From positions 3,620,001 through 3,684,000 of the forward strand of contig NZ_CP042467.1 in NCBI RefSeq assembly GCF_007993755.1: a stretch of 64,000 nt of DNA, in the 5' to 3' direction. Both the position numbers and the translations under genes were made by a program. The DNA is from Microvenator marinus (GTDB lineage: Bacteria; Myxococcota_A; Bradymonadia; Bradymonadales; Bradymonadaceae). Below, in pieces: positions 1 through 64,000 of this stretch (positions are counted from its first letter, which is position 1; the number at the start of each line of letters is the position of its first letter). The notes below the pieces were generated by a model that worked only from the letters and a program-made list of their open reading frames with translations, did not search any database and was not told the origin of the DNA.

Positions 1-417
1 CTGCTCCTCGATTCGGACTTGGACCAAGAGCTGCTTCGTTTGGCATTTGTTGTTTACGGTGGGATTAATCGCGTTGATTGGAGAACCATTTCCTCGGACG
101 CCGTAAAGACTAGTTCAGAGGATGTTAGGAACCAGTTGCTCCCGTCGCTGAATCGCGATTTCAGGCCGGAGCTAAAGGATCTTAAGTCTTGGACCAACAC
201 TTTGGTGGAGGAGACCCGTGAACTGTTAAAGAATGTGCTTCCGTTTACTGATGCTGAGTACGAGTTTTTGGATCGTTTGAACGGGAGAGGTGAAATCGCT
301 CCTTCACTCATCACCTCTGACCCATTAATGCAGCAAAAGATCAGTGCGAATCCTGGCTTAAAATGGAAGGCGCTAAACGTACAAAAGCACATCCGTGGCC
401 CTAAGGGGCCTTCGTGA
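1..417 (+). CDS. Nucleotidyltransferase AbiEii/AbiGii toxin-family protein, C-terminal part (partial)
   Basis: The reading frame is open from the first base of the window, so the gene begins upstream; about 138 residues are visible. The tail, with PFTDAEYEFLDRL followed by GEIAPSLITSD and then GLKWKALNVQKH, resembles the C-terminal helical end of AbiEii-family nucleotidyltransferase toxins, where a DP-LQ-R-NPGL-WKA-NV pattern near the end is common. The catalytic nucleotidyltransferase core is not in the window, so activity cannot be judged. An AbiEi-type antitoxin gene would be expected just upstream, outside the window. The stop codon overlaps the GTG start of the helicase gene, so the two are translationally coupled. 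Identification is from memory of the family and is moderate. Confidence 0.6.
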   Translation: MLLDSDLDQELLRLAFVVYGGINRVDWRTISSDAVKTSSEDVRNQLLPSLNRDFRPELKDLKSWTNTLVEETRELLKNVLPFTDAEYEFLDRLNGRGEIAPSLITSDPLMQQKISANPGLKWKALNVQKHIRGPKGPS

Positions 418-2885
418 TTGAATTGCCGATTGATGAGATTGAGGTGGCGGTCCGCCGAGCTGTGGCCGCGCCAAAGCCGATGATCGTGACCGCGCCTACA
501 GGTTCCGGTAAGTCCACGCGTCTTCCTATCTGGCTCAGTGAAGGCGGCGCAAGAGTGCTGGTGATAGAGCCTCGGCGCGTAGCGTGCCGGGCGCTTGCCA
601 CATTTTTGGCCGAGCAGCGTGGCGAATCTGTGGGCGAGGCAATCGGTTATACCGTGCGATTTGATGATCGTTGTGGGCCAAATACGCGAGTGCATTTTGT
701 GACGCCTGGTGTGGCGCTCAACCTCTTGGGGGCGGGCTCTTTTGAGTACGACCACGTCATCGTGGATGAGTTTCACGAGCGTGGCTGGCAGGTGGATTTG
801 GCGGTTATGTTGTTGCGGCGTCGGTGTGAGGAACGCCTCGTGCTCATGAGCGCCACTCTGGATGCGACGGAGCTCGTGCAGCGCATCGATGCGAATGTCT
901 TGGAAGCTGGAGGTCGGACGTACCCCGTAGATATTTCGTACGCCGGCGAGGTGGTGCAGCCCACGCCAGTGGACCTCACGGTGAGGGTCGCGCGTGCGGT
1001 CAAGGCCGCTTTGCAATCTACGGACGGCGATATACTGGTCTTCTTGCCCGGAAAGCGCGAAATCAATGACGCTGAGCAGGCGCTGCGCTCGCAAGTTGGC
1101 GGCGCGGAGCTTGTTCAGGTGCATGGCTCCCTGCCTCCGGAACACATGACGCGTGCCTTGCGCGACCGCCGTCCAGACGAGCCGAGGCAGGTATTTCTGG
1201 CCACCAACGTGGCCGAGACCTCGTTGACGTTGCCCAATGTGCGCGCCGTCATCGACTCGGGGCTTGTGCGCATGCAGATTCACCGAGGAGGCCGAAATGC
1301 GCTCGCGTTGGTGCCAGTGTCTAGGGCCTCGATGGACCAACGTGCCGGGCGTGCCGGCCGCGTGAGTGCGGGCGTGTGTCTGCGCCTCTGGGACGAGCGT
1401 TGGATCCCATCCGCCACCACTCGCCCTGAGATCGAGCGTGTGGAGCTCAATGATGCGGTGCTTGCCGCGACGCGCGCGGGCGTGCCGCTCGATGACCTCG
1501 CGGATTGTCCGTGGATTACGCCACCTCCTGAGTTTAGTTTGGAGCGCGCGTGTGCGCACTTAAAGGCTGCCGGCATCGTGGATGGCACGCAGGCGTTGAC
1601 GGATTACGGTGTGCGCCTGGGCGAGCTACCCGTCTCGGTATTTGAGGCTCGCATACTTCATGACCCGCCGGAGGGGCTTCGGGCAACCGTGGCTGATGTG
1701 GTGGCGTTGATGCAAACCCACGGGGCGTTGTTGTTGCCCGCGCCGGCAGCCGTAGGTGAGCTCAGGCGCGAGCTTTTTTGGGCGTGCACGAACGAGGTTG
1801 ACGAGGCCTTGGTAGCATTGCGCCATGGGGATGCGAGCAAGCATCGGCTCAATGCCTCAGCTCTCAAAGAGGCGCGACTAGCGGCGACCCGGTTTCGCGG
1901 GCTTCTGGGCTGCGCGCGTCTAAATGCTCAAGGCGATTCGGACGCGCCGTTGGCCACCGAAGAGCTCGCCCGTCATATCTTGGGTCGAGTGCCGGAGGCA
2001 GCCTATGTACTGCGGGAGCGCGCCAAGAACAAACGGGCGTTTGGCAAGGGTGAGCCGTGGAGCAATGGTGAGGTGGAGGTACGTATCGTGCCGTGGGAGC
2101 CGCACGATGCCGAACGTCGGCTCATCAAAGAATTGCCGCTGGCGGGGGCGTTGCTAGACCAGTTCTGGATTGGCGAGGAGTCAGGTACGGGCGTCAATGG
2201 GGTTGGGCGGATGCTGATTCCGTGTCGGCCTCGAGTGTTAGCCGAGCTCGAACTCGGCAATGTGGACGTGGCCAATATCACGGTGAACCACGGACGTGTC
2301 GTAGCCACCGTGCGCCGCGAGCTCGCCGGCGTGGTCTTGGACGAGGGCGAAGAGGTTTTGCGTGGCGAGGCGTTGTGTGAGGCGGCGGCCGGGCTGATTC
2401 TGGAAGGGCGTTTGATGAAGCGAACGGACGCGCGCGAACGCATCGCTGATGCCTTCCATCTCTGGCGCATCCTCGCGGCGTGGCACGCCACAGATGACAC
2501 GCTCCACTGGGACCTCGCGGAGCTTAAGAGCCGACCAGTGCCCGATGAAGTGGACTGGCTTGCCGAGCGCCTGAGTGTGGTGGGAGTTGAACGCTCGGAT
2601 GACCTCGCGCTTTTGGAGGGTGAGGACGTTGCGCCGGATGTGGCGGCACTTTCCGGCGTGCCGGATTGGGAGCTACAAACTCTGCGCGACGACTTTCCAC
2701 GAACCCTCAAGTACATGGACGGCCTCTATGCATGCGAGGTTTACCCAGCTTCCCGAAAAGTTCTGCTCAAACCGATGGATGCAAGTGCGCGTCGAGTTGG
2801 CCCGCCTGCGCGTGGTCAAGTCCCGCGTTTTCGTGGCTTCAAGGTGATTTTCTCGAGCGCTAGCCGCGAAGTCATGATTCGATAA
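414..2885 (+). CDS. hrpB: ATP-dependent RNA helicase HrpB
   Basis: An 823-residue DExH-box helicase of the HrpB family, near the usual 800-850 residues. Visible motifs are the P-loop APTGSGKST (residues 27-35), DEFH (118-121), SAT (146-148), and the motif VI QRAGRAGR near residue 310, followed by the helicase-associated and HrpB C-terminal regions. The GTG start at 414 overlaps the preceding TGA and is the only start giving the complete N-terminus ahead of the P-loop. HrpB proteins are nucleic-acid-dependent ATPases whose cellular role is poorly defined in most bacteria. The long open frame on the opposite strand is a codon-bias shadow of this gene. Confidence 0.93.
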   Translation: MIELPIDEIEVAVRRAVAAPKPMIVTAPTGSGKSTRLPIWLSEGGARVLVIEPRRVACRALATFLAEQRGESVGEAIGYTVRFDDRCGPNTRVHFVTPGVALNLLGAGSFEYDHVIVDEFHERGWQVDLAVMLLRRRCEERLVLMSATLDATELVQRIDANVLEAGGRTYPVDISYAGEVVQPTPVDLTVRVARAVKAALQSTDGDILVFLPGKREINDAEQALRSQVGGAELVQVHGSLPPEHMTRALRDRRPDEPRQVFLATNVAETSLTLPNVRAVIDSGLVRMQIHRGGRNALALVPVSRASMDQRAGRAGRVSAGVCLRLWDERWIPSATTRPEIERVELNDAVLAATRAGVPLDDLADCPWITPPPEFSLERACAHLKAAGIVDGTQALTDYGVRLGELPVSVFEARILHDPPEGLRATVADVVALMQTHGALLLPAPAAVGELRRELFWACTNEVDEALVALRHGDASKHRLNASALKEARLAATRFRGLLGCARLNAQGDSDAPLATEELARHILGRVPEAAYVLRERAKNKRAFGKGEPWSNGEVEVRIVPWEPHDAERRLIKELPLAGALLDQFWIGEESGTGVNGVGRMLIPCRPRVLAELELGNVDVANITVNHGRVVATVRRELAGVVLDEGEEVLRGEALCEAAAGLILEGRLMKRTDARERIADAFHLWRILAAWHATDDTLHWDLAELKSRPVPDEVDWLAERLSVVGVERSDDLALLEGEDVAPDVAALSGVPDWELQTLRDDFPRTLKYMDGLYACEVYPASRKVLLKPMDASARRVGPPARGQVPRFRGFKVIFSSASREVMIR

Positions 2886-3037
2886 TCCTTCGCCGATTCG
2901 CTTGTGAAACAAGCCGTAGCCTGTTACTCTCCGATGGCAATTTAAAAAGGAGGGTCAACTCATCAAGACGATTGTGGTCTATCACCTGGATAGTGACCCA
3001 AAGGTGTGCAGTAGCGACTACTGGGAGCCTTTCATCA

Positions 3038-3049
3038 CGAGTATACTCG
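3038..3049. promoter_or_regulatory. 12-bp perfect palindrome next to a lipoprotein start
   Basis: CGAGTATACTCG is a perfect palindrome one base before the ATG at 3051. It could be an operator or a hairpin affecting initiation. The intergenic stretch 2886-3050 also has a strong GGAGG at about 2951-2955 with no ATG, GTG or TTG at the right spacing. Function is a guess from position only. Confidence 0.25.
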
Positions 3050-3050
3050 C

Positions 3051-4235
3051 ATGCGATTTTTAGTGTTGTCATTGATTCTCGGAGGTTGCTCTTCGGATGC
3101 CATACCTCCCTCGACAGTCGATTTGGGATTCGATGCCTGTGTGTCTTGTGTCGACGCTGGTGACAACGCGGAGACTGGGTCAGACGCAGAGACCGATTTG
3201 CCGAACGATGATGAGGACATCAGATACGCCGGTTTTGTGCCTCTCTTTCGTTTTGACCCCTATTTGGTAGGGCATGGGTTTCGAATTGTGGATGGTGTCA
3301 ACTCGCGAGTGCAACTAGTGGTCGCGGGCGGGACGTCTGGGTTTACGCTCGAGAAAGTGCTTTCTTCTGAGCTTGAAAACTCAACGTCACTAGAACACTT
3401 AACTTCGATTCCTTGGCGAGAGGGTTTCATCTTGACAGGAACAAGCGCAGGAGTCGCAGAGTTTGATGGTGAGCTTAAACTTACATCGAACCTTGAAGTC
3501 TATCCAGGAACTAAGAGCTTGCATCGGTTTCGAAATCAAGCCGTGGTGTTTGGGGGTGAGCGAATAGGCTTTGTAGAATCCACACTCCTTGGTTTGAGCG
3601 TTTCTAAAGAACTTAGCCTGGACTCTGCTGACTATCTCAACGACTACGCGAAGTCGTTTGCTTTCGGGCGTCAGGTGGTGCACGAGGGTATCCTTTACGA
3701 TATCGCTGCAGTCGAGAATCGCAAGACACTGGTTGGGGCCTGGGACCTCAACGCAAGTGATTCTGAATCAGCGTATCTTGGAGCCTCGGAAACAGCTGAT
3801 GTTCATAATACGCGTTGGAGCGCCTCTCCAGAGAATCAGCGGATCTTTGTGAGCTCGGACTCTACTGAGATTGCGGTGTTCACTATGAGTTCACCTCCTA
3901 CGCTCGAGCAGATGTGGGATGTGGAACATCTGATGTTGGACCCGACTGGGTCGTTCAGCCACACGATTTCTGGGGATTGGTTAATCCTCACATTCCGGGT
4001 TCCGGGTCGAGATGACCGGGCCTACTACGTATTAGATGCCAGTGCCACAGAACTCACCTGTCTTGGTAAAATCGCAGACGGGGAGTTCAATCTCAACGGC
4101 CAAGACCAGGTGGAATTCACCGGTATTGGTGATGAAGTCTTCGTGTCTTACGGCGAATCTGACATCATTGATAATGTGGTAAATCTACGATCGATGCGTC
4201 GAAGCGACTTCCAATTGGTAGATTGCGATCAGTAA
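3051..4235 (+). CDS. Secreted lipoprotein of unknown function
   Basis: A 394-residue protein with a short lipoprotein signal: hydrophobic MRFLVLSLIL then the lipobox LGGC, lipidated Cys about residue 13. An acidic low-complexity linker rich in Asp and Glu follows (to about residue 60). The remainder has repeated beta-rich stretches with alternating hydrophobic residues, similar in feel to a propeller, but no named domain was recognised. It is probably anchored in the outer membrane or periplasmic face. It stands alone, with about 165 bp upstream and about 118 bp downstream. The start is the ATG giving the lipoprotein signal; the ribosome-binding site is weak. Confidence 0.75.
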   Translation: MRFLVLSLILGGCSSDAIPPSTVDLGFDACVSCVDAGDNAETGSDAETDLPNDDEDIRYAGFVPLFRFDPYLVGHGFRIVDGVNSRVQLVVAGGTSGFTLEKVLSSELENSTSLEHLTSIPWREGFILTGTSAGVAEFDGELKLTSNLEVYPGTKSLHRFRNQAVVFGGERIGFVESTLLGLSVSKELSLDSADYLNDYAKSFAFGRQVVHEGILYDIAAVENRKTLVGAWDLNASDSESAYLGASETADVHNTRWSASPENQRIFVSSDSTEIAVFTMSSPPTLEQMWDVEHLMLDPTGSFSHTISGDWLILTFRVPGRDDRAYYVLDASATELTCLGKIADGEFNLNGQDQVEFTGIGDEVFVSYGESDIIDNVVNLRSMRRSDFQLVDCDQ

Positions 4236-4265
4236 CTTTCACAAAGTGACTGGCTTTCTATCGAG

Positions 4266-4282
4266 TTGGCACGTAGCGTGCC
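4266..4282 (+). promoter_or_regulatory. Candidate sigma-54 promoter or GGCACG-TAG-CGTGCC operator
   Basis: The sequence has TTGGCACG and a GG-N10-GC spacing (GG 4268-4269, GC 4280-4281), as in sigma-54 -24/-12 elements. The same bases form an inverted repeat, GGCACG (4268-4273) and CGTGCC (4277-4282). It lies about 70-85 bp before the ATPase gene. Either reading, promoter or regulator-binding palindrome, is possible and neither is proved. Confidence 0.35.
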
Positions 4283-4353
4283 GAACTTTCGTGGTGTAGG
4301 TCTAAGAACTATCGTATACCTTCTAGTCTCCAAGAGAGAACCGGAGGTAGATG

Positions 4354-6786
4354 ATGGAAATGAGCCGACTCCACCACCTTGTGTTGGAAGCGTTGACACG
4401 CCAAGACGAGCTTGATCCCGCGATCGCGAGGCTGATCAATGCCGCATTCAGCTCTGCCGAGGAGCTAGAATACGCGCTAAAGTCCACACAGGAACTCGAT
4501 GAGAAGTCCCACGTGGAGGAGGACGCCCCAGAAGTACCCAAGGCCTTCCTCAAGAAGGTGGAGGTCACGGGGTTTCGGGGCGTCGGTCCAAAGACCGTGG
4601 TTCACTTTCATCCCGGGCCTGGCCTTACCCTTGTGGTGGGTCGCAACGGCAGCGGAAAGTCCTCGATTGCCGAGGCGCTCGAAGTTGTTCTCACGGGAGA
4701 TAGTTTCCGGTGGAGCAACCGTAGCGCGAAGACAGATTGGCTTCGTGGTTGGAAGAACTTGCACAGCGCTGCGCGCCCCACCGTCAGTGCGACTTTACTC
4801 ATCAATGGTCAGCCGACGCCCCTCGAAATCAAGCGCCAATGGGAGGACGATGCCGACCACCATCAGTCCACGCTTAGCGTCAAACATCTGAAGGACGAAG
4901 AGCCCGATTTCTCCGAAGTGGGCTGGAAAGACGCTGTCACAACCTTTCGCCCGCTGCTCTCGTACAATGAGTTAGGTGCGCAGCTCGACAAGGGGCCGGC
5001 CTCGCTTTTTGACTCACTGGACGCGGTCCTCGGTCTGGACGAGCTCACAAAAGTTAAGGGCCTGCTCGCCGACGCCCGGAAGAAACGAGAAACCCACGCG
5101 AAGGCGGCCAAAACGGCCAAGGCTGAGGCGAAAGCATTGGCCGAGCAGTCCGACGATCCGCGTGCTGACGCGGCGCTCAAGCTTCTGAAATCTCGTAAGC
5201 CTAACCTCGAGGAAGTCGAGGCGCTGATCGAAGGAGAGCCGGAAGATGAGTCTCGACTGCAGAAGCTCAAGTCGGCGGCGCAACTCAAGTGCCCTCCCGC
5301 GGAACGCGTCTTGGAGGCGGCCGAGAATTTGCGAGAGGCCCTCAAACATCTGGAGTCTCTGGAGGGTACGCAGGTGGCGATTGATACCGAAGCGGCCTCA
5401 CTGATTCTGGGCGCCATCAAGGTGGTGGAGCGCACGCAGAACGAATCCTGTCCGGTGTGTCAGGTGGGCAAGCTTGACGCGGCGTGGATTGAGGAGGCCA
5501 AGACAAAGCTCAAGTCCATGGAAGACCAGAAGAACCAGATGGCCAGCGCGCGTGCTGCGCTTCGAAAGGCTGCAAGTGATGCACAGATGCTCGTAGGACA
5601 GGCGAGCACTTTGCCCGCTGGGTTGGAGCTTGGCTCGTTGGAAGTAGCTGCAAAGGCACTTCAGGCATGGAAAGACCTACCTGCAGAGCGCGAGCTTCCG
5701 CTGCACCTAATGACGCGGTTTGACGCCCTGCAGGCCGCGTATCAGGCGGTTCGAGACGAAGCGCAGAGTATCCTGCAAACCCTTGAAACTCAGTGGCGGC
5801 CCGTTAAAAAGGCTCTGGGCACCTTCTTAGATGCGTCCAGAGAGGCGGAAACGGTGGACGAGGATATCCAAGCGCTCAAGGACTCTGAGAGCTGGTTGGT
5901 GGCCTTTGAAGATCAGGTTCGACAAGAGCGTTTTGCCCCCATTGCGGCGCGCACTCAGGAGATCTGGGACCTTCTAAAGCAACAATCGAATATCTCACTC
6001 GAGGACATCAAACTTACCGGCAAAGGGACGAAGCGAAAGGTGGACATGAAGGTGAACGTGGATGACCAGGAGGCCGTGGCGCTCGGGGTCATGAGCCAGG
6101 GTGAGCTCCACTCACTGCTCCTTAGTCTATTCCTACCGCGCCTGACCCTGGATGAGAGTCCGTTTTCGTTCGTGGTGCTCGACGACCCGGTTCAGGCCAT
6201 GGACCCGGCCAAGGTGGATGGATTAGCTCGTGTCTTGGAGGATACTGCGAAGACACACCAGGTGATCGTGTTCACCCACGACACCCGACTTGTGGACGCG
6301 GTGCGTCGACTCAGAATTCCCGCGCATATCAAGAGTGTGAGTAGACAAAAACGTTCAAAAGTCAGCGTCGAATCCACTAAATCGCCAGCCTGGCAACTGA
6401 TTGAGGATGCTCTTAATATTGCGAGCAACTCAGATCAGATGGCGCCCCGTATCGCTCAGCGCGTGGTGCCGGGCCTATGCCGCAGCGCCCTTGAACTCGC
6501 CTTCAAAGAGATGGCCTGGGAGACCATGCTCAACAACGGTGTCTCACATCAGGAGTGCGAAACCCGCATCAACACGGCCAAGAAGACGCTCGACCTCGCG
6601 CGCCTTGCCCTCTTCGGGGACAATGTCGCCACGGATCCGTATCAAACTCTGGACAACAAGTATCATCGTCGCGTTTCTGGACCGCTGAGAACGACCATCA
6701 AGCACGCGCATGAGCCTTACGCGGGCGATTTGAACCTGCTCATCGAAGACACAAAAGCCGCGCTCAAAGAGTTGGGGGCCACATGA
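4354..6786 (+). CDS. SMC/Rad50-like AAA ATPase, first gene of a two-gene module
   Basis: About 810 residues. Residue numbers here count from the ATG at 4351. Walker A GRNGSGKSS lies at 97-105, after a 90-residue N-terminal region. A long helical, charged middle (about 230-560) contains a CPVC motif (367-370) like a Rad50 zinc hook. A signature-like segment MSQGELHSLLLSL, Walker B FVVLDDPVQAMDP and an H-loop FTHDTRL follow at about 580-645. The last 170 residues are a separate helical domain. This is the RecF/RecN/SMC-like class used in repair and in several phage-defence systems. GGAGG at 4343-4347 suits the ATG at 4354 better than 4351. The stop overlaps the next gene as ATGA. It is probably a DNA-end or foreign-DNA sensing ATPase; the exact system is not recognised. 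Confidence 0.82.
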   Translation: MEMSRLHHLVLEALTRQDELDPAIARLINAAFSSAEELEYALKSTQELDEKSHVEEDAPEVPKAFLKKVEVTGFRGVGPKTVVHFHPGPGLTLVVGRNGSGKSSIAEALEVVLTGDSFRWSNRSAKTDWLRGWKNLHSAARPTVSATLLINGQPTPLEIKRQWEDDADHHQSTLSVKHLKDEEPDFSEVGWKDAVTTFRPLLSYNELGAQLDKGPASLFDSLDAVLGLDELTKVKGLLADARKKRETHAKAAKTAKAEAKALAEQSDDPRADAALKLLKSRKPNLEEVEALIEGEPEDESRLQKLKSAAQLKCPPAERVLEAAENLREALKHLESLEGTQVAIDTEAASLILGAIKVVERTQNESCPVCQVGKLDAAWIEEAKTKLKSMEDQKNQMASARAALRKAASDAQMLVGQASTLPAGLELGSLEVAAKALQAWKDLPAERELPLHLMTRFDALQAAYQAVRDEAQSILQTLETQWRPVKKALGTFLDASREAETVDEDIQALKDSESWLVAFEDQVRQERFAPIAARTQEIWDLLKQQSNISLEDIKLTGKGTKRKVDMKVNVDDQEAVALGVMSQGELHSLLLSLFLPRLTLDESPFSFVVLDDPVQAMDPAKVDGLARVLEDTAKTHQVIVFTHDTRLVDAVRRLRIPAHIKSVSRQKRSKVSVESTKSPAWQLIEDALNIASNSDQMAPRIAQRVVPGLCRSALELAFKEMAWETMLNNGVSHQECETRINTAKKTLDLARLALFGDNVATDPYQTLDNKYHRRVSGPLRTTIKHAHEPYAGDLNLLIEDTKAALKELGAT

Positions 6787-7139
6787 ACCATTTGGAGCTC
6801 ATGCTTTCTGAAGCCCGCAAGCTTATTGGCGCCGCCCCGACGGACGGGCAGAACAAGATGCGGAGCGCGGCCATTGTGACGAGACAGGTGCTCGAAGAGG
6901 CGCTTGTGGAGCACATGGAGAAGAAATACGACAAGATCAGACAGCCAAATTTCAACGCCATCCTTGTCACGCTCGAGTACCTCTCGGCTGAGCAAGACAA
7001 AGAGATCCTCCGCCAGGTCGCGTGGACATGGTCCGCTCTTTCCAATGCCTGCCACGCGCATGCGTACGCGCTCGAGCCCACGGCAGCCGAGGTGGAACGA
7101 TGGATCGAGGTTGTTGATAAGTTTCTAAAGCTAGGCTGA
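6783..7139 (+). CDS. Small helical partner of the SMC-like ATPase
   Basis: A 118-residue all-helical soluble protein whose ATG overlaps the ATPase stop (ATGA), so the two products are almost certainly made together. The distinctive segment is WSALSNACHAHAYALEPTA followed by EVERWIEVVDKFL near the C-terminus. The C-terminal domain of the ATPase has a comparable layout (a helix, then IKHAHEPY, then a final amphipathic helix), suggesting related helical folds that might pack together. The Cys-His-x-His arrangement is reminiscent of HEPN-like helical bundles, but the canonical HEPN RxxxxH motif was not seen. Function is unknown; toxin, adaptor or effector are all possible. Confidence 0.75.
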   Translation: MNHLELMLSEARKLIGAAPTDGQNKMRSAAIVTRQVLEEALVEHMEKKYDKIRQPNFNAILVTLEYLSAEQDKEILRQVAWTWSALSNACHAHAYALEPTAAEVERWIEVVDKFLKLG

Positions 7140-7215
7140 ACCCATCTATTGAATCGCGATCGCCATTGTGGTGTTTTAACATGGTTACTTGGGCACCAAA
7201 TTGGAGGAACGAACA

Positions 7216-8019
7216 ATGAGAAATGTTTTTTGGATGGTTGCGATGTTGTTCTTGGTGGGTTGCGGGCAAGAGGATGAGCCCAAGAGCACAGAGTCCTGCC
7301 AAGGATTAGACGCTGAAGCTTGTGAGGCGGTCGAGACGTGTGCTTTCACCACCGAGTGTGTTGTGGCTCCCACTGAGGCCGAATGCCTTGCGATGGATGA
7401 GGACCAATGCCTCCTCAGCGAGATCTGTAGGCCAAAATACGGGGCGGCGCTTCAAGAGGACAAGTTCTGCGCGATTCCGACGTTTTTCTCATGCGAGCGA
7501 TACGAGCAATGCAATAACCTAACCCCTGTGTTCAGGCGTGATGACGGACTTTGCGCGAAGTTCAACAACGATTGTATGCCTTCGGTGGGGGACTGGACTC
7601 AGGGTCCGAACGGGGGATTTGATATTGCCCCCGGCGATTGCGGTATCCCCGCGTTTCTGGACTCCGGAGCCTTTAACACGTGCCTCGACTGGGAAGGCAC
7701 GGAAGGAAAGCCCACATCCCCCGAGTTTCATACGGAACCAAGTTTGGACTTTGGCGAGGTCGAAATTGCCGGAACCGCGACTCAGGATCTTCAGTTCGCG
7801 AACGCCGGAACGCCCGTGACTATCACTGCTATTGAGCTTGAAAGTGATCAATTTAGTTTCGTTCCGATCGAACTACCTCTCGTCCTTGACCAGGGCGAGG
7901 TCCATACCCTAGAAGTTACGGCGTCGCCCACAACCTCCGGGGTTTTGACGGGCGGCATCAAGTTCATCAGTGATTCAGGACTTCTTCAAGAGGTTCCACT
8001 GAGCGTTACAACACCGTAG
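7216..8019 (+). CDS. Cys-rich lipoprotein with C-terminal choice-of-anchor-D-like domain
   Basis: A 267-residue secreted lipoprotein. The ATG at 7216 follows GGAGGA at 7203-7208 and starts a signal ending in the lipobox LVGC (Cys about residue 13). Residues about 25-150 are Cys-rich with repeated short spacings (EACEAVETC, EAECLAMDEDQC), a style common in large-genome delta-group bacteria. From about residue 175 the sequence PSLDFGEVEIAGTATQ and later ITAIEL match the immunoglobulin-like choice-of-anchor-D/ASH-type domain. This suggests a surface-exposed disulfide-bonded domain on an Ig-like stalk. The role is unknown. The GST gene starts 16 bp downstream and may be cotranscribed. Confidence 0.75.
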   Translation: MRNVFWMVAMLFLVGCGQEDEPKSTESCQGLDAEACEAVETCAFTTECVVAPTEAECLAMDEDQCLLSEICRPKYGAALQEDKFCAIPTFFSCERYEQCNNLTPVFRRDDGLCAKFNNDCMPSVGDWTQGPNGGFDIAPGDCGIPAFLDSGAFNTCLDWEGTEGKPTSPEFHTEPSLDFGEVEIAGTATQDLQFANAGTPVTITAIELESDQFSFVPIELPLVLDQGEVHTLEVTASPTTSGVLTGGIKFISDSGLLQEVPLSVTTP

Positions 8020-8034
8020 AGAGATGGGAGAAAA

Positions 8035-8646
8035 ATGAAGTTTTACACTAATCCGTTGAGCCGTGGACAAATGGCTCGTTGGGCTTTGCACGAGGTCGGG
8101 GCCCAGTATGAAGAAGTTCTGCTCGAGTACGATGGCTCAATGAAGTCGGCCGAGTACCTGGCGATCAACCCGATGGGAAAAGTGCCCTGCATTGAGCACG
8201 AAGGAAATATCGTTACGGAGGCAGCCGCCATCTGTCTCTACCTCGCCGATGCCTTCCCCAAGGCGGGGCTCGGCCCGAAAAACCTGGCCGAGAGAGCGGC
8301 CATGTTGAGGTGGTCGTTCTTTGCGGCTGGCCCACTTGAGCAGGCAGTGATCAATCGGGCGTTAGGCTTCGAGGTCGGGGACGACGCGATGAAGCAGCGA
8401 CAAGCTGGATACGGCACCTATGACGGATGCGTGGAGGTTTTGAGCCAACACTTTGCGGCGCATGATTACGTGTGTGGAGACCGGTTTACGATTGCGGATG
8501 TCTATGTGGGCTCCCATGTAGACTGGGGAATGACATTCGGCTCCCTTCCGGAGAGGCCTTCCTTTCTTGCTTATGCTGAAAGGTTGCGCGCTCGCTCAGC
8601 TTACAAAGAAGCCAGATCTATCGACGCCAAACTTGGTGCTCAATAG
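8035..8646 (+). CDS. Glutathione S-transferase family protein
   Basis: A 203-residue protein, typical length for a bacterial GST. The N-terminal thioredoxin-like domain starts MKFYTNPLSRGQMARWAL, with the Ser-Arg of the active-site region, and contains the conserved NPMGKVPCI and the E-A-A-I-C-LYLAD segment that bind glutathione. The helical C-terminal domain has the FTIADVYVGSHVDW motif. It probably conjugates glutathione or a similar thiol to electrophiles in the cytoplasm; the substrate cannot be predicted. The start ATG follows GGGAGAAAA. Its 3' end overlaps by 29 bp the end of a convergent antitoxin-like gene. Confidence 0.92.
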   Translation: MKFYTNPLSRGQMARWALHEVGAQYEEVLLEYDGSMKSAEYLAINPMGKVPCIEHEGNIVTEAAAICLYLADAFPKAGLGPKNLAERAAMLRWSFFAAGPLEQAVINRALGFEVGDDAMKQRQAGYGTYDGCVEVLSQHFAAHDYVCGDRFTIADVYVGSHVDWGMTFGSLPERPSFLAYAERLRARSAYKEARSIDAKLGAQ

Positions 8647-8869
8647 CGTTGCGGATATCGCTCCAACTAGCCGAACTGAAATCCGGCTGAAGTCCATGTC
8701 CTTGGACACGTGCGTCTCGTAGCTGGAAGCTCTCCATCTTTGACTTCTCCTCGGCCAAGATTTGCCGCAGTCCCATCTCGATCAGCGAGCGCATGCTGAC
8801 CCCACGGTCGGCTGCGACTCGCCGAGCTTCTTCAAATAAGGGGTCTGAGATTTCGACACTGACTTTCAA
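8618..8869 (-). CDS. VapB-type antitoxin, orphan
   Basis: An 83-residue protein starting at a TTG (8869) six bases after GGAGG, preferred over the upstream ATG at 8917, which lacks a good site. It opens with a ribbon-helix-helix pattern (KVSVEISDPLFEEARRVAAD, then GVSMRSLIEMGLRQIL). It ends with SSASWSDIRNAI and a basic tail, the layout of VapB antitoxins whose C-terminus wraps the VapC PIN toxin. No PIN-domain gene lies on either side: downstream on this strand is the oppositely oriented GST gene, and upstream is ovoB. It is therefore an orphan antitoxin or regulator. The last 29 bp overlap the GST 3' end. Confidence 0.72.
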   Translation of the reverse strand: MKVSVEISDPLFEEARRVAADRGVSMRSLIEMGLRQILAEEKSKMESFQLRDARVQGHGLQPDFSSASWSDIRNAIEHQVWRR

Positions 8870-8913
8870 GAAAGACCTCCAGTTTGGACAAGGTACCAAA
8901 ATATAGAGGTGCT

Positions 8914-10056
8914 TCAAATGGCTATGGAACGAAGTATCTCTCTCCGAGTCCCAAAGTTCACGCGGAGGTGCCCGCTTCCGCCAGGTCCGAAGAGGTGGCC
9001 CGAGGTTAAACCGAGTCCCTTTTCCTCTACGAAGTAGTGCTGCAACTCGGTATCGTCTTTACCCATTTGGCGCGCATCCACCCACATCAGATACGTCGCG
9101 TCAGGCATGTATGGTTGGAGTTCAGGGGCGTCTGAGAGCGTCTCGTAGAGCCACTGGCGGTTTCCGTGCAAATAGACCATCAAGGCATCAACCCACGCGT
9201 CAGCCCCGCGGTACGCCGCCTCATAGGCAGCCATCGAGAGAGGGTTGTAGGGGTTGAGGTGGAGGCGCTCAAACACCTGGCGAATCGCCTCGTGATCTGC
9301 AGGGTTTGAGACCACTGCCGCACTTAGTCCCATGCCCGAAAGATTGAAGGTCTTGGCCTGCGAGACAGCGCTCACAAGCCGCAACTCGGGTGGGGCTCGC
9401 AAGGCGAACGGGGTGTGTTGATGCCCAGAAAACACCAGGTCTGCGTGGACTTCATCACTGACGATGACCATCTGATGGCGAACCGCGATCTCAGCCAGAC
9501 GGTCGAGCACTTCGGGGCGCCAGACGCGACCAACCGGGTTATGAGGGCTGCAGAGGAGAAGGACTTTGGAGACCGCCGCCTGCTCTTCCAGGTGCTCGAA
9601 GTCCAAGTGGTAGACCCCATCTTCAACGAGCAGTGGGCTGGTGATGAGCTTTCGACCGTTCGACTCGGCGCTCGCAAAAAACGGAGGATAGACGGGCGAG
9701 GGCACGAGGACTGAGTCGCCCGGCTCGGTGAGCGCGAGAATGGCTGCGACAAGGATTGGGACGGTGCCCGGCGACCAGAGCACGTGCGCAGGATCGATAC
9801 GCCACTGATGCCGCCGCTCATGCCACCCGCAGAACGCCTCAAAAAGGCTATCGGGTGCCTTGGCGTACCCGTAAATCGGATGATTGACTCGGCCTTCTAA
9901 GGCCTCGCGGGCACACGCCGGCGCCGCAAAATCCATGTCGGCCACCCAGAGCGGGACCACATCGGCGCGGCCAAAAGTCTCAAGGCGAGAGTCGTATTTT
10001 TCACAACCTGAGCCTGCGCGCTCGATGAGCACATCGAAGTCGATCTCAGCCTTCAT
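8914..10056 (-). CDS. ovoB: PLP-dependent sulfoxide lyase OvoB-like (MalY/PatB aminotransferase fold)
   Basis: A 380-residue class I/II aminotransferase-fold protein of the MalY/PatB C-S lyase family. It has HNPVGR (about 172-177), SDEVHADL (about 200-207) and the PLP-binding lysine in SQAKTFNLSG (K235). The ATG at 10056 sits inside the last 11 bases of ovoA with GGGAG just upstream, so an internal start is preferred to the longer frame. In ovothiol biosynthesis, OvoA makes 5-histidylcysteine sulfoxide and OvoB, a PLP-dependent beta-lyase, cleaves it to 5-thiohistidine. The coupling to ovoA makes OvoB the best assignment. By sequence alone it could be a cystathionine beta-lyase. Confidence 0.82.
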   Translation of the reverse strand: MKAEIDFDVLIERAGSGCEKYDSRLETFGRADVVPLWVADMDFAAPACAREALEGRVNHPIYGYAKAPDSLFEAFCGWHERRHQWRIDPAHVLWSPGTVPILVAAILALTEPGDSVLVPSPVYPPFFASAESNGRKLITSPLLVEDGVYHLDFEHLEEQAAVSKVLLLCSPHNPVGRVWRPEVLDRLAEIAVRHQMVIVSDEVHADLVFSGHQHTPFALRAPPELRLVSAVSQAKTFNLSGMGLSAAVVSNPADHEAIRQVFERLHLNPYNPLSMAAYEAAYRGADAWVDALMVYLHGNRQWLYETLSDAPELQPYMPDATYLMWVDARQMGKDDTELQHYFVEEKGLGLTSGHLFGPGGSGHLRVNFGTRREILRSIAI

Positions 10057-12157
10057 GCCGCTCCCAGACCGTGACATTGGACAACGAATGCTGGAACTTA
10101 TTGCTTGTCTCACGAATCACGAAAGGCACCTGTTTGGGCGGGTCCAACAAGCGGAAATTTGGCTCGAGGTGTTTCTTGAGGCCATCGAGCGTCGTGACAT
10201 TTTCGCCGTCCTTCTTGTACCCACCAATCCACGCGGACTTGGGCGTATGCTGCTCAAGCCAGGTGTAAGGCGAGGCGATCATCAAGAGGCCGCCGGGCCG
10301 GATGCGGGTATGGATGTCATCCAGGAACTTTGCGGGTTCATAGAGTCGGTCGATGAGATTGGCCGCGAAGACGAGGTCGAAGTCGGTGTAATTCGGTTTG
10401 AGATTACACGCATCACCCTGCGCGAAGTCCGGCAGTCGCACGTCATCGAGGCCTAACTCGGCGAGTGTGCGGGTCTTGAAGATGCGCAGGTCGCCTTCGT
10501 CCACCAGGGTGTAGCGCAAGAGGCCTTCGCGCCCAATTTGTACTCCCTGGTCAATGAATCGCACCGAGAAATCAATGCCCAAAACCTCGTCAAAATACCG
10601 CGCCAACTCGAAGCTCGCGCGGCCCGAAGCACACCCGAGGTCGAGCGCCTTGCCAGTCTTTCGGCCCTTGAAGTAGGGGGCCAGAAGCTCGACCAGCGCG
10701 CGCGGGAAATTCGGCACACCGAAGTACTCATCGCCGTAATGGAACTCCGCGTACTCGGACATCAAGACGTCGGTCTCATAGTGCGAGGTCGGCGCGGTTT
10801 GTTTGAGTGCGCCAGAGACGTAGCGGAATCCGGCATGCTGGAAGAAGTGGCGGCGAAACGCATAACGCGCCGATGGCTCGGCTTCGTTACCGCAAGAGAT
10901 CCAGGAGCCGCCCTTCATCAGGTTATGTTTGCTGTCGAAGGTGGGTACTGTGAAATCGTCGTAAATCGGATGAACTTTGAAGCCGTCAAACGGATAGATC
11001 GGGGTCTGCGTCCACTGCCAGACATTGCCGATCACATCAAAGAAATCCCCGTGCTGAAATCGGTTAACTGGGCATGACGATGCGCCGTGATCGAGGTGAA
11101 TGTTGGCGTTCCATGCGGTCTCTGGGCGGACCTGCACGTCTGAAATATCGTAGAGCCGAAACCACTCATCCTCGGTCGGTAGTCGAATTGGTTTTCCACT
11201 TTGCTCCGCCTTCCAATTACAAAATGCTTCCGCCTCGAGGAAGTTGGTCTCGGCCGGCCAACTCCATGGCATTGGAATCTCTTTCGTCATCAGGCGAAGG
11301 TGCCATTCAGGCTTCCCATCAACCGTCTTTCGGCGCCAGAACTCAGGCGCGGAGCGTTTGCTAAACTCGAGCCATTTCTGGCCTTCGGCGCTCCAGTACT
11401 CGGGGCTTTGATACCCGCCAGCTTCCACAAAATCCAAGAACTCCTTATTGCTCACCAAGTACCGGCTCGCCTCAAATCCCGGGACCTCAGCGCGGTGTTC
11501 GCCGTATTCGTTATCCCAACCATAGGTGGGCGAATCGAGGTCTTTACCGACCACGACCTGTCCCGCTTCTACGGGGCGCAACACGTTGGCTGGCGCGGGC
11601 CCGAAGTCCTCAATAGGCCGCCACGCTTGATGCGGCGTCACCCACTCCAGATTTTGCTGACGGATCAACACCGACGACGTTTCGAGATGGATGCGTTCGT
11701 GTTCAATACACATCAGAATCGTCCACCACGGGTTCTCCCAGTCGATGGGTAGGCTCAGCGGGGCTGTATCGATGATATCGAGCACAAGTTCTTTGACGCG
11801 TTGGCGATAAGCCATGACATCTGCGACGCTCGGCCACTCGTAGTGAGCGTCATTCAGGTCGTCCCAGCTCATCTCATCCACACCGACCGCGAATACCGAT
11901 TCAAACGACTCATTCACGCGCTCGGTGAGCAGGCGTGTCAGCGTGAGTTTGTTGACGAAAAACGTTGCCGTATGGCCGAGGTAGAAGATCAGCGGATGGC
12001 GCAATGATATCGGCTTTTCGTAGTAGGCCTTATCGCAGTTTAGGCACTCAAAGAGCGACTCATAACGCTCGTAGGTTGAGATGAAGTACTCCCGGACTTG
12101 CTTTCGCATTTGGGATTCATCGCCACTTCTCAGGTTTGGAGTTCGGGTCAAGGTCAC
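10046..12157 (-). CDS. ovoA: 5-histidylcysteine sulfoxide synthase / mercaptohistidine methyltransferase OvoA
   Basis: A 703-residue three-domain protein, as in known OvoA enzymes. An N-terminal DinB-like domain (about 15-180) carries the iron ligands: His62 in YLGHTATFF and the HX3HXE motif HERIHLE (H153, H157, E159). A formylglycine-generating-enzyme-type domain follows (about 200-450, with the GGSWISCGNEA segment). The C-terminal SAM methyltransferase has DLGCASGR near 500. The enzyme joins cysteine sulfur to histidine C5 with O2, then methylates 5-thiohistidine to ovothiol A. The lyase ovoB overlaps its 3' end by 11 bp. The GTG start at 12157 is not strongly supported by a ribosome-binding site; the ATG about 16 codons in is an alternative. 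Confidence 0.93.
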   Translation of the reverse strand: MTLTRTPNLRSGDESQMRKQVREYFISTYERYESLFECLNCDKAYYEKPISLRHPLIFYLGHTATFFVNKLTLTRLLTERVNESFESVFAVGVDEMSWDDLNDAHYEWPSVADVMAYRQRVKELVLDIIDTAPLSLPIDWENPWWTILMCIEHERIHLETSSVLIRQQNLEWVTPHQAWRPIEDFGPAPANVLRPVEAGQVVVGKDLDSPTYGWDNEYGEHRAEVPGFEASRYLVSNKEFLDFVEAGGYQSPEYWSAEGQKWLEFSKRSAPEFWRRKTVDGKPEWHLRLMTKEIPMPWSWPAETNFLEAEAFCNWKAEQSGKPIRLPTEDEWFRLYDISDVQVRPETAWNANIHLDHGASSCPVNRFQHGDFFDVIGNVWQWTQTPIYPFDGFKVHPIYDDFTVPTFDSKHNLMKGGSWISCGNEAEPSARYAFRRHFFQHAGFRYVSGALKQTAPTSHYETDVLMSEYAEFHYGDEYFGVPNFPRALVELLAPYFKGRKTGKALDLGCASGRASFELARYFDEVLGIDFSVRFIDQGVQIGREGLLRYTLVDEGDLRIFKTRTLAELGLDDVRLPDFAQGDACNLKPNYTDFDLVFAANLIDRLYEPAKFLDDIHTRIRPGGLLMIASPYTWLEQHTPKSAWIGGYKKDGENVTTLDGLKKHLEPNFRLLDPPKQVPFVIRETSNKFQHSLSNVTVWERHEG

Positions 12158-12282
12158 GGCAGGCTCGCTCTGAAAGACTTTGAGAGGGTCAGGCCTTAGA
12201 GGCTTTCATAGCGAAAAAGATTCAACTTTGCGATCATTGCTTGGTGGTGTGATAGTCTTGGAAATCCAAAAACGGAGCGCGG

Positions 12283-13203
12283 ATGAGAACTACATTACTT
12301 TCAGTTATTCTTGCCGGTCTTTTGATTGGCTGCTCAGACACTGAGTCAGGTGAAGATTCCTCCGGCTCGAATAATGCGACCCAACCGAATAACGCGAGCA
12401 ATAACCTCAGCAGCGGTCCGACAAACAATCAGAGTGCGACCCAGGGACCGTCCAATAACGTGACGAACAACCAGACATCTGAGCCTACTAATAACGCGAC
12501 CGGCACCACGAACAATACAACAACCCCGACCAATAATATGACCGTGTCGAATCCCGAATGTGATTTCGAAGCCGTCGAAGGAATTGTGGTGATTGAGGCC
12601 GAATCGATGCCGTTGAACGAAGATTGGCGGACCGGCACCGACGGTGAAATTACCTATATCGAATGGGGTGGCTCGAGCCATAATAACGACCCGACTCACG
12701 GTGTTATGGAGGTGGATATTCTCATCACTGACCCGGGGCGTTATCAGCTCCAGTGGTACACTCAAATCGGCATGGGGACGAACGCGACTGAGCATAACGA
12801 TGCGTGGGTGAAATTCCCGGATGCGGACGATTATTACGGTCTAAAAGGCGAGGCAGATGCGGAGATTCGCCGGTACCACAAGCCCGCCTGTGAGGATCAG
12901 GCTTTTGTCTCAACAATCCTCGCGCTGGCTCAGGTTGCCGAGGTGACATGTGCCGAAGGCTCTACACGTGATGGCTGGATGAAAGTCTATTCGTCGGGCG
13001 CGCAAGACTGGCGTTGGTCTGCGCGGACATCGGATAACGACGCCTCGCTGGTGATGGCGGAGTTCGGCAGCGCCGGTGTTTACACCTTCGCGATGGCGGC
13101 TCGCGCGGACTTTAGTCGCTACGATCGCATCGTGCTCCACCGTGAAGACCTTATGAACGCGGTGGTTCAGGACCTCTCGCTGAGTGAGACTCCCTGCGAC
13201 TAG
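12283..13203 (+). CDS. Lipoprotein with Asn/Thr-rich linker and carbohydrate-binding-like domain
   Basis: A 306-residue secreted lipoprotein. The signal ends with the lipobox LIGC (Cys about 17). Residues about 28-88 are a low-complexity linker dominated by NN pairs with Thr, Ser, Pro and Gly. The C-terminal 210 residues contain IVVIEAESMPL, a WGGSSHNNDP segment, a GRYQLQWYTQIG segment and a final YDRIVLHRED. That pattern resembles jelly-roll carbohydrate-binding modules appended to secreted glycoside hydrolases, although no catalytic domain is present. ATG 12283 follows GGAGCG. The gene is divergent from ovoA across about 125 bp. The call of a glycan-binding domain is inference. Confidence 0.72.
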   Translation: MRTTLLSVILAGLLIGCSDTESGEDSSGSNNATQPNNASNNLSSGPTNNQSATQGPSNNVTNNQTSEPTNNATGTTNNTTTPTNNMTVSNPECDFEAVEGIVVIEAESMPLNEDWRTGTDGEITYIEWGGSSHNNDPTHGVMEVDILITDPGRYQLQWYTQIGMGTNATEHNDAWVKFPDADDYYGLKGEADAEIRRYHKPACEDQAFVSTILALAQVAEVTCAEGSTRDGWMKVYSSGAQDWRWSARTSDNDASLVMAEFGSAGVYTFAMAARADFSRYDRIVLHREDLMNAVVQDLSLSETPCD

Positions 13204-13225
13204 ACTTTCCAACGGGTGTCACGAG

Positions 13226-13408
13226 ATGTTCTTGCGAGTTCTGACTGTTCTACTGATAAGCCTGATTTTTGGGGCATATGCGACGGTTCCGTTTGGCAAC
13301 GGCGGTGGCATGAGCGAACTGGAGGTGCTCTCTGGAGCCTGGACCAGGACCAATTACCCCGCAGAGCTACACGCGGCCGCGCCAGACCATCTCTTCCTTA
13401 GCTACTAG
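13226..13408 (+). CDS. Possible small secreted peptide
   Basis: A 60-codon frame with a hydrophobic N-terminus (MFLRVLTVLLISLIFGAYA) that could be a signal peptide or membrane anchor, followed by a short Gly-rich and polar tail. No homologue is recognised and the ribosome-binding site is poor. It lies between a lipoprotein gene and the metal-efflux operon. It may be a real micro-gene or chance; a short CGTTC/GAACG hairpin follows its stop. Confidence 0.3.
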   Translation: MFLRVLTVLLISLIFGAYATVPFGNGGGMSELEVLSGAWTRTNYPAELHAAAPDHLFLSY

Positions 13409-13532
13409 CGCCGTTCGTTTTGAACGTGGAGTTTTGTCTGGAAATGAGAAAGCTCTAATGTTCCGTCTCAAGAAACTTGGCGGGTGAGTGCCTACGTTGT
13501 GCACCGTGGACTTCTCTTCAGAAGGTTTGACC

Positions 13533-14810
13533 ATGGATGCAGTGGGTAAATGGCTCCAAATATCGATCTTTGCTGGTGTTTTTCTGGCTCTGACGCCGAG
13601 CGGCTTCGCTCAGGCGACGTGTCCGACTCAGAGCAAGGTGGAAATACAAAACTTGACGACGACCGCCGAGAAGGTCTGGGATGAGCGCTACACTGAGCGC
13701 CGAAGGGCTCTTGGTGCTGGTCGGGATGACGCCAAGTCGCTGGCTCCGGGTCGCGTCAGGGATTTGAATCTGACCTTTGAGCCTGAGTTTTCGCTCGATG
13801 GCCAAAGCCATGAGTATATCGGAGCGGCCACACTGGCTGTGGAGCTTGGCAGTCTCTCCGAGGCTCGTCGCGGCGCGATACATGCCGATTGGCAGGCGCT
13901 TGAATCTGAGCTTCTGGTTGAGCGGTGGCGCTTTGTGGACGAAGTACAGGACGCTTATCTCGTCTGGCGAGGCCACGAGCTTGAGCGCGGGCACCTTGAG
14001 GTGTATCTGAGCGAGGCGAACGAGGAGCTTGAGCCGATTCGTCAGGCACAGGGCCGCCAGCTGATTTCGAAGCTGGACTTAGCAGACATGGAGGCGGAGG
14101 TGGCGTGGATTCGAGCCGAGCTGGCCGAGGCAGGTCGCCGCTCGCGCCTTGCAGCCGCGCGTCTTGAGGCGTTGCTCGGCGTCCAGTGTCCGCTGGAGCT
14201 CCCGCCCGCAACGCACGATGCGCCGGATAAGGCGAATCCATGGTCAGCTCTCGTGTCGCGGGCTCAAGCCTTTCCTGAAGTACGCGTTTATGAGGCAAGA
14301 CGCGCGGCGCTCGAAGCCCGCGCCCTTGTTCATGAAGTGGCTCACCCGATGCTTTTAGAGATCGGCGTAGGGGCGCGCACCGTGGCGTTCCATGAGAATT
14401 TCCTGGGTCCTGTGTTGGGATTGACACTTCCTCTCCAACACCCGGAAGGCCCCGATGCGGCGCTTGCACGGGCTGAGGCAGAGGCGCAGAAAAGTGCAGC
14501 CGAGTGGGTGGCCGTGCGTATCCGCTCAGAGCTTGAGGCCGAGGCCTCGAACTTCGATGTGCTGGTTCAGGGTTATTTCGAGCTCTTGGACGGCTACGTG
14601 CGCCCCCTGGAGGAGCGCGCCGCGCTGATGAGCGAGGCATTCAAAGCGTCTCAGGTCGAGATCGACCGCGTGATACGTGCGCGGCGCGAGCTCCATGAAG
14701 CAGAACACCAGTTGATCTTGCATCGTGCTGAGATCGACGCGCGCCGGCTCAAAGCGGGCGCAATCCAACAACTCCTTGAACAATCCGGCAATACCGGAGG
14801 GAACCCATGA
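13533..14810 (+). CDS. TolC/CzcC-family outer membrane efflux protein
   Basis: A 425-residue protein starting at ATG 13533 (GAAGG at 13521-13525). It has a Sec signal (ISIFAGVFLALTPSGFAQA) and long alpha-helical hairpins rich in Ala, Glu and Arg, as in OEP-family outer membrane factors. The two repeated halves expected of the family are visible as RQAQGRQLISKLDLADMEAE near the middle and SEAFKASQVEIDRVIRAR near the end. It would form the outer membrane duct for the adaptor and RND pump encoded immediately downstream. Its stop overlaps the adaptor start (ATGA). Codon use matches neighbouring genes. Confidence 0.85.
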   Translation: MDAVGKWLQISIFAGVFLALTPSGFAQATCPTQSKVEIQNLTTTAEKVWDERYTERRRALGAGRDDAKSLAPGRVRDLNLTFEPEFSLDGQSHEYIGAATLAVELGSLSEARRGAIHADWQALESELLVERWRFVDEVQDAYLVWRGHELERGHLEVYLSEANEELEPIRQAQGRQLISKLDLADMEAEVAWIRAELAEAGRRSRLAAARLEALLGVQCPLELPPATHDAPDKANPWSALVSRAQAFPEVRVYEARRAALEARALVHEVAHPMLLEIGVGARTVAFHENFLGPVLGLTLPLQHPEGPDAALARAEAEAQKSAAEWVAVRIRSELEAEASNFDVLVQGYFELLDGYVRPLEERAALMSEAFKASQVEIDRVIRARRELHEAEHQLILHRAEIDARRLKAGAIQQLLEQSGNTGGNP

Positions 14811-15868
14811 AAAACCTACTCTTTTTAGGGCTCGTCCTGGGCCTGCTTTCAGCCTGTCAGGATAGCACTGAGCACCCGGAGGCCACACCGGCCACGGGAT
14901 TGGATGCCCGGCTCAGCTTCACCGAGGCGCGTGCGCCGACCAAGGCCAGCGCTTTGCGTTTGCTGGGTCAGGTCGAGGTCCCTTCGAGCGCGCAATGGGT
15001 CGTGGGGCCTTCGGTTGAGGCGCGCCTTGTGGCCTGGGAGGTCACCACAGGCTCGAAGGTCGAGGTGGGCACGACGCTGGCTACGCTTGTGAGTCCGGAA
15101 CTTGGCGACCTCGCGAGTGTGGAGAACGAGCTGCGCCGCGTGGTGGGTCAACGCGAAAAGAATATCGGCCGTCTCAAAGAGTCGGTGGATGCTGGCTTTA
15201 AGTCCTCCGAGTCGCTCTACGACGCGGAACTCTCTTTGAGTGAGGCACGCGCTCAGTTGCAGCGTGTCCAGCAGCAACTCGGCGTCCGAAATGCGAATAT
15301 TCGGCGCGGCCAGAAGAGCCAGTGGGAGTGGGTGTCGCCCGTGGATGGGCTTGTCACGGATATCGACTGTGCGCCGGGCGGTCTCTACAGCGCGGAGTCG
15401 CGCTGTATCACGATTGTTGCAGCTGATGCGCCTCGGCTTCGCGTCGACGTCTCGGAGACGGAGGTTGCGAAGCTGGCCGGCTACACGCCGAGCGCACGCT
15501 GGATGCCAGCCGGTGCAAGTGAAGCGATGAGCCTTGAGTTCGACCGCCGTTCAGCTGGCTTTGACTCGGTCACGCGTACCCAAGCGCTCTACTTCAAAGG
15601 CGTTGGACTGACGGTGGGAGCGAGCGGCTCGGTGGAGCTGGAAATCCCGGCGCCGAAGGGTGCCGTGCTGGTACCGAGGATGTCGGTCGTCGAGGTTCAG
15701 GGGACACCGAGTGTCTTTGTGGACAAGGGCGGCGAGAGACCCGAGGCCGTTGCTGTGGAAGACGTGGGTCGGTCTGGTGAAGACCGGCTCGTGACGGGGA
15801 TTGCCGTGGGCGACAAGGTCGTCGCTCGTGGCGCCTTTGCCCTTAAAAGCGCGCTTGCGTTCGAGTGA
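14807..15868 (+). CDS. RND efflux periplasmic adaptor (membrane fusion protein), lipoprotein
   Basis: A 353-residue adaptor. A lipoprotein signal ends at LLSAC (Cys about 17). A biotinyl-lipoyl-like domain (EARLVAWEVTTGSKVEVG, and WVSPVDGLVTDIDCAPGG) flanks a helical hairpin (ENELRRVVGQREKN to ARAQLQRVQQQLGV), followed by beta-barrel and membrane-proximal domains. It links the CzcA-like pump to the TolC-like duct. No His- or Met-rich metal-binding segment was seen. The ATG overlaps the previous stop. The pump gene starts 8 bp after its stop. Confidence 0.88.
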   Translation: MKNLLFLGLVLGLLSACQDSTEHPEATPATGLDARLSFTEARAPTKASALRLLGQVEVPSSAQWVVGPSVEARLVAWEVTTGSKVEVGTTLATLVSPELGDLASVENELRRVVGQREKNIGRLKESVDAGFKSSESLYDAELSLSEARAQLQRVQQQLGVRNANIRRGQKSQWEWVSPVDGLVTDIDCAPGGLYSAESRCITIVAADAPRLRVDVSETEVAKLAGYTPSARWMPAGASEAMSLEFDRRSAGFDSVTRTQALYFKGVGLTVGASGSVELEIPAPKGAVLVPRMSVVEVQGTPSVFVDKGGERPEAVAVEDVGRSGEDRLVTGIAVGDKVVARGAFALKSALAFE

Positions 15869-15875
15869 GGTGATT

Positions 15876-18800
15876 ATGTGGTTATTGCACCGGATCATAG
15901 AGCTCAGCGTACGCCACAGGACATTTGTCCTCTTTGGGGTTCTGGCTTTTGTGTTCGTGGGCGTTTGGGGCGTCTCTCAGGCGCGATTTGACGCGTTTCC
16001 TGACCTGACGAACGTGCAGGTTCAAGTCTTGACGGCATCCGCCGGGATGGCGAGCGAGGAGGTCGAGCTCCTGGTCACGTTGCCGATCGAGCGTGAGTTG
16101 AGTGGTATTCCGGGCGTGCAGGAGCTTCGGAGTCTTTCGCGCACGGGAATCTCAGCGGTGACGGTGGTCTTTGTGGACGGCACCGATATCTGGCACGCCC
16201 GCCAGCTGGTCAAGGAGCGTCTTGATGCGGCTCGAGAGGCGATTCCGGAGACCGCTGGGACCCCTGCGATTGGCCCGCCTGCAACCGGGCTTGGCGAGGT
16301 CTATCAGTTCACGGTGGCATCCGATCGCCACACCAAATACGAGCTCTATCGGATTTACGAGCGGGACATCGCCCCGCGCCTTGTGGCGGTGGATGGCGTG
16401 GTGGAGGTGAATGCCTGGGGCGGTGGCACGCCTCAGTTGGACGTGAACCTTGACCCTTATCGCTTGGCAGCGCGCGGCATGACGGCGGGCGAGGTAGCGG
16501 AAGGAATCCAGAGTGCGCTGGGTCTGGTCACGGGCGGCGCGATGGTGGATGGCCCTGAGCAGATCTTGGTGCGTGCGATTTCGAACCCGACCTCGCCTGA
16601 CGAGGTTGAGGCGATTGTCCTGCGTGTGGACGATGCTGGCCGGCCCATCTACGTCCGCGATGTCGCGGAGGTGGTGGAGTCGGGGGCGCTGACGGTGGGC
16701 ATGGGCTCGGCCGATGGGCGCGGCGAGGTTCTCTTCGCGATGGCGCAGTTGCTGACTGGGGCGGACGCATTGAGCGTGGTCGATGACCTGCGTGACCGCA
16801 TGGAGACCGTGAAGGAGGCGTTGCCTGACGGGGTTCAAGTCGAGGTGATTTACGACCGCAAGAAGCTCGTCGGGAGCACGCTCTTCACCGTGGGCAAGTC
16901 TTTGGCAGAGGGTGGTTTGCTCGTGATTCTGGTCTTGCTTCTGATGCTCGGCGATGTGCGAAGCGGGCTTCTGGTGGCATCGGTGATCCCGCTGAGCATG
17001 TTGGGGGCTTTCCTTGGCCTGAATCTGCTCGGATATTCGGGGAACTTGATGTCTTTGGGCGCCATCGATTTTGGTCTGATCGTCGACGGGACGATCGTGG
17101 TGGCGGAGAGTATCGTGGCGCTAGAGTTGGTGCGCCGCGAGGATTTAAGAGAGAAGGTCATCGAGCGCACGCGCAGTGTGGCGGGTCCAGTGCTCTTTGC
17201 GGTGGGGATCCTGATTCTGGTCTATATCCCGATTCTGACGATGACAGGGGTGGAAGGGAAACTCTTCAGGCCGATGGCGTTGACGGTCCTCTTGGCGCTG
17301 ACGACGGCTCTGATCCTGAGCTTCACGTATATCCCGGCGGCGGCTTCGATTCTGGTCCGTCCTAAAGGACATCAACAGACCTGGCTCACGGCCAAATTGG
17401 AGTCTCTCTACACACCAACGCTACGCGCGGCGATGCACCGGCCCTTTGCGGCGGTATCGGCTGCTCTGGGCGTTTTGGCTGTCAGCGTGGTTGCGGCCAT
17501 GACGATGGGCGTTGAGTTTGTGCCTCAGCTCCAGGAGGGCGATATCGTGGTGCAGACCGCGCGCGTGCCAAGTATTTCTGCTGAGCAAGCGCTTGAAGAT
17601 GTGTCGCGAATCGAGCGACTTCTGGGGGAATTTCCAGAGGTTGCTCGCGTGGCGAGCCGCAGTGGTGCCCCCGCCTTGGCGACGGACCCGATGGGGCTGG
17701 AGGAGTCGGATATTCTGGTGAAGTTACACCCGATGTCGGAGTGGACGACGGGGCGCACGCAGGAGGAGTTGGTCCAGGCGATGTCCGAGCGGCTGGAGGG
17801 CGAGGAGTTGGGGGCGGAGCTGACGTTTACGCAACCCATCGAGATGCGTTTTAATGAGCTTCTGGAGGGGATCACGAGTGATGTGGGCGTGAAGGTCTTT
17901 GGGCCGGAGCTGGGCACTCTGATGGCGATTTCTCAGGACGTTGCAGCTCAGTTGGAGTCGGTCGAAGGGGCCGCGGATGTGAGTGCGCCTACCATCGAAG
18001 GGGTTCCCGGGCTGGAGGCACGCTTGCAGCCAGACCGAATTCAGGTGCTCGGCGCGTCCACGGAAAATATCTTGATGTTGGTTGCCGGGGTTCAGCGAGG
18101 TACGGAAATTGGCTCCGTCCAGCGGGGGCAGTTTCGCGATCCGATCGTGATGAAGACGGCCTGGGACGCGGGTGTGCCGATTTCCGATATGCCGATCGCG
18201 ACGCGTCATGGTGGCGGGACGTCGATGGGTTCGATTGCGGATGTGCTGAATGTGACGACACCTGCGACGATCGAGCGTGAGGCAGGGAGCCGTCGCTTTG
18301 TGGTGGAATCAAATGTGCGCGGTAGGGATTTGGGCAGCTTTGTGAGAGAGGCACAGGACCGCGTGGCTCAGAATGTGAAGCTTCCCGACGGCTACTGGCT
18401 TGAATGGTCGGGGAAGTACGAGCAACTGCGCTCTGCTGCGACCCGAACGGCGATCACGGTGCCGATTATCTTGTTCCTGATTCTGGGTGTGCTTTACGTG
18501 GCGTTTCGTGACTGGCGCAGCGCGCTGCTGATTTTCCTAAATGTGCCGGTAGCAGCGTCCGGCGGGATCATCGCCTTGTGGTCCCGAGGGCTGCCGGTAT
18601 CGATGAGTGCGATCGTCGGTTTGATCGCGCTCTTCGGGATCGCGGTCATGAACGGCATCGTGCTCCTGAGTCGGACACGTGAGCTCCATCAGATGATGAG
18701 CGCCGCTGAGGCTGCGACCCGGAGCGCTTCAGAACGTTTCCGTCCGGTCTTAATGACGGCGTTCGTGGCGGGGATCGGTTTCCTTCCGATGGCCCTTCAG

Positions 18801-18947
18801 GTCGGGATCGGGGCTGAGGTCCAGCGCCCGCTTGCGACCGTGGTGATTGGTGGTTTGGTAACGAGTACCCTCTTGACCCTCGTGGTCCTCCCCACGCTTT
18901 ATGCGCGGTTCGGTCGACGCTCAGAAGAACCGCGGGCCGCCGAATGA
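15876..18947 (+). CDS. Heavy-metal-efflux RND transporter, CzcA/CusA family
   Basis: A 1023-residue inner membrane proton/metal antiporter with 12 transmembrane segments in the RND pattern (TM1, large periplasmic loop, TM2-6, second loop, TM8-12). The TM4 segment reads AIDFGLIVDGTIVVAE. That has the two Asp residues and the Glu characteristic of the HME class that exports divalent cations, rather than the drug-pump pattern. FGIAVMNGIVLLS and RFRPVLMTAFVAGIGFLPMAL are conserved TM10-11 regions. The ATG at 15876 (GAGGTG upstream) gives a normal N-terminus; a longer frame starts at 15801. The stop overlaps the regulator gene, placing pump and two-component system in one operon. The metal ion cannot be told. 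Confidence 0.92.
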   Translation: MWLLHRIIELSVRHRTFVLFGVLAFVFVGVWGVSQARFDAFPDLTNVQVQVLTASAGMASEEVELLVTLPIERELSGIPGVQELRSLSRTGISAVTVVFVDGTDIWHARQLVKERLDAAREAIPETAGTPAIGPPATGLGEVYQFTVASDRHTKYELYRIYERDIAPRLVAVDGVVEVNAWGGGTPQLDVNLDPYRLAARGMTAGEVAEGIQSALGLVTGGAMVDGPEQILVRAISNPTSPDEVEAIVLRVDDAGRPIYVRDVAEVVESGALTVGMGSADGRGEVLFAMAQLLTGADALSVVDDLRDRMETVKEALPDGVQVEVIYDRKKLVGSTLFTVGKSLAEGGLLVILVLLLMLGDVRSGLLVASVIPLSMLGAFLGLNLLGYSGNLMSLGAIDFGLIVDGTIVVAESIVALELVRREDLREKVIERTRSVAGPVLFAVGILILVYIPILTMTGVEGKLFRPMALTVLLALTTALILSFTYIPAAASILVRPKGHQQTWLTAKLESLYTPTLRAAMHRPFAAVSAALGVLAVSVVAAMTMGVEFVPQLQEGDIVVQTARVPSISAEQALEDVSRIERLLGEFPEVARVASRSGAPALATDPMGLEESDILVKLHPMSEWTTGRTQEELVQAMSERLEGEELGAELTFTQPIEMRFNELLEGITSDVGVKVFGPELGTLMAISQDVAAQLESVEGAADVSAPTIEGVPGLEARLQPDRIQVLGASTENILMLVAGVQRGTEIGSVQRGQFRDPIVMKTAWDAGVPISDMPIATRHGGGTSMGSIADVLNVTTPATIEREAGSRRFVVESNVRGRDLGSFVREAQDRVAQNVKLPDGYWLEWSGKYEQLRSAATRTAITVPIILFLILGVLYVAFRDWRSALLIFLNVPVAASGGIIALWSRGLPVSMSAIVGLIALFGIAVMNGIVLLSRTRELHQMMSAAEAATRSASERFRPVLMTAFVAGIGFLPMALQVGIGAEVQRPLATVVIGGLVTSTLLTLVVLPTLYARFGRRSEEPRAAE

Positions 18948-19012
18948 GTAGGCTCTCCCCAGCCCCGCTTGATGCTGTTATGCTCCGCGCCGACTCTTTG
19001 GATGGGCCGCCA

Positions 19013-19699
19013 ATGCTCGTGTTGATAGTGGAGGATGATGACCGCGTTGCGCAGTTCCTGCATCGCGGCTTGCGGGAGGAGGGGCATACCGTCGATCGCT
19101 GCGCCACAGGGGAAGATGCGCTGAGGCAAGGGCCGAGTCAGCCGTACGATATCGTACTCCTGGATTGGTCGCTTCCGGATACGGACGGCATCACGGTGTT
19201 GCGGCGCTGGAGAGAGGCCGGGATGACGGCGCCAGTGATCATGCTGACGGCCCGAAGCGGTGTGGATGCCACGGTGCTCGCGCTCGATGCGGGTGCCGAT
19301 GACTATATCGAAAAACCGTTCAGCTTTGAGGAACTCCTGGCGCGGATGCGGGCGCATGCGCGTCGAAACGATCAGACGGGCGAGTCGAATGCAGTGCATG
19401 TGGGCAACGCGACAGTGGACCTTAGAAAGCGCGTGGTGTTGCGCGACGGGCTTGAGCACGAGCTAACCTCCCGTGAATTTGACCTGCTCGACCTCTTTCT
19501 AAAGCATCGCGGTGAGGTGCTGAGCCGCAGCGCGATTTTGGATCGTGTCTGGGGTATGTCGCATGATCCGAACACGAATGTGGTGGACGTCTACGTGCGC
19601 TATCTGCGCTCAAAGCTGGATTCGGAGCAGAGTGAAGGGTCGGTGATCGAGACTGTGCGCGGTCGTGGTTACCGACTCCGCAATGGAGACGAAGCTTGA
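19013..19699 (+). CDS. OmpR-family response regulator of the metal-efflux operon
   Basis: About 228 residues: a receiver domain starting MLVLIVEDDD with the phospho-accepting Asp at about residue 51 (LLDWSLPD) and the conserved Lys in YIEKPF. A winged-helix DNA-binding domain follows (TSREFDLLDLFLKHRGEVLSR ... VVDVYVRYLRSKL ... TVRGRGYRL). An in-frame ATG at 18944 overlaps the pump stop and would add 23 residues not typical of the family; 19013 is preferred but 18944 is possible. It probably activates this operon in response to periplasmic metal, in the manner of CopR/CusR/CzcR. Confidence 0.9.
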   Translation: MLVLIVEDDDRVAQFLHRGLREEGHTVDRCATGEDALRQGPSQPYDIVLLDWSLPDTDGITVLRRWREAGMTAPVIMLTARSGVDATVLALDAGADDYIEKPFSFEELLARMRAHARRNDQTGESNAVHVGNATVDLRKRVVLRDGLEHELTSREFDLLDLFLKHRGEVLSRSAILDRVWGMSHDPNTNVVDVYVRYLRSKLDSEQSEGSVIETVRGRGYRLRNGDEA

Positions 19700-21090
19700 G
19701 TACTCTACCCACATTGCGCTCACTGATCGCGCGTCGGGTAGGGCTGGTCTTTGCCGTCTGCGTGGCCCTATTCACGTTGATCGTGAGTCTGGTCGTACAC
19801 CATCAGGTCCATGCCCAAACCGATGCAATGCTCTTGCAGCTCGCCGAGTCCGAGTCTCAGGGGGTCTTGGAGCAATTTGCGACAGGCGTGCATGTCCACG
19901 ACACTTCTTTGCGCTTGCCCTCGCTCAATTCGCCGGTGGTGGAGATGTCATCGGTGGCCTACGGCCTTGATCGCCACGTGATCGCAGCGACGTCCAATTT
20001 CCGGCAGCACGAGCTCCCCGAAGTCTGGACTCAAGGCCTTAAGCGCGGCGGTGACTTCAACGTCTTCAACGACCCGACCTCGGATCTCCGGGTGGCTGCG
20101 GTAGCGGCCCAGACGCCAGATGGGGCGATCCTTGTCTTTGCGATGGCGGTGCCACACGGTCTTATCGATGCGGCTGTGTATCGGACGATTCTGCTCATCG
20201 CTTTGCTCGCCCTCGGGATGTTGATTGCGATGTTGATCGCCTCGAACTGGGTGGCGCGGCAGATCGCGGAGGACCTGCAGGAGCTGAGCACGGTATGTGC
20301 CGAGTTCAAGGATGCGCCGGAGCAGCTCGAAGACTGGCTCGCGCGCTTTGATGGCTCGGCGCGGTCCACTTGCGAAACCGCCATGCTCGCGAAGACGGTG
20401 CGCGAGCTTTTGAGCCGACTGCAGCGCCTGGTCGATGTGCAGAATCGGTTTGTAGCGGAGGCGTCTCACGAGCTCCGGACTCCACTCACGGCGCTTCAGG
20501 GGCAGCTAGAACTTGCGCTTCGGCGTGAGAGGGATGCCGAGACCTACCGTGAGTTCATCGAGAACGCGCGTATCGATGCAAAGCGCCTGGCTGATCTTGC
20601 TGAACATCTTCTGGAGGCTGCGAGGGCGCGTATTGAGGAGTTGCGGCCCGAAGAGCTTGACCTGGGGGATGCCTTGCAGGCGTCCGTCTCGCGCAATGAG
20701 GCTATGCTTCGTGAGGCGGGAATCGATGTTGTGCTTGAGTCTGATGATTCCAGGGTTTGTGCGGATCCCATCGCGACCGCACGCGTCCTGGATAACTTGA
20801 TTGGAAACGCTGTGCGTCATAGTCGCGCGACCACCTTGCGATTAACGAGTAAGGGCGGCGTCCTGAACATCGAAGATGACGGCCGTGGTTTGCCGGAGAT
20901 CGTGCGCCAAAACTTATTCGTTCCTTTTGCTCAGCGAAAAGGGGATGGGCATGGACTAGGTCTCTTCATTGCAGCGAGGCTGATGGAGAAACAACATGGC
21001 CGTCTTGAGTTGGTTGAGGGGGATGGAACGCGATGGCGCTGCACCTTCGATCAGAAATGCGCGGATGATCACAAGCCGCAAGCCAGCTAG
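19696..21090 (+). CDS. Sensor histidine kinase of the metal-efflux operon
   Basis: A 464-residue membrane kinase. TM1 (about 15-35) and TM2 (about 163-185) flank a periplasmic sensor domain of about 125 residues containing several His and Asp. A HAMP-like segment follows. The HisKA domain has the phospho-accepting His258 in EASHELRTPLTAL. The HATPase domain has NLIGNAVRHS, EDDGRGLP and HGLGLFIAARLMEKQHG. It starts at a TTG that overlaps the regulator's TGA, so regulator and kinase are coupled. The architecture matches CusS/CzcS-like kinases; the metal specificity is not readable. The cytochrome b561 gene ends 6 bp away on the other strand. Confidence 0.9.
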   Translation: MSTLPTLRSLIARRVGLVFAVCVALFTLIVSLVVHHQVHAQTDAMLLQLAESESQGVLEQFATGVHVHDTSLRLPSLNSPVVEMSSVAYGLDRHVIAATSNFRQHELPEVWTQGLKRGGDFNVFNDPTSDLRVAAVAAQTPDGAILVFAMAVPHGLIDAAVYRTILLIALLALGMLIAMLIASNWVARQIAEDLQELSTVCAEFKDAPEQLEDWLARFDGSARSTCETAMLAKTVRELLSRLQRLVDVQNRFVAEASHELRTPLTALQGQLELALRRERDAETYREFIENARIDAKRLADLAEHLLEAARARIEELRPEELDLGDALQASVSRNEAMLREAGIDVVLESDDSRVCADPIATARVLDNLIGNAVRHSRATTLRLTSKGGVLNIEDDGRGLPEIVRQNLFVPFAQRKGDGHGLGLFIAARLMEKQHGRLELVEGDGTRWRCTFDQKCADDHKPQAS

Positions 21091-21096
21091 GGGCCA

Positions 21097-21708
21097 TCAA
21101 GACTTCTGGCCGCCGTGAATCATGCGCGAGACAAGCCCGTGTTCGCCACGAAGCTCCGTGACGAACACGCCCGCGATATGCAGGGCGACAAATCCGACAA
21201 AGCCCCAGAGGAAGAACTCATGGCCGTCTTTTAGAAGGCCTGAGAGCTCTTTAGAGAGCCCCAATTCCGTTTTGAAGCGTAGAAGCAGCCCTGAGACGAC
21301 CATGAAGGCAACAACGCCGTAGAAGGCTAGGTAGAGCCCTTTGACGGCAATCGCGTGTTTGTCGCGGCTCGCGATGGCATCCTTGAGGTCCTGGAGGGTG
21401 TGGGTTTGGCCGGACATGAAGGCGAGCACCACGCGCATCAGGAGGAGGGCTGCGAGGGCAAAGCCAAAGAGGTAGTGGTTTTCCCACATGGGAGTGCGAA
21501 TCGCGATCGCGATTTCGCGTGCGAGCTCGGGTGTGACCGCGACGCCAGCCTCGGCCGTCTTGGACTCGATGGTTGCCGCCATGGGGCGCCAGCTCATGTA
21601 GGACTTGCGCAGGAGTCCCGTGGCAAGGAGGCCGAAGATCGCGATCGAGTTTGCCCAGTGCCAAATTCTGAGGGCGCCACTCTTGGGTTTTTGGAATGTA
21701 TCCGCCAT
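21097..21708 (-). CDS. Cytochrome b561-type membrane protein
   Basis: A 203-residue protein with four predicted transmembrane helices. The heme-ligand region RIWHWANSIAIFGLLATG lies in TM1, with histidines in ENHYLFGFALA and in DGHEFFLWGFVGFVALHIAG. This is the prokaryotic cytochrome b561 / YdhU-like two-heme b fold that moves electrons between quinol and a periplasmic partner. The ATG at 21708 has GAGG at good spacing. It is convergent with the kinase gene and divergent from an outer membrane protein gene. Its electron-transfer partner is not encoded next to it. Confidence 0.85.
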   Translation of the reverse strand: MADTFQKPKSGALRIWHWANSIAIFGLLATGLLRKSYMSWRPMAATIESKTAEAGVAVTPELAREIAIAIRTPMWENHYLFGFALAALLLMRVVLAFMSGQTHTLQDLKDAIASRDKHAIAVKGLYLAFYGVVAFMVVSGLLLRFKTELGLSKELSGLLKDGHEFFLWGFVGFVALHIAGVFVTELRGEHGLVSRMIHGGQKS

Positions 21709-21906
21709 GAAGAACCTCGTTGTGGGGCCTTGTACAGGGTAAGTTAGTACCCAGCGTCACAAAGTATACTCCAACATGGGCAGAAGTAGGTGATCGAAAT
21801 CATCAACGTCGGAGTTTCAATCAGTTATCATGTAACGAATTCTTTCCATGGGCATCTTCTTGAGTGGATATTGTTTGTGTGCCCTAATATTTTCTTCGAG
21901 AAGACA

Positions 21907-22719
21907 ATGCGAAACCTATCTTGGATTCCCCTCACTTTCATGCTCCTCGCCCCTGTCTCAGCCCTCGCGGCAGACGGGCCCGAGCTTCGAACGCGGATCG
22001 AAGTCGGATTCCTCGACCCGATGTATCACACCGTGCAATTTGGCAGTGACGGCACCAATATCGACTATGTCGACGAGGGCGGACAAGACGTGCTCTTTCC
22101 CTTTGTGCGACCGTCCGTCGAGGCACTCTTTGGCCGTCATCGCGTAGGTTTTGTCTACCAACCGATCAACCTTGAAGGTGAGGTTGTGACACGCCGGGAC
22201 TGGCTGATAGACGGGTTGGTCTTCCCTGAAGGCACGCCCGTGGATACGCGGTACAGCTTTCCGTTTTGGCGCGTGAGCTACGGCTACGATGTCCTGTCGG
22301 ATCCCGAGGCCGAACTCGAGCTCGGTGCGTCCCTGCAGCTGCGCGATGCGACCATCACGTTCACCTCAGCGGACGGTAGCCTCCGGCGCTCGGAGCGCGA
22401 CGTGGGTCCAGTCCCAATTCTACGCGCACGCCTGAGACTTCCGGTCACGGAGAGCACGTGGTTTGAGACCGAAGTCGATGGATTCTATGCCCCGATCAAG
22501 TACATCAACGGCGGTGATTCCGACGTCGTCGGCGCGATCGTGGATTTCAACGTGCGCTACGGCTTCCAACTCACCGAAGACTACGACGCGTTCTTGAACT
22601 TCCGCTATTTGGGAGGCGGTGCTGAGGGAACCAGCGATAGTGAGTTCGGTGACGGCTTCACCAAAAACTGGCTGCATTTCGCCACCGTATCGCTCGGCTT
22701 CACCTATGATGTCCTCTAG
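21907..22719 (+). CDS. Putative outer membrane beta-barrel protein
   Basis: About 270 residues from ATG 21907, which begins a clear Sec signal (MRNLSWIPLTFMLLAPVSALA). The mature part alternates hydrophobic and polar residues through about ten beta strands with aromatic girdle residues and ends in FATVSLGFTYDVL, with an aromatic residue near the end as in outer membrane barrels. The upstream extension to 21790 is probably untranslated. No specific porin family was recognised. The 198-bp gap to the divergent cytochrome gene must hold both promoters. Confidence 0.72.
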   Translation: MRNLSWIPLTFMLLAPVSALAADGPELRTRIEVGFLDPMYHTVQFGSDGTNIDYVDEGGQDVLFPFVRPSVEALFGRHRVGFVYQPINLEGEVVTRRDWLIDGLVFPEGTPVDTRYSFPFWRVSYGYDVLSDPEAELELGASLQLRDATITFTSADGSLRRSERDVGPVPILRARLRLPVTESTWFETEVDGFYAPIKYINGGDSDVVGAIVDFNVRYGFQLTEDYDAFLNFRYLGGGAEGTSDSEFGDGFTKNWLHFATVSLGFTYDVL

Positions 22720-22733
22720 TGTAAAACGCATGA

Positions 22734-23138
22734 ATGTTCGACCATATCTCAATTGGCGTCTCGAATCTTGAGCGCTCAGCAGCCTTCTACGAGGCTGTCT
22801 TGGGGGCTCTTGGCTACGTTGTATTATCGGGTAATGCTCGGTCTCAGGTCTACGGACCGGCTGGTTTCAAGGGCGAGGCTCCTTTTGCCATTATCTCCCA
22901 CGAAGGTGTCACCATTTCGCCAGGACTTCATTTCGCTTTTGCGTGTGGAAGTCGGGCGGATGTGGGTGCGTTCTACGAGGCTGCGATGAGCCACGGCGGT
23001 ACCGACGACGGTCCGCCGGGAATTCGTGAAAACTATAACCCCGGATACTACGCGGCCTTTGTTTTGGATCCCGACGGCTATCGGCTCGAGGCGGTCTTCC
23101 ACGAAGAGGTCACCCAACCCTTTCAATCCCCGATCTAA
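22734..23138 (+). CDS. VOC (glyoxalase/bleomycin-resistance) superfamily protein
   Basis: A 134-residue protein with the vicinal-oxygen-chelate pattern: DHISIGVSNLERSAAFYEAVLGALGY at the start and a second half with FHFAFACGSRADVGAFYEAA-type repeats, ending in YYAAFVLDPDGYRLEAVFHE. His3 and the Glu of the final motif are likely metal ligands. It could be a lyase, dioxygenase or thiol-transferase-like protein; the substrate is unknown. The stop codon lies right at the left arm of a 15-bp inverted repeat. Confidence 0.85.
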   Translation: MFDHISIGVSNLERSAAFYEAVLGALGYVVLSGNARSQVYGPAGFKGEAPFAIISHEGVTISPGLHFAFACGSRADVGAFYEAAMSHGGTDDGPPGIRENYNPGYYAAFVLDPDGYRLEAVFHEEVTQPFQSPI

Positions 23139-23211
23139 ATGGTTATAAGTAGTATTTGTGTATCAACATACAATCCATGTGTGTTGTTGGAGTAAAACTA
23201 CTTATAACCAT
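23139..23211. repeat. 73-bp element bounded by perfect 15-bp inverted repeats
   Basis: ATGGTTATAAGTAGT (23139-23153) recurs as its exact reverse complement ACTACTTATAACCAT (23197-23211), with a 43-bp spacer. The right arm ends within the ATG (23210) of the following gene, and the left arm starts just after the previous stop. It could be a two-site operator, a long-loop hairpin masking the start codon, or terminal repeats of a tiny mobile remnant. No clear target-site duplication flanks it. Confidence 0.7.
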
Positions 23212-24223
23212 GTTAGAACTTCTACCTGCATCGACTCAAACTCTATACGCGCAGCTTCTTGATGAAGTGCTGGGGGCCGCATATTCGGCCAGGGGCATTT
23301 CATTCATTACACGTCGCGTAAAATCCGGGGTGTACTGGTACATGCAGTACACGATAGGGTCTTCACAACGCTCATTTTACCTTGGGCCAGATGACGCACC
23401 ACTCCGGGAGCGCATCGCAGCAACTCGGGCAATGTGGGAGGCGGATGCACCCTCGGCCAAGGAGCGCGCACGGCTTGTGGCGATGCTCACGGCCGGGGGG
23501 GCCGTCGGGTTGCCTGCCTCTCACTCGCGTGTCTTGGAGGCTCTGGAACAGGCGGGTGTGTTCATGGTCGGCGGTGTGTTGATTGGCTCGCATTCCTACG
23601 CCCTTATGGCTAACGCACTAGGAGTAAGGTGGCCGGTTGACCTCGCGCACGATAACGCGTTCCATGTCGCCATTCCCGACAAGAAGGTGGACCTCGAAGT
23701 GGCCTTGAGTGAGGCAGACAAAGGTTTCTTTGCAGTGCCAGCCTTGAATCCGCGTGAGCCCTCCACAACTTTTAAGATTCGCGGTTCGGAGCTTTCGGTA
23801 AGCCTCTTGACGCCGATGCATGGGAAGACGGACTCGCGTGCAAAGAAGATTTTTTCCCTAAACGCGATGGCAAGTCCCATGCGGTTCTTGGACTTCATTT
23901 TGGAGGATACCCAGCCCGCTGTTTTGCCATACCGACACGGCGTGTTGGTCAACATACCTTCACCGGCCCGGTTCGCGCTCCACAAGCTCGTGGTATCTCA
24001 GCGAAGGCCGGCCGCATTCGCGGTGAAAGCCAGAAAAGACATCCTACAGGCTCAAGAAGTCTTGGGTTTGCTCGCCGAAGAAAGACCGGGAGACATCCTT
24101 TTGGCTATGGAAGCAGTGCAGAAGATGCCGTCTAAATTTAGGGCTCAGCTCAATCAGGGAATGTCTCAGCTGGACGCGAAAATCTTAGAGAAGCTGTCGG
24201 GTTACATGGAACCCTTGCCTTAG
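23210..24223 (+). CDS. GSU2403-like nucleotidyltransferase-fold protein
   Basis: About 337 residues. The pattern of an N-terminal helix (STQTLYAQLLDEVL), SGVYWYMQYTIG, then FMVGGVLIGSHSYALMANALG and later VDLEVAL and SPARFALHKLVVSQRR matches the conserved GSU2403-family proteins assigned to a nucleotidyltransferase fold (NTP_transf_8). The GG and the later acidic pair would be the catalytic region; activity is unproved. A start at ATG 23210 lies inside the right arm of the inverted repeat and lacks a good ribosome-binding site. A TTG at 23156 is the alternative. Related folds act as toxins or RNA-modifying enzymes, but no partner gene is obvious. Confidence 0.72.
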   Translation: MLELLPASTQTLYAQLLDEVLGAAYSARGISFITRRVKSGVYWYMQYTIGSSQRSFYLGPDDAPLRERIAATRAMWEADAPSAKERARLVAMLTAGGAVGLPASHSRVLEALEQAGVFMVGGVLIGSHSYALMANALGVRWPVDLAHDNAFHVAIPDKKVDLEVALSEADKGFFAVPALNPREPSTTFKIRGSELSVSLLTPMHGKTDSRAKKIFSLNAMASPMRFLDFILEDTQPAVLPYRHGVLVNIPSPARFALHKLVVSQRRPAAFAVKARKDILQAQEVLGLLAEERPGDILLAMEAVQKMPSKFRAQLNQGMSQLDAKILEKLSGYMEPLP

Positions 24224-24357
24224 AAACCGACTTCTGGTCTCTTGAGTCATCGCTCAAGGGAACGAACATGAGTAAATGTGCGGGCCAATTGACTTGAAGG
24301 GCACTGGAGATCATACTCTGGCATCTCAACGAGCATGCATTAACGAGAGAGGTGGAT

Positions 24358-25617
24358 ATGAATTGGTCGAAGTTTGTTGTGGCCAGCGCGGCGGTATGGG
24401 CTTTCGGTTGTGGGTCGGATTCAGATGATGGCGGGCGCGTCAATAACCCTCAAGAAAACAACGGGTCTTCAGACTTCACACAAGTATGGAGCTACGGGTT
24501 TGATTTTGAATTTGTCACGTCACGCGTCGTCGCCGTGGAGAATGGACTGGTCTTGGCCGGAAATGTGGGGCCAACGATACGTGTGATTCGGCTCAACAGC
24601 TCCTACGAGCCACTCTGGGCCCAAGATATCACCGGCACGAGTTATCTCTCGGATCTTGACGTCGACTCCGAGGGGCGAATCGTCATGGTAGCGCAGGCGG
24701 GCGCGGACCCCGGATTCATTATCAGACTCAACTCGGATGGCTCACTCGACAGGTCGGTTTCCGCTGCCGGCGGCTACTTCCAAGATTTGGCCATGTTGGA
24801 CGACGGTGGGTTCATGCTCAACGACGGTGTGCGCCTGGATACGAACCTCGAGGTAGTTTCTCGCGGCACGGCCAGTGGCGATAGGGTGGTCAAGACCAGC
24901 GATGGCTATGCATTCTTGAGCGCACGAGATTTGGCCCTCATGGGTCGAAGTTCAGGTGTTCTGGTGCGCAAGGCAGACGAGGATGCAAACCTTGTCTGGC
25001 AGTCCTTCTCGAGTCCTTCACCTGCGAACTATACCGCTGTGGGTATCCGAGAGATGCCTGACGGGTCCATCATGGCAGCTGCCTCGGGTGATACGAATGC
25101 TGGGCACACCTTGGTGGTAGCGGTTTTTGAGGCGGACGGCACGCACCGTACCACGGTTCAGCCAACATTTAGCACGCTGGACCAGAACGGCTACTCCGTT
25201 CCTTTGCAGTTTGGGTCGGGCATCGCCTTCTTGCCGGATGGTCAAAACACCTACGCGAGCTTTGTGGCTAATAGTGGAGGTTTAGGCTCAGACGTGCGTA
25301 CTCAGATAACCGCGAGGCTTGGGGCCGATGGCAACGTCACGGGCGCCCTCTTCAACGGCGGCGGCCTTGCAAAACACGGCTCATCCTTGGTCGTGGCTCA
25401 TATGAACAACCTGATTTCCACCAACACCATGGAATCAGAATGTATCCAATCGCCTGCGGTAGGCGGCGGTGTGATTGAGTCGCAGACTGAGTTTAAGGGT
25501 ATCGATGAAATCAATGGTAATCCGCGGAATTACGAAATTGTTGAGCACACCGTGACCGTTTCGCCTTCCCCTGAGGTCGTTTTATCCACAACGTGTCCAA
25601 GTGAGCCGGACGCCTAG
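24358..25617 (+). CDS. Propeller-like secreted lipoprotein
   Basis: A 419-residue protein. ATG 24358 follows GAGAGAGG. The short signal ends in AFGC (lipobox, Cys about 18) and an Asp/Asn-rich linker follows. The body repeats a motif of the type VDSEGRIVMVAQAG / LDDGGFMLND / LPDGQNTYASF at 45-60-residue intervals, like beta-propeller or delta-60-type repeat proteins. No catalytic residues are apparent. It ends 6 bp from the end of a convergent gene encoding a similar type of protein, and the pair may be related by ancient duplication. Confidence 0.72.
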   Translation: MNWSKFVVASAAVWAFGCGSDSDDGGRVNNPQENNGSSDFTQVWSYGFDFEFVTSRVVAVENGLVLAGNVGPTIRVIRLNSSYEPLWAQDITGTSYLSDLDVDSEGRIVMVAQAGADPGFIIRLNSDGSLDRSVSAAGGYFQDLAMLDDGGFMLNDGVRLDTNLEVVSRGTASGDRVVKTSDGYAFLSARDLALMGRSSGVLVRKADEDANLVWQSFSSPSPANYTAVGIREMPDGSIMAAASGDTNAGHTLVVAVFEADGTHRTTVQPTFSTLDQNGYSVPLQFGSGIAFLPDGQNTYASFVANSGGLGSDVRTQITARLGADGNVTGALFNGGGLAKHGSSLVVAHMNNLISTNTMESECIQSPAVGGGVIESQTEFKGIDEINGNPRNYEIVEHTVTVSPSPEVVLSTTCPSEPDA

Positions 25618-25623
25618 ACTCTA

Positions 25624-27231
25624 CTATTTGACGCGGATAAAGAGGCTATCGGGGCGCGCAGCGACCGTGTTCTCATACGTGACGGCTGGTGAAGTGGCTG
25701 GCGTGAACGACTCGTAGAGCAGTCCGTAGAAGAGAAGGCCGACGTCCATGCTCTTGGATTTGGGCGCGCTCCAATCACCTTCGCCAAGAAGATGTGCGTA
25801 GGCGAGCGAGAAGTCGGTGTTGAAGCCAAGGAGTAAAGTCTGTTCGACGGCCCCGAGGTCAACGCGCGGACCATAATGAGGTTCGATTTGCGACGGCGTC
25901 TCGGGTGCTACCTGCAGCGAGCCCCAGAGAATGCCGAACTCGTCAAAAATCAGGGCGTTCACAACTTCATCAAATGCACCAATGGATGAGAGCGACTCCT
26001 CTTGAAGGATGAGACCGGTGTCAGAGTCTAGCACGAGGAGTCTCGTGTCCGCCTGCAGAGTGCTTGCCGCAGGCTCGATCACAGAAACCCCAGCATCCGC
26101 CCCCAATGACACGTAGATCTTCGAATCCGCCTCAAGAGACTCGCCCATTGGGATGGTGGATTCCGACTCAAATCTGGTGATCCAGAGCACGTTTCCAGCA
26201 GCGTCGAGCTTCACAAACCCCAGGCCTCTTTGGCCCGCCGGAGCTCCCGTATAATCCGTGCCAGCCACGCTGAAGGCTTGGTCGCGATAGGTAAACGACG
26301 CAAGGACCGCCCCGTTGCCTGAGTCCTTCACGTCTCGTGCGCCATCCATATCTCGTACCCACATGAGGTCGCCACTCGTCGTGAACCTCGCCACCAGTCC
26401 TCCATCGCCATCGAGGCTTGGTCCATCAGGAATCTGCACCCCTGCAACGTAGCGTCCGGCCACCGAGAAGTCGCCAGAGTCGTGGGTGGCAAGGCCGGCT
26501 GGGAGAAAGATGCTCTGTACTGATTGAGCGTCAAGTTTTACCACGCCTTCGACGGCTTTCGTCTCGGGCCTAACACGTACCACAAAGCCTTCGTGGGCGT
26601 TGGTCTGAACCCCGTTTACCGGGCCACTTGGTGCAGAATAACTCGTGCTTCCGAAGGTTGTACTACCTACGAGATAGCCCAACACCAAGAGGTTTCCGTC
26701 GGCCTCCTTTTCCACGTATTCCGGTCGCGGGGACCCGCCTTCCGAAATCGCGTAGGCCTCCACAAACTCGTTTTGGTCGGTCCATTGGGCGACGGCCAGA
26801 GTAAACTGGTTAGGCTCGACCTCGATGGTTTGTTCGGCCGGTGTTCCCGCCTCGAACACCATATCGGCACTCACACCGTAGCCTACGGTGGCCCAGCCAC
26901 CATCCATGCTGGCAGCGCCCGTGGCTCGAAATTTTTGAGTGTATTTGACCGCCACGAACTCAAGCGGGTCCCGAGGTCCGTTTTGTTCCATGTCGGGCAT
27001 ATCGGACGAGTCGGGCATATCGACCGTTTCTCTCATGTCCGACATGTCCGATTCGGTCATGTCTAATTCGAGGTCTGGTGGGGTGTCAGGCATGTGCATG
27101 TCCGCCATGTCCATGTCCCCAACACCCTGATCGGGTTCGAAAATGGGGCTTGAGGCCGGTTCATCACAACTTGAGCAAGACCACAAATTAAGGGCAAAAA
27201 TGGAAAGAAAAATCGAGCGCTTTAACATCAT
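25624..27231 (-). CDS. Large propeller-like lipoprotein with Asp/Met-rich linker
   Basis: About 535 residues. ATG 27231 (a GTG at 27240 is the longer alternative) begins a signal ending in LWSC, then CSSC. Residues about 30-85 are built from repeated Asp-Met pairs (DMDMADMHMPD and similar), an unusual acidic, methionine-rich tether. The mature part has repeats such as TTSGDLMWVRDMDG and LDAAGNVLWITRF that look like a beta-propeller. The Met-rich linker could bind copper or act as an oxidant sink, but that is speculation. A perfect 16-bp palindrome lies just upstream of the start. Confidence 0.73.
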   Translation of the reverse strand: MMLKRSIFLSIFALNLWSCSSCDEPASSPIFEPDQGVGDMDMADMHMPDTPPDLELDMTESDMSDMRETVDMPDSSDMPDMEQNGPRDPLEFVAVKYTQKFRATGAASMDGGWATVGYGVSADMVFEAGTPAEQTIEVEPNQFTLAVAQWTDQNEFVEAYAISEGGSPRPEYVEKEADGNLLVLGYLVGSTTFGSTSYSAPSGPVNGVQTNAHEGFVVRVRPETKAVEGVVKLDAQSVQSIFLPAGLATHDSGDFSVAGRYVAGVQIPDGPSLDGDGGLVARFTTSGDLMWVRDMDGARDVKDSGNGAVLASFTYRDQAFSVAGTDYTGAPAGQRGLGFVKLDAAGNVLWITRFESESTIPMGESLEADSKIYVSLGADAGVSVIEPAASTLQADTRLLVLDSDTGLILQEESLSSIGAFDEVVNALIFDEFGILWGSLQVAPETPSQIEPHYGPRVDLGAVEQTLLLGFNTDFSLAYAHLLGEGDWSAPKSKSMDVGLLFYGLLYESFTPATSPAVTYENTVAARPDSLFIRVK

Positions 27232-27245
27232 CAAATCCACATAAG

Positions 27246-27261
27246 TTATGGTGCACCATAA
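27246..27261. promoter_or_regulatory. 16-bp perfect palindrome upstream of the Asp/Met-rich lipoprotein gene
   Basis: TTATGGTGCACCATAA is self-complementary over 16 bases and sits 15 bp before the ATG at 27231 on the minus strand, between that gene and the next one up. A dimeric regulator site is the simplest reading. TAAG direct-repeat flanks are also present. Confidence 0.45.
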
Positions 27262-27312
27262 GTTAAAGTTGGATTTTGGTTCAAGCTTCAGTAAATTTGC
27301 GAGTATCTGGAG

Positions 27313-27795
27313 TTAGAAATTGGGGTGCTCAAAGTGTGATGCGTACGCATGCAGCGCGTTCACTGCGGCGGGGATTCCTTCCTCTGAAAGGGGGTCCTTC
27401 TCAAGCACTGCAGCCGCCTTGAGCAGGTCTGCCAAGATGATGTGGAGGATGGCGTCAGCCTTCGGCTCAAGGTTGCAGTTATTGAAGAAGAAGTCGATCT
27501 GGGTACGAATCGTGCCGGCATACGCCTTTGCATCCTCGGCCTTGAGTGTCTTGTCTTTGTGCGCCTTATAGAGAGGAATAATCTCCTTATGGAGCACGTC
27601 CATCCCCTGGCGAAGTGGTGCATCGGTGGCCCATTTTTGCCCGTTATTGAGCTCGAGCTTAACGCCTTCCATACTGCCGTGATCGTGTGAGTGGTCATGG
27701 TCGAGGCCCCCGTGGCCATGATGGTGCCAAACGGCAAGTCCACCTACACCAAGCACGAGCACACTTCCCGCTACAGCGACTAGTTTCTTATTCAT
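27313..27795 (-). CDS. His-rich secreted protein, conserved, function unknown
   Basis: A 160-residue protein. ATG 27795 has GGGAGAAAC upstream and overlaps the TetR gene by 8 bp. An N-terminal membrane anchor or signal (KLVAVAGSVLVLGVGGLAV) is followed by a histidine cluster (WHHHGHGGLDHDHSHDHG), then a helical domain with KWATDAPLRQGMDVL and NNCNLEPKADAILHIIL. The KWATDAPLR(Q/K)GM segment is familiar from small conserved periplasmic proteins found near metal or efflux genes. The His cluster suggests binding of zinc, nickel or copper (inference). It is coupled with the TetR regulator. Confidence 0.75.
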   Translation of the reverse strand: MNKKLVAVAGSVLVLGVGGLAVWHHHGHGGLDHDHSHDHGSMEGVKLELNNGQKWATDAPLRQGMDVLHKEIIPLYKAHKDKTLKAEDAKAYAGTIRTQIDFFFNNCNLEPKADAILHIILADLLKAAAVLEKDPLSEEGIPAAVNALHAYASHFEHPNF

Positions 27796-28405
27796 GAGTT
27801 TCTCCCTTGTTGGCGCGAATACCGCGCTCAAAAATTGCAAACGTTTCCGGTGCGTTCTCGATGATTGCCTGAGGCTCACCCACCAGCATGGATTGCATCA
27901 CCAGACCCTGTATCGAGCCCACAAAGAGGCCGGCAGCTACTTTGGGTGAGATGTTGCTGTCGATTTCTCCCATGGCCTGCCCGCGCTTGATCTGCATCTC
28001 GATCACCACACCATAGCGATAGAGTAAATTTCGGACGATCTTCTTGGCTGGTGATTCACCCTTGGACTGGAGCTCACCGAAGAGCATCCGTGGCACTCCA
28101 GGGTGCTCTGAGACGAATTGGATATGAGTGAGGAACATGGCCTCTAATGCTTTGATTGCCGAGACTTCGCGCGCCGCGACTGCCTCCACACGGCCGAGCA
28201 ATTTCTCAGCCACCCAAGACATGACGCTTTCCCAAATGGACTCCTTATTGGGAAAATGCCTAAAGAGTGCGCCTTGAGTCACGCCCATGTGCTGGGCAAT
28301 CTGTGATGTGGTGATCTCATTGGGGTTGTTCTCAGCCGCAAGTTCGATAACCGACTCTACAGTTACGGATTTTCGGTCTTCTGATTTCAAATACGCTTGG
28401 GTCAC
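27788..28405 (-). CDS. TetR/AcrR-family transcriptional regulator
   Basis: A 205-residue repressor. The N-terminal helix-turn-helix (SVIELAAENNPNEITTSQIA, then MGVTQGALFRHFPNKESIW) is typical of TetR. The C-terminal ligand domain is helical and resembles the YfiR/AcrR-like group (PGVPRMLFGEL). It is first gene of a pair with the His-rich protein. The promoter region 28406-28470 contains AAAGATAG on the minus strand (28446-28439), the same half-site as in the operator-like sequences before the RND adaptor gene and before the small membrane-protein pair. It is therefore the best local candidate to bind those sites. Confidence 0.88.
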   Translation of the reverse strand: MTQAYLKSEDRKSVTVESVIELAAENNPNEITTSQIAQHMGVTQGALFRHFPNKESIWESVMSWVAEKLLGRVEAVAAREVSAIKALEAMFLTHIQFVSEHPGVPRMLFGELQSKGESPAKKIVRNLLYRYGVVIEMQIKRGQAMGEIDSNISPKVAAGLFVGSIQGLVMQSMLVGEPQAIIENAPETFAIFERGIRANKGETHE

Positions 28406-28438
28406 GGAACACCTCCGGTTACCGTTTGTGAATAATAA

Positions 28439-28446
28439 CTATCTTT
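28439..28446 (-). promoter_or_regulatory. AAAGATAG half-site in the TetR promoter
   Basis: Read on the minus strand, this is the same octamer that forms the left arm of the 22-bp sites at 29146 and 37961. The right arm is not conserved here. It lies about 34-41 bp upstream of the TetR start, consistent with autoregulation. Confidence 0.35.
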
Positions 28447-28581
28447 TTGCTGGGAAAATTTCAAGCCCTCATAAAAATGCCTGAGAGCTTAATTTAAAGG
28501 GGTGTTCAGCTATCAATGTGTCGGGTCTTGCACTCGAGCTACCATCTGGTAAAGTAATTGAGGGCTTACTTTGGGCGTTTC

Positions 28582-29130
28582 ATGAAAGAAGTTAGAGAAA
28601 GTGAGTGGATTCAGCGTGCGAAGCACGGGGATTTGGATGCTCTTAGCTCTTTGGTGGTGATTCACCAAGATAGGGTTTTTCGCCACGCATTAAGCATGCT
28701 GGGCGATGTGGACGATGCCCATGATATCACTCAGGATGTGTTCCGTATTCTCATCGAGAGTATCGATGGGTTTCGTGGCGAGGCCAGTCTTGGAACCTGG
28801 CTGCACCGTGTCACGACGAATGCGGCATTGATGCATCTGCGTCGCGTCAAAAGACGAAGAAAGTACGAAGTGTTTCCGCCCGAGGCTTGGGAGGCATGTG
28901 CGCCGACTCCGTCCACAGACGCGCTTGTAGATACACGAAGGCATCTGCGTCGCGTCCATTGTGCCTGGAACGAGCTTGATGAAGATCACCAGAAGGTCCT
29001 GAGTATGCGCGGGATCGAAGGGGTGCCGATGGTGGAAATGGCCCGCGCGCTAGGTCTTAGCACAGCCGCGACGAAGAGCCGTATCCACAGAGCGCGGGCA
29101 CGTCTGAAGGATATTCTAGATCTCCCTTAA
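28582..29130 (+). CDS. ECF-type RNA polymerase sigma factor
   Basis: A 182-residue sigma-70-family protein. Region 2 has HALSMLGDVDDAHDITQDVF and GWL-type LGTWLHRVTTNAALMHLRR. Region 4 has LDEDHQKVLSMRGIEG and the helix-turn-helix MVEMARALGLSTAATKSRIHRARARL. ATG 28582 is preferred to a TTG at 28558. No anti-sigma gene with a clear zinc-finger or membrane domain follows; the next gene is an RND adaptor about 80 bp downstream. It may direct transcription of the efflux genes or act elsewhere; the arrangement is suggestive only. Confidence 0.88.
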   Translation: MKEVRESEWIQRAKHGDLDALSSLVVIHQDRVFRHALSMLGDVDDAHDITQDVFRILIESIDGFRGEASLGTWLHRVTTNAALMHLRRVKRRRKYEVFPPEAWEACAPTPSTDALVDTRRHLRRVHCAWNELDEDHQKVLSMRGIEGVPMVEMARALGLSTAATKSRIHRARARLKDILDLP

Positions 29131-29145
29131 GATTAAACTTGCCAG

Positions 29146-29167
29146 AAAGATAGTAGGTGCTATCTTT
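29146..29167. promoter_or_regulatory. 22-bp perfect inverted repeat before the RND adaptor gene
   Basis: AAAGATAG (29146-29153), a 6-base spacer, then CTATCTTT (29160-29167): both arms match perfectly. It lies 43 bp before the adaptor ATG. The same left arm and total length recur at 37961-37982. A TetR-type operator is the likely meaning. Confidence 0.6.
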
Positions 29168-29209
29168 GGTTGTGCGGAATGTGCTTTCTGCGACACTCAA
29201 GGAGCGACC

Positions 29210-30265
29210 ATGTGGTACATCGTCTTAGTTTTTATGGCTGGAATGGTTGGATGCAGCGCCGAGGATGAAACACCCGAAATGGTCTCTCGGCCCTATCCCG
29301 TGCGTGTATCTAAGGTTTCCACTGGCGACCTCGTTGACGGTGTGCCGGCTTTGGGGACCATCTCCTGGGAACGCCAGGTTAAGGTTCGCTCGCAGGTGGG
29401 CGGCGTGATTCACGAACTCACCCCAGAAGAAGGCACGAAGGTCGAAGGTGGTGCCGTGCTCGTCCGAATCATCGCTCCCGAAATGAAGGCGAGGCTTGAA
29501 CAGATTGACGCGGAGCTGAGGCGTGCGAATGCGGAGCGCGACTATGTGTGCAGCAATCACGATGTGGACAAAAAACTCGGTGAAGCCGGGGCGCTCGAAT
29601 CCGCTCGAATTGATATCAGCAAGAAGGGTTGCACCACGGCTACTGAGGCCGTCAAGGGCATTGAGGCCCGTAGGTCTGAAGCGCGGGCGGCAATGGCAAA
29701 ACTCACCGAGAAGGCGCCTGAGACTGGCACTCTCCTCGAGTGGTATGTGGAGCCCGGAGAATTTGTCACCCCTGGTCAACCCCTCGGTGTGCTTGGAGCA
29801 GGCGATACCCGGATTGTTGCCTTGGTGCCGGAGGTCGACATCAAACGCGGTGTTGGAATCGGGACAAAGGTCTTGGTCCGCACGAGTAATCAGTTGCTAT
29901 CTTCTGAGGTCGTCTTCGTGTCAGCCCTTGCGAAAGGCCCGGCCCGAGTCACTCGCGTGGAAATTGGTTGGCCTCAGGGTGCGTCGACACCCCTCGCAGG
30001 TACTTCGGTGGACATCACCCTTGTGCTCAATGAAGCAAAGAATGCGCCGATTGTCCCCGCGGAGGCGGTGTATCAGCGGGATGGGGGATTTTGGATACGG
30101 ACCATTCAGGACGCGAAAGCACATGAACATAGAGTCACACCAGTCCTAAGTTCCGACGGAAAGGTCGCACTCCCAAGTGATGGGTTCGATGCCGAAGTCG
30201 TTGTCGTTTCCAGACCAGCTGCAGTCCCTGAGGGGGCCGAGCTCTTTATTGTGGAGGCACCATGA
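29210..30265 (+). CDS. RND efflux periplasmic adaptor, lipoprotein
   Basis: A 351-residue adaptor with lipobox AGMVGC (Cys about 15). A lipoyl-type half-motif (QVGGVIHELTPEEGTKVEGG) is followed by a helical hairpin (IDAELRRANAERDYV to IEARRSEARAAMAKL), the second half (GTLLEWYVEPGEFVTPGQPLG) and beta-barrel domains. AAGGAG precedes the ATG. Two cysteines in the hairpin (about 109 and 131) are unusual for an adaptor and could form a disulfide. The stop overlaps the start of the fused pump/duct gene, so all parts of a tripartite pump are encoded by two genes. Confidence 0.88.
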   Translation: MWYIVLVFMAGMVGCSAEDETPEMVSRPYPVRVSKVSTGDLVDGVPALGTISWERQVKVRSQVGGVIHELTPEEGTKVEGGAVLVRIIAPEMKARLEQIDAELRRANAERDYVCSNHDVDKKLGEAGALESARIDISKKGCTTATEAVKGIEARRSEARAAMAKLTEKAPETGTLLEWYVEPGEFVTPGQPLGVLGAGDTRIVALVPEVDIKRGVGIGTKVLVRTSNQLLSSEVVFVSALAKGPARVTRVEIGWPQGASTPLAGTSVDITLVLNEAKNAPIVPAEAVYQRDGGFWIRTIQDAKAHEHRVTPVLSSDGKVALPSDGFDAEVVVVSRPAAVPEGAELFIVEAP

Positions 30266-33200
30266 GTGGTTCATCGATGACCGAAATCTTGGTAGCCAAC
30301 AAATACCTTGTTTGGACACTCGCACTTGCTGCGGCAATCTTTGGAACTCTGGCGTACCAAACGCTGCCGATGCAGCTTTTTCCGGACACTGCACCGCCGC
30401 TCGTCAACGTGATTACCACCTATCCAGGTGCCTCGGCTGAGGACGTGGCTGAACGCGTAAGTCGGCCGATGGAGGAGGAGTTCGCTTCTTTGGAAGGCGT
30501 GGTCAATGTGAAGTCTTCTTCGCAGGACAACCTCTCCATCGTTTCCGTGGAGTTCCATTACAATCGTGAAGTTGACCTTGCCGCAGTCGATGCCCAAAAC
30601 GCAATATCGCGGATTCGAAGCGACCTCCCGTCCGAGATTCGGGAGCCACAGGTCCTCAAGTTCTCAACGGCTGACCGCCCCATCATCACAGTGGGGGTTG
30701 TCGCGGAGCCGATGACCCGCGCACGAACCATGGCTGAGGATACCTTCGCCCCCCATTTTCAGCGTGTTCCAGGTGTTGCTGCCGTGGATGTCTTTGGAGG
30801 TGCAAAAGAGAGTGTTTTGGTGGAGGTAGATCGCGAGAAATCTCGAGCATATAACGTGCCGATAGGGCGCATTATCGAGGTCCTAAAGACACACAACGTA
30901 AACGTGCCGGCAGGCGCGATACGCAGTGATGCCTCGCGAACTGGTTTTCGGATCGAGGGCGAGGCAAGAGATCTGGAACGTCTAAGAAGCCTTCCGCTCG
31001 CGCAGATGGACGCGAGCATCCTGAGGCTCGGAGATATTGCCAACGTTAGTTATGGCGCGCTCGATGACGACGCAACATTTGGCATTGATGGGGAACGGGC
31101 GATCGCGCTTCAGGTCTACAGAACGGACGAAGCCAATACGGTGGAGGTGGTGCACGAGATTATTGCCACGACAGAAGTTCTGAAGGGTGAATATCCCGAC
31201 GTGCAGTTCCTGATCGGCGAGGAAAGCGCAAGCTTTACGGAATTGTCGATCAACAACCTGCTCTCGAATGTGTGGCAGGCGCTGCTCTTGGCTTCGATCA
31301 TCATCTTTCTCTTCATCGGTCGATTCAAAGCTTCCATGGTGGCCGTGGTTTCAATGCCGCTCTCATACGGTTTGACATTCGCCTTAATGAAGCTCAGTGG
31401 CACGGAATTCAACATGGTTACCCTCACGGCTGTGATCCTCGCGGTTGGTATGGTGGTGGATGCTGCCGTTGTGGTCTTAGAGAATATCAGTCGTAAGATG
31501 GACGAGGGCATGCCTGCTGCTCAAGCGGCTATCGAGGGTGTTGACGAGGTCCGCCTCGCGGTACTCGCTGGGGCGGCCACGACCATCGCAGTACTACTTC
31601 CGCTTCTCTTTGTGCCGGGTTTTGTGGGCAAGACGTTTGGGCCACTCGCGTCAATCTTGCTCTTTGCGTTCACGAGCTCCATTGCAGTGGCTCTCACGTT
31701 AGTTCCCGTGATGAGTATGTACACAGGCGGTGCCGGGAAGTTGGATGCATTTGCAGGCCGAATCACAAGACCATTTGCGTGGCTTATGGAGAAGGTGCAG
31801 CTTGTCTACGGCTGGCTCCTCAAAGGTGCGCTCGCGCATCGATGGCTCGCCGTGGTGGCGGGTTTCTTGATGCTCGTCGCTGGCGCCGGTTTGATGGCGA
31901 CCCGAGGCATGGATGTGCTTCCAAAGATGGACGGAGGGAGTTTCTTTGTGTCGCTACAAACTTCGCCCGGCTCTTCGGTGGAGGAAACGACGCGTGTAGT
32001 GGCCGAGATTGAGAAGATTTTGAAGGAAGAGGAAGAGATCGTGAAAATCCAGTCTCAGGCTGGATTTGAACCGGGCATGAAGACGAGTTCTACCTCCGGA
32101 GCACAGGGTGCAACGCAAGGTTTCATCACTGTGACACTCACCCCAAGAACTGAGCGCGACGAGACAATTTGGGACATTCAGGAGCGTGTGCGAGGACGAG
32201 TGTCTCAGATTCCGAACATCAGCACCTTCGCTGTTCGTGAGTTGGGAAATACGTCCAAGGCCACCACGGCAGCACCTGTTGTGGTTCGCCTGAGCGGCGA
32301 GGATCCCTTGGTCTTAGACCAACTCGCCGATGACGTCGTGAGGCGTCTTGGTCAGGTTCCGAATGTGGTCGAGCCCGTTCGAACGTGGTCTATCGACCAA
32401 GAGCGTGAGTCGGTCCGTGTGGACGAACGCCGTGCCGCGCTTCTGGGGCTAAACCCACTGGGAATCGGTCAGCAGATGATGATGGGCACGGATGGAATTG
32501 AGGTAGGACAAGTGCGCGGTGGTCTAGGAGAGACGACGCCGGTACGCGTGCGTTATGCCCGTGATGGGCAGACAAAGGTCGAAGATTTGTTCGATTTCCC
32601 GCTCGTCGTGGCAAACGATCCCGGGCAAGTGGTGCCTGTGCGAAGTGTGGTGAAAAGTGTGCCGGTGGTCGGGCAGAGTCTGGTCACGAGGGAGCAATTC
32701 GTTCCCACACTTGATGTCACGGCGTTTGTGGAAGGTCGTCCGTTGAGTTTTGTGACCGCAGATGTCACCGAAGCCATCTCAAAGATGTCAATGCCTCTGG
32801 GCTACCAGGCGACGATCGAGGGCGAGAATAATGACCTTGGGGAAGCTAAAGGGGGGCTCTTGGGGGCGCTTGGTATCTCAGTGCTTGCGGTCTATCTGCT
32901 GCTCGTGGCGCAGCTTAGGTCTTGGATGCATCCTCTGACGATCATGGCGTCAGTGCCTCTGAGCATCATCGGTGTAGGACTCGCCCTCAAATTGGCTGAT
33001 AAGTCGATATCAATGCCGGTCATGGTGGGCCTCATTCTCTTGGTTGGAATTGTGGTCAACAACGCCATTATCTTGATCGACTTCATTCGACAGGCCCGCG
33101 AACAAGGGATGGCGAGGCAAGAGGCCGTGCTTCAGTCCGTGCAGACCAGATTCCGGCCTATCATGATGACATCTCTCTCGACCATTGTGGGTATGATCCC

Positions 33201-34689
33201 CTTGGCTGCAGAATGGGCCCTTGGGGCTGAGCGCTTCTCCCCGCTCGCGGTGGCCGTGATCGGAGGCATGACGACCGCTACTTTCCTGACTCTCGTGTTG
33301 ATTCCGGTGCTCTACGATATATCGGATGATCTCAGCCAGTTTGTGAGCAAGAGGTTGGGGCGCAAGGCCTCCGCATTGGCGTTTATTGGCGTGCTCGTGT
33401 TTCCTGTGTGGGCGAGCGCCGAAACTCCAGTCCTAACCATTGACGAGGCTGTGGCAGCGGCTCTTGAGACGAGTCCGCGTCTCCAAGCCCAGGAGGCTTC
33501 TAAGAAGGCTTCGAGCACCAGGGTTGACCAAGCTAGCCGGCGAAGGCTCCCAAAATTGGACCTGCAGGCCAACTACTCAAGACTCAGTGAGGTAGAACCC
33601 GGGCAGCTCACGCTTCCTACCGCGATGCCAGGTCAGGAGGCGCCGAGTGTGCAATTTGGAGAGGCGATTACCGATATGTTTAAGGTGCGTCTGACGCTTA
33701 CGCAGCCGATCTTTACAGGGTTTGCGGCCAGCGCGGGTCATTCCATGGCTCAGGTTGGTACCGAGGTGGCTCAGGCCCAGGCTGAGCTGACAGAGGCTGA
33801 TATCCGACTTCAGGTGCAGGAAGTCTATCTTTCCACCTTGAGCGCAGAGGCTCTGACGGGTGTGGCAAACGAATCGGTGAGAGTCTTGGAAGGAAACCGG
33901 GAGCGTGTGGCCTTGATGCATAGAGAGGGGCGTGCGAGCGATCTCGACCTCGCCCGTATTGATTCGAGGCTTGCTGAGGCCAAGGTCCAGCAGAGCAAGG
34001 CCCAGGGGCAGGTGTCCCTCCTGAGGGAGACTCTGAGGGTGCTCACTGGCATCGAGGGCGACCACAGACTTGTCAATCCAGAACACGGTGGCGGCGAACC
34101 CTTTGAAGGGGCGTTTGAGAGTGCCTTGAAAAAGCGGCCTGAATTGGTTCTGGCTAGATATCGTGCCGAAATCTCCGAACACCAGATCGATATTGCGAGC
34201 GCCGCACTCTATCCACAGCTCGCTTTTGTGGCCGGATACACCTACGCAAATCCACATGAACGCTATTTTCCTATGCGAAACGAGTTTAACGGCTCGTGGG
34301 ATCTCACTCTCGCGCTGTCGTGGACAATTTGGGATTGGGGCAGCTCTTGGAGTAAGCGTGAGGAGGCTCAGTTTAGTAGGGAGGCCGCTCAATTCGAATT
34401 GAGCGAGCTTGAGCGCGGGACCGAACTCCTAGTCCGGCGACTCTTATTGGACTACCAAAATGCCGGTCGCGATCTCTTAGCCTTGCAGGAGCGGCAAGAA
34501 GTGGCCAAAGAAGGCCTCAGGGTGGCACAAACACTCTATGAGGCGGGCCGAGCATCGCTGACCGACGTGCTAGACGCCGAGCTCGAATACACGCGGGCCA
34601 GCGCTGAGGTTGCCCAAAACACGTTTAGCCAGCATCTGATTCTGGCCAGACTCGCGCGCCAAACGGAGGCTGTGGCGTTCCGCAATTAA
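30262..34689 (+). CDS. RND multidrug-type transporter fused to a TolC-like outer membrane factor
   Basis: A single 1475-residue open frame. Residues 1 to about 1030 are a complete RND pump of drug-efflux (HAE-1) type, with two periplasmic loops, VGMVVDAAVVVLEN in TM4, and NNAIILIDFIRQ in TM10. Residues about 1035-1052 (SALAFIGVLVFPVWASA) look like a signal peptide with an A-S-A cleavage site, after the basic KRLGRK. From about 1053 to 1475 follows a full outer membrane efflux protein (PKLDLQANYSRLSEVEPG, helical hairpins, EAGRASLTDVLDAELEY). Signal peptidase cleavage would release a free duct; if not cleaved, the pump and duct would be tethered. RND-OMF fusions are known in some Bacteroidetes metal pumps. 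The stop codon shares TTAA with the convergent gene. Confidence 0.92.
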   Translation: MSGSSMTEILVANKYLVWTLALAAAIFGTLAYQTLPMQLFPDTAPPLVNVITTYPGASAEDVAERVSRPMEEEFASLEGVVNVKSSSQDNLSIVSVEFHYNREVDLAAVDAQNAISRIRSDLPSEIREPQVLKFSTADRPIITVGVVAEPMTRARTMAEDTFAPHFQRVPGVAAVDVFGGAKESVLVEVDREKSRAYNVPIGRIIEVLKTHNVNVPAGAIRSDASRTGFRIEGEARDLERLRSLPLAQMDASILRLGDIANVSYGALDDDATFGIDGERAIALQVYRTDEANTVEVVHEIIATTEVLKGEYPDVQFLIGEESASFTELSINNLLSNVWQALLLASIIIFLFIGRFKASMVAVVSMPLSYGLTFALMKLSGTEFNMVTLTAVILAVGMVVDAAVVVLENISRKMDEGMPAAQAAIEGVDEVRLAVLAGAATTIAVLLPLLFVPGFVGKTFGPLASILLFAFTSSIAVALTLVPVMSMYTGGAGKLDAFAGRITRPFAWLMEKVQLVYGWLLKGALAHRWLAVVAGFLMLVAGAGLMATRGMDVLPKMDGGSFFVSLQTSPGSSVEETTRVVAEIEKILKEEEEIVKIQSQAGFEPGMKTSSTSGAQGATQGFITVTLTPRTERDETIWDIQERVRGRVSQIPNISTFAVRELGNTSKATTAAPVVVRLSGEDPLVLDQLADDVVRRLGQVPNVVEPVRTWSIDQERESVRVDERRAALLGLNPLGIGQQMMMGTDGIEVGQVRGGLGETTPVRVRYARDGQTKVEDLFDFPLVVANDPGQVVPVRSVVKSVPVVGQSLVTREQFVPTLDVTAFVEGRPLSFVTADVTEAISKMSMPLGYQATIEGENNDLGEAKGGLLGALGISVLAVYLLLVAQLRSWMHPLTIMASVPLSIIGVGLALKLADKSISMPVMVGLILLVGIVVNNAIILIDFIRQAREQGMARQEAVLQSVQTRFRPIMMTSLSTIVGMIPLAAEWALGAERFSPLAVAVIGGMTTATFLTLVLIPVLYDISDDLSQFVSKRLGRKASALAFIGVLVFPVWASAETPVLTIDEAVAAALETSPRLQAQEASKKASSTRVDQASRRRLPKLDLQANYSRLSEVEPGQLTLPTAMPGQEAPSVQFGEAITDMFKVRLTLTQPIFTGFAASAGHSMAQVGTEVAQAQAELTEADIRLQVQEVYLSTLSAEALTGVANESVRVLEGNRERVALMHREGRASDLDLARIDSRLAEAKVQQSKAQGQVSLLRETLRVLTGIEGDHRLVNPEHGGGEPFEGAFESALKKRPELVLARYRAEISEHQIDIASAALYPQLAFVAGYTYANPHERYFPMRNEFNGSWDLTLALSWTIWDWGSSWSKREEAQFSREAAQFELSELERGTELLVRRLLLDYQNAGRDLLALQERQEVAKEGLRVAQTLYEAGRASLTDVLDAELEYTRASAEVAQNTFSQHLILARLARQTEAVAFRN

Positions 34690-36338
34690 GAGGCGAGGCG
34701 CCGCAGCGTTTGGCCACCGCTAAGGGTCGAGACATTCTGCATCCCCATACCATTGAGAATTCGCGCGGCCACGTAGCTTCGCTTGCCTACGGCACACACC
34801 ACCACCGTCTCAACGAGTGGGTCCAACTCATGCATGCGGGCACGGATCTCACAGACCGGGATGCCGATATGCTGGCAAAGCAATGGATCGTCTTCTCGCT
34901 CTGATTGAGACCTCACGTCGATGACCTGTAGGCCTTCGAGGGACGCGTCATAAGGCGCAAAACGCACCAGGCCGGCCATCTGATTGGATGCGGCAAACGC
35001 TGCCATGTGTATCGGGTCTTTGGCGGAACCAAACGGTGGAGCATAGGCGAGGTCCACCCCGGCGAGTTGGTCGACGGTCATCCCGGCAGCAATTGCTGTT
35101 GCGGCAACATCGAGTCGCTTGTCGACACCCTCCCCACCAACTCCCTGCAAACCAAGTACTCGACCCGTCTCTCGGTCATATACAAGCTTCAAGGTAATCA
35201 GCTCAGATCCCGGAAAATAGCTCGCGTGATTCGCGGCGACGATCGTCACAGTGTCTGCCGAAATGCCCAGTCCCCTGGCTCTCTTCTCGCTCAAGCCAGT
35301 GATGCCGGCGTTTCGGCCAAAGACCCGCACGATCGAGGTGCCTGCCACCGCGGGCATCTTCAGTGAGCGCCCTGTCGCGGCGTGTTCACCGGCGAGTCGA
35401 CCGGCTCGGTTCGCGGGGCCAGCGAGCGGCACCCAAGTCTTGCTCTCGGTGAGAGCACACGGATACACGGCGACGTCGCCTACCGCGTAAATATCGGGGT
35501 CTGATGTGCGCATATACGCGTCCACATCAACGGCTCCATTCGTGTGCAACGTGAGGCCGGCCTCGCGCGCGAGCCCAGAGTTTGGACGCACGCCGATACC
35601 AAAGATGACGATATCGGTAGCGATGCGCGTGCCGTCGCTCAGGATCGCTGCACCGACACGCGTATCTTCCTCACGAACCAACTCCACAACCGACCGGCCA
35701 GTGAAAACCTGGACGCCTCGGCGCTCAAGCTCATGAGCAATGGGCAAAGCGATCTCACGATCAAGCAGCGGAAGCACCTGGTCCTTAAGTTCCACCAGGG
35801 AGACCTCCATGCCGCAATCTTGCAGTTGTTCGACCATCTCGAGCCCGACATAACCCGCACCCACCACCAACGCGCGTCGCGCCCTCTGGACGGTCTTTAC
35901 CGAGCAGATCTGGTCCATGTCCTCCATGTTGCGCAACGTAAAGACGTTCGGCGCGTGCACTCCTTCCATACTCGGAAGCACGGGAGAAGCCCCTGTGGCG
36001 ATGATCAACTTGTCGTAAGAGAGCGCGTATTCCTCACCCGTTTTCAGGGATTTGACGTGTACCTTCCGACCCACTCGATCGATGGCGATGGCGCGGCTGA
36101 AGGTCCGGACGTCGATCTTGAAGCGCTCTTTGAAGGTCTCAGGCGAAGCGATCAAGAGTGAATCTCGATCTGGGATCTCGCCGCCAATATGATAGGGCAA
36201 CCCACAGTTCGCGAACGAGACATGCTCATCCTGCTCCAGCATGATGATCTGTGCATTCTCGTCCATTCTTCGGGCGCGGGTTGCAGCAGAAGCACCCCCA
36301 GCGACCCCACCGATAATCACAATCTTTCTTACATCCAT
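34686..36338 (-). CDS. CoA-disulfide reductase with C-terminal rhodanese domain
   Basis: A 550-residue flavoprotein. The N-terminal FAD-binding IGGVAGGASAATRARR is followed by the redox Cys45 in SFANCGLPYHIGGEIP, typical of CoA-disulfide reductases. A second nucleotide-binding GAGYVGLEMVEQL site and the FAD motif (YAVGDVAVY) are present. The last 100 residues are a rhodanese domain with active Cys about 515 in VVVCAVGKRSY. Such fused enzymes reduce CoA disulfide, persulfide or polysulfide with NAD(P)H. GGAAG lies upstream of ATG. Coexpressed with the ArsR-rhodanese gene 30 bp upstream, it suggests sulfane-sulfur or sulfide handling. Confidence 0.9.
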   Translation of the reverse strand: MDVRKIVIIGGVAGGASAATRARRMDENAQIIMLEQDEHVSFANCGLPYHIGGEIPDRDSLLIASPETFKERFKIDVRTFSRAIAIDRVGRKVHVKSLKTGEEYALSYDKLIIATGASPVLPSMEGVHAPNVFTLRNMEDMDQICSVKTVQRARRALVVGAGYVGLEMVEQLQDCGMEVSLVELKDQVLPLLDREIALPIAHELERRGVQVFTGRSVVELVREEDTRVGAAILSDGTRIATDIVIFGIGVRPNSGLAREAGLTLHTNGAVDVDAYMRTSDPDIYAVGDVAVYPCALTESKTWVPLAGPANRAGRLAGEHAATGRSLKMPAVAGTSIVRVFGRNAGITGLSEKRARGLGISADTVTIVAANHASYFPGSELITLKLVYDRETGRVLGLQGVGGEGVDKRLDVAATAIAAGMTVDQLAGVDLAYAPPFGSAKDPIHMAAFAASNQMAGLVRFAPYDASLEGLQVIDVRSQSEREDDPLLCQHIGIPVCEIRARMHELDPLVETVVVCAVGKRSYVAARILNGMGMQNVSTLSGGQTLRRLAS

Positions 36339-36368
36339 TGGTACTTCCTTTGGGGATTGTCCCCATGT

Positions 36369-37040
36369 TTAGACTCGGGCTGCTCTTGTGACCGAGAAGC
36401 CTCGTTGGCGCCATTCATAGACGCTGATAGGCAATCGCCTCGTCCGGATACCGTGCTCCCTAAGGAGCTTGATGCCGTTGATCGAGGTAATACAGAAAGG
36501 GCCCCGGCAGTATACAACGACCGGCACGTTGCGTGCCTTTATCTCAGCAGCTTTTGACTCGATTTCGTGCAACCCGATGTTCTCAGCCCCGGTAATATGC
36601 TCAAATTCGTAGTCATCGGCCGGGCGCAGATCGACCAGCAAGACGCGCCCGGAATTGATCTGCTCCACGAGATCTTCATACTCCTCGTCGAGGATATCGT
36701 TCTCGTCCACGAACTTCTCTTGAACCACCATCCTGGCCCCTGGGTGTACTCGAGACGCGGTCTCCTGCACGCTCAACAACATGGCACGGACCTGGTCCGA
36801 AGCTAGGAAGTAGAGCACTTGTCTGCCTTCCTTACGGCTAACGACGAGGCCAGCTTCGAGCAGAATACGAAGCTGTATGCTGATGTTTGCCACCGGATGG
36901 CCCGCCTGTTCCGCGATGCGTTGTACGGGTTTCTCGCACTGAGCTATCAAGCTCAGAATCGTCCAGCGAAGGGGATTAGAGAGGGCCTTTCCGATCTTGG
37001 CCAGCTCTTTGGTCAGTGTGTCTTGTTGCAAAAGGTCCAT
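36369..37040 (-). CDS. ArsR-family regulator fused to a rhodanese domain
   Basis: A 223-residue protein. Residues 1-95 form an ArsR winged helix (IGKALSNPLRWTILSLIAQ, then AGHPVANISIQLRILLEAGLV). Residues about 120-223 are a rhodanese domain with Cys178 in VVVYCRGPFC and an unusual second Cys (183). Such fusions sense persulfide or polysulfide through the rhodanese Cys (known for related sulfur-responsive regulators). GGAGGATGAG precedes the ATG. A 26-bp near-perfect palindrome at 37098-37123 lies 58 bp upstream and probably is its autoregulatory operator. The CoA-disulfide reductase gene follows. Confidence 0.9.
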   Translation of the reverse strand: MDLLQQDTLTKELAKIGKALSNPLRWTILSLIAQCEKPVQRIAEQAGHPVANISIQLRILLEAGLVVSRKEGRQVLYFLASDQVRAMLLSVQETASRVHPGARMVVQEKFVDENDILDEEYEDLVEQINSGRVLLVDLRPADDYEFEHITGAENIGLHEIESKAAEIKARNVPVVVYCRGPFCITSINGIKLLREHGIRTRRLPISVYEWRQRGFSVTRAARV

Positions 37041-37097
37041 CTCATCCTCCGTCGGAGCTGAGTCGAGTTTCTAGACCTTAGTGGGTATGTTGTCAAA

Positions 37098-37123
37098 GAT
37101 ATTTTAATATGTATTAAAATATC
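37098..37123. promoter_or_regulatory. 26-bp palindrome, likely operator of the ArsR-rhodanese operon
   Basis: Arms GATATTTTAATA (37098-37109) and TATTAAAATATC (37112-37123) are exact reverse complements separated by TG. The AT-rich 12-bp arms fit an ArsR-type dimer site. It is placed upstream of the ArsR-rhodanese start (37040), in the gap before a pair of membrane-protein genes whose 3' end is at 37150. Confidence 0.7.
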
Positions 37124-37149
37124 GTAAGGATGGCTTTACCGTGCCAGAT

Positions 37150-37524
37150 TCAAATGTCTCTCATCAGTTTTCTGAGAAACCAGAATTGCCCAGACCAGAA
37201 GAGTGTCCGAATTGTCATGGCCACTGCAGTCCGCGGTTCGAAGGGCAGGCCCATCGTGATATGGACCCCCAATCCCAAGAGCACGACAAGCGAACCGACC
37301 GCAATTGCGAGAGCAAAGTGAGCGGCAACTTGCTTTTTCAAGAGGGTCAGGATCCCGGTAAGGATGTAGACAAAGCCTGCCGCAAAATTGAAATAGAGGA
37401 CCCAGGGCACCACATTTCCGGCGGCTTCCCAGGATTCAGGCCCCCCGAAAATGACCTTGCCGCCCTCGACAAGCGTCATGACACCAAAGACGAGTGCGGC
37501 AATTCCAAGGATCTTCGTTTTCAT
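37150..37524 (-). CDS. Small membrane protein, four predicted helices
   Basis: A 124-residue hydrophobic protein starting at ATG 37524, which overlaps the previous stop as ATGA. Four helices are visible (around ILGIAALVFGVMTLVEGG, VPWVLYFNFAAGFVYILTG, AHFALAIAVGSLVVLLGLG and a final basic helix FWSGQFWFLRKL). No family was recognised. The operon mate is another four-helix protein, and a TetR-like 22-bp operator lies before that gene. A role in membrane adaptation or transport is possible but unsupported. Confidence 0.72.
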   Translation of the reverse strand: MKTKILGIAALVFGVMTLVEGGKVIFGGPESWEAAGNVVPWVLYFNFAAGFVYILTGILTLLKKQVAAHFALAIAVGSLVVLLGLGVHITMGLPFEPRTAVAMTIRTLFWSGQFWFLRKLMRDI

Positions 37525-37934
37525 GTTTTCCCCCAATACTTGAGGCTCAAGACGCCGGCTAATGAGACCGCTGCGGTCATGGCAATAGCTCCGAAAAGAA
37601 CCAGGATCGGAGGCGCCCCAAAATAGATCTCCGCGAGGATACCGACCGGCATCAACAACCCCACCAGTCCAAGCCCTGCGACGGTCCGGCGCGCCCTCTC
37701 TGTCGCGGCCTCGAGTCTGACGAGTACGAATCCGAGGAGCAGATTTAGGACGGCGAAGAGGTTACCATGGACGTGGGCAAGGCGCGCCTCAAAGTGCTTA
37801 CCGACTGAATAGCTCGCGATCCATGCCTCCTTGTCCGGGTGAAAGTCACGCAGGTAGATGAGTAAGAACCCATAGCCCATGAAGGCTGCCATAGTGAGTA
37901 ATCCGACCCCAATACTATATTTTCCAGTCTTCAT
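37521..37934 (-). CDS. Small membrane protein, four predicted helices
   Basis: A 137-residue protein from ATG 37934, with GGAGGT at good spacing. It has a helix (IGVGLLTMAAFMGYGFLLIYL), a polar loop with HPDKEAW and KHFEARLAHVHGNLF, then three further helices. The His-rich loop H-F-E-A-R-L-A-H-V-H is a conceivable metal or heme ligand set, but no family match is known. It heads a two-gene operon with the next protein. The 22-bp AAAGATAG inverted repeat lies 27-48 bp before its start. Confidence 0.72.
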   Translation of the reverse strand: MKTGKYSIGVGLLTMAAFMGYGFLLIYLRDFHPDKEAWIASYSVGKHFEARLAHVHGNLFAVLNLLLGFVLVRLEAATERARRTVAGLGLVGLLMPVGILAEIYFGAPPILVLFGAIAMTAAVSLAGVLSLKYWGKT

Positions 37935-37960
37935 CGTTGACCTCCAGTTCGCAGCCACAA

Positions 37961-37982
37961 AAAGATAGTAAACGATTACTTT
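37961..37982. promoter_or_regulatory. 22-bp imperfect inverted repeat related to the RND-adaptor operator
   Basis: AAAGATAG (37961-37968), a 6-base spacer, then ATTACTTT (37975-37982). The left arm is identical to that at 29146 and the overall length is the same. The right arm agrees in the last four bases and part of the rest. An inner GTAA/TTAC symmetry is also present. It is 27-48 bp upstream of the membrane-protein gene start at 37934. Confidence 0.5.
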
Positions 37983-37995
37983 ATGAGTTGCCAAT

Positions 37996-38024
37996 AAAAA
38001 AGATCGCGAGTCTGCCGTGCAGAC
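37996..38024 (-). terminator. Rho-independent terminator after the NrfD operon
   Basis: On the minus strand the stem GTCTGC-ACG-GCAGAC (38024-38010) is followed within 9 bases by a run of six T (38001-37996), a classic intrinsic terminator. It lies 57 bp past the stop of the NrfD gene and just before the operator of the next operon. Confidence 0.7.
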
Positions 38025-38080
38025 CCGAAATGAACTCCTGCCCTAGATATTCTGAGAATGAACCCCCAAGAGCGAACCAA

Positions 38081-39310
38081 CTACTTGGTATCGACCTTGA
38101 CCTGGTCAGTGAGGATGGGGATCGCGATCTTGAGTAGCACGGTGTAGATCATGAGCCCGAGCGCCCAGAGGCCCACCATGATCTTCCACTCGACCAGCGA
38201 CGGTGAATACTCCACGATCTCATGCAGGGTGCTCGGGATGAAGCCAGGGATAATCAACCCCATGCCTTTCTCAATCCACACCCCAACAAACGTGATCACA
38301 CACGCCACATTGAGCCACGTCATATGGGTCTTTGCGCGCGGGGCAAGCAGCATCACGGCCGCAATGGTGTTCAGGGCGATGGCTGTCCAAATCCACGGGA
38401 CAAGCCCACTCTTGCCGTGGAGCCCAAAGAAGAGGTACTGCGCCGCCGCCACATGTGAGCCACCCGTGTAGAAGATCGTGAAGAGCTCCGCCGCCAGAAG
38501 GAAGAGGTTCAAGAGCACCGTCACACGCATGACCTTGAGCAAGGTCATGATGGGGCCGTTTCCAAACTTGAAATCACTCAACTTGCGAATGATCTGCAAG
38601 GTTACAATCACAAACGCAGGACCCGACACAAAAGCAGACGCAAGGAAGCGCGGGGCCAAAATGGCGGTGTTCCAGAAGGGGCGGCCGCCAAGACCGCTGT
38701 ACAGAAACGCCGTGACCGTATGAATGGAGACAGCCCAGGCGATCGAGAGAAAAACAAAGGGCAGATACCAGCGCGGATTGGGCTTCTTTCCTAAGAATCG
38801 TGTGTAGAGCAGGTACCCGGCGATATGCGCGTTGATCAGCAGATAGCCATTGAGCACGATCATATCCCAGGTCAGCATCGAGATCGGCCAGTTCAGCCGC
38901 CCAAGCCCCGGAATCATATGCCAGAAGCGGTCCGGCCTCCCAAGGTCAGCCAACACAAAACCCAGGCACATCACAAGCGCCGCCACCGCCAATAACTCCC
39001 CAATAATCACCACGTCGTGCATCTCGTGGTCATCGTAAAGATACGCCGGGATCACCATCATCACCGCCCCCGCGGCGAGCCCCACAAGGAAGGTGAAGTT
39101 CGCGATATAGAGCCCCCACGAGACGTGGTCGGTCATCCCGGTCAGCGCCATACCCTCCACAACCTGATGTGCCCAGGCGTTCGCACCGACAAGCATCAGC
39201 GCGGTCAGGAACGTCATCCACGCGTAAAACGCGCGGCTGCCATCGGTCGCAGCAATGAAAGAATGGAGCAAAAAGCGCGGGTAGCTGACCGCATGTTGTG
39301 TATCACTCAT
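38081..39310 (-). CDS. NrfD/PsrC/DsrP-type quinol-oxidising membrane subunit
   Basis: A 409-residue protein with about ten transmembrane helices. The NrfD/PsrC pattern is visible: SWGLYIANFTFLVGLAAGAV near residue 65-85, DLGRPDRFWHM at about 122, and GGRPFWNTAI at about 210. These subunits exchange electrons between the quinone pool and a peripheral Fe-S protein on the periplasmic side without heme. The two genes upstream encode that Fe-S protein and a tetraheme cytochrome, making a complete quinol:cytochrome module. Start ATG 39310 is 10 bp after the Fe-S stop. It resembles DsrP/menaquinol dehydrogenases more than alternative complex III. Confidence 0.85.
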   Translation of the reverse strand: MSDTQHAVSYPRFLLHSFIAATDGSRAFYAWMTFLTALMLVGANAWAHQVVEGMALTGMTDHVSWGLYIANFTFLVGLAAGAVMMVIPAYLYDDHEMHDVVIIGELLAVAALVMCLGFVLADLGRPDRFWHMIPGLGRLNWPISMLTWDMIVLNGYLLINAHIAGYLLYTRFLGKKPNPRWYLPFVFLSIAWAVSIHTVTAFLYSGLGGRPFWNTAILAPRFLASAFVSGPAFVIVTLQIIRKLSDFKFGNGPIMTLLKVMRVTVLLNLFLLAAELFTIFYTGGSHVAAAQYLFFGLHGKSGLVPWIWTAIALNTIAAVMLLAPRAKTHMTWLNVACVITFVGVWIEKGMGLIIPGFIPSTLHEIVEYSPSLVEWKIMVGLWALGLMIYTVLLKIAIPILTDQVKVDTK

Positions 39311-39320
39311 ACTTCACCCA

Positions 39321-40232
39321 CTACTCGTCGAAGTAATAAAAGAACCGTGGATGTGTCCCAAGCTCTTCTTTGAGAACAAAGACACGCTTATTCGCGAGCA
39401 CCCACCGGATCTCGGAGTTCGGATCCAGAAGGTTTCCAAACACACGTGCGCCCGTAGGACATGCTTCGAGGCATGCCGGCAGCCGGCCCTCACGTGTCCG
39501 ATGCAAGCAGAAATGGCACTTCTCCACCACGCCCTGTGGCCGAATCCGATTGGCCAGATAGGCCTGAACGGGATTGACCTCTTCGGCCGGGATCTCGGGA
39601 CGTGCCCAGTTAAATCGACGCGCGTGGTAGGGGCAAGCAGCCTCGCAATAGCGGCAGCCAATGCACCAGTTATAGTCCACCACCACAATCCCGTCCTTCT
39701 CTTTCCAGGTCGCCTCGACCGGACAGACGTGAACACAGGGTGGATTATCGCATTGTTGGCACTGCACGGGCATATAGTATTTGCCCGGCTCTGGAACAGC
39801 ATCTTCGTAGATAGCCCTGCCATGCTCTAAGTCCATGCTCCCCTGTTTCATCTCCATGACGCGGATGTAGGAGTTATTCGTGGCTCGGTCGTGGTTATTC
39901 TCTTTGTGACACGCTTCCGCACACTTTCTGCAGCCGATACACACGCTCAGATTGAGCGCATAGCCGAACTGCACACCGTCCATGGGTTTGACATCCTTGA
40001 TCGAGACCTCGGCACCATACTCCTTCAAGGTCTCCGCCTCCAGGCGTTTGAGTACCTTGAGCATGTCCTCATCACTGAGCTCTTTATAGTGATTCTGGAT
40101 GAATTCTTCGGCGCTCATCCCTTCCTGGTAGTTAGAGAGCGGGGCAAGGGCGCGGGCAAAAGCGGCCGCACCCAGCGTCGCGCCAAACGCCTTGATGGCT
40201 GTTCGTCTGCTTATCGGGGGCATCTCATTCAT
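39321..40232 (-). CDS. Tat-exported 4Fe-4S ferredoxin-type subunit (DsrO/NrfC-like)
   Basis: About 303 residues. The Tat signal has SRRTAIKAFGATLGAAAFARALA. Four ferredoxin-like Cys sets follow: CIGCRKCAEACH, CQQCDNPPCVHVCP, CIGCRYCEAACP and CHFCLHRTREGRLPACLEACP, sufficient for four [4Fe-4S] clusters. It is the electron-transfer partner of the NrfD subunit. Several starts are possible: ATG 40232 has a well-spaced AAGGG and overlaps the cytochrome gene slightly; ATG 40250 with GAAGGAC is also plausible. The product is periplasmic and carries electrons between the membrane subunit and a cytochrome. Confidence 0.85.
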   Translation of the reverse strand: MNEMPPISRRTAIKAFGATLGAAAFARALAPLSNYQEGMSAEEFIQNHYKELSDEDMLKVLKRLEAETLKEYGAEVSIKDVKPMDGVQFGYALNLSVCIGCRKCAEACHKENNHDRATNNSYIRVMEMKQGSMDLEHGRAIYEDAVPEPGKYYMPVQCQQCDNPPCVHVCPVEATWKEKDGIVVVDYNWCIGCRYCEAACPYHARRFNWARPEIPAEEVNPVQAYLANRIRPQGVVEKCHFCLHRTREGRLPACLEACPTGARVFGNLLDPNSEIRWVLANKRVFVLKEELGTHPRFFYYFDE

Positions 40233-40845
40233 GGTGACCCTTTTCGTCATGATGTCCTTCTTCAAGAAATCGGTCGCGTGGTGGGAAAACTGGCATCACA
40301 GGTTGGAATTTCGGGACATGTGCGTCGTGACAGTGAAGGCATGAGTTGCGCGTACGGGGCCCCTTGGAGAGGTCCCAATATCCTTTCATCCCGCCGTGGC
40401 TGCCGTTGTTGTAGTCTCGCGTCTGTGGGCCGTGACACTGCCCGCAGAGTTGCATCACATCCGCAAAGGCTATCGCGTCGCCATTGGCGAGTCGGAGTTT
40501 GCTGCGGTCGTCTGGGTGATGACAACTCTGGCAGTCCAACGTGCCGTGCTCAAAATTCATACCCATGTGAAACTCTTCGAGCTCCTCGGCCTTTCTCAAG
40601 ACGTCTTTGCCTTCAACATCGAGTGCATGACAGGTAGCGCACGCCACGCCTTTGGCCGTGCCGTCTAGTCGATGGACTTCGGTGCGTGCGCTTCCGAGCC
40701 CGTCAGGTAATACGATGCGCGTTTCAAATTTGGCTTCGGGCGACGATTCCAGGTCCTTCCCGATCTCAAATTTCTCCTTTGCGCATCCGCCCAGAGCAAA
40801 CGCAAAACAAAGCAAGCAGCAAAGATGGATGTGTTTCACAGACAC
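40225..40845 (-). CDS. Tetraheme cytochrome c lipoprotein
   Basis: A 206-residue lipoprotein (FALGGC, Cys21). Four CXXCH heme sites are seen: CATCH (69-73), CQSCH (105-109), CGQCH (134-138) and CLHCH (169-173), with a His-rich tail GHHDEKGHHE. It is the first gene of the operon ending with the NrfD subunit. It could accept electrons from the Fe-S subunit and pass them to the NapB-like cytochrome or other terminal partners. Its extra N-terminal 60 residues lack heme sites. The cytochrome is anchored in the outer leaflet or outer membrane. Confidence 0.87.
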   Translation of the reverse strand: MSVKHIHLCCLLCFAFALGGCAKEKFEIGKDLESSPEAKFETRIVLPDGLGSARTEVHRLDGTAKGVACATCHALDVEGKDVLRKAEELEEFHMGMNFEHGTLDCQSCHHPDDRSKLRLANGDAIAFADVMQLCGQCHGPQTRDYNNGSHGGMKGYWDLSKGPRTRNSCLHCHDAHVPKFQPVMPVFPPRDRFLEEGHHDEKGHHE

Positions 40846-41232
40846 CTCGTTCCAGGATTCTTGGGAGTGTAACGCAAACTTCGTACCTTAATGAAAAAGA
40901 TGCAGGCTTTCAGGTGTTTGTAATTGTTGGTCTGCGATTCCCTGACTGTTTTGCGCGAAATCAGTTCGGAAACGTAGCAGAAAAGTGAGAAAGAGTTCAA
41001 ATGATGGTGATGTTTTGATAGTGTTTTGGCTGGCTTGGGTTGCGACGCATTTTGTGCGCTGTTTTTAGCGCAACGCAAATGATGCGTCTCGGGGTGTGTT
41101 TTATGATTGGCGTCTTTTGCATGCAAAGTAGAAATTGTCTCTACCTTCTGCCGACTTCGATGAATTATGCTCTCTATGGAACATTTCTTGTTACTCGTTC
41201 GGTTTTGCCATGCTCGATTTCAGAGGTCGTGA
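40846..41232. other. 387-bp intergenic region between two divergent respiratory operons
   Basis: This gap holds the promoters of the cytochrome-Fe-S-NrfD operon (minus) and nap operon (plus). The main visible structure is the imperfect hairpin at 41044-41088. No clear FNR or NarL consensus was found by eye. A short frame at 41040-41279 overlapping napD has no sensible composition and is not called. Confidence 0.5.
41044..41088 (+). promoter_or_regulatory. Bulged hairpin in the nap leader
   Basis: GACGCAT (41044-41050) pairs with ATGCGTC (41082-41088), and TGCGCT pairs with AGCGCA across a GTTTTT loop, with TTTG/CAAA between them and two small bulges, about 17 bp in all. It is about 145 bp before napD. 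It could be an RNA leader structure or a protein-binding inverted repeat. Confidence 0.4.
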
Positions 41233-41520
41233 ATGCCCGTCAGTGCACTAGTTGTTACGCTCGATGCAGAGCCCGATAACCGTCAGAAGGCGTTCGACGC
41301 TCTTATGGCTCGGGACTGGTTGACGCTCGGTGAGGCCATTGAGGATGCGCATCTGCCCGTGGTCCTTGAGTCCGATACCCTTAGCCAAGGGGAAGAGCGT
41401 TTCCGAGAGATCTTGGCACTCGAGGGTGTAGTGCATGTAGATGTGGTGATGGTCGACTTTCAGGACGTAGAAGAATTTGAAGAGATGCCTCGGCGCAAGA
41501 AGAACAGGAGACCCGCATGA
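41233..41520 (+). CDS. napD: Nitrate reductase maturation chaperone NapD
   Basis: A 95-residue protein of the NapD family: PVSALVVTLDAEPDNRQKAF, then LEGVVHVDVVMVDFQDVEE with a basic tail. NapD binds the Tat signal of NapA and supports molybdenum-cofactor insertion before export. It immediately precedes napA with an ATGA overlap, the usual order. The start (ATG 41233) is the first in frame after the nap leader. Confidence 0.87.
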   Translation: MPVSALVVTLDAEPDNRQKAFDALMARDWLTLGEAIEDAHLPVVLESDTLSQGEERFREILALEGVVHVDVVMVDFQDVEEFEEMPRRKKNRRPA

Positions 41521-43916
41521 CTATGGATCGACGAACCTTTTCCAAACTCGCCGCGATGAGCGTGGCGACCACCGCGGCAGCTCGGCTCGCACATGCCAAG
41601 GTGCCAGAAAACCCTTCGCAACGGGTCGATCCTAATGGCGTGACCTGGGCAAAGGCACCCTGTCGTTTCTGTGGCACTGGTTGTCATGTTCAAGTGGGTA
41701 CCCGGTCTGGCAAGGTCGTCAGTATTGCCGGTGACGCCAAGGCTGAGGTCAACCGTGGGCTCGCCTGTGTCAAGGGCTATCATGTGGGGTTGATCCTCTA
41801 TGGAAAAGACCGCCTGACACAACCGCTGCTCAAACAAGGCGACCGACACGTTCCTATTTCGTGGGAGCGGGCGATCGATGTGATCGCGCAGCGCATCATG
41901 GCAGACCCGAAGTCCTTTGCCTTCTACGGCAGCGGCCAATGGACGATTCCAGAAGGCTATGCCGCCCAGAAATTCATGAAAGGCGGTCTCTCAAACAACC
42001 ATATCGATCCCAATGCGCGCCTCTGCATGGCATCGGCTGTGACTGGCTTCGTCAGTACGTATGGCGTGGATGAGCCTGCCGGCACATTCACCGACATCGA
42101 CAAGGCGGACGTGGTGATCTGCTGGGGCAACAACCCGGCAGAGATGCACCCGGTCCTCTTCTCAAGACTGATCGACCGACGTGCCCGTGGCGAAAAGATC
42201 ACCCTCATCGATATTGGCACGCGTCGCACCCGCACGACCGACCATGCGCAGCACTATCTGGAGTTTAAGCCGCACACGGACACAGCGATTGTCAATGGCA
42301 TCGCCCACCTCCTGATCAAGAACGGGACCTGGGACAAGGAGTTTGTAGAGAAATTCTGCAATTTCCGAGCACCTTCGGATCCTCCCACCCTGAACGGGAA
42401 GGCTATTACCTTCGAGGAGTACAAGAAGTTCGTCGAGCCCTACACACCTGAGTATGTCGAAGAGTTAAGCGATGTTCCGGCCGCCGATATTCGGCTCCTG
42501 GGCGAGCTCTTTGGCAGGCGCGATCTCAAGATCACAAGCCTGTGGTGCATGGGTGTAAACCAGCACACGCAGGGCACCGCCATGAACCAAATGCTCCATG
42601 GTATCCACTTTCTAAGCGGGCATTTTGGCAAGCCTGGCGACTCCCCGACGAGCCTGACCGGCCAGCCCTCAGCGTGTGGAACGGTTCGAGAGGTCGGCAC
42701 ACTCGCGCACGCGCTTCCTGGTGGCCGTGTGGTCGCCGATGAGCAACATCGCAAGGATGCCGAGGATATCTGGAACGTCAAACCTGGCTCAATCGACCCG
42801 AAACCTGGCTACCATACCGTGTTGATGTGGGAGAAGTTCTCTACTCCCAAAGAGCAAGGTGGGGATATTTCGACCATCTGGGTACAGGTGACCAACCCGG
42901 GCCAGACGCTACCCAACCTCAACAAGCTCTTTCATCCATCACGCAAGCTGAAGGACAAGTTCCTTATCGTCTCCGATGTGTACCCAACGGCGACCACCAA
43001 AGACGCGGATCTTATCTTGCCATCGGCCCTCTGGGTCGAAAAGAACGGCATGACCGGGAACTCGGAGCGCCGCACCCAGCAATGGTTCAAGATGGTGGAG
43101 CCTCCGGGCCAGGCCCGAGACGATGTTTGGCAAACGCTCGCTGTGGCGCGCCGGCTCTTTGATCTCGGGCATCCTGGGATGAAAGATCGCGATGGAAACT
43201 TCATCTTCGACATGAAGGATGAGAGCGGCAAGAGCGTGCCCGTCTGGGATTTTAGGCGTTTCTATGACGTCAATGTGGATGAGCAACTTTTCAACGAGTA
43301 CCGCAAATTCACACCTTACAAGCATAAGAACCTTGCTCCCTATCAGGAGTATGTCAAAGCCCGAGGACTCCGCTGGCCCGTGGTCGAACAGTCAGATGGT
43401 TCTTGGCGCGAGACGCAGTTTCGCTTCACCGAGTTTGATGACCCCTTCGTGAAGAAGGGAGCTGGAATCCAGTTCTATCATTCGGTGACTAAGGACGACC
43501 GCGCCCAGATCTGGTTCAATCCATACATGCCTCCACCGGAGTCACCTGATGCGGACTATCCGTTATGGCTATGTACCGGTCGGGTGATCGAGCATTGGCA
43601 TAGCGGTACCATGACCATGCGCGTAGGGCCGTTGCGGCGTTCGATGCCGCAGGCTTATGTGGAGGTGAACCGTGACGATGCACAAAAGCTCGGAATTCGT
43701 GATGGAGAGGTTGTGGTCGTAGAGTCTAGGCGTGGATCTGTGGAGCTGCCGGTTTGGATCGATGGGCGAGGGAAGCCGCCAAAAGGATCTGTTTTTGTAC
43801 CGTTCTTCGACGAGCGCATCATGATCAACAACGTAACCCTGGATGCACACGACCCGTTCTCGAAGCAGCCAGACTACAAGAAATGTGCGGTCCGGCTGCG
43901 CCGGAAGGGAGCCTAA
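41517..43916 (+). CDS. napA: Periplasmic nitrate reductase catalytic subunit NapA
   Basis: A 799-residue molybdoenzyme, close to the NapA norm of about 830. Tat signal DRRTFSKLAAMSVATTA (RR at 5-6). [4Fe-4S] ligands C49, C52, C56 and C84, with the lysine (K86) that follows. C170 in NARLCMASAVTGF is the expected molybdenum ligand of NapA. Later segments GTAMNQMLHGIHFLSG and TGRVIEHWHSGTMTMR are the bis-MGD binding regions typical of NapA. It reduces nitrate to nitrite in the periplasm. The ATG overlaps napD's stop. Downstream the NapB-like cytochrome follows with 5 bp between. Confidence 0.95.
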   Translation: MTMDRRTFSKLAAMSVATTAAARLAHAKVPENPSQRVDPNGVTWAKAPCRFCGTGCHVQVGTRSGKVVSIAGDAKAEVNRGLACVKGYHVGLILYGKDRLTQPLLKQGDRHVPISWERAIDVIAQRIMADPKSFAFYGSGQWTIPEGYAAQKFMKGGLSNNHIDPNARLCMASAVTGFVSTYGVDEPAGTFTDIDKADVVICWGNNPAEMHPVLFSRLIDRRARGEKITLIDIGTRRTRTTDHAQHYLEFKPHTDTAIVNGIAHLLIKNGTWDKEFVEKFCNFRAPSDPPTLNGKAITFEEYKKFVEPYTPEYVEELSDVPAADIRLLGELFGRRDLKITSLWCMGVNQHTQGTAMNQMLHGIHFLSGHFGKPGDSPTSLTGQPSACGTVREVGTLAHALPGGRVVADEQHRKDAEDIWNVKPGSIDPKPGYHTVLMWEKFSTPKEQGGDISTIWVQVTNPGQTLPNLNKLFHPSRKLKDKFLIVSDVYPTATTKDADLILPSALWVEKNGMTGNSERRTQQWFKMVEPPGQARDDVWQTLAVARRLFDLGHPGMKDRDGNFIFDMKDESGKSVPVWDFRRFYDVNVDEQLFNEYRKFTPYKHKNLAPYQEYVKARGLRWPVVEQSDGSWRETQFRFTEFDDPFVKKGAGIQFYHSVTKDDRAQIWFNPYMPPPESPDADYPLWLCTGRVIEHWHSGTMTMRVGPLRRSMPQAYVEVNRDDAQKLGIRDGEVVVVESRRGSVELPVWIDGRGKPPKGSVFVPFFDERIMINNVTLDAHDPFSKQPDYKKCAVRLRRKGA

Positions 43917-43921
43917 GGCCT

Positions 43922-44695
43922 ATGGACGCCTATACCGCCAGAAAGGCTCTGAATGTGGGATTGCTGATCGTGATGGCCGTGGCGGCCGTTGGTTTCTTTA
44001 TTGGTACTCGACAGGGTGTTGAAGTCACCGGCTATACGTGGTTCGTCGAGCCGGAGAAAAAGCCTGAGAGAGAGTATCCGCCGGCTCTGAGTTATTCGGA
44101 GCGTATGGAGTCTCCGCAACGCATGAACCCGGGCCTACATAGTAATTTTGATGTACTCAGTGCTCAACCTATTCCAGAAGGTGAGGGTGATGCCACCGAC
44201 CCCGCATTGCGTGAGGCTGCTCGTCTGGTGCGGGCTGAGGGACGTGCCTACGAAGGCGCACCGCCCACCGTGCCTCATCCTATCGACCATTCAGGGGATG
44301 CTGCGTGTTTGGTTTGTCACCAAAGTGGGATGCGGATTGCCGGGCGACGGGCACCTGCGATGAGTCATTCAACTTACACCAACTGTACTCAATGCCATGT
44401 CGAGCGTGAGGCAAATCTTCCTTTCGAGGAGTTGAATCCTGACGCTATTCCCTTGGATTCGAGTTTTGAGGGGTTTCGACCGGCACGGGAAGGAGAGCGT
44501 GTTTGGGATGGAGCGCCGCCACAGATGCCGCATACCACACGCATGCGTGAAAATTGTGCCAGCTGTCATGGCCCTCACGGCCCCGAAGGCTTGAGAACCA
44601 CACATCCAGAGCGACAAAGCTGCACGCAATGCCACGCTCCTAAGGCAGACTTCAATCAATTCCCAACCTCGGAGACCGATGAGTTCTGGCGATGA
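43922..44695 (+). CDS. napB: NapB-like cytochrome with duplicated heme module (tetraheme)
   Basis: A 257-residue protein with an N-terminal signal anchor (ALNVGLLIVMAVAAVGFFIG). Four heme sites: CLVCH (129-133), CTQCH (155-159), CASCH (212-216) and CTQCH (234-238). The two halves look alike: GAPP, PH, CXXCH, G-rich stretch, H, CTQCH repeats at about 112-160 and 197-239. Normal NapB has only two hemes, so this appears to be a tandem duplication. It would transfer electrons to NapA. The last 17 bp overlap the start of the ferredoxin gene. The ribosome-binding site is weak. Confidence 0.82.
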   Translation: MDAYTARKALNVGLLIVMAVAAVGFFIGTRQGVEVTGYTWFVEPEKKPEREYPPALSYSERMESPQRMNPGLHSNFDVLSAQPIPEGEGDATDPALREAARLVRAEGRAYEGAPPTVPHPIDHSGDAACLVCHQSGMRIAGRRAPAMSHSTYTNCTQCHVEREANLPFEELNPDAIPLDSSFEGFRPAREGERVWDGAPPQMPHTTRMRENCASCHGPHGPEGLRTTHPERQSCTQCHAPKADFNQFPTSETDEFWR

Positions 44696-45377
44696 CAAGC
44701 TGAGCAGACGCGAGCTCTTCGCGAAGCTTCGGCCAGAGAAGAAGCCCAGAAGCGCTGATTACGAAGAGGTCGCACAGACACCTGCAGCGCTGCCAGAGTC
44801 GAACTTTGATCTCCTCGGCCTCCTCCAGCGCATTGAAGGTAATCAGGACCGCACCGTCAAAAGTCGCGTTATGCCCGTCTTGCGCCCACCCGGAGCGATC
44901 GACGAGACGACTTTCCTGGCCGAATGTACCCGCTGTTTGGCCTGCATCGAAGCCTGCCCTTACGACGCGATAGGACTCGCCGGCCCGCAGCTGCGTGGGG
45001 CCGAAGGGACGCCAGTCCTGCACCCTTTGCAGAGCCCCTGCAAGATGTGCCCGGACACACCGTGTATCACCGCATGTCAAACGCCGCGTGAAACAGGAAT
45101 TCAACCCTCGGGGGTTCTCGTCGCTGGGCGCGGATTTCACATGGGTAAGGCGAGCATCAAAACCTCGGACTGCCTCGCCTATCAGGGAGGGTTCTGCTCT
45201 ACATGCGCCGAGCGCTGCCCGGTGTCAGGTGCTATCGAGGTGAACATGGGTAAGCCAAAGATTGTCCCCAATTTATGTACAGGCTGTGGCATCTGCCATC
45301 ACGTCTGCCCAGCGCCATGGAACGCTATCATCCTAATGCCCGAACTGATGCGCCCCCCTCGTGAGATAAAACCATGA
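44679..45377 (+). CDS. NapF/NapG-like polyferredoxin
   Basis: A 232-residue protein with four cysteine sets: CTRCLACIEACP (about 83-94), CKMCPDTPC, DCLAYQGGFCSTCAERCP and LCTGCGICHHVCP, fitting four [4Fe-4S] clusters as in NapG/MauM proteins. The N-terminus KLSRRELFAKLRPEKK lacks a hydrophobic Tat core, so it resembles the cytoplasmic NapF. A NapH partner is absent. It may help NapA maturation or shuttle electrons. The ATG overlaps the 3' end of the NapB-like gene by 17 bp. Confidence 0.8.
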   Translation: MSSGDDKLSRRELFAKLRPEKKPRSADYEEVAQTPAALPESNFDLLGLLQRIEGNQDRTVKSRVMPVLRPPGAIDETTFLAECTRCLACIEACPYDAIGLAGPQLRGAEGTPVLHPLQSPCKMCPDTPCITACQTPRETGIQPSGVLVAGRGFHMGKASIKTSDCLAYQGGFCSTCAERCPVSGAIEVNMGKPKIVPNLCTGCGICHHVCPAPWNAIILMPELMRPPREIKP

Positions 45378-45688
45378 AACTCCCAGACGTCCACCAGGCA
45401 ATTCTCGATCAAGAGACACTGAGCGCCTATTTCCTAGATCTCGATCAGGCAGCTCAAGTACTCGAGGTACGCGCCAAAGGGCATGAAGCCCTTCGCGCAA
45501 ATGAGTCCACCTTGGATCTCTTGAGAGGACGTGTTCTCTTCGAAGGAAAAGACGTCGCAAGCCTCCAAATACGCTATAACTTTGAAGGTATTGAGTGGTG
45601 GGACACTTTGAGCTGGATCGCAGGAGAGATACGGCTAGTCAGAATCGGGCATGACTGGAGTGAGATTGAAGAATCAACCTCTACCTAA
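45374..45688 (+). CDS. Unrecognised small protein at the end of the nap operon
   Basis: A 104-residue soluble, acidic protein whose ATG overlaps the ferredoxin stop (ATGA), so it belongs to the nap operon. It contains DQETLSAYFLDLDQAAQVLEV and VASLQIRYNFEGIEWWDTLS, the latter aromatic-rich. The last five residues overlap the end of the convergent sensor kinase. No family is recognised. The position suggests an accessory factor, possibly for maturation of NapA or the ferredoxin. Confidence 0.65.
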   Translation: MKLPDVHQAILDQETLSAYFLDLDQAAQVLEVRAKGHEALRANESTLDLLRGRVLFEGKDVASLQIRYNFEGIEWWDTLSWIAGEIRLVRIGHDWSEIEESTST

Positions 45689-47240
45689 GGACCTTTGCTA
45701 CAAGATGGATTAGTGTCTCGATCGAATAGGGTTTAGGCATGAACCCTGCGAGTTTCAGCTCGGAAATTGTAGCCGGTGCGTCCGTAAAGCCACTGGATCC
45801 AATGATCGGAATCCTCGGGTTTATCGCTCTCATTGCAGCAATTGTCGAAGGGCCATCCATGATCGGCATGGCCATGTCTGTGATCACGAGGGTCATTTGG
45901 TCGAGATGATCTGCGAAGTGTACTAATGCCTCAGCGCCGTTTGCTGCCGTAAGCACACGATAGCCGTGTTGTTTGAGTATATGCTCGAGCATCTCTCGAA
46001 TGGGCGGCTCGTCATCAACTACCAAGATCAACTGGCCATCACCATGCGGAAGGAAAACCTCGCCAGTTGGAGGTTGGTCCGTAGCCGTTGAATCGCTGAC
46101 CGGGAGTAGGACTTCGAAGACTGTTCCTCGGCCTTGAGTAGAGTGGACGCTGATTTCGCCTTCGTGATTCTTAACTATGGTATGAGTCGCCGCAAGCCCA
46201 AGCCCCGTGCCCTTTCCAGGTGGCTTTGTTGTGAAGAATGGCTCAAAAATCCGCTCCGCCACATCTGGAGCCATTCCGCTTCCGGTGTCTTGGACTCGCA
46301 ATTTGATATACGCGCCCGCTTCCAGCCCCACCGAAAAATAAGCCCGAAGTTTATCAACGTCTGTATTCTCAATCGCTATCGTTATCTCACCACCCTGTGG
46401 CATGGCATCTCTCGCATTGACCACCAGATTGAGAAGAACCTGGTGAAGCTGCGACGGGTCTCCCTCGACTCGCCAAGTCTGTTCTGGGACTTCGACCTTG
46501 AGTTCAATAGACTTCGGGAATGTCTCACGAATAACCTTCGAGATGTCGTCAACAATATCACGCATGTCGATGGCGACTTTCGCACCTGGTGTCCCTCTCG
46601 CAAAAGTCAATAACTGCTTGACCAGTTCGGTACCACGGTGCGCACACGACTCGATCACCTCGGCGAATCGAGTCATCTCGTCTAGACTTTCAACCTCTTG
46701 CATCAATTGGGTGGAAAAGACGATAGGTGTGAAAATGTTGTTGAGGTCGTGAGCCACCCCTCCAGCAAGTGTTCCCACGCTCTCGAGGCGTTGAGACCGC
46801 AGGAGTTGTTCTTCGAGTTCCTTTTGCCTTGTGCGATCCGAGACTCCACCCACGACGCGCTGGATTTCGCCTTCCGTGTTTCGGATGATCAGCGCACGGT
46901 CCACCACACTGGCATAGGTGCCGTCGCTCTTGAGACACCTGTACTCCACACTCCAGCGAGATTGACTCCCTCGGTATATCGCTTGAATTCCATTCTTGAT
47001 GCGCTCAATATCTTCTGGATGAATGCGCTTGAACCATTGTCCTGATCTATAGTTGGACAGGTCTTCGTCAGGCAAAAGCCCAAACGTGCGAACAAATTCG
47101 TCGTTCCACCACATCGTATCGCTCTCAGCGTCCCAGTCCCAGATCGCGTCACTTGATGCATTGCTGAAACGACGTGAGTTCGGGAGGGCACACTTCGAGA
47201 TAGTTGATGCCGACGGCCGAATAGTTGGCCGCAAGTCCAT
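45681..47240 (-). CDS. Hybrid sensor histidine kinase (PAS-HisKA-HATPase-REC)
   Basis: A 519-residue protein. A PAS domain (SSDAIWDWD to [15 protein letters not shown], about 29-145) is followed by HisKA with His164 in [10 protein letters not shown], a HATPase domain ([33 protein letters not shown]), and a C-terminal receiver domain (LILVVDDEP ... [10 protein letters not shown]). The first 25 residues of this frame look non-coding: an upstream PAS domain lies in another frame (47149-47355), so the gene may have suffered a frameshift. The C-terminal 8 bp overlap the nap-operon end. No membrane segment is seen; it probably senses a cytosolic signal. Confidence 0.85.
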
Positions 47241-47355
47241 TGGTGCTCCCGAACTCCGTCCAGCGATGGTTCACGAATTCAATGGTGCCCATATCGGAAA
47301 GCAGCGCTGCGATATGCGGGATCGCGTCGAGAAAGTTCTGGGGTGAAATTTGCAT
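47149..47355 (-). pseudogene. Frame-disrupted first PAS domain of the adjacent sensor kinase
   Basis: A 68-codon frame (ATG 47355) encodes a PAS-like start (NFLDAIPHIAALLSDMGTIEFVNHRW, with GINYLEVC at the end of the conserved core) and then runs to a stop at 47149, overlapping the kinase frame. Joining the frames needs a +1 shift near 47160-47200. The PAS core is also short, so an internal deletion with a frame change is possible. Alternatively a sequencing error or programmed shift exists. Confidence 0.5.
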
Positions 47356-47500
47356 AGTTGTCTGCCCTCACGCAGACCCTGATTCTCTCAGGTCAAGTAC
47401 TCGGAGAAAAGATCTGGATCATATCGAAACACGAAGCTTTCGATTCGTGTCAAATAGCTCTGGCGCGGGGATATGATCTCAGTCATATACGGATACAAGT

Positions 47501-47519
47501 GAAAATGATAATCAGTATC
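47501..47519 (+). promoter_or_regulatory. Fur box before chuW
   Basis: The 19 bases GAAAATGATAATCAGTATC match the classic Fur consensus at 17 positions. They lie about 33-51 bp upstream of the chuW start, where they would cover the promoter and give iron repression. A weaker ATATGA/TCATAT inverted repeat at 47471-47488 lies just upstream. Confidence 0.82.
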
Positions 47520-47551
47520 AATATCAGTTGCTCGAGTGACTAGGTGATGAA

Positions 47552-48856
47552 GTGAAACCAACAATGGACCTAAGCGAAGCCCTACAAAGTGCGTTTCCAT
47601 TCAGGCGCCCCCTCTTACCGTGGGCTGGCTATCGTCTGATCGAGCAAAGCTCGATTGAGGACGTTTGGAATGCGGCTTTGTGTGAGCTAGGGCAAAGTGA
47701 CCGACCCAATCGGCGCACGATTTATATCCATATCCCATTCTGTGCAAATCATTGTCTTTTTTGTGGTTTTTACAAGAATAGGGCGCAAGAAAACCGCATG
47801 GAAGGCTATGTAGACCGACTAATCCGGGAGATGGAACGTCAGGCTCATGGACTCTCCGAGGGAGGACTTGTGCACGCGGTTTATCTCGGTGGAGGAACGC
47901 CCACAGCGTTGGGGGCGGACGAACTCTTTGAAGTGGTCTCGGCTATACGTAGGCTCTTTCCTCTTGCGAATGATTGTGAAATCACCGTGGAGGGAAGGGT
48001 GATTCACTTCACAGAAGAAAAGATTGAGGCAGCTCTAGAAGGGGGAGTAAATCGTTTCTCAATTGGTGTGCAGTCGTTCGACACCTTGGTTCGCAACAAG
48101 CAAGGACGCCGCTCTAGCCGTAAAGAGGTGCTCATGTTCCTCGAATCCCTTTTGGCACGGGACCGAGCAACCGTCGTCTTCGACCTCATGTTTGGTCTGC
48201 CACTTCAAACACGCCAGGTTTGGATGGACGACTTAGAGACTGCAATCGCGTTGAAACCTGATGGGATTGATATCTATTCGCTCGCACTTTTTCCCGGAAC
48301 ACCGCTTTTCAAGGCGATCAAACAAGGTTCCATTGAGCCCGGTGCTTCACGTCAAGAATTGGGCGAGTTCTATGCCATGGGTGTGGAATCACTATCAAAA
48401 GCAGGATGGCTGCATCTCTCAAACTCGCATTTTGCCAGCGGTACGCGAGAGAGAAATCGATACAATATCATGATCAAAGAAGGAGCTGAAACGCTTGGGT
48501 TCGGCTCAGGCGCGGGAGGGGCCATCGGTAGGTACAGCTATCAAAGAGATGCTGATCTCGACGCTTGGTCAACAAGTGTGGACGCAAACACCTCCACAAT
48601 CTCACAACTTTCGATCGCGGACGAAAATGAATCGACACGGGCGATGATCACTGGACAGTTGGAGCAAGGTCGCCTCGACCTGACAAGTGTGATGCGACTC
48701 AGACCTGTGCAACTTCAACTCGCCAAAAAATTGGAGGAGTTCGCTGGAAAGAATCTCATCACCAACCCAGAACCTAGGACTGCGCTTACTCTGGCTGGAC
48801 GGTATTGGAGCACCAATATTCGCGGAGAAATTCTCCAAATCCTTAACATGGAATAG
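47552..48856 (+). CDS. chuW: Anaerobic heme-degrading radical SAM methyltransferase ChuW/HutW
   Basis: A 434-residue radical SAM enzyme. The [4Fe-4S] ligands are C64, C68 and C71 (IPFCANHCLFCGFY). YLGGGTPTAL and EGRVIHF are the next conserved stretches, then GVQSFDTLVRNKQGRRSS, and a HemW-like C-terminal part. Relatives cleave heme under anoxia to the linear tetrapyrrole anaerobilin, releasing iron. The GTG at 47552 has AGGTGATG upstream; the ATG at 47564 is an alternative. Fur-box control and the ChuX- and ChuY-like genes behind it make HutW/ChuW far more likely than HemW. Confidence 0.9.
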   Translation: MKPTMDLSEALQSAFPFRRPLLPWAGYRLIEQSSIEDVWNAALCELGQSDRPNRRTIYIHIPFCANHCLFCGFYKNRAQENRMEGYVDRLIREMERQAHGLSEGGLVHAVYLGGGTPTALGADELFEVVSAIRRLFPLANDCEITVEGRVIHFTEEKIEAALEGGVNRFSIGVQSFDTLVRNKQGRRSSRKEVLMFLESLLARDRATVVFDLMFGLPLQTRQVWMDDLETAIALKPDGIDIYSLALFPGTPLFKAIKQGSIEPGASRQELGEFYAMGVESLSKAGWLHLSNSHFASGTRERNRYNIMIKEGAETLGFGSGAGGAIGRYSYQRDADLDAWSTSVDANTSTISQLSIADENESTRAMITGQLEQGRLDLTSVMRLRPVQLQLAKKLEEFAGKNLITNPEPRTALTLAGRYWSTNIRGEILQILNME

Positions 48857-48860
48857 ACAC

Positions 48861-49358
48861 ATGACAACGACACAAACAACACTTGCACAACATCTTACAT
48901 CACACTTTGATACGGTACTCGAAGTCGTCGCCAAGGAGTTTGACACGACACTGCTTGAAACACTTCGCAACCTGCCTCCAGGCTTTGCAACGGAGCGAGC
49001 TGGAGAGCACTTCGTCGATGTGCTCAGATCGATTGCAACATGGGGGATAGTGACCACGATTGTGCACACCGAAGATATCATCGCTGAATTTGTAGGAGAG
49101 TTTCCTGATGGTTCCATGGGAAGAGGATTCTACAATCTAAAGGCTGAGACAGGATTGACCGGGCATCTTCGCCCCGAGCGATGTGATAAGATCGTATTTC
49201 TGGAGAGACCTTTCATGGGTTTACCTACAGCATCCGTTCTTTTCATCAATCGGGAAGGGGGGGCAATGTTCAAGATATTCTTGCGCCGCAATGAGGCTAG
49301 AGAGCTCGCCCCCGAGCAACTGAGGGCATTCCGTGATCTCGCCGAGAGGGTGAAATGA
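48861..49358 (+). CDS. chuX: Heme utilisation carrier ChuX/HutX
   Basis: A 165-residue protein of the HutX/ChuX family: ETLRNLPPGFATERAGEHFVDVLR near the start, WGIVTTIVHTEDIIAEFVGEFPDG in the middle, then YNLKAETGLTGHLRPERC, and VFLERPFMGLPTASVLFINREGGAMFKIFLRRNE. These cytoplasmic proteins bind heme and pass it to the degrading enzyme. It is 4 bp downstream of chuW and overlaps chuY (ATGA). Confidence 0.88.
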   Translation: MTTTQTTLAQHLTSHFDTVLEVVAKEFDTTLLETLRNLPPGFATERAGEHFVDVLRSIATWGIVTTIVHTEDIIAEFVGEFPDGSMGRGFYNLKAETGLTGHLRPERCDKIVFLERPFMGLPTASVLFINREGGAMFKIFLRRNEARELAPEQLRAFRDLAERVK

Positions 49359-50026
49359 GTCGCGTTCTAATTTTTGGGTCTACGCGCGGAGTGGGACTGG
49401 AACTTGCGCGATTCTTGTTCGAAGCCGGGGCCAAAGTCGGAACCTTGGTAAGGGCAGATTCTGATATTTCACAAATTGAGACTCTTGGTGTGGACATCTA
49501 TGTTGGCGACGCCTTTTCTCAAGACGATGTGAACGACACTTTCCAGCGATTTAAGCCAGATATCGTGGTGTCAACGCTTGGTGGTCGTGATGTGAAAGGG
49601 CGAAGGGTGGACTCCACTGGGAACATCAATGTCATTCGTGGTGCGCAGAAGTCCGGGGCGAAACGGTTGATATTGGTCACCTCGTTGGGGTGTGGTGAGT
49701 CCTATTCATTCATGTCAGAGCGCGCAAAAGAGGCATTTGGAGAGGCGTTGTTGGCCAAGACCAAGGCGGAAGACTATTTGCGCAGTACCGACTTGAATTG
49801 GTCCATCATTAGGCCCGGTGGTCTTCGCAACGGGGAGAGCACGCGGGGCGGCGCGCTCTGGGAAGTGGCTGATCTACATGGATATATCTATCGAAAGGAC
49901 GTGGCCGAGCTCGTTGTCAAAATATTGGACAACCCAGCGTCCTTCAGACGGGTCTTGGTTGCTCTTGATGCAACCGATCTCAGAACGGCTTTGGATCCTC
50001 AACCTAAGGCATGGTGTACCCTATGA
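49355..50026 (+). CDS. chuY: NAD(P)-binding Rossmann protein, ChuY-like anaerobilin reductase
   Basis: A 223-residue SDR-like protein: nucleotide-binding FGSTRGVGLELARFL, then GDAFSQDDV, STLGG, RLILVTSLGCGES, a KTKAEDYLRSTDLNWSIIRPGGL segment and YIYRKDVAELVVKIL. It is an atypical SDR (NmrA-like). In the chuWXY operon the third protein reduces the reactive anaerobilin product with NADPH. Position and coupling (ATGA with chuX) support this assignment. Its stop overlaps a lipoprotein-like start. Confidence 0.85.
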   Translation: MSRVLIFGSTRGVGLELARFLFEAGAKVGTLVRADSDISQIETLGVDIYVGDAFSQDDVNDTFQRFKPDIVVSTLGGRDVKGRRVDSTGNINVIRGAQKSGAKRLILVTSLGCGESYSFMSERAKEAFGEALLAKTKAEDYLRSTDLNWSIIRPGGLRNGESTRGGALWEVADLHGYIYRKDVAELVVKILDNPASFRRVLVALDATDLRTALDPQPKAWCTL

Positions 50027-50202
50027 AAATACAAAACGGTGTTCTATTGGCCTTACTTTTGACGGCTTGCGGAGAGTCGTCGGTATCTTCGCGACCTCCT
50101 GATAGCGACCTACATCTTCCCGACCAAACCCCGGCGGATGTAGGGGAGGCTGCGCTCAAAAAAGAGGCGGCCGGAAGACGCTGGTGGCGACCTCGTCTAT
50201 GA
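50023..50202 (+). pseudogene. Truncated lipoprotein fragment
   Basis: Fifty-nine codons starting at an ATG that overlaps chuY's stop. A good lipoprotein signal (NGVLLALLLTAC) and a short linker are followed from about residue 46 by RRWWRPRL, which is the wrong-frame reading of the sigma-factor-like sequence that begins there. The reading frame therefore probably runs into foreign sequence, and the original 3' part is lost or shifted. Confidence 0.45.
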
Positions 50203-50917
50203 GATCGCGAGCGCCCGGGATTTTGAGGAGACCAGCAAGGCTCGTTTGCTTTTGGCGCAGCTCTTTGGGCGGACCCCTGAATCTTCGAGGGTCATCGCCG
50301 TGCTCCACTATTTGGACGGCCTAACGCTCGAAGAGGTGGCCAAGGAAGTCGGTGTGTCGGTCTCTGGAGTGCGCAAGAGACTGCGCGTTTTGCGCCAGGA
50401 ACTCACGATTTTGGAGAAAGGCGTTGCAAACCGTAGCTCACCAATTCTTCGTGAAATCAACGAACTGCTAATTGTTAACGGCGAATCGATCGAGTTCGAG
50501 CCGACGGGCGTAACGCGTGTGGCTGTGGAAGAGTCGAAGCTTCTGCAGACTCAAGGCGGCAAAGAGGGCATCACGTTTACAGGCATGATGCCAGGGATTA
50601 CGGGAATGCAGGTACACACCAAAGATGCCGTGCGCGCGGCGTATGTCCGTGTCTCCGATGCGTATCCCGACGACCTTCTGGCTCAGATGCAGACTGATCT
50701 TGAGCCATCGATTAAATCGTGTGTTGATGAGCATGGCCCCGGCACGCTACATGCCAGGGTGCTGATCGATCGCGGTGGCGTTGTTCTAAAGATGTTGTGG
50801 GATCCTCAGACCGAAGGGTCTGATGCCTTGCTGAATTGCGCCGCGGAATCCATTCAGGCGCGTGAGTTCCCCGTGAGGGAGCCCGGTGAAGTCACCATCG
50901 CCCGGTTCAAATGGTAA
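50144..50917 (+). pseudogene. 5'-truncated sigma factor region 4 joined to an AgmX-like C-terminal domain
   Basis: The open frame after the stop at 50141 has no ATG/GTG start; the first usable codon is TTG at 50246, inside the conserved sequence. The start is a sigma-factor piece (DLVYEIASARDFEETSKARL, then VIAVLHYLDGLTLEEVAKE and VGVSVSGVRKRLRVLRQEL, i.e. the region 4 HTH); region 2 is absent. Then come about 170 residues with a C-terminal DRGGVVLKMLWDPQTEGSDALLN and QAREFPVREPGEVTI reminiscent of the AgmX/PglI-type C-terminal domain. The combination of a lipoprotein signal upstream in another frame, and a cytoplasmic sigma domain, points to recombination or decay. A short TTG-started protein might still be made. 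Confidence 0.55.
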
Positions 50918-51008
50918 GTAGAAGAGGGCTCGATTGAATTTCTAAATTGGTCATCCGTCCTAAGAACCACACCCGCTGGGTTCAAATTGGTTTTTGCTGC
51001 AGGTTGAC

Positions 51009-52364
51009 ATGAAAGTCACAAACGCTTTGGTTTTGCTCCTATTCGCCCTTCCACTCCACGCCACCGCTCAAGGGCGTCTTCACTCTCCTGACCCGGAGCC
51101 CATGACGTATGGCTGCCAGAGTCATCACGCTGGATTCTTACCGGGTGGCGATATCGTCATGGTGGACTATCACGGCGCTTGGAAGACCTGGGAGGCCGGC
51201 AACTACTCCCAAAACGGGGGTTTTGAGAATGGCCCTTGCGAGGTTCGACGCATCTTCCGAATGAGCTTGGATGGCCAGCTCAAGTGGGAGCTCGGGCATT
51301 CCGAAGATGGCTTGGGACGAGGCGACCTTGTTACCGGAATTGCGACGTTTCCAGATGGAAAAGTTGCGGTGGGCCTGACCGAGGAACAACCTCTACAAGA
51401 TCAAAAGGCGCGTGTTCTTTTGTTGGATGAAAATGGCCAGGTCGTCTGGATGAAAACCAGTGCGAATAAGTCCAAATTCGCTCAGGCCACGCCCCATGCG
51501 GACGAATCCGGGAATCTTTACGTCGAGTACCATGCAAGTAATTTTGGTTACAAAGGCGGATACTTTAGCACCGAAGGTTCAAAAATTTACCCGATCAAAC
51601 CTAATCATGAAGTCCAGATCAGTGCACGAATGGATCTCGATGATGGTAAGATAATATGGGAAAGAAAAGGCTTAGTGTTGGTGGCGAATAAGGACGGCTT
51701 GTTGACCTTTGAGATGAACCAAAGCGGACGCAAGGTTAAGAATAAAATAGAGATTATTAAGAGCAATGGTAAGTTAAAAAATAAGCCCCTAAATTTCCGA
51801 ACCACTGGAGAGTTTGTAACGAGCGCTCAGCCATTTGGAGAACATGTGGTGGTCACCTTGGTTAAAGAGAACAAAACATCCGAGAACGCAAAGGGTGTGT
51901 CGTTTAGAGATGGTCGCATTATGGTTTTCAACAAGCGTGGAAAACTCGTTCATAATCGGAAAATTAGTGACGGGGCTAAATTGGCTCAAACACAACCAGG
52001 TGCGCCGTTGAGGGTCTTGAGCCCAGTCGATTGTGAACGAGGGCTTGTGGGAGGCTATTCATGCCATACTTCGGCGATTCAGGTCCTAACTTTCGACTCC
52101 ATCGAGGATATCGAGAAAGGTGGAAAAGCAACGATCCTCAAAGAGCCAGGCCACGCCTTCCATTACGAGTACTTTTCCGGGCTGAGCACGAAAGACGGCC
52201 TTTATTTTTCGGCCGAAACGTTCACCGGTAATTCTCCAAAAGAGGCGGGTCCTGGTGTGCTCGCAGGGTTTAGCTCAGACGAGGAGCGCGCTCGGGTGAC
52301 CGCAAAGGTACACGTCTGGAAGCCGATCAAGGTCAAACCTCCCGAGCTCAAACTTGGTTTCTAG
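51009..52364 (+). CDS. Secreted beta-propeller-like protein
   Basis: A 451-residue protein with a Sec signal (ALVLLLFALPLHATAQ) from ATG 51009; a TTG at 50994 would extend it by five residues. Repeats such as LDGQLKWELGHSEDGLGRGD, LLDENGQVVWMKTS and MDLDDGKIIWERKG suggest a PQQ-like beta-propeller (WXXX and GXXXW patterns). The stretch about 51640-51800 is AT-rich and Lys/Asn-rich compared with its neighbours. It might be a binding or enzymatic scaffold. The stop shares CTAG with the convergent lipase gene. Confidence 0.75.
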   Translation: MKVTNALVLLLFALPLHATAQGRLHSPDPEPMTYGCQSHHAGFLPGGDIVMVDYHGAWKTWEAGNYSQNGGFENGPCEVRRIFRMSLDGQLKWELGHSEDGLGRGDLVTGIATFPDGKVAVGLTEEQPLQDQKARVLLLDENGQVVWMKTSANKSKFAQATPHADESGNLYVEYHASNFGYKGGYFSTEGSKIYPIKPNHEVQISARMDLDDGKIIWERKGLVLVANKDGLLTFEMNQSGRKVKNKIEIIKSNGKLKNKPLNFRTTGEFVTSAQPFGEHVVVTLVKENKTSENAKGVSFRDGRIMVFNKRGKLVHNRKISDGAKLAQTQPGAPLRVLSPVDCERGLVGGYSCHTSAIQVLTFDSIEDIEKGGKATILKEPGHAFHYEYFSGLSTKDGLYFSAETFTGNSPKEAGPGVLAGFSSDEERARVTAKVHVWKPIKVKPPELKLGF

Positions 52365-53713
52365 TCCTCTAGGCACGATTTTACCCACGCGATGGATTCC
52401 TCAGTGCGCATCTCTTGGAAGGCGACAAAACCAAAGGCGAGGTTGACGTGACCCGCTCCTTCAACGACTTGGAAGTCGATTTCCATGCCGCTAGCGTCCA
52501 AATCAGCCAACAATTCGGCGGTGTCTGATAGGAGCACCACGTCGTCTAAAGTTCCCTGCCATATCTGTACTGGAAACTCCGCCTCAAACCCGCGAATCCG
52601 ATTCGCCTCAAAACTCGCCGCTAGACCCGGAAAGTCGGCCAAGTCTTCGGCGATCATCTGGTTTAAGAATTCGGAGCGAAAGAGCTCGGTCGGCTCATTC
52701 GGGAGCCGGTCCGGCCAAAGTGGGATGTCTTCGAGGTTCGGCGACCAGAGGCATGACTCTTGGGCCGCGCTTGCCACGGAGTCCTCGGCATCGGCCAGGA
52801 AGATGGCGTCGTCCCACTGGTAGTGGTTTTGCCAGGCCCAAAGAAGCATGGTCGCAAAGTACAGGTGCGACCCTGCGAATCCAAAGCCCGGTGCCCAATG
52901 CTCGAGGTAGCCGGAAGCCGGTCCGGCCGCGGAAATCGCCACCAGATCTAGCTCCGGTGCCCAATCCTTATGGGCCTCTCCGGCCGCAAGTACTGCATGT
53001 CCACCCTGAGAAAGGCCCACCAAGGCCACCTTGCCTGAGGTAAGGACCTGAAGGTATTCGGCGGCATTGAGCGCGGCTTTGCCGGCATCAAGGACCGCGC
53101 GAGCCGTGACGTCTTTGACCAGATAGGGGTGCAGCCCGGGTGTCCCGAGCCCCGGGTAGTCTGGTGCGATCGAGATGGTCCCGCGGCTCGCGAATAGCCC
53201 CGCGAGCCCTGCACCTGAGGGTGTGTCGGCGAGCTGGCAGAGGTCGTCTAATCCTACAGTGCCATGCGCGTTGACCACTACACCAAACCCGCCTTCGGGT
53301 GCCGGGGAGTCGGGCATAGCGATGGTCGCCAAGGACTCGAAGTCCCCCGTCTTGTAGGTGATAGTGTAGAGACTGTAGCCGTTGTCGATTTGAAGGGTTG
53401 GGTCGATGACTCCTTCAAGCCATTCTTTGGAGGCTCGAGGGCCAAATCGGAATTCTCTGAGGCAGCCGTTTTCCTGACAGTTTGAGTCGATCTTCGGCTG
53501 GACTTGGTCTGCGTCCGGTGCGGCGTCTTCGTGCGAGTCCGGCGGTACGTCTTCGGCTGCGTCTATGACCTCCGTGAGGTCGACTGGCATGTCTGGTTCC
53601 GCGTAGTCGGTGGGTTCGGGGTCGGCGCACGAGGCAAGAGTGAATATTGCCGTCGCGAGCCAGTGTACACGCGGGCTCAGTCCGCGTGGGATGGGTGTTG
53701 GAGATACCGGCAA
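52361..53713 (-). CDS. Lipase-like alpha/beta hydrolase, secreted lipoprotein
   Basis: About 450 residues. The start is uncertain; TTG 53713 gives a lipoprotein signal ending TLASC (Cys about 29). An acidic linker rich in Asp, Glu and Pro follows. The hydrolase domain has GVVVNAHGTVGLDD (oxyanion region), the nucleophile Ser about 235 in VGLSQGGHAV, Asp in GTLDDVV and His in GAGHVNLA near the end. The pattern resembles bacterial secretory lipases. It probably acts on lipids or esters at the cell surface. It stands 144 bp from a divergent gene. Confidence 0.78.
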   Translation of the reverse strand: MPVSPTPIPRGLSPRVHWLATAIFTLASCADPEPTDYAEPDMPVDLTEVIDAAEDVPPDSHEDAAPDADQVQPKIDSNCQENGCLREFRFGPRASKEWLEGVIDPTLQIDNGYSLYTITYKTGDFESLATIAMPDSPAPEGGFGVVVNAHGTVGLDDLCQLADTPSGAGLAGLFASRGTISIAPDYPGLGTPGLHPYLVKDVTARAVLDAGKAALNAAEYLQVLTSGKVALVGLSQGGHAVLAAGEAHKDWAPELDLVAISAAGPASGYLEHWAPGFGFAGSHLYFATMLLWAWQNHYQWDDAIFLADAEDSVASAAQESCLWSPNLEDIPLWPDRLPNEPTELFRSEFLNQMIAEDLADFPGLAASFEANRIRGFEAEFPVQIWQGTLDDVVLLSDTAELLADLDASGMEIDFQVVEGAGHVNLAFGFVAFQEMRTEESIAWVKSCLED

Positions 53714-53857
53714 ATGAACAAATCCAGCAGATGGTTGTGTACACCCGGTGAGAAGGTCTACACGTGCCCAAACGTAGGAGTTGTAGGTGTTCTGGTCAAT
53801 CGGGTAGTGTTCTAAACTAACCAAGTTTTATGGCTTTCCATCCCGTGTTCTGCAGGT

Positions 53858-54916
53858 ATGACAATGAACAAACTAAGTTATAGAGCATGTTTGCTCGCCG
53901 GAGCCATTGGCGACGCCCTGGGCGCTGCCGTGGAGTTCAAGTCTGACGCCGAGATTGACCGGCTTTTTGGAGCTGAAGGCGTTCGAGAGTACCGCCCAGC
54001 CTACGGGAGACTCGGCGCCATCACCGACGACACGCAAATGCTTCTCTTCACGGCAGAAGGACTAATCCGTGGCCATGTGCGAGGCGGGCACCGTGGTTTC
54101 GCGGACCGAACGGGCGTGGTGGCGAACGCCTATCTTCGATGGCTCAGCACCCAGGGGCATCAGAATCCGGCTCAGGTCGGGCAGCCAGGCTGGCTGATCG
54201 GGCACGAGGACCTGCACCACCAACGTGCGCCTGGAAACACCTGTCTGACGGCGCTTAAGCAAATGACTAAACTCGGTGAAAAGGCGCAAAACCAATCGAA
54301 GGGCTGTGGCACCGTGATGCGCATTGCGCCGGTTGGGCTCTATATGGCACGCCTCATCACCCAGAGCCCGAGCAGTGCCTATGAGATGGGCAAGGAGCTT
54401 TCGTGGCTCACGCATGCGCACCCAAGTGGCTATATCGCCGGAGGCGCACTCGCCGCCATCATCTGGGGGCTCGCCCGTGGAAAAACCATGAACAGGTCCA
54501 TCGACGAGGCTCTGGAGCTTGTAGAGTCGGACTCGGACTCGGCCGAGTGTTCGAAAGCGATCATTCGAGCGCGCGCGCTGGTCACGACGCATATCCCGCC
54601 AAAGGAAGCCGTCAAACAGCTTGGGGAAGGCTGGGTCGCGGAAGAAGCCCTGGCGATTTCTATTTACGCGGCCCTGAAGATGCCCAACATCATGGATGCA
54701 ATCAGCCTCGCCGTGTCCCACGGTGGTGACTCAGATTCTACGGGCTCGATCACTGGCAATCTGGTGGGGTTGCTTCACGGTGCCGCTGGGTTTCCGAATC
54801 ATCTACTCGTTGATTTGGAGCTGCGCGAGGTCATCACTCAAGTCGCTGAAGACCTTTATGATTTTCCCGAGAAAATCAATCATCCCCACTTTTTTGAGCG
54901 GTATCCTGGGAATTAG
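53858..54916 (+). CDS. ADP-ribosylglycohydrolase family protein
   Basis: A 352-residue helical enzyme of the DraG/ARH family: AGAIGDALGAAVEF near residue 15, ITDDTQMLLFTAEGL (metal-binding T-D-D) near 58, then TNTCLTAL-type, GCGTVMRIAPVGL near 145, LTHAHPSGYIAGG near 185, and SHGGDSDSTGSITGNLVGLLHG near 290, with the second metal-binding D-S-D. These residues coordinate two Mg ions in the family. It would remove ADP-ribose from proteins or other adducts. The last 41 bp overlap a convergent gene. Confidence 0.92.
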   Translation: MTMNKLSYRACLLAGAIGDALGAAVEFKSDAEIDRLFGAEGVREYRPAYGRLGAITDDTQMLLFTAEGLIRGHVRGGHRGFADRTGVVANAYLRWLSTQGHQNPAQVGQPGWLIGHEDLHHQRAPGNTCLTALKQMTKLGEKAQNQSKGCGTVMRIAPVGLYMARLITQSPSSAYEMGKELSWLTHAHPSGYIAGGALAAIIWGLARGKTMNRSIDEALELVESDSDSAECSKAIIRARALVTTHIPPKEAVKQLGEGWVAEEALAISIYAALKMPNIMDAISLAVSHGGDSDSTGSITGNLVGLLHGAAGFPNHLLVDLELREVITQVAEDLYDFPEKINHPHFFERYPGN

Positions 54917-55175
54917 GGGTGTCGCCTCGTAAAATCATGATGTCTCGAGGACGGGGTCTGATACCTCCTTTCTTCATCCTCCAGTGCCGCTCGGTGGACT
55001 TAAAATGTTTGCCGAATTTGTCGTTCTCGTAGACCTCAAAGTACTTGCTTCTGCCGGCAATGGCCCCGCTCAATAGAGCCGCTTGTGCCGCGCAAAATCG
55101 TTGCCGTTCGTCGCCAGTCATTTGATCCCAATCTTCATCACACTCGAACTCAAATTCGACGGCGAGTTTCTTCAT
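54876..55175 (-). CDS. Small hypothetical protein
   Basis: A 99-residue polar protein. ATG 55175 has GGAG at good spacing. It contains VEFEFECDEDWDQMTGDERQRF and a basic GGIRPRPRDI segment. The N-terminus is acidic and the C-terminus basic; no family is recognised. It overlaps the end of the ADP-ribosylglycohydrolase gene by 41 bp. Confidence 0.6.
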   Translation of the reverse strand: MKKLAVEFEFECDEDWDQMTGDERQRFCAAQAALLSGAIAGRSKYFEVYENDKFGKHFKSTERHWRMKKGGIRPRPRDIMILRGDTPNSQDTAQKSGDD

Positions 55176-55323
55176 CGGGGCTCCGCAGGTGGCAAGTGTG
55201 GGATCGATCTTCCGGCTATAGTGGAAGTTTGACTAGCCACTTAGCGAAAGTCAAGGATTGAATTCATGTTTAGGAGCGGGCCTTGGTGTTGGTTTTGTTG
55301 GGTTTTTGGTCATCTGAACGATC

Positions 55324-55341
55324 TTGGCACGAACCCTGCTT
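55324..55341 (+). promoter_or_regulatory. Candidate sigma-54 promoter before the endonuclease I gene
   Basis: TTGGCACG followed by a five-base gap and TGC gives exactly GG (55326-55327), 10 bases, GC (55338-55339), the -24/-12 spacing of sigma-54. The gene starts 44 bp later. No upstream activator site was sought. The same sequence class occurs at 4266. Confidence 0.4.
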
Positions 55342-55384
55342 TGTACATTAGATCCCCATAACGCTTGTTTCATACGGAGAGTGA

Positions 55385-56824
55385 ATGGTTGAACGTGTTC
55401 AAATCTGGATTGTTATCGCCCTGATTGGGCTCCTGAGCGCTTGTGCCGGAGTCGAAGACGAAGTTGAGGTCGACGGCCCCAATGATTCTTTCATGGTGGA
55501 TGGCAAGGCAGATATCCCGAACACGATTCACGAGAACACACCCGAAGCACGCGCGATTTTGCGAGTTGTGAACACCTTCTCGCTGCACAAGATGATCTCG
55601 GAAACCAATATGTACTGGCGCAGCGCCGAGGAAATTGCGAATTATCGCAAAGGTCCCGACGGCATGCTACGTACCGATGATGACCGCGTGATCTTCACGC
55701 TCGCCGAGCTCGACTCCGTGCCCTACGTGGGTAAGACGGCGTTGCGTAGACTTCGTGCCTACGTCCAGAAAAAAGACCTTATCGTCTTTGATGATATGCA
55801 GATTTCCCAAGAGGTTCCGGAGCGGATCGATACCAGCGTGATGAATGTGATCCGCTCAGATATCAAACGCGGCGAACGCATTGAGATCGAGCTCAAGGGC
55901 AATAAGGGCGACCGTTTGCTGCTTATGTTGCGCAAGATCTCGGATGCGCGTTGGAACCCTAAGCTCAGTGTTCTCGATGCAGAAACCCGTGAACGTATGG
56001 TTGAGGTTAATCCTTGGGGCACGTCCGACGCTCGGATTCCGCAGCTGAACGACGAGGCGGGCCGCGGCTGGGAGATCGACCGCGAGACGCCTTATACAGT
56101 GGTTTTGGCCAATACCAATCAGGTCGACGGTGAGTTCGAGTTCTCGGTGGAATGTGTGGGAGGGCCGTGCTTCGCGTACGAAACCGACCATGTGACGATC
56201 GAGGAACTCGACGAGCTTCAAGGCCAGGAACTAAGGCGAGCGATGGTCGCATTGCACGAGTCGAATCACCTGAGAATTAGCTACTATGACGCTCGGATGG
56301 AGATGTTCTCGAGCCTCGATAATGTGGATGGCGTAGTCGAGTGTGTCTACACCGGGACCCTTGTCGAGACGGATACGATTCCTTCCAATTTGTTGATGAA
56401 TGCCGAGCATACCTGGCCGCAAAGCCACGGTGCATTTGACGGTGCCGCGCGCTCGGACCTGCACCATATCTACCCGGTCACGAGCCAGATCAACTCGATT
56501 CGAAACAACCACCCGTTCTGCGAGGTCGCTGAGATTACGCGTGAGATCGGCCCAGCGACGCTCGGGTTTGACGAAGAAGGCGTGCGTTGTTTTGAGCCCC
56601 GAGACGAGCACAAAGGCGCGCTCGCCCGCTCCATGTTCTACTTCGCCGCGGTCTATCAACAATCCATTGATGACCGTCAGGAGTCCGTACTGCGTAAGTG
56701 GCATCGCGAGCATCCTGTGAGCGCGGCGGAGCGAATTCGGTCGCGCCACGTTCAGGTTTTCCAAGGCTCGAAGCAACCCTTTGTGGAGAAGCCGCATCTT
56801 GTAGACCATATCGCGGACTTTTGA
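55385..56824 (+). CDS. Secreted lipoprotein with C-terminal endonuclease I domain
   Basis: A 479-residue lipoprotein (LLSAC, Cys about 20). Residues about 50-140 contain an HhH-like FTLAELDSVPYVGKTALRRLRAY. A beta-rich middle region (about 160-260) is followed by an endonuclease I domain: LLMNAEHTWPQSHG, DLHHIYPVTSQINSIRNNHPF (HNH-type metal finger) and KGALARSMFYFAAVYQ. The His-rich active site is intact. It likely degrades DNA outside the cell for nutrition or in predation. The gene is preceded by the putative sigma-54 site. Confidence 0.85.
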   Translation: MVERVQIWIVIALIGLLSACAGVEDEVEVDGPNDSFMVDGKADIPNTIHENTPEARAILRVVNTFSLHKMISETNMYWRSAEEIANYRKGPDGMLRTDDDRVIFTLAELDSVPYVGKTALRRLRAYVQKKDLIVFDDMQISQEVPERIDTSVMNVIRSDIKRGERIEIELKGNKGDRLLLMLRKISDARWNPKLSVLDAETRERMVEVNPWGTSDARIPQLNDEAGRGWEIDRETPYTVVLANTNQVDGEFEFSVECVGGPCFAYETDHVTIEELDELQGQELRRAMVALHESNHLRISYYDARMEMFSSLDNVDGVVECVYTGTLVETDTIPSNLLMNAEHTWPQSHGAFDGAARSDLHHIYPVTSQINSIRNNHPFCEVAEITREIGPATLGFDEEGVRCFEPRDEHKGALARSMFYFAAVYQQSIDDRQESVLRKWHREHPVSAAERIRSRHVQVFQGSKQPFVEKPHLVDHIADF

Positions 56825-56919
56825 TCTGCGAGCGTACACGACTCGGTCGTGTACATTGCGGTTGCATAGGCGCCTAGAACTCGGGTAAATCGGTGCTCGG
56901 ATTTTGACACGAGAATCAC

Positions 56920-57723
56920 ATGACATCGTATTTTCATCTCCTCGGATTGCTCGCAGTGGCCGATGCCGGCCTCAAGAACGCAGACCTCGCCCAGGCCTTG
57001 ACCAAGGCTGGATTTGCCAAGTCGGACCTCGAAGGCGCGCATAAAATGCTCGGTGAAGGGGAGAAGCTGCTTGAGAAGTACGTAGATGCCGATGTGAATC
57101 GGATCGCGGATCACAATGTCCACGTGGCAGGTGCCGAGTTGGAAATGTGGGCGCAGACCGTGAAATTCTTGTTGAAGAAATCGCTCGATGCGGAGCTCGT
57201 TCAGACCGCGATGGGCACCAAGATTCACGCCCACGACCATACTGTGACCGTGGTGGCTCAAGGCCTACGGCTGCTCGCCATGATTCGCGCCGACGAGCGT
57301 ATTCAGAAGGCGCTTGGGGATGAGAGAAAAGTACGTGATATCGGAACGCGAGGCTGGGCGCTGCTTCATCGGCTCCTTGCTACGACCGAGACACGACTCG
57401 ACCCGATTCATCCGGAAGCGATTCCGGTGCTCGCCGAGATGAGCGTGATGACGCGCAACGCGCGGGTATGGTTTACCAATCTGGATGCTGCCGCGCGCAA
57501 GCTGCCTGCGCCTCAACTTGGTCTACTTGGCCTTCTCGGACATGTGCCTGACGGCATGGGAATGCCAGTCGGCGGCACCGGATTCAGTGTGGTGCTGCAC
57601 GAGCGCGGCCAGACCGAGGCGCCAGATTTGCTCGACAAGCGCCCCACATCGGGTTGGTCGATTGGCCGCCAGGGAAGAAATAGCGAAAACCTTGGCAAAG
57701 GCTGGGTGGATCCTACATTCTGA
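56920..57723 (+). CDS. Conserved-looking helical protein of unknown function
   Basis: A 267-residue cytoplasmic protein, mostly alpha-helical, with LLGLLAVADAGLKNADLAQAL and a GLLGHVPDGMGMPVGG loop near residue 210. The C-terminal tail is Gly- and Asn-rich. No known family or catalytic motif was recognised. It is followed 47 bp later by dnaJ-like and then a site-2 protease gene; a role in protein quality control is only a contextual guess. Confidence 0.7.
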   Translation: MTSYFHLLGLLAVADAGLKNADLAQALTKAGFAKSDLEGAHKMLGEGEKLLEKYVDADVNRIADHNVHVAGAELEMWAQTVKFLLKKSLDAELVQTAMGTKIHAHDHTVTVVAQGLRLLAMIRADERIQKALGDERKVRDIGTRGWALLHRLLATTETRLDPIHPEAIPVLAEMSVMTRNARVWFTNLDAAARKLPAPQLGLLGLLGHVPDGMGMPVGGTGFSVVLHERGQTEAPDLLDKRPTSGWSIGRQGRNSENLGKGWVDPTF

Positions 57724-57770
57724 TTCAGATGTAGGGCGTCCAAGACGGCGCGACACACCCGGATAACAAT

Positions 57771-58715
57771 ATGGCGGAAGATTTCTACACGATCCTTGGG
57801 GTGAGTAAGGACGACGATGCAGCCACGATAAAGAAGGCGTATCGCCAGATTGCGCGCGAGAACCACCCGGATCTGAACCCCGACAACAAAGCGGCAGAAG
57901 AGAGGTTCAAGGCGGCGTCGGTGGCCTTTGAAGTTCTGAGTGACCCTGAAAAACGCAAGCTCTACGACGAGTTCGGTGTGGACGGTTTGCGCGAGGGCTT
58001 CAACGCCGAACAGGCCCGCCAATACGGGCGATGGCAGAACTCGCAGGGCAATTGGCAGGGGCGCACGTACGCACGTTCCGGCGGCTATGATGACCTCTTC
58101 GAGAGCATTTTCGGTGGGCGAAGCCCCTTTGATACGAGTGATTATTCCAATTTTGGTGGCTTCTATACCGGGCCGATGAAGGGCCAAGACCTCGAGGCGA
58201 AGCTCAAGCTCGATTTCATGACCGCGATCAAGGGAGGCGAGCTCGATATCACCGTGAACGGAAAGGGCATCAAGGTGAGGATTCCTGCGGGGATCGAGGA
58301 CCAAGAGCGGCTTCGACTCAAAGGCAAAGGCAGTGCGGCACCTGGTGGGCCGGGCACAAAACCCGGCGACCTTTTGCTCACGGTCGAAGTGCAGCCGCAC
58401 GCGATCTTGCATCGAGACGGCCTGAACTTGAGCCTCGATATTCCGATCACCATGGCCGAAGCCGTCAAGGGGGCCAAGATTGCGGTGCCTACGCCTCATG
58501 GTGAATACAACGTGACGGTGCCCTCGGGCGTCAATTCAGGCGCGAAGCTAAGGCTCAAGGAAAAGGGCGTGCATCGTGGCTCCAAAAAAGGTGACTTTTA
58601 CGCCGTGATCCAGATTCAGGCGCCGGATCGAATCGACGATGCGCTCCTCGAGGCCGTCGAGGCCCTTAGCGCCGGCTACACCACGGACATTCGAGCCGAT
58701 CTAAAGCTAGAATAG
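57771..58715 (+). CDS. DnaJ-family co-chaperone, CbpA-like
   Basis: A 314-residue J-domain protein. The J-domain (4-70) has the HPD signature in ENHPDLNPDNK. It is followed by a Gly/Phe-poor linker and C-terminal beta domains with VRIPAGIEDQERLRLKGKG and VTVPSGVNSGAKLRLKEKG. No zinc-finger CXXCXGXG repeats are present, so it is CbpA-like rather than DnaJ type I. It would stimulate an Hsp70 ATPase. The following gene encodes a membrane protease. Confidence 0.9.
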   Translation: MAEDFYTILGVSKDDDAATIKKAYRQIARENHPDLNPDNKAAEERFKAASVAFEVLSDPEKRKLYDEFGVDGLREGFNAEQARQYGRWQNSQGNWQGRTYARSGGYDDLFESIFGGRSPFDTSDYSNFGGFYTGPMKGQDLEAKLKLDFMTAIKGGELDITVNGKGIKVRIPAGIEDQERLRLKGKGSAAPGGPGTKPGDLLLTVEVQPHAILHRDGLNLSLDIPITMAEAVKGAKIAVPTPHGEYNVTVPSGVNSGAKLRLKEKGVHRGSKKGDFYAVIQIQAPDRIDDALLEAVEALSAGYTTDIRADLKLE

Positions 58716-58782
58716 GGGAAATTTTCCAAACCGTGTTTAGGTTAGTCGTTGGCGCCGATTTGGCGATAAAACGAGGTAAGAC

Positions 58783-59466
58783 ATGTTCCCAAATATGCCA
58801 CGCTGGAAACTCTTTTCGGTCCACGGACACCCGGTGTTCTTGGAGCCGCTCTTCCTTTTGTTGGTGGCGTTTTTCGTGTTTTCGAACGTGCAAACGTCCG
58901 CTCAATTGCTCTCGAACCTGCTCTGGGCACCCGTGCTTTTCATCAGCATTCTCTGGCACGAGATCGGGCACGCAGTGGCGATCGACCGACAAGGCTTCGG
59001 AAAGAGCGTCATGGTGCTTCAGGGCTTCGGCGGTGTGACCATCAACACGAATCGCGGCCACGCCTTGCCCGGACAGTCGATCATCATCAGTCTTGCGGGG
59101 CCGGCGTTTAGCTTTTCACTCGTCGTGCTCTTCGGTGCGCTCTATTTCTTCGTGACTCAACAAGGTCTCCTCGGCGAGTTTTTCCAGCTCATGATGATGG
59201 CCAATATCGTGTGGACCATCTTCAACCTGCTCCCGATTTTCCCGATGGATGGCGGCAACGTGGTCCTGCACGGAATTCGAAAGGCAACCGGCAACATGAC
59301 GCGCGCCTATCGTTACACCGCCATGATTTCATTGGCGGTGCTGGCCCTGATTGCGATTGCGCTCTTCACGTTCTTTCCCGGTGGCATGATGCTCACCATC
59401 ATTATTTTGCTACTTTTTGGGATGCAGAACGTCCAAATACTCCAACAAACTAAAGGGGCACGTTAA
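58783..59466 (+). CDS. Site-2 protease-family membrane metalloprotease (M50)
   Basis: A 227-residue polytopic protein with the zinc motif HEIGH (59-63) in a transmembrane helix and the second motif NLLPIFPMDGG (about 146-156). Both are diagnostic of S2P rhomboid-independent intramembrane proteases. The enzyme cleaves transmembrane substrates within the bilayer. It is small, without a PDZ or CBS domain, as in the compact bacterial family. Substrate unknown. Confidence 0.88.
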   Translation: MFPNMPRWKLFSVHGHPVFLEPLFLLLVAFFVFSNVQTSAQLLSNLLWAPVLFISILWHEIGHAVAIDRQGFGKSVMVLQGFGGVTINTNRGHALPGQSIIISLAGPAFSFSLVVLFGALYFFVTQQGLLGEFFQLMMMANIVWTIFNLLPIFPMDGGNVVLHGIRKATGNMTRAYRYTAMISLAVLALIAIALFTFFPGGMMLTIIILLLFGMQNVQILQQTKGAR

Positions 59467-59484
59467 GCCCCGAAGGAAAGTATT

Positions 59485-60039
59485 GTGGCAAAAATACTAG
59501 CGTTTTCAGGATCATTGCGGGCGGCGAGTGTGAATCGAAAACTTCTGAAGCTCGCGGCTTCGGAGTTGAGAGAGGCGGGAGCCGAGGTCACCATCATCGA
59601 CCTCAACGATTATGAGCTTCCATTCTACAATCAGGAGCTTCAAGACGGTGGTTTTCCGGAGGCATCGGACAAGCTGCGTGAGCTCGTTGAGGCGCATGAT
59701 GCCGTGCTGATCGTGACCCCTGAGTACAATTTTTCTTTCCCGGCTGTGGTCAAGAACGTGCTCGACTGGTTGAGCCGGTACAGGCCGCAACCTTTTGGCG
59801 GAAAGCACGGGCTCTTGATGTCCGCATCACCAGGTTTTGTAGGCGGAAACCGAGGTCTCTGGGCGCTGCGTGTGCCTCTTGAGTGTATGGGCGTGCACGT
59901 GCACCCTAATATGTTCTCGCTGGCGCAGGCCAACAAGGCGTTTGCCGACGACGGCACCCTTGCAGAAGACGCGCTTTCGGCTCGACTTAAGAGCCTCGCC
60001 GGTGATTTTGTGAGCCGTGTGGACAAGGCGAACGCGTGA
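59485..60039 (+). CDS. NAD(P)H-dependent FMN reductase
   Basis: A 184-residue flavodoxin-like protein. GTG start, with GGAAAG upstream. FSGSLRAASVNRKLL is the FMN phosphate-binding loop, PEYNFSFPAVVKNVLDWLSR the flavin region. These enzymes reduce quinones, chromate or azo compounds using NAD(P)H. It overlaps the next gene by GTGA. Confidence 0.9.
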   Translation: MAKILAFSGSLRAASVNRKLLKLAASELREAGAEVTIIDLNDYELPFYNQELQDGGFPEASDKLRELVEAHDAVLIVTPEYNFSFPAVVKNVLDWLSRYRPQPFGGKHGLLMSASPGFVGGNRGLWALRVPLECMGVHVHPNMFSLAQANKAFADDGTLAEDALSARLKSLAGDFVSRVDKANA

Positions 60040-60917
60040 GATTCTTGCTCCTATTGAGTGTTTTGGCGGCCTCTTGTGCGACTGCGCCAGAGGGACCTCC
60101 TCAGTATGACGGGCCCGAAGTTGTCTTGAACGAAGGTGTTTGGGACTTCCGTGATGGTGTTTCTAAGCTGGGTGAACCGGAGTTTTTGCAGGCCTTGAGT
60201 GAGTACGATTTCATCGTGCTCGGGGAGTCGCATGACTCCGTTGAGGACCATGCGATGCAGGCCCGCGTGTACTCGGGTTTGATCGAGCTCGGTGCTCGTC
60301 CGGCGCTCGGCATGGAGATGTTTCAGCGCCCTTTCCAGCCCGTTCTAGTCGCGTACGTTGCCGGTGAGTTGGATGAGGCACAAATGCTCGCTGAAACGGA
60401 ATACGAGGCACGTTGGGGCTTTGATCCTGGCTTCTACTCACCGTTGTGGCAGGCGGCTCAGGTGGCTGGTTTGCCCGTCGTTGCGCTGAACGTGCGTCGC
60501 GAGCTCACAAAACGTGTTTCAGCTGTGGGCGTGGATGGTTTGAGCGAGACGGAGCGTGCCGACTTACCTGAGTTGGTTTTTGGGCCTGATGCATATCGCA
60601 ATTGGTTGGGGCAGGTTTTCGCCGCGCACGGCATGAGCACTACGGATGCGCGTTTTGAGCGTTTCTTTCAGGCGCAAGTCTTGTGGGATGAGACCATGGC
60701 GGATTCGGCCGTACGTGCGTGGTCTGAGCAACAACCGGTGGTGATCATTGTGGGACGTGGTCACGTAGAGCGGGGTTGGGGAATCCCGAGCCGAATCAAG
60801 CGGCGTCTGCCCAATGCTCGGGTGGCTACGGTGGTGACAGCGCCCGCGGGTACAGCCGCGTCAGAAGTGTTTGGCTTGGCCGATTTCATCGTGTCTACGA
60901 GGGCTCCGTCCTCGTAG
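60036..60917 (+). CDS. ChaN-family lipoprotein
   Basis: A 293-residue protein with a lipoprotein signal (LSVLAASC, Cys about 10). The ChaN pattern is visible in FIVLGESHDSVEDHAMQARV, ALGMEMFQRPFQPVL and PVVIIVGRGHVERGWGIP. ChaN of Campylobacter binds heme and may help iron uptake; other members are uncharacterised. The GTG start overlaps the FMN reductase stop. Heme binding would fit the heme-degradation operon elsewhere in the window, but no direct link is shown. Its 3' end overlaps a convergent hydrolase gene by 23 bp. Confidence 0.82.
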   Translation: MRFLLLLSVLAASCATAPEGPPQYDGPEVVLNEGVWDFRDGVSKLGEPEFLQALSEYDFIVLGESHDSVEDHAMQARVYSGLIELGARPALGMEMFQRPFQPVLVAYVAGELDEAQMLAETEYEARWGFDPGFYSPLWQAAQVAGLPVVALNVRRELTKRVSAVGVDGLSETERADLPELVFGPDAYRNWLGQVFAAHGMSTTDARFERFFQAQVLWDETMADSAVRAWSEQQPVVIIVGRGHVERGWGIPSRIKRRLPNARVATVVTAPAGTAASEVFGLADFIVSTRAPSS

Positions 60918-61695
60918 AATTCAAAAACTCCAAGAGAATCGAGTTCAGAGCGTCCGGCGTTTGCCGCACAATCCCGTGCCCGGCGTCAGGAATGGTCTCC
61001 AAGATAGCGCCGGGTATGAGGCGTACGAGCTCATCCGAGCAATGTGGGTGGATGAGAATGTCTTTCTCGGGTTTGACCACAAGAGTCGGAGCAGAAATCT
61101 TGTGCAGGTGAGGCGCGGCTCGATGAGTGGAGACGGCGTGAAGCTGCGCAAGCCTGGTTTCTGGAGGCGGAGGATCACGGAAATCCTCACGCAAAGATTG
61201 GATGGCGGTCTCTTTGTGATTCGCCAGATATTCTGGGGGAAAGAGCAACTTCGCAAGCGACTCCATCCGCTGGGAACCCACGTTCGAGAGGACGAATCTC
61301 TTGATGCCTTCAAGCGGCGGGAGTCCACGTTTGACGCCACCCGCGTGGGTGGCCACCAAAGCCAGGCTAAGAACGCGGTCAGGGTGCTGGAGCGCAAGGT
61401 TCTGTGCCACCATGCCGCCCATCGAGATGCCGACGATATGAGCCTCGCTCCAGCCGAGCATATCCAAGATCGAAACGGTATCCGTTACGAGGTCGGACAT
61501 GGTGAGGCGGCGAGTTGGAACGGGGTCTGATTCGCCGATGCCGGCGTGGTCAAACGTCACAACGCGGTAGTGTTCGGCGAGCACGCTGGACTGGCGGCGC
61601 CATGCGTCCCCGCGCATACCGAACCCCATAATCATCAGCACCGGCGGGCCATCGTGAGAATGCTCGGTGTACCCAAGTCTACGATGTCGGCTCAC
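60895..61695 (-). CDS. Alpha/beta hydrolase
   Basis: A 266-residue enzyme. The oxyanion region VLMIMGFGMRGDAW, the nucleophile Ser in GISMGGMVAQNLAL, Asp in VVKPEKDILIHP and the His in DAGHGIVRQTP are visible. No signal peptide. It may hydrolyse an ester or be a peroxidase-like member. The GTG start overlaps the TGA of the VWA lipoprotein gene, so they form one operon. No specific substrate can be named. Confidence 0.88.
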   Translation of the reverse strand: MSRHRRLGYTEHSHDGPPVLMIMGFGMRGDAWRRQSSVLAEHYRVVTFDHAGIGESDPVPTRRLTMSDLVTDTVSILDMLGWSEAHIVGISMGGMVAQNLALQHPDRVLSLALVATHAGGVKRGLPPLEGIKRFVLSNVGSQRMESLAKLLFPPEYLANHKETAIQSLREDFRDPPPPETRLAQLHAVSTHRAAPHLHKISAPTLVVKPEKDILIHPHCSDELVRLIPGAILETIPDAGHGIVRQTPDALNSILLEFLNSTRTEPS

Positions 61696-63179
61696 AACAA
61701 ACAGTCCAAGTCCGCCCGGTCAGTCAGGCCGTCACAATCGTTGTCGATGCCGTCATCACAATCGAATTCAAAGTCGTCCTCTGGAACACATTCCTCAGTC
61801 GGCTCTCCACAACCCGCCAGCATCTCGAGCCGGCCTTCGGTCGAAGCCTCCACCTCCGTACAAAGCAGCGGGCAAAGGACCGCGGCATCATTCTCGACGT
61901 AGAAGTTGCGGTTTCCGCACTGTGCCTGGTCCGATGGCGCAACGATCTCCGTGCTCGCCCCTGGGTTAGGCGTCCACTGCAAGGTCACGCTATCGGCGAT
62001 GATTTCAAGGCCCTCGGGCGCGTCTGGGAAGCCGATTTCGCAACCGATCTTGGCCTGTTCGATGATGTTCTGGGCCACGGCCTGGAAAACCACATCGTAC
62101 GAGTCGAGGTTGCAAATCGAGTATCGCAGTCCACCAGTCGCGATGGAGAGCTTTTGGTACTCGAGGCCCACATTGACGCCGTATGGACATCGGTCGTTAT
62201 TGATAGGGTCGGTGGGCTGGAAAGCCATATTGTTGTTTTCATCTACACCGATAATCGAGTGGAAGATGAAATTTCGGTCGCCCTCGGTGCCGAACTGACC
62301 GCCGAGCTGGAAGAGCTGCCGTTCAAATTCAAGCGCATTGACGTCAGAACCGTCAGGGAAACGCCCGGATGGCTCGTCATCAGTGATCTCAAGGAAGACC
62401 TTGAAGGCTTCAGGACGCAGCCACTCTTGCCACCCGTTTGGCGCAAAACCGTGCTGGTCGGGCTGGTCAAACGACTCGATGATGCGTGGAAGGGAGTTAC
62501 GTGAGCCAATCGGCAGATCGTATTGGAAGAAGTTCTGTGTGTTTGCCGGTTGTCCAGGAATCGGCGAACAATTGGTGCCCGAGAGGGGCTCAGCCACGCA
62601 GATTCGTCGGTCTTCAAAATCTCCATGGGCCGAAATCATGATGACTCGGAAGTCGATGCCGCTCTGTCGGATGATATCCGCAAAATTCGAGTTGATATTG
62701 TTCTCAACGGCCTCGATCTCTTGGGACATCGAGCCCGAGTTGTCGATCACGATGATGACGTCGATTGGCTTCTCTTCCAGATTCGCCACAAAGGAGCGAA
62801 GCCCACACGGCTCATCACCGAAAAGTGGGTTTGAACCCGCGTCTACCTCGGGGCCGTCCAAGAACCCGTCTCCATCGGAGTCAGGGTTGAGTGGGTCGGT
62901 TCCAAGTGCCACTTCGTCACCATCGCTCAAACCGTCGCCGTCGGAGTCAGGGTCATTGGGATTGGTCCCAAGGCGAATCTCATCTTCATCGCTTAGCCCA
63001 TCCCCATCTGAGTCGGGTTTCCCATTATTTGAGCCGGTAGGATTGTTGGTGCCCGTTGGGTTATTGGGTGTACTCGGGTTGTTAGGGTTATTTCCGTTAC
63101 TCCCTGAGGTATCATCAGAACAGCCAGTGGCCCAAGCGAGCAGCGCAGCACAACACAACAATCGAATTGAGAATTTCAT
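61692..63179 (-). CDS. VWA-domain lipoprotein with thrombospondin-type-3 repeats
   Basis: A 495-residue lipoprotein (LLAWATGC, Cys20). An Asn/Pro/Thr linker precedes three 22-residue DSDGDG-rich repeats that should bind calcium (about 55-120). A VWA domain follows with VIIVIDNSGSMSQEIEAVE (MIDAS). A Cys-rich tail ends with DCDDGIDNDCDGLTD, a metal-binding motif common in myxobacterial surface proteins. GGGAG precedes the ATG. The protein probably works at the cell surface in binding or adhesion. Confidence 0.87.
   Translation of the reverse strand: MKFSIRLLCCAALLAWATGCSDDTSGSNGNNPNNPSTPNNPTGTNNPTGSNNGKPDSDGDGLSDEDEIRLGTNPNDPDSDGDGLSDGDEVALGTDPLNPDSDGDGFLDGPEVDAGSNPLFGDEPCGLRSFVANLEEKPIDVIIVIDNSGSMSQEIEAVENNINSNFADIIRQSGIDFRVIMISAHGDFEDRRICVAEPLSGTNCSPIPGQPANTQNFFQYDLPIGSRNSLPRIIESFDQPDQHGFAPNGWQEWLRPEAFKVFLEITDDEPSGRFPDGSDVNALEFERQLFQLGGQFGTEGDRNFIFHSIIGVDENNNMAFQPTDPINNDRCPYGVNVGLEYQKLSIATGGLRYSICNLDSYDVVFQAVAQNIIEQAKIGCEIGFPDAPEGLEIIADSVTLQWTPNPGASTEIVAPSDQAQCGNRNFYVENDAAVLCPLLCTEVEASTEGRLEMLAGCGEPTEECVPEDDFEFDCDDGIDNDCDGLTDRADLDCLL
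62824..63018 (-). repeat. 66-nt tandem repeats encoding calcium-binding DSDGDG units
   Basis: Three imperfect copies with an exact 66-nt period: related bases occur at 62872, 62938 and 63004. They encode the DSDGDGLSDEDE-type units inside the VWA lipoprotein. They are coding repeats, not a mobile element or array. Confidence 0.8.
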
Positions 63180-63316
63180 TTTCGCTCCCTTTAGAATTCG
63201 CAGAGAATAGGCATTTTAGACCCATAGTACAAGCGTTGCTGAGAAGTTGCGCCGGACTCGACCCTGTGCTATCCCCAGCCATGTATTCTTGAAGTAAACC
63301 ATGCACGAGTTTGTAC

Positions 63317-64000
63317 ATGACTAACGGGCCGACTCGAATTTCCCCCTTCCGGTGTTTGCTGGTTGGGATGCTCTCTGCACTTTTGGCAATTCCCACTCCT
63401 CTAATGGCTCAGGGCTTCGAATTTGACGAAGAAGAGACTGCGCCTGTCACCGAGGTAGCCGAGGAAGAAGCCGAAGATGACGGTGAAGGAATGACCTTCA
63501 CTTCCGACGACCTCTCAAAAGAGGACGCGGTTGAAGAGAAGATCCCAAATGTGGCGATTGTGGCCGTACCAGGGGCCAATATGGACCCGGAGCGTCGCGC
63601 AGAAGTTCAGGCAAAGATGATGGAAGTAGCTAAGAACTACGGCGCGATTGTGGCTGTGGGTCCGGAAGCCATTCTCCCCGGGCTTGAAGATCGCGGCGTT
63701 GATGAATGTGTCACCGACCCTCTTTGTCTAGGAAGCGTGGGTGATGATGCCTCGGTGGACCGCATCGTGGTGGGACGTGTGCGTGAATCTGTGGATGGTC
63801 TTGAGTTCGGCGTCGATTATTTCGACGTGGGCGACCGCCTCTTTATCGCGTACGACACCAAGAAAGGCGTGAGCAGCACCTCGGATGTTGTGGACGCTGT
63901 GGAACCCGCGATGCGTAACATCTTCGGCATCAAGGACGCCTCTAAGGATCCAAATTACGTGGGCACCGAAGATTCTAGCATCGTTCAAGATATCGTGGCC
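63317..64000 (+). CDS. Acidic secreted protein, N-terminal part (runs out of the window)
   Basis: An open frame of 228 codons that continues past the end. ATG 63317 gives a Sec signal (CLLVGMLSALLAIPTPLMAQ) and a Glu/Asp-rich segment (about 38-70). After it comes a domain with NVAIVAVPGANMDPERRAEV, GAIVAVGPEAIL, and DRIVVGRVRESVDG, alternating beta and alpha. The periodic pattern resembles periplasmic proteins with a PEGA or TPR C-terminus in related bacteria, but that part is not visible. ATG 63368 is a possible alternative start. Confidence 0.72.
   Translation, partial: MTNGPTRISPFRCLLVGMLSALLAIPTPLMAQGFEFDEEETAPVTEVAEEEAEDDGEGMTFTSDDLSKEDAVEEKIPNVAIVAVPGANMDPERRAEVQAKMMEVAKNYGAIVAVGPEAILPGLEDRGVDECVTDPLCLGSVGDDASVDRIVVGRVRESVDGLEFGVDYFDVGDRLFIAYDTKKGVSSTSDVVDAVEPAMRNIFGIKDASKDPNYVGTEDSSIVQDIVA

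Follow-up and report, generated by a model that had tools for sequence, protein, structure and literature searches.

In most descriptions, a tripartite efflux pump consists of three proteins that are made separately. The locus described here raises the question of how a single gene might supply two of them. In the window (the whole 64,000-nucleotide stretch of Microvenator marinus DNA analysed in this study), one frame reads open for 1475 codons and holds both a complete RND permease and a complete TolC-type outer membrane factor (OMF), as listed in Table 1. Is this frame real and, if so, is the channel cut away from the pump, does it stay attached, or is it made from a start of its own? As set out below, the product is very probably a pump-channel precursor that signal peptidase I would split into the ordinary parts of a tripartite pump.

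The original prediction, made from the DNA sequence without database searches, had called an RND transporter and a complete OMF in one frame, and both halves are borne out by profile and by fold. The N-terminal part matches the Pfam family ACR_tran (PF00873) over residues 7-1019 and profile positions 2-1018 of 1021, scoring 727 bits against a cut-off of 28, and the C-terminal part matches OEP (PF02321) in two stretches, with 192 bits. An AlphaFold2 model of residues 1019-1475 is a whole TolC protomer (pLDDT 84, falling below 50 within the junction), and Foldseek matched it to TolC with a TM-score of 0.83 by target length. Two findings had been named that would speak against a genuine fusion, namely a frameshift at the junction and homologues in which the two parts are always separate genes. 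A search for pump-channel fusions in this order, which the prediction had proposed, was run at family and phylum level and on the GTDB contig set; it instead returned 14 further Myxococcota loci with the same RND protein and the same kind of OMF in one frame, and ten of the fused proteins align end to end with 43-54% identity to the window's protein. Because these 14 loci share the identical fused order and the source genome is a single 5.85-Mb contig, a frameshift artefact can be dismissed; the fused frame is real, neither a chance event nor a sequencing slip. That it reflects an assembly or sequencing artefact, or a gene in decay, is extremely improbable: several relatives do lack the OMF, and one RND gene (in genome G044) terminates in an apparent cut-off signal peptide, but the fused relatives come mostly from separate assemblies, motifs are conserved across both parts and the OMF fold is complete.

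Table 1. Features of the fusion gene and its operon (positions in the window).
Feature	Position	Strand	Remarks
RND permease-OMF fusion ORF	30262..34689	+	1475 aa plus stop
RND permease part, residues 1-1018	30262..33315	+	Pfam ACR_tran 7-1019; last TM helix ~996-1014
D400-A401 in TM4	31459..31464	+	AcrB D407 retained, Ala in place of D408; both invariant in 10 fused orthologues
N933 in TM10	33058..33060	+	position of relay lysine K940 in AcrB; invariant in ten orthologues
Short tail with KRLGRK, residues 1019-1035	33316..33366	+	predicted cytoplasmic; n-region of internal signal peptide
Signal-peptide core and c-region ASALAFIGVLVFPVWASA, residues 1036-1053	33367..33420	+	pLDDT <50 in OMF model
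Predicted signal peptidase I site A1053/E1054	33418..33423	+	A1053 invariant
Predicted mature OMF, residues 1054-1475	33421..34686	+	Pfam OEP, TolC fold
Periplasmic adaptor (MFP) gene, lipobox-like GMVGC	29210..30265	+	end overlaps fusion start by 4 nt
TetR-family regulator gene, divergent	27788..28405	-	upstream of adaptor and fusion

The segment that joins the two parts is of particular interest. It reads DISDDLSQFVSKRLGRK-ASALAFIGVLVFPVWASA, with the predicted cut before ETP. The KRLGRK stretch (residues 1030-1035) and the signal-peptide-like segment ending ASA (1051-1053), followed by E1054, are present as originally described, and the junction has the features of a signal peptidase I substrate: the basic run, a core with a mean hydropathy of 2.74 over 11 residues, and A1051 and A1053 at positions -3 and -1. 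Across ten aligned orthologues, the stretch between Y1018 and P1097 holds a single invariant position, A1053. The window's genome also encodes stand-alone OMFs whose signal peptides look similar, as well as three homologues of type I signal peptidase. Cleavage as a lipoprotein by signal peptidase II was considered and rejected, no Cys being found near the site in 14 scored orthologues.

RND-OMF fusions are common and have arisen more than once, in at least three unrelated families. A second fusion is encoded in the window's own genome (C1:4222257-4226810, minus strand; L007, 1518 aa). Its RND part is only about 28% identical to that of the window, its OMF lies very distant in the OMF tree, and an acidic linker follows its predicted cleavage site; in this family the linker after the predicted site often runs to 40-80 residues. 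Of 379 Myxococcota genomes, 74 have relatives of the second fusion, and in 51 of these the frame is longer than 1450 aa. Elsewhere in the same genome (L278, C1:1384600-1386700, minus strand), an OMF match falls in a stop-to-stop frame of 683 aa whose N-terminal stretch is long. The third family is that of the CusA-type fusions of Bacteroidetes, which the original prediction had named. When 99 genomes of that phylum were surveyed around a Bacteroidota record, about 42 CusA/CzcA matches were seen to sit in frames of 1437-1523 aa, commonness in Bacteroidota being judged here by frame length. A profile of Myxococcota OMFs and related ones matched 16 of the 21 CusA-type frames that were read; the OMF went undetected by that profile in the other five, probably through divergence.

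In the junctions of all three families, TM12 is followed by a hydrophobic core and then by a signal peptidase-like site, and most of those inspected also have a net positive tail. Junctions of 15 orthologues, 27 second-family members and 21 CusA-type proteins were inspected by a scripted scan, with those it missed read by eye (two loci were left unanchored by the script and L267 was mis-anchored, and the automatic site lies a few residues off in several rows). Under a strict rule (Ala at -1 and a small residue at -3), sites were counted in the real junctions and in 2000 shuffles of them, the junctions within each family being related and thus not fully independent. The second family has strict sites in 24 of 26 junctions (shuffled mean 13.3) and the CusA family in 17 of 20 (shuffled mean 8.7), and none of the 2000 shuffles scored as high in either case. 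For the window's family the count is 13 of 14 against a shuffled mean of 9.6, a value reached in 39 of 2000 shuffles; this motif excess is modest because the region is rich in alanine. One second-family junction, L187, has Thr at its best -1 position. All 21 CusA-type junctions read Ala, Ser, Thr or Gly followed by Gln, with Gln at +1. The Q-rule for signal peptidase I substrates of Bacteroidetes predicts Gln at exactly this position (PMC5837995), and the agreement counts toward processing by signal peptidase I.

The original prediction had left two fates open for the channel, cleavage by signal peptidase or delivery while still attached to the inner membrane, and the former has emerged as much the better supported. 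Attachment would make the junction a thirteenth transmembrane anchor. The segment is indeed flagged as a membrane segment (mean 1.65 over 19 residues), but it is weaker than the pump's own helices, and the signal peptidase sites, including the Q-rule Gln, have been kept. Geometry adds a further difficulty. In MexAB-OprM the intermembrane distance is 23 nm, the RND part accounts for 7 nm and a further 6 nm or so leads to the OMF (PMC4754349), which places the OMF tip about 13 nm from the inner membrane; the N-terminal helix of TolC itself sits between the equatorial and membrane domains (PMC13082787). In the model of the window's OMF, the first helix begins near residue 1060, about 10 residues from the hydrophobic core, and such a linker, fully extended, reaches no further than about 3.5 nm. 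It is thus implausible that the window's protein stays uncleaved with its OMF correctly placed, since a linker of about 10 residues is too short for the distance of well over 10 nm to an OMF in the outer membrane. This argument covers the window's protein; in the second family, whose linkers are often 40-80 residues long, geometry alone does not force cleavage, and such linkers would suit a tethered channel better. Taken together, we regard a permanently attached OMF as very improbable.

It is also highly unlikely that the OMF arises from internal translation initiation within the fused frame, with the fusion product minor or absent. A GTG codon (V1028, nt 33343) does precede the basic stretch and would yield a plausible stand-alone signal peptide, but no Shine-Dalgarno-like sequence lies ahead of it. 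Moreover, some genes (3 of 14 orthologues, 4 of 26 in the second family and 7 of 21 of the CusA type) have no ATG, GTG or TTG in the stretch from TM12 to the core, and in these the OMF can therefore come solely from the fused frame. The simpler view is that the exported OMF derives from the fused product.

We infer the cleavage, and likewise the assembly, substrate and regulation of the pump, from these observations. In the processing that we propose, one gene would give a pump-channel precursor, whose RND part would insert in the inner membrane and leave its C-terminus on the cytoplasmic side. The basic tail together with the hydrophobic segment could next serve as an internal Sec signal peptide for export of the OMF, and the cut by signal peptidase I would fall after A1053. 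The released OMF may trimerise in the outer membrane and form an ordinary tripartite pump with the RND trimer and the lipoprotein adaptor, which has a gene of its own. Such pumps have a stoichiometry of 3:6:3 (PMC4754349), which calls for pump and channel at 1:1, and the fusion would yield just this ratio. A more elaborate version, which we consider unlikely, is that cleavage is timed, so that the still-tethered OMF docks on its own pump, or nucleates assembly with it, before release by signal peptidase I. If so, the fusion would guide the pairing of pump and channel besides setting their ratio, and several unrelated RND-OMF fusions would have arrived by convergence at co-translational assembly of trans-envelope pumps.

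How might such a gene have come about? Some other members of the window's clade have a separate OMF gene directly downstream, which overlaps the RND gene by 4 nt (L155, L107) or lies 1 nt apart from it (L120), and some have no OMF nearby. Since the two genes abut in these relatives, loss of one stop codon together with a small indel would suffice for fusion. In KSB1, Zixibacteria, Calditrichota and relatives the OMF is encoded upstream, in the order OMF-MFP-RND, and these OMFs form one clade with full support in the OMF tree, apart from the fused-type OMFs. RND trees place the window, with full support, within a Myxococcota clade where fused, separate and OMF-less members are interleaved, with at least 7 changes of state on the careful tree and 8 on the quick one. 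One early fusion followed by many losses and several independent fusions would both fit this pattern. The RND gene of G044 (L134), nested among fused members, ends at about 3630-3740 in a basic stretch and a short hydrophobic run followed by two stop codons, with no OMF downstream; this end looks like a cut-off signal peptide remaining after loss of the OMF. A tblastn search found no plasmid records covering 80% of the fusion. Open frames of 1600-2150 aa in G135, G248, G109, G100 and G068 had suggested a three-way fusion of adaptor, pump and channel; this was ruled out, the adaptor lying in another frame and the extra length being upstream open frame in GC-rich DNA or, in G068, a short N-terminal extension.

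Together with the adjoining MFP gene, the fusion encodes a tripartite efflux set in one place. A TetR gene adjoins most related operons, and the neighbouring TetR protein probably controls the pump. An ECF sigma factor gene (window 28558-29130, plus strand) separates the TetR gene from that of the adaptor, and none was found beside the operons related to the fusion operon. On the other side, a pyridine nucleotide-disulphide oxidoreductase (34686-37040, minus strand), whose C-terminal part weakly matches rhodanese, adjoins an ArsR-type regulator that has a rhodanese domain of its own. The window also contains, 10 kb from the fusion, a conventional efflux cluster (13488-21090, plus strand), which offers a natural contrast: OMF, adaptor and RND protein each have their own gene there, and genes for a response regulator and a histidine kinase come next.

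The type of pump proved less typical than first thought. The original prediction had called it HAE-1-like from the motif VVDAAVVVLEN, but this motif is without the second relay aspartate of AcrB and MdtB. Two of the three proton relay residues of AcrB (D407, D408 and K940) are replaced, D408 by A401 and K940 by N933, and the HAE-1 model TIGR00915 gives 428 bits, under its curated cut-off of 940; the HAE-1 assignment was rejected on these grounds. The CusA/CzcA heavy-metal (HME) model TIGR00914 likewise stays under its curated cut-off, at 368 bits against 701. Because of the TetR neighbour, and because MdtB is the nearest solved structure to the permease part (E 1e-102), our guess is that an organic-compound pump is likelier than a metal pump.

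A literature search, which covered few subscription journals, found no published account of RND-OMF fusions or of their working, and the accessible part of a 2021 review (PMC8277102) does not describe them. The fusion architecture itself is widespread, and it is the recurring signal-peptide junction that deserves notice. If the fused proteins are split by signal peptidase I, they would be natural two-membrane precursors that fix the stoichiometry of pump and channel. The fusion would also identify the channel that serves a given pump, a pairing that is usually difficult to read from genome sequence. If cleavage takes place in the Bacteroidota members, the exposed N-terminal Gln would be expected as pyroglutamate.

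Among known systems, the pump part shows full-length RND homology to MdtB, MexB and AcrB (HAE-1), which are without a fused OMF and from which it differs at the relay positions and in its sub-threshold HAE-1 score. The fold of residues 1054-1475 matches TolC, OprN, CusC and SilC over its whole length, yet these are products of separate genes with an N-terminal signal peptide of their own. The CusA/CzcA-type fusions of Bacteroidota share with the window the order RND then OMF in one frame and the signal-peptide-like junction, and differ in belonging to the heavy-metal RND subfamily, in their OMF and in the Gln at +1. The second fusion family likewise has one RND-OMF frame, a signal-peptide-like junction and an adjoining adaptor gene, and is set apart by the divergent RND part, OMF and linker noted above. 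Outside efflux, the fbcH gene of Bradyrhizobium encodes a cytochrome b-c1 precursor that is cleaved at an internal signal peptide. As proposed for the window's protein, two envelope proteins there come from one precursor split by signal peptidase; unlike the window's case, both mature parts of the fbcH product belong to one inner-membrane complex, and neither goes to the outer membrane.

Follow-up and report, generated by a model that had tools for sequence, protein, structure and literature searches.

A nap locus of Microvenator marinus linked to an NrfD/Fe-S/tetraheme module, a probable quinol dehydrogenase for periplasmic nitrate reduction

How do electrons reach a periplasmic nitrate reductase (Nap) whose locus encodes neither NapC nor a NapGH pair? 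This question is raised by a nap locus in the genome of Microvenator marinus, a single contig of 5.85 Mb, from which a 64-kb stretch (positions 3,620,001-3,684,000) was analysed, hereafter called the window. NapC or NapGH, missing at this locus, is a feature that is not universal in Nap, and four nap operon types are described in the accessible text of a Nap review, namely napEDABC, napDAGHB, napCMADGH and napAGHBFLD (PMC13223375).

Two gene sets stand back to back in the window. On the forward strand (41233-45688) the order is napD, napA, a four-heme NapB, a NapG/NapF-like ferredoxin and a gene for a 104-residue protein; divergent from these, the reverse strand (40845-38081) carries the genes for a tetraheme c-type lipoprotein (TH4), a Tat-exported protein with four [4Fe-4S] clusters and an NrfD-type membrane subunit. 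The 387 bases between TH4 and napD (40846-41232) contain no FNR-type site within 2 mismatches. Six of these genes had been listed in the initial annotation and all were confirmed at their positions, with family assignments that agree in Pfam and NCBIfam; the list had missed the ferredoxin (44679-45377) and the 104-residue protein (45374-45688), both on the forward strand.

The catalytic subunit NapA (41517-43916), which carries a Tat signal, scored 837 bits with TIGR01706 (cut-off 930.55) and 869 bits with NF010055 (cut-off 904), slightly below both equivalog cut-offs, and these were by far the best models for the gene. The napD-like chaperone gene in front of it (41233-41520) matched Pfam NapD at 21 bits, below the cut-off of 28, and its position is conserved in relatives. 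The cytochrome encoded at 43922-44695, previously called NapB-like, does belong to the NapB family, with the NapB diheme domain present (Pfam 35.7 bits, cut-off 25.1) and a profile match to the solved NapB 3ml1_B (E 9e-7), with the correction that its halves align with each other (score 78, maximum 42 in 300 shuffles), an internal repeat that marks it as a tandem duplication of the NapB diheme unit (NapB4). Across 33 relatives eight histidines never vary, consistent with four bis-His hemes, and a hydrophobic N-terminal segment would serve as membrane anchor. The ferredoxin scored 105 bits with NapG (cut-off 269) and 53 bits with NapF (below cut-off). In this nap type the twin arginine of NapG-like proteins is mostly not followed by a hydrophobic stretch, unlike that of NapG encoded beside NapH; the exceptions are L087, L088, L093 and the second NapG of L100, and the motif search landed at the wrong place in some rows (e.g. 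L205). Because it lacks a hydrophobic export segment, the window's ferredoxin is probably cytoplasmic, acting like NapF. The window copy of the 104-residue protein matched no Pfam or NCBIfam family; its AlphaFold model (pLDDT 86) resembled the secretion chaperones EagT6 and SciW, DcrB and, in Foldseek, PsbP-like proteins, matches too weak for naming (best Z 6.5).

Among the divergent genes, the membrane subunit (38081-39310) scored 136 bits with Pfam NrfD and 444.7 bits with the NCBIfam DsrP model, above its cut-off of 350, and was far from passing the NrfD equivalog model (34 bits, cut-off 347.6). In a profile alignment with the solved ActC (6f0k), D122, S144 and D149 align with His139, Ser164 and Asp169 of ActC, and E347/K348 with Glu394/Arg395; Y68 was matched to the quinone site by spacing only. 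Residue numbers in our own alignment run one lower, its first codon having been trimmed. These ActC residues are given as quinone-site and channel/gate positions in the accessible part of an NrfD review (PMC8076601), and the quinone-site residues are invariant. When compared with the DsrP1 positions listed in the same part of that review (PMC8076601), 19 of 20 hold the same residue in NrfD at one of four offsets, whereas 5000 shuffles averaged 2.7 and never exceeded 10, the offsets being post hoc and the comparison being with listed positions and not with a DsrP sequence. The DsrO/NrfC-like Fe-S protein (39321-40265) scored 194.5 bits with DsrO, just below the cut-off of 200; its 16 cysteines are conserved in the aligned rows, with the exceptions of one tyrosine (Flammeovirga) and one truncated row. 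By eye, SRRTAIKAFGATLGAA is a Tat-like signal; the start codon is uncertain, the first ATG lying a few codons in. TH4 (40225-40845) has four CXXCH motifs and, by eye, an LGGC lipobox, and eight of its histidines are invariant in 35 relatives, which again fits four bis-His hemes. By a crude test on 70 TH4 homologues, 15 have a lipobox, 50 an N-terminal hydrophobic stretch only and five neither. The TH4 model (pLDDT 75) gave no Foldseek match at E <=0.001 and no VIA match at Z >=2, a result that is uninformative in either direction.

Does the genome encode a conventional quinol dehydrogenase for Nap at some other place? The earlier statement that NapC and NapH are absent held genome-wide: the sole match to the NapC/NirT family is NrfH, directly beside a pentaheme nrfA, and NapH had no match at cut-off, its three weak matches all lying away from nap. 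The wording that NapGH is missing stands for NapH and has to be relaxed for NapG, as one nap-type NapG/NapF-like ferredoxin is present in the cluster. NarG had no match in the genome at E 1e-20. The other NrfD of this genome belongs to an alternative complex III (ACIII)-like cluster elsewhere; such a cluster could feed cytochromes, which counts against a module dedicated to Nap.

The linkage within Myxococcota was assessed by a census of 377 genomes that started from NapA (>=60% identity), which was found in 60. In 54 of these the NapA contig carries an NrfD gene no more than 12 kb away, divergent in 27 and upstream on the same strand in 27, so the two operons do stay adjacent in related genomes. 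As for the remaining six, four have NrfD on another contig, in G019 (L032) nap has the TH4 and Fe-S genes next to it, the latter cut off by the contig end, and in G264 NapA itself begins at a contig end. NrfD (>=59% identity) occurs in 65 of the 377 genomes, 57 of which also hold NapA; the NrfD operon is thus not one found mainly without nap. At the genome level 57 hold both, three NapA only and eight NrfD only (Fisher p 8e-55), and the linkage of nap and module is far beyond chance. Of these NrfD-only genomes, two (G055 and G053) have an octaheme gene next to the module together with a more distant NapA. Cytochromes with 7 to 13 hemes occur in four others (G257, G261, G189 and G306), and for G209 and G283 the sequence inspected revealed no partner. 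A NapC or NapGH gene elsewhere would speak against the proposed route; the window genome has none at cut-off, and among the 60 NapA genomes NapH exceeds its cut-off in three (G311, G304, G206) and NapC in none, with sub-cut-off scores of 235-240 bits in G269, G063 and G206.

Beyond Myxococcota, a scan of named genomes by NrfD alignment yielded at least 80 loci, a sample drawn by NrfD and, unlike the Myxococcota census, blind to NapA without NrfD. Among the matches listed, strong NapA (>1100 profile bits) was present in 50 named loci, all of which hold NrfD and the Fe-S protein; with partial NapA included, 56 named loci among the matches listed hold NapA, comprising 26 from Planctomycetota, 12 from Verrucomicrobiota, 11 from Myxococcota, two from Pseudomonadota as labelled, one from Sumerlaeota and four unplaced. 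Named strains with the pairing include Rhodopirellula, Archangium violaceum, Adhaeretor mobilis and Flammeovirga kamogawensis (Bacteroidota), whose plasmid carries napD-napA-napB4-TH4-FeS-NrfD all in one direction. The arrangement in 79 NapA-NrfD pairs is divergent in 52, with the module upstream in 16, downstream in eight and convergent in three; on the NrfD tree it changed at least 13 times with adjacency kept. NapA and NrfD distances are correlated (r 0.84, n 70, none of 2000 permutations as high), a figure in which linkage and common descent are not separable. A set of 66 nap loci was compiled from 16 relatives, Flammeovirga included, and 50 named loci among the matches listed, at least three loci being counted twice. 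With the named loci so limited, NapB4 is present in 62 of the 66, the 104-residue gene in 55, a NapG-like gene in 40, and NrfH, an octaheme gene and NrfA in one each; NapH is present in none.

The same module also keeps other company. In a quick tree, the NrfD clade that holds the window protein (80 rows, SH-aLRT 100) has 66 members beside NapA, eight at contig edges, five beside large multiheme cytochromes and one beside none of these; Flammeovirga (L019), on a long branch, falls outside this main clade. HAO-like octaheme cytochromes are the neighbours of sister NrfD proteins, one locus (L109) unites nap and the module with an octaheme gene, and L192 and L193 have the order TH4-FeS-NapA-17-heme-NrfD. 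About a dozen close NrfD relatives stand by other multiheme cytochromes or contig ends, which counts against a module reserved for Nap. A second nap type (L034, L204-L207) also combines TH4-FeS-NrfD with NapA; on close reading it holds a WD40 protein (L206), NapG, NapH and a diheme NapB (L204) as well. Labels in the tree are rough, as five rows of this NapGH-bearing type exceed the NapA threshold and bear the label NapI; they form a separate clade and stand outside the 66. With octaheme or larger cytochromes as its partners in relatives, and NapGH kept in the second nap type, the module can be described as a portable unit for quinol-to-periplasm electron transfer, tied mostly to Nap in the window's NrfD clade. 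It is not always a replacement for NapGH, because that other nap type holds NapGH and NrfD together. The initial proposal that the module stands in place of NapC or NapGH is accordingly favoured for the window's nap type, by the absence of NapC and NapH and by the linkage, and does not extend to the second.

The reading we prefer, with a probability of about 0.8, is that the module acts as a dedicated quinol dehydrogenase for Nap. We infer the electron path, its direction and its partners from linkage and cofactors only. Menaquinol, which we take to be the quinol used here, would be oxidised at NrfD on the periplasmic side, and electrons would reach membrane-tethered TH4 by way of the Tat-exported subunit with its four [4Fe-4S] clusters. 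The duplicated NapB, itself anchored, would take them from there and hand them to the [4Fe-4S] cluster and Mo-bisMGD of NapA. NapA would reduce nitrate to nitrite, which a separate NrfHA would then reduce. A three-subunit module like DsrJOP or NrfBCD would in this way take the role of NapC or NapGH, the NapG-like protein being a leftover that no longer has an export signal. That NrfD-like subunits translocate ions is a proposal for the whole family in the accessible part of PMC8076601; such translocation might also occur here and make this Nap electrogenic, a suggestion offered tentatively. On a broader view, which is doubtful as a whole, these loci may represent a widespread further Nap class, in which an ion-translocating DsrP-type NrfD would be the dedicated menaquinol dehydrogenase, energy would be conserved at quinol oxidation without a bc-type complex, NapGH would have been displaced with a decaying, non-exported NapG left behind, and the module would have come to serve in turn terminal reductases of the nitrate, octaheme and large multiheme kinds as it moved between them.

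Other assignments of the module have to be weighed against this. The NapB could be fed by the ACIII-like complex or by a general cytochrome c pool, with the NrfD module a neighbour that has another job. The window genome does have an ACIII-like cluster, and experiments reported in the accessible part of PMC6195509 place Qcr as electron donor to Nap in Campylobacter jejuni; we nevertheless consider this unlikely, as it leaves unexplained why module and nap have almost always stayed neighbours while their arrangement changed at least 13 times. Quite improbable too is a module serving mainly nitrite reduction, of the octaheme or NrfA type, and lying beside nap since both steps run together. This would suit the sister modules next to HAO-like octaheme cytochromes and the locus L109 with all three parts, and a nitrite reductase is favoured for related clusters in the part of PMC10732223 available; yet the octaheme and NrfA genes occur at one locus each among the 66 (named ones among the matches listed), and NrfA of the window genome has its own NrfH elsewhere.

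Electrons might instead be brought to NapA by the NapG-like ferredoxin through an unrecognised membrane partner, the NrfD module being auxiliary. The 40 NapG-like genes in the 66 loci (named ones among the matches listed) and the joint presence of NapGH and NrfD in the second nap type lend this some colour, but most copies have no export segment, several are shortened, NapH is absent and 26 of the 66 loci (with the same limit) have no detected copy; a NapG-mediated path was set aside on these grounds as very unlikely. A DsrJOP-like sulfur module that came to lie beside nap by chance would account for the DsrP model being passed and DsrO nearly so, and for the CoA-disulfide-reductase-like protein and ArsR-rhodanese-like ORF at 34686-37040 (labels partly by eye). 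Like DsrMKJOP, moreover, the window NrfD has a residue pattern that fits DsrP1. Unlike that system, it has no DsrM or DsrK among the neighbouring ORFs and four hemes where DsrJ has three (accessible part of PMC8076601); because the constant neighbour of the module in other genomes is nap, a sulfur role is regarded as exceedingly improbable.

The dedicated quinol dehydrogenase that we favour has partial counterparts in known systems. E. coli NrfBCD likewise combines a multiheme cytochrome, a protein with four [4Fe-4S] clusters and NrfD to pass quinol electrons to a periplasmic reductase (accessible part of PMC12285233), whereas the window has NapA/NapB in place of NrfA, four hemes and not the five of NrfB, and an NrfD outside the equivalog. 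With NapGH- or NapC-dependent Nap the locus shares napD, napA, the NapB domain and a NapG/NapF-like ferredoxin; it differs in lacking NapC and NapH, in its duplicated NapB and in having the NrfD module instead. Alternative complex III is unlike it, as the ActA pentaheme, the ActB fusion and the ActC to ActF set were not found in a module of three genes. The nap cluster of Caldithrix abyssi, as described in the available part of PMC5317091, also has no NapC and encodes another quinol-oxidising complex, but that complex is of the Rieske/cytochrome b kind, and NapGH and NapM are kept.

The electron path had been called unusual, which is apt against the literature and less so against genomes, the pairing being widespread across several phyla. 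Term searches of the accessible texts gave no NrfD in the Nap review (PMC13223375) and no Nap in the NrfD review (PMC8076601), and besides PMC10732223 no description of an NrfD-module Nap was recognised in the accessible open-licence literature. If the module feeds Nap, the route used by many nitrate reducers among Planctomycetota, Verrucomicrobiota and Myxococcota would be missed by pathway searches for NapC or NapGH; this route may then also pump ions, and the named strains would make electrogenic Nap respiration testable. In the accessible part of PMC7188933 nitrate is described as an acceptor for Persicimonas caeni and Bradymonas sediminis, yet nitrate reduction is also scored there as negative in P. 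caeni. In the available part of PMC10732223 a similar NrfD-containing cluster is noted downstream of Nap in two instances, the MAGs OFTM8 and OFTM33; related clusters are read there as a novel nitrite reductase or respiratory complex, and replacement of NapC or NapH is not discussed in that part. Contigs from isolates bearing the names OFTM8 and OFTM33 (L044 and L050) have the arrangement seen in the window.

Among the loci compared with the window, the proposed quinol module, which consists of a tetraheme c-type lipoprotein, a Tat-exported 4x[4Fe-4S] protein and the membrane subunit NrfD, also occurs in other arrangements with nap. At locus L109 (5432-12704), genes for NapA, the four-heme NapB, the tetraheme lipoprotein, the Fe-S protein, NrfD and an HAO-like octaheme cytochrome all run in the same direction, and this set looks like a nitrate-to-ammonium operon with a single quinol module in common. 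At L192 (7705-9840) and L193 the module is interrupted by NapA, the order being tetraheme lipoprotein, Fe-S protein, NapA, 17-heme cytochrome and NrfD. At four further loci (L172, L178, L179 and L180) NapA is absent and the module adjoins 7- to 13-heme cytochromes; because one 13-heme protein gave a weak MtrC/MtrF-like match, extracellular electron transfer is possible.

Downstream of nap in the window, a forward-strand gene (45374-45688) encodes a 104-aa protein that matched no Pfam or NCBIfam family. The gene follows nap in 55 of the 66 nap loci, at least three of which were counted twice, and seven residues are invariant in an alignment of 35 relatives; the product may be a Nap accessory protein as yet without a name. 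Further on, a radical SAM protein and, after it, a ChuX/HutX-family protein (47552-49358, forward strand) form a heme-utilisation pair.

Past the NrfD gene, the reverse strand (34686-37994) carries a CoA-disulfide-reductase-like protein, an ArsR-rhodanese-like ORF, both labelled partly by eye, and two small membrane proteins that matched no family. A forward-strand ORF of 1475 aa (30262-34689) fuses in frame an AcrB-type RND pump (residues 7-1019) and an outer-membrane efflux protein of TolC-like type, whose OEP region spans residues 1283-1466; between the two parts lies what looks by eye like a signal peptide.
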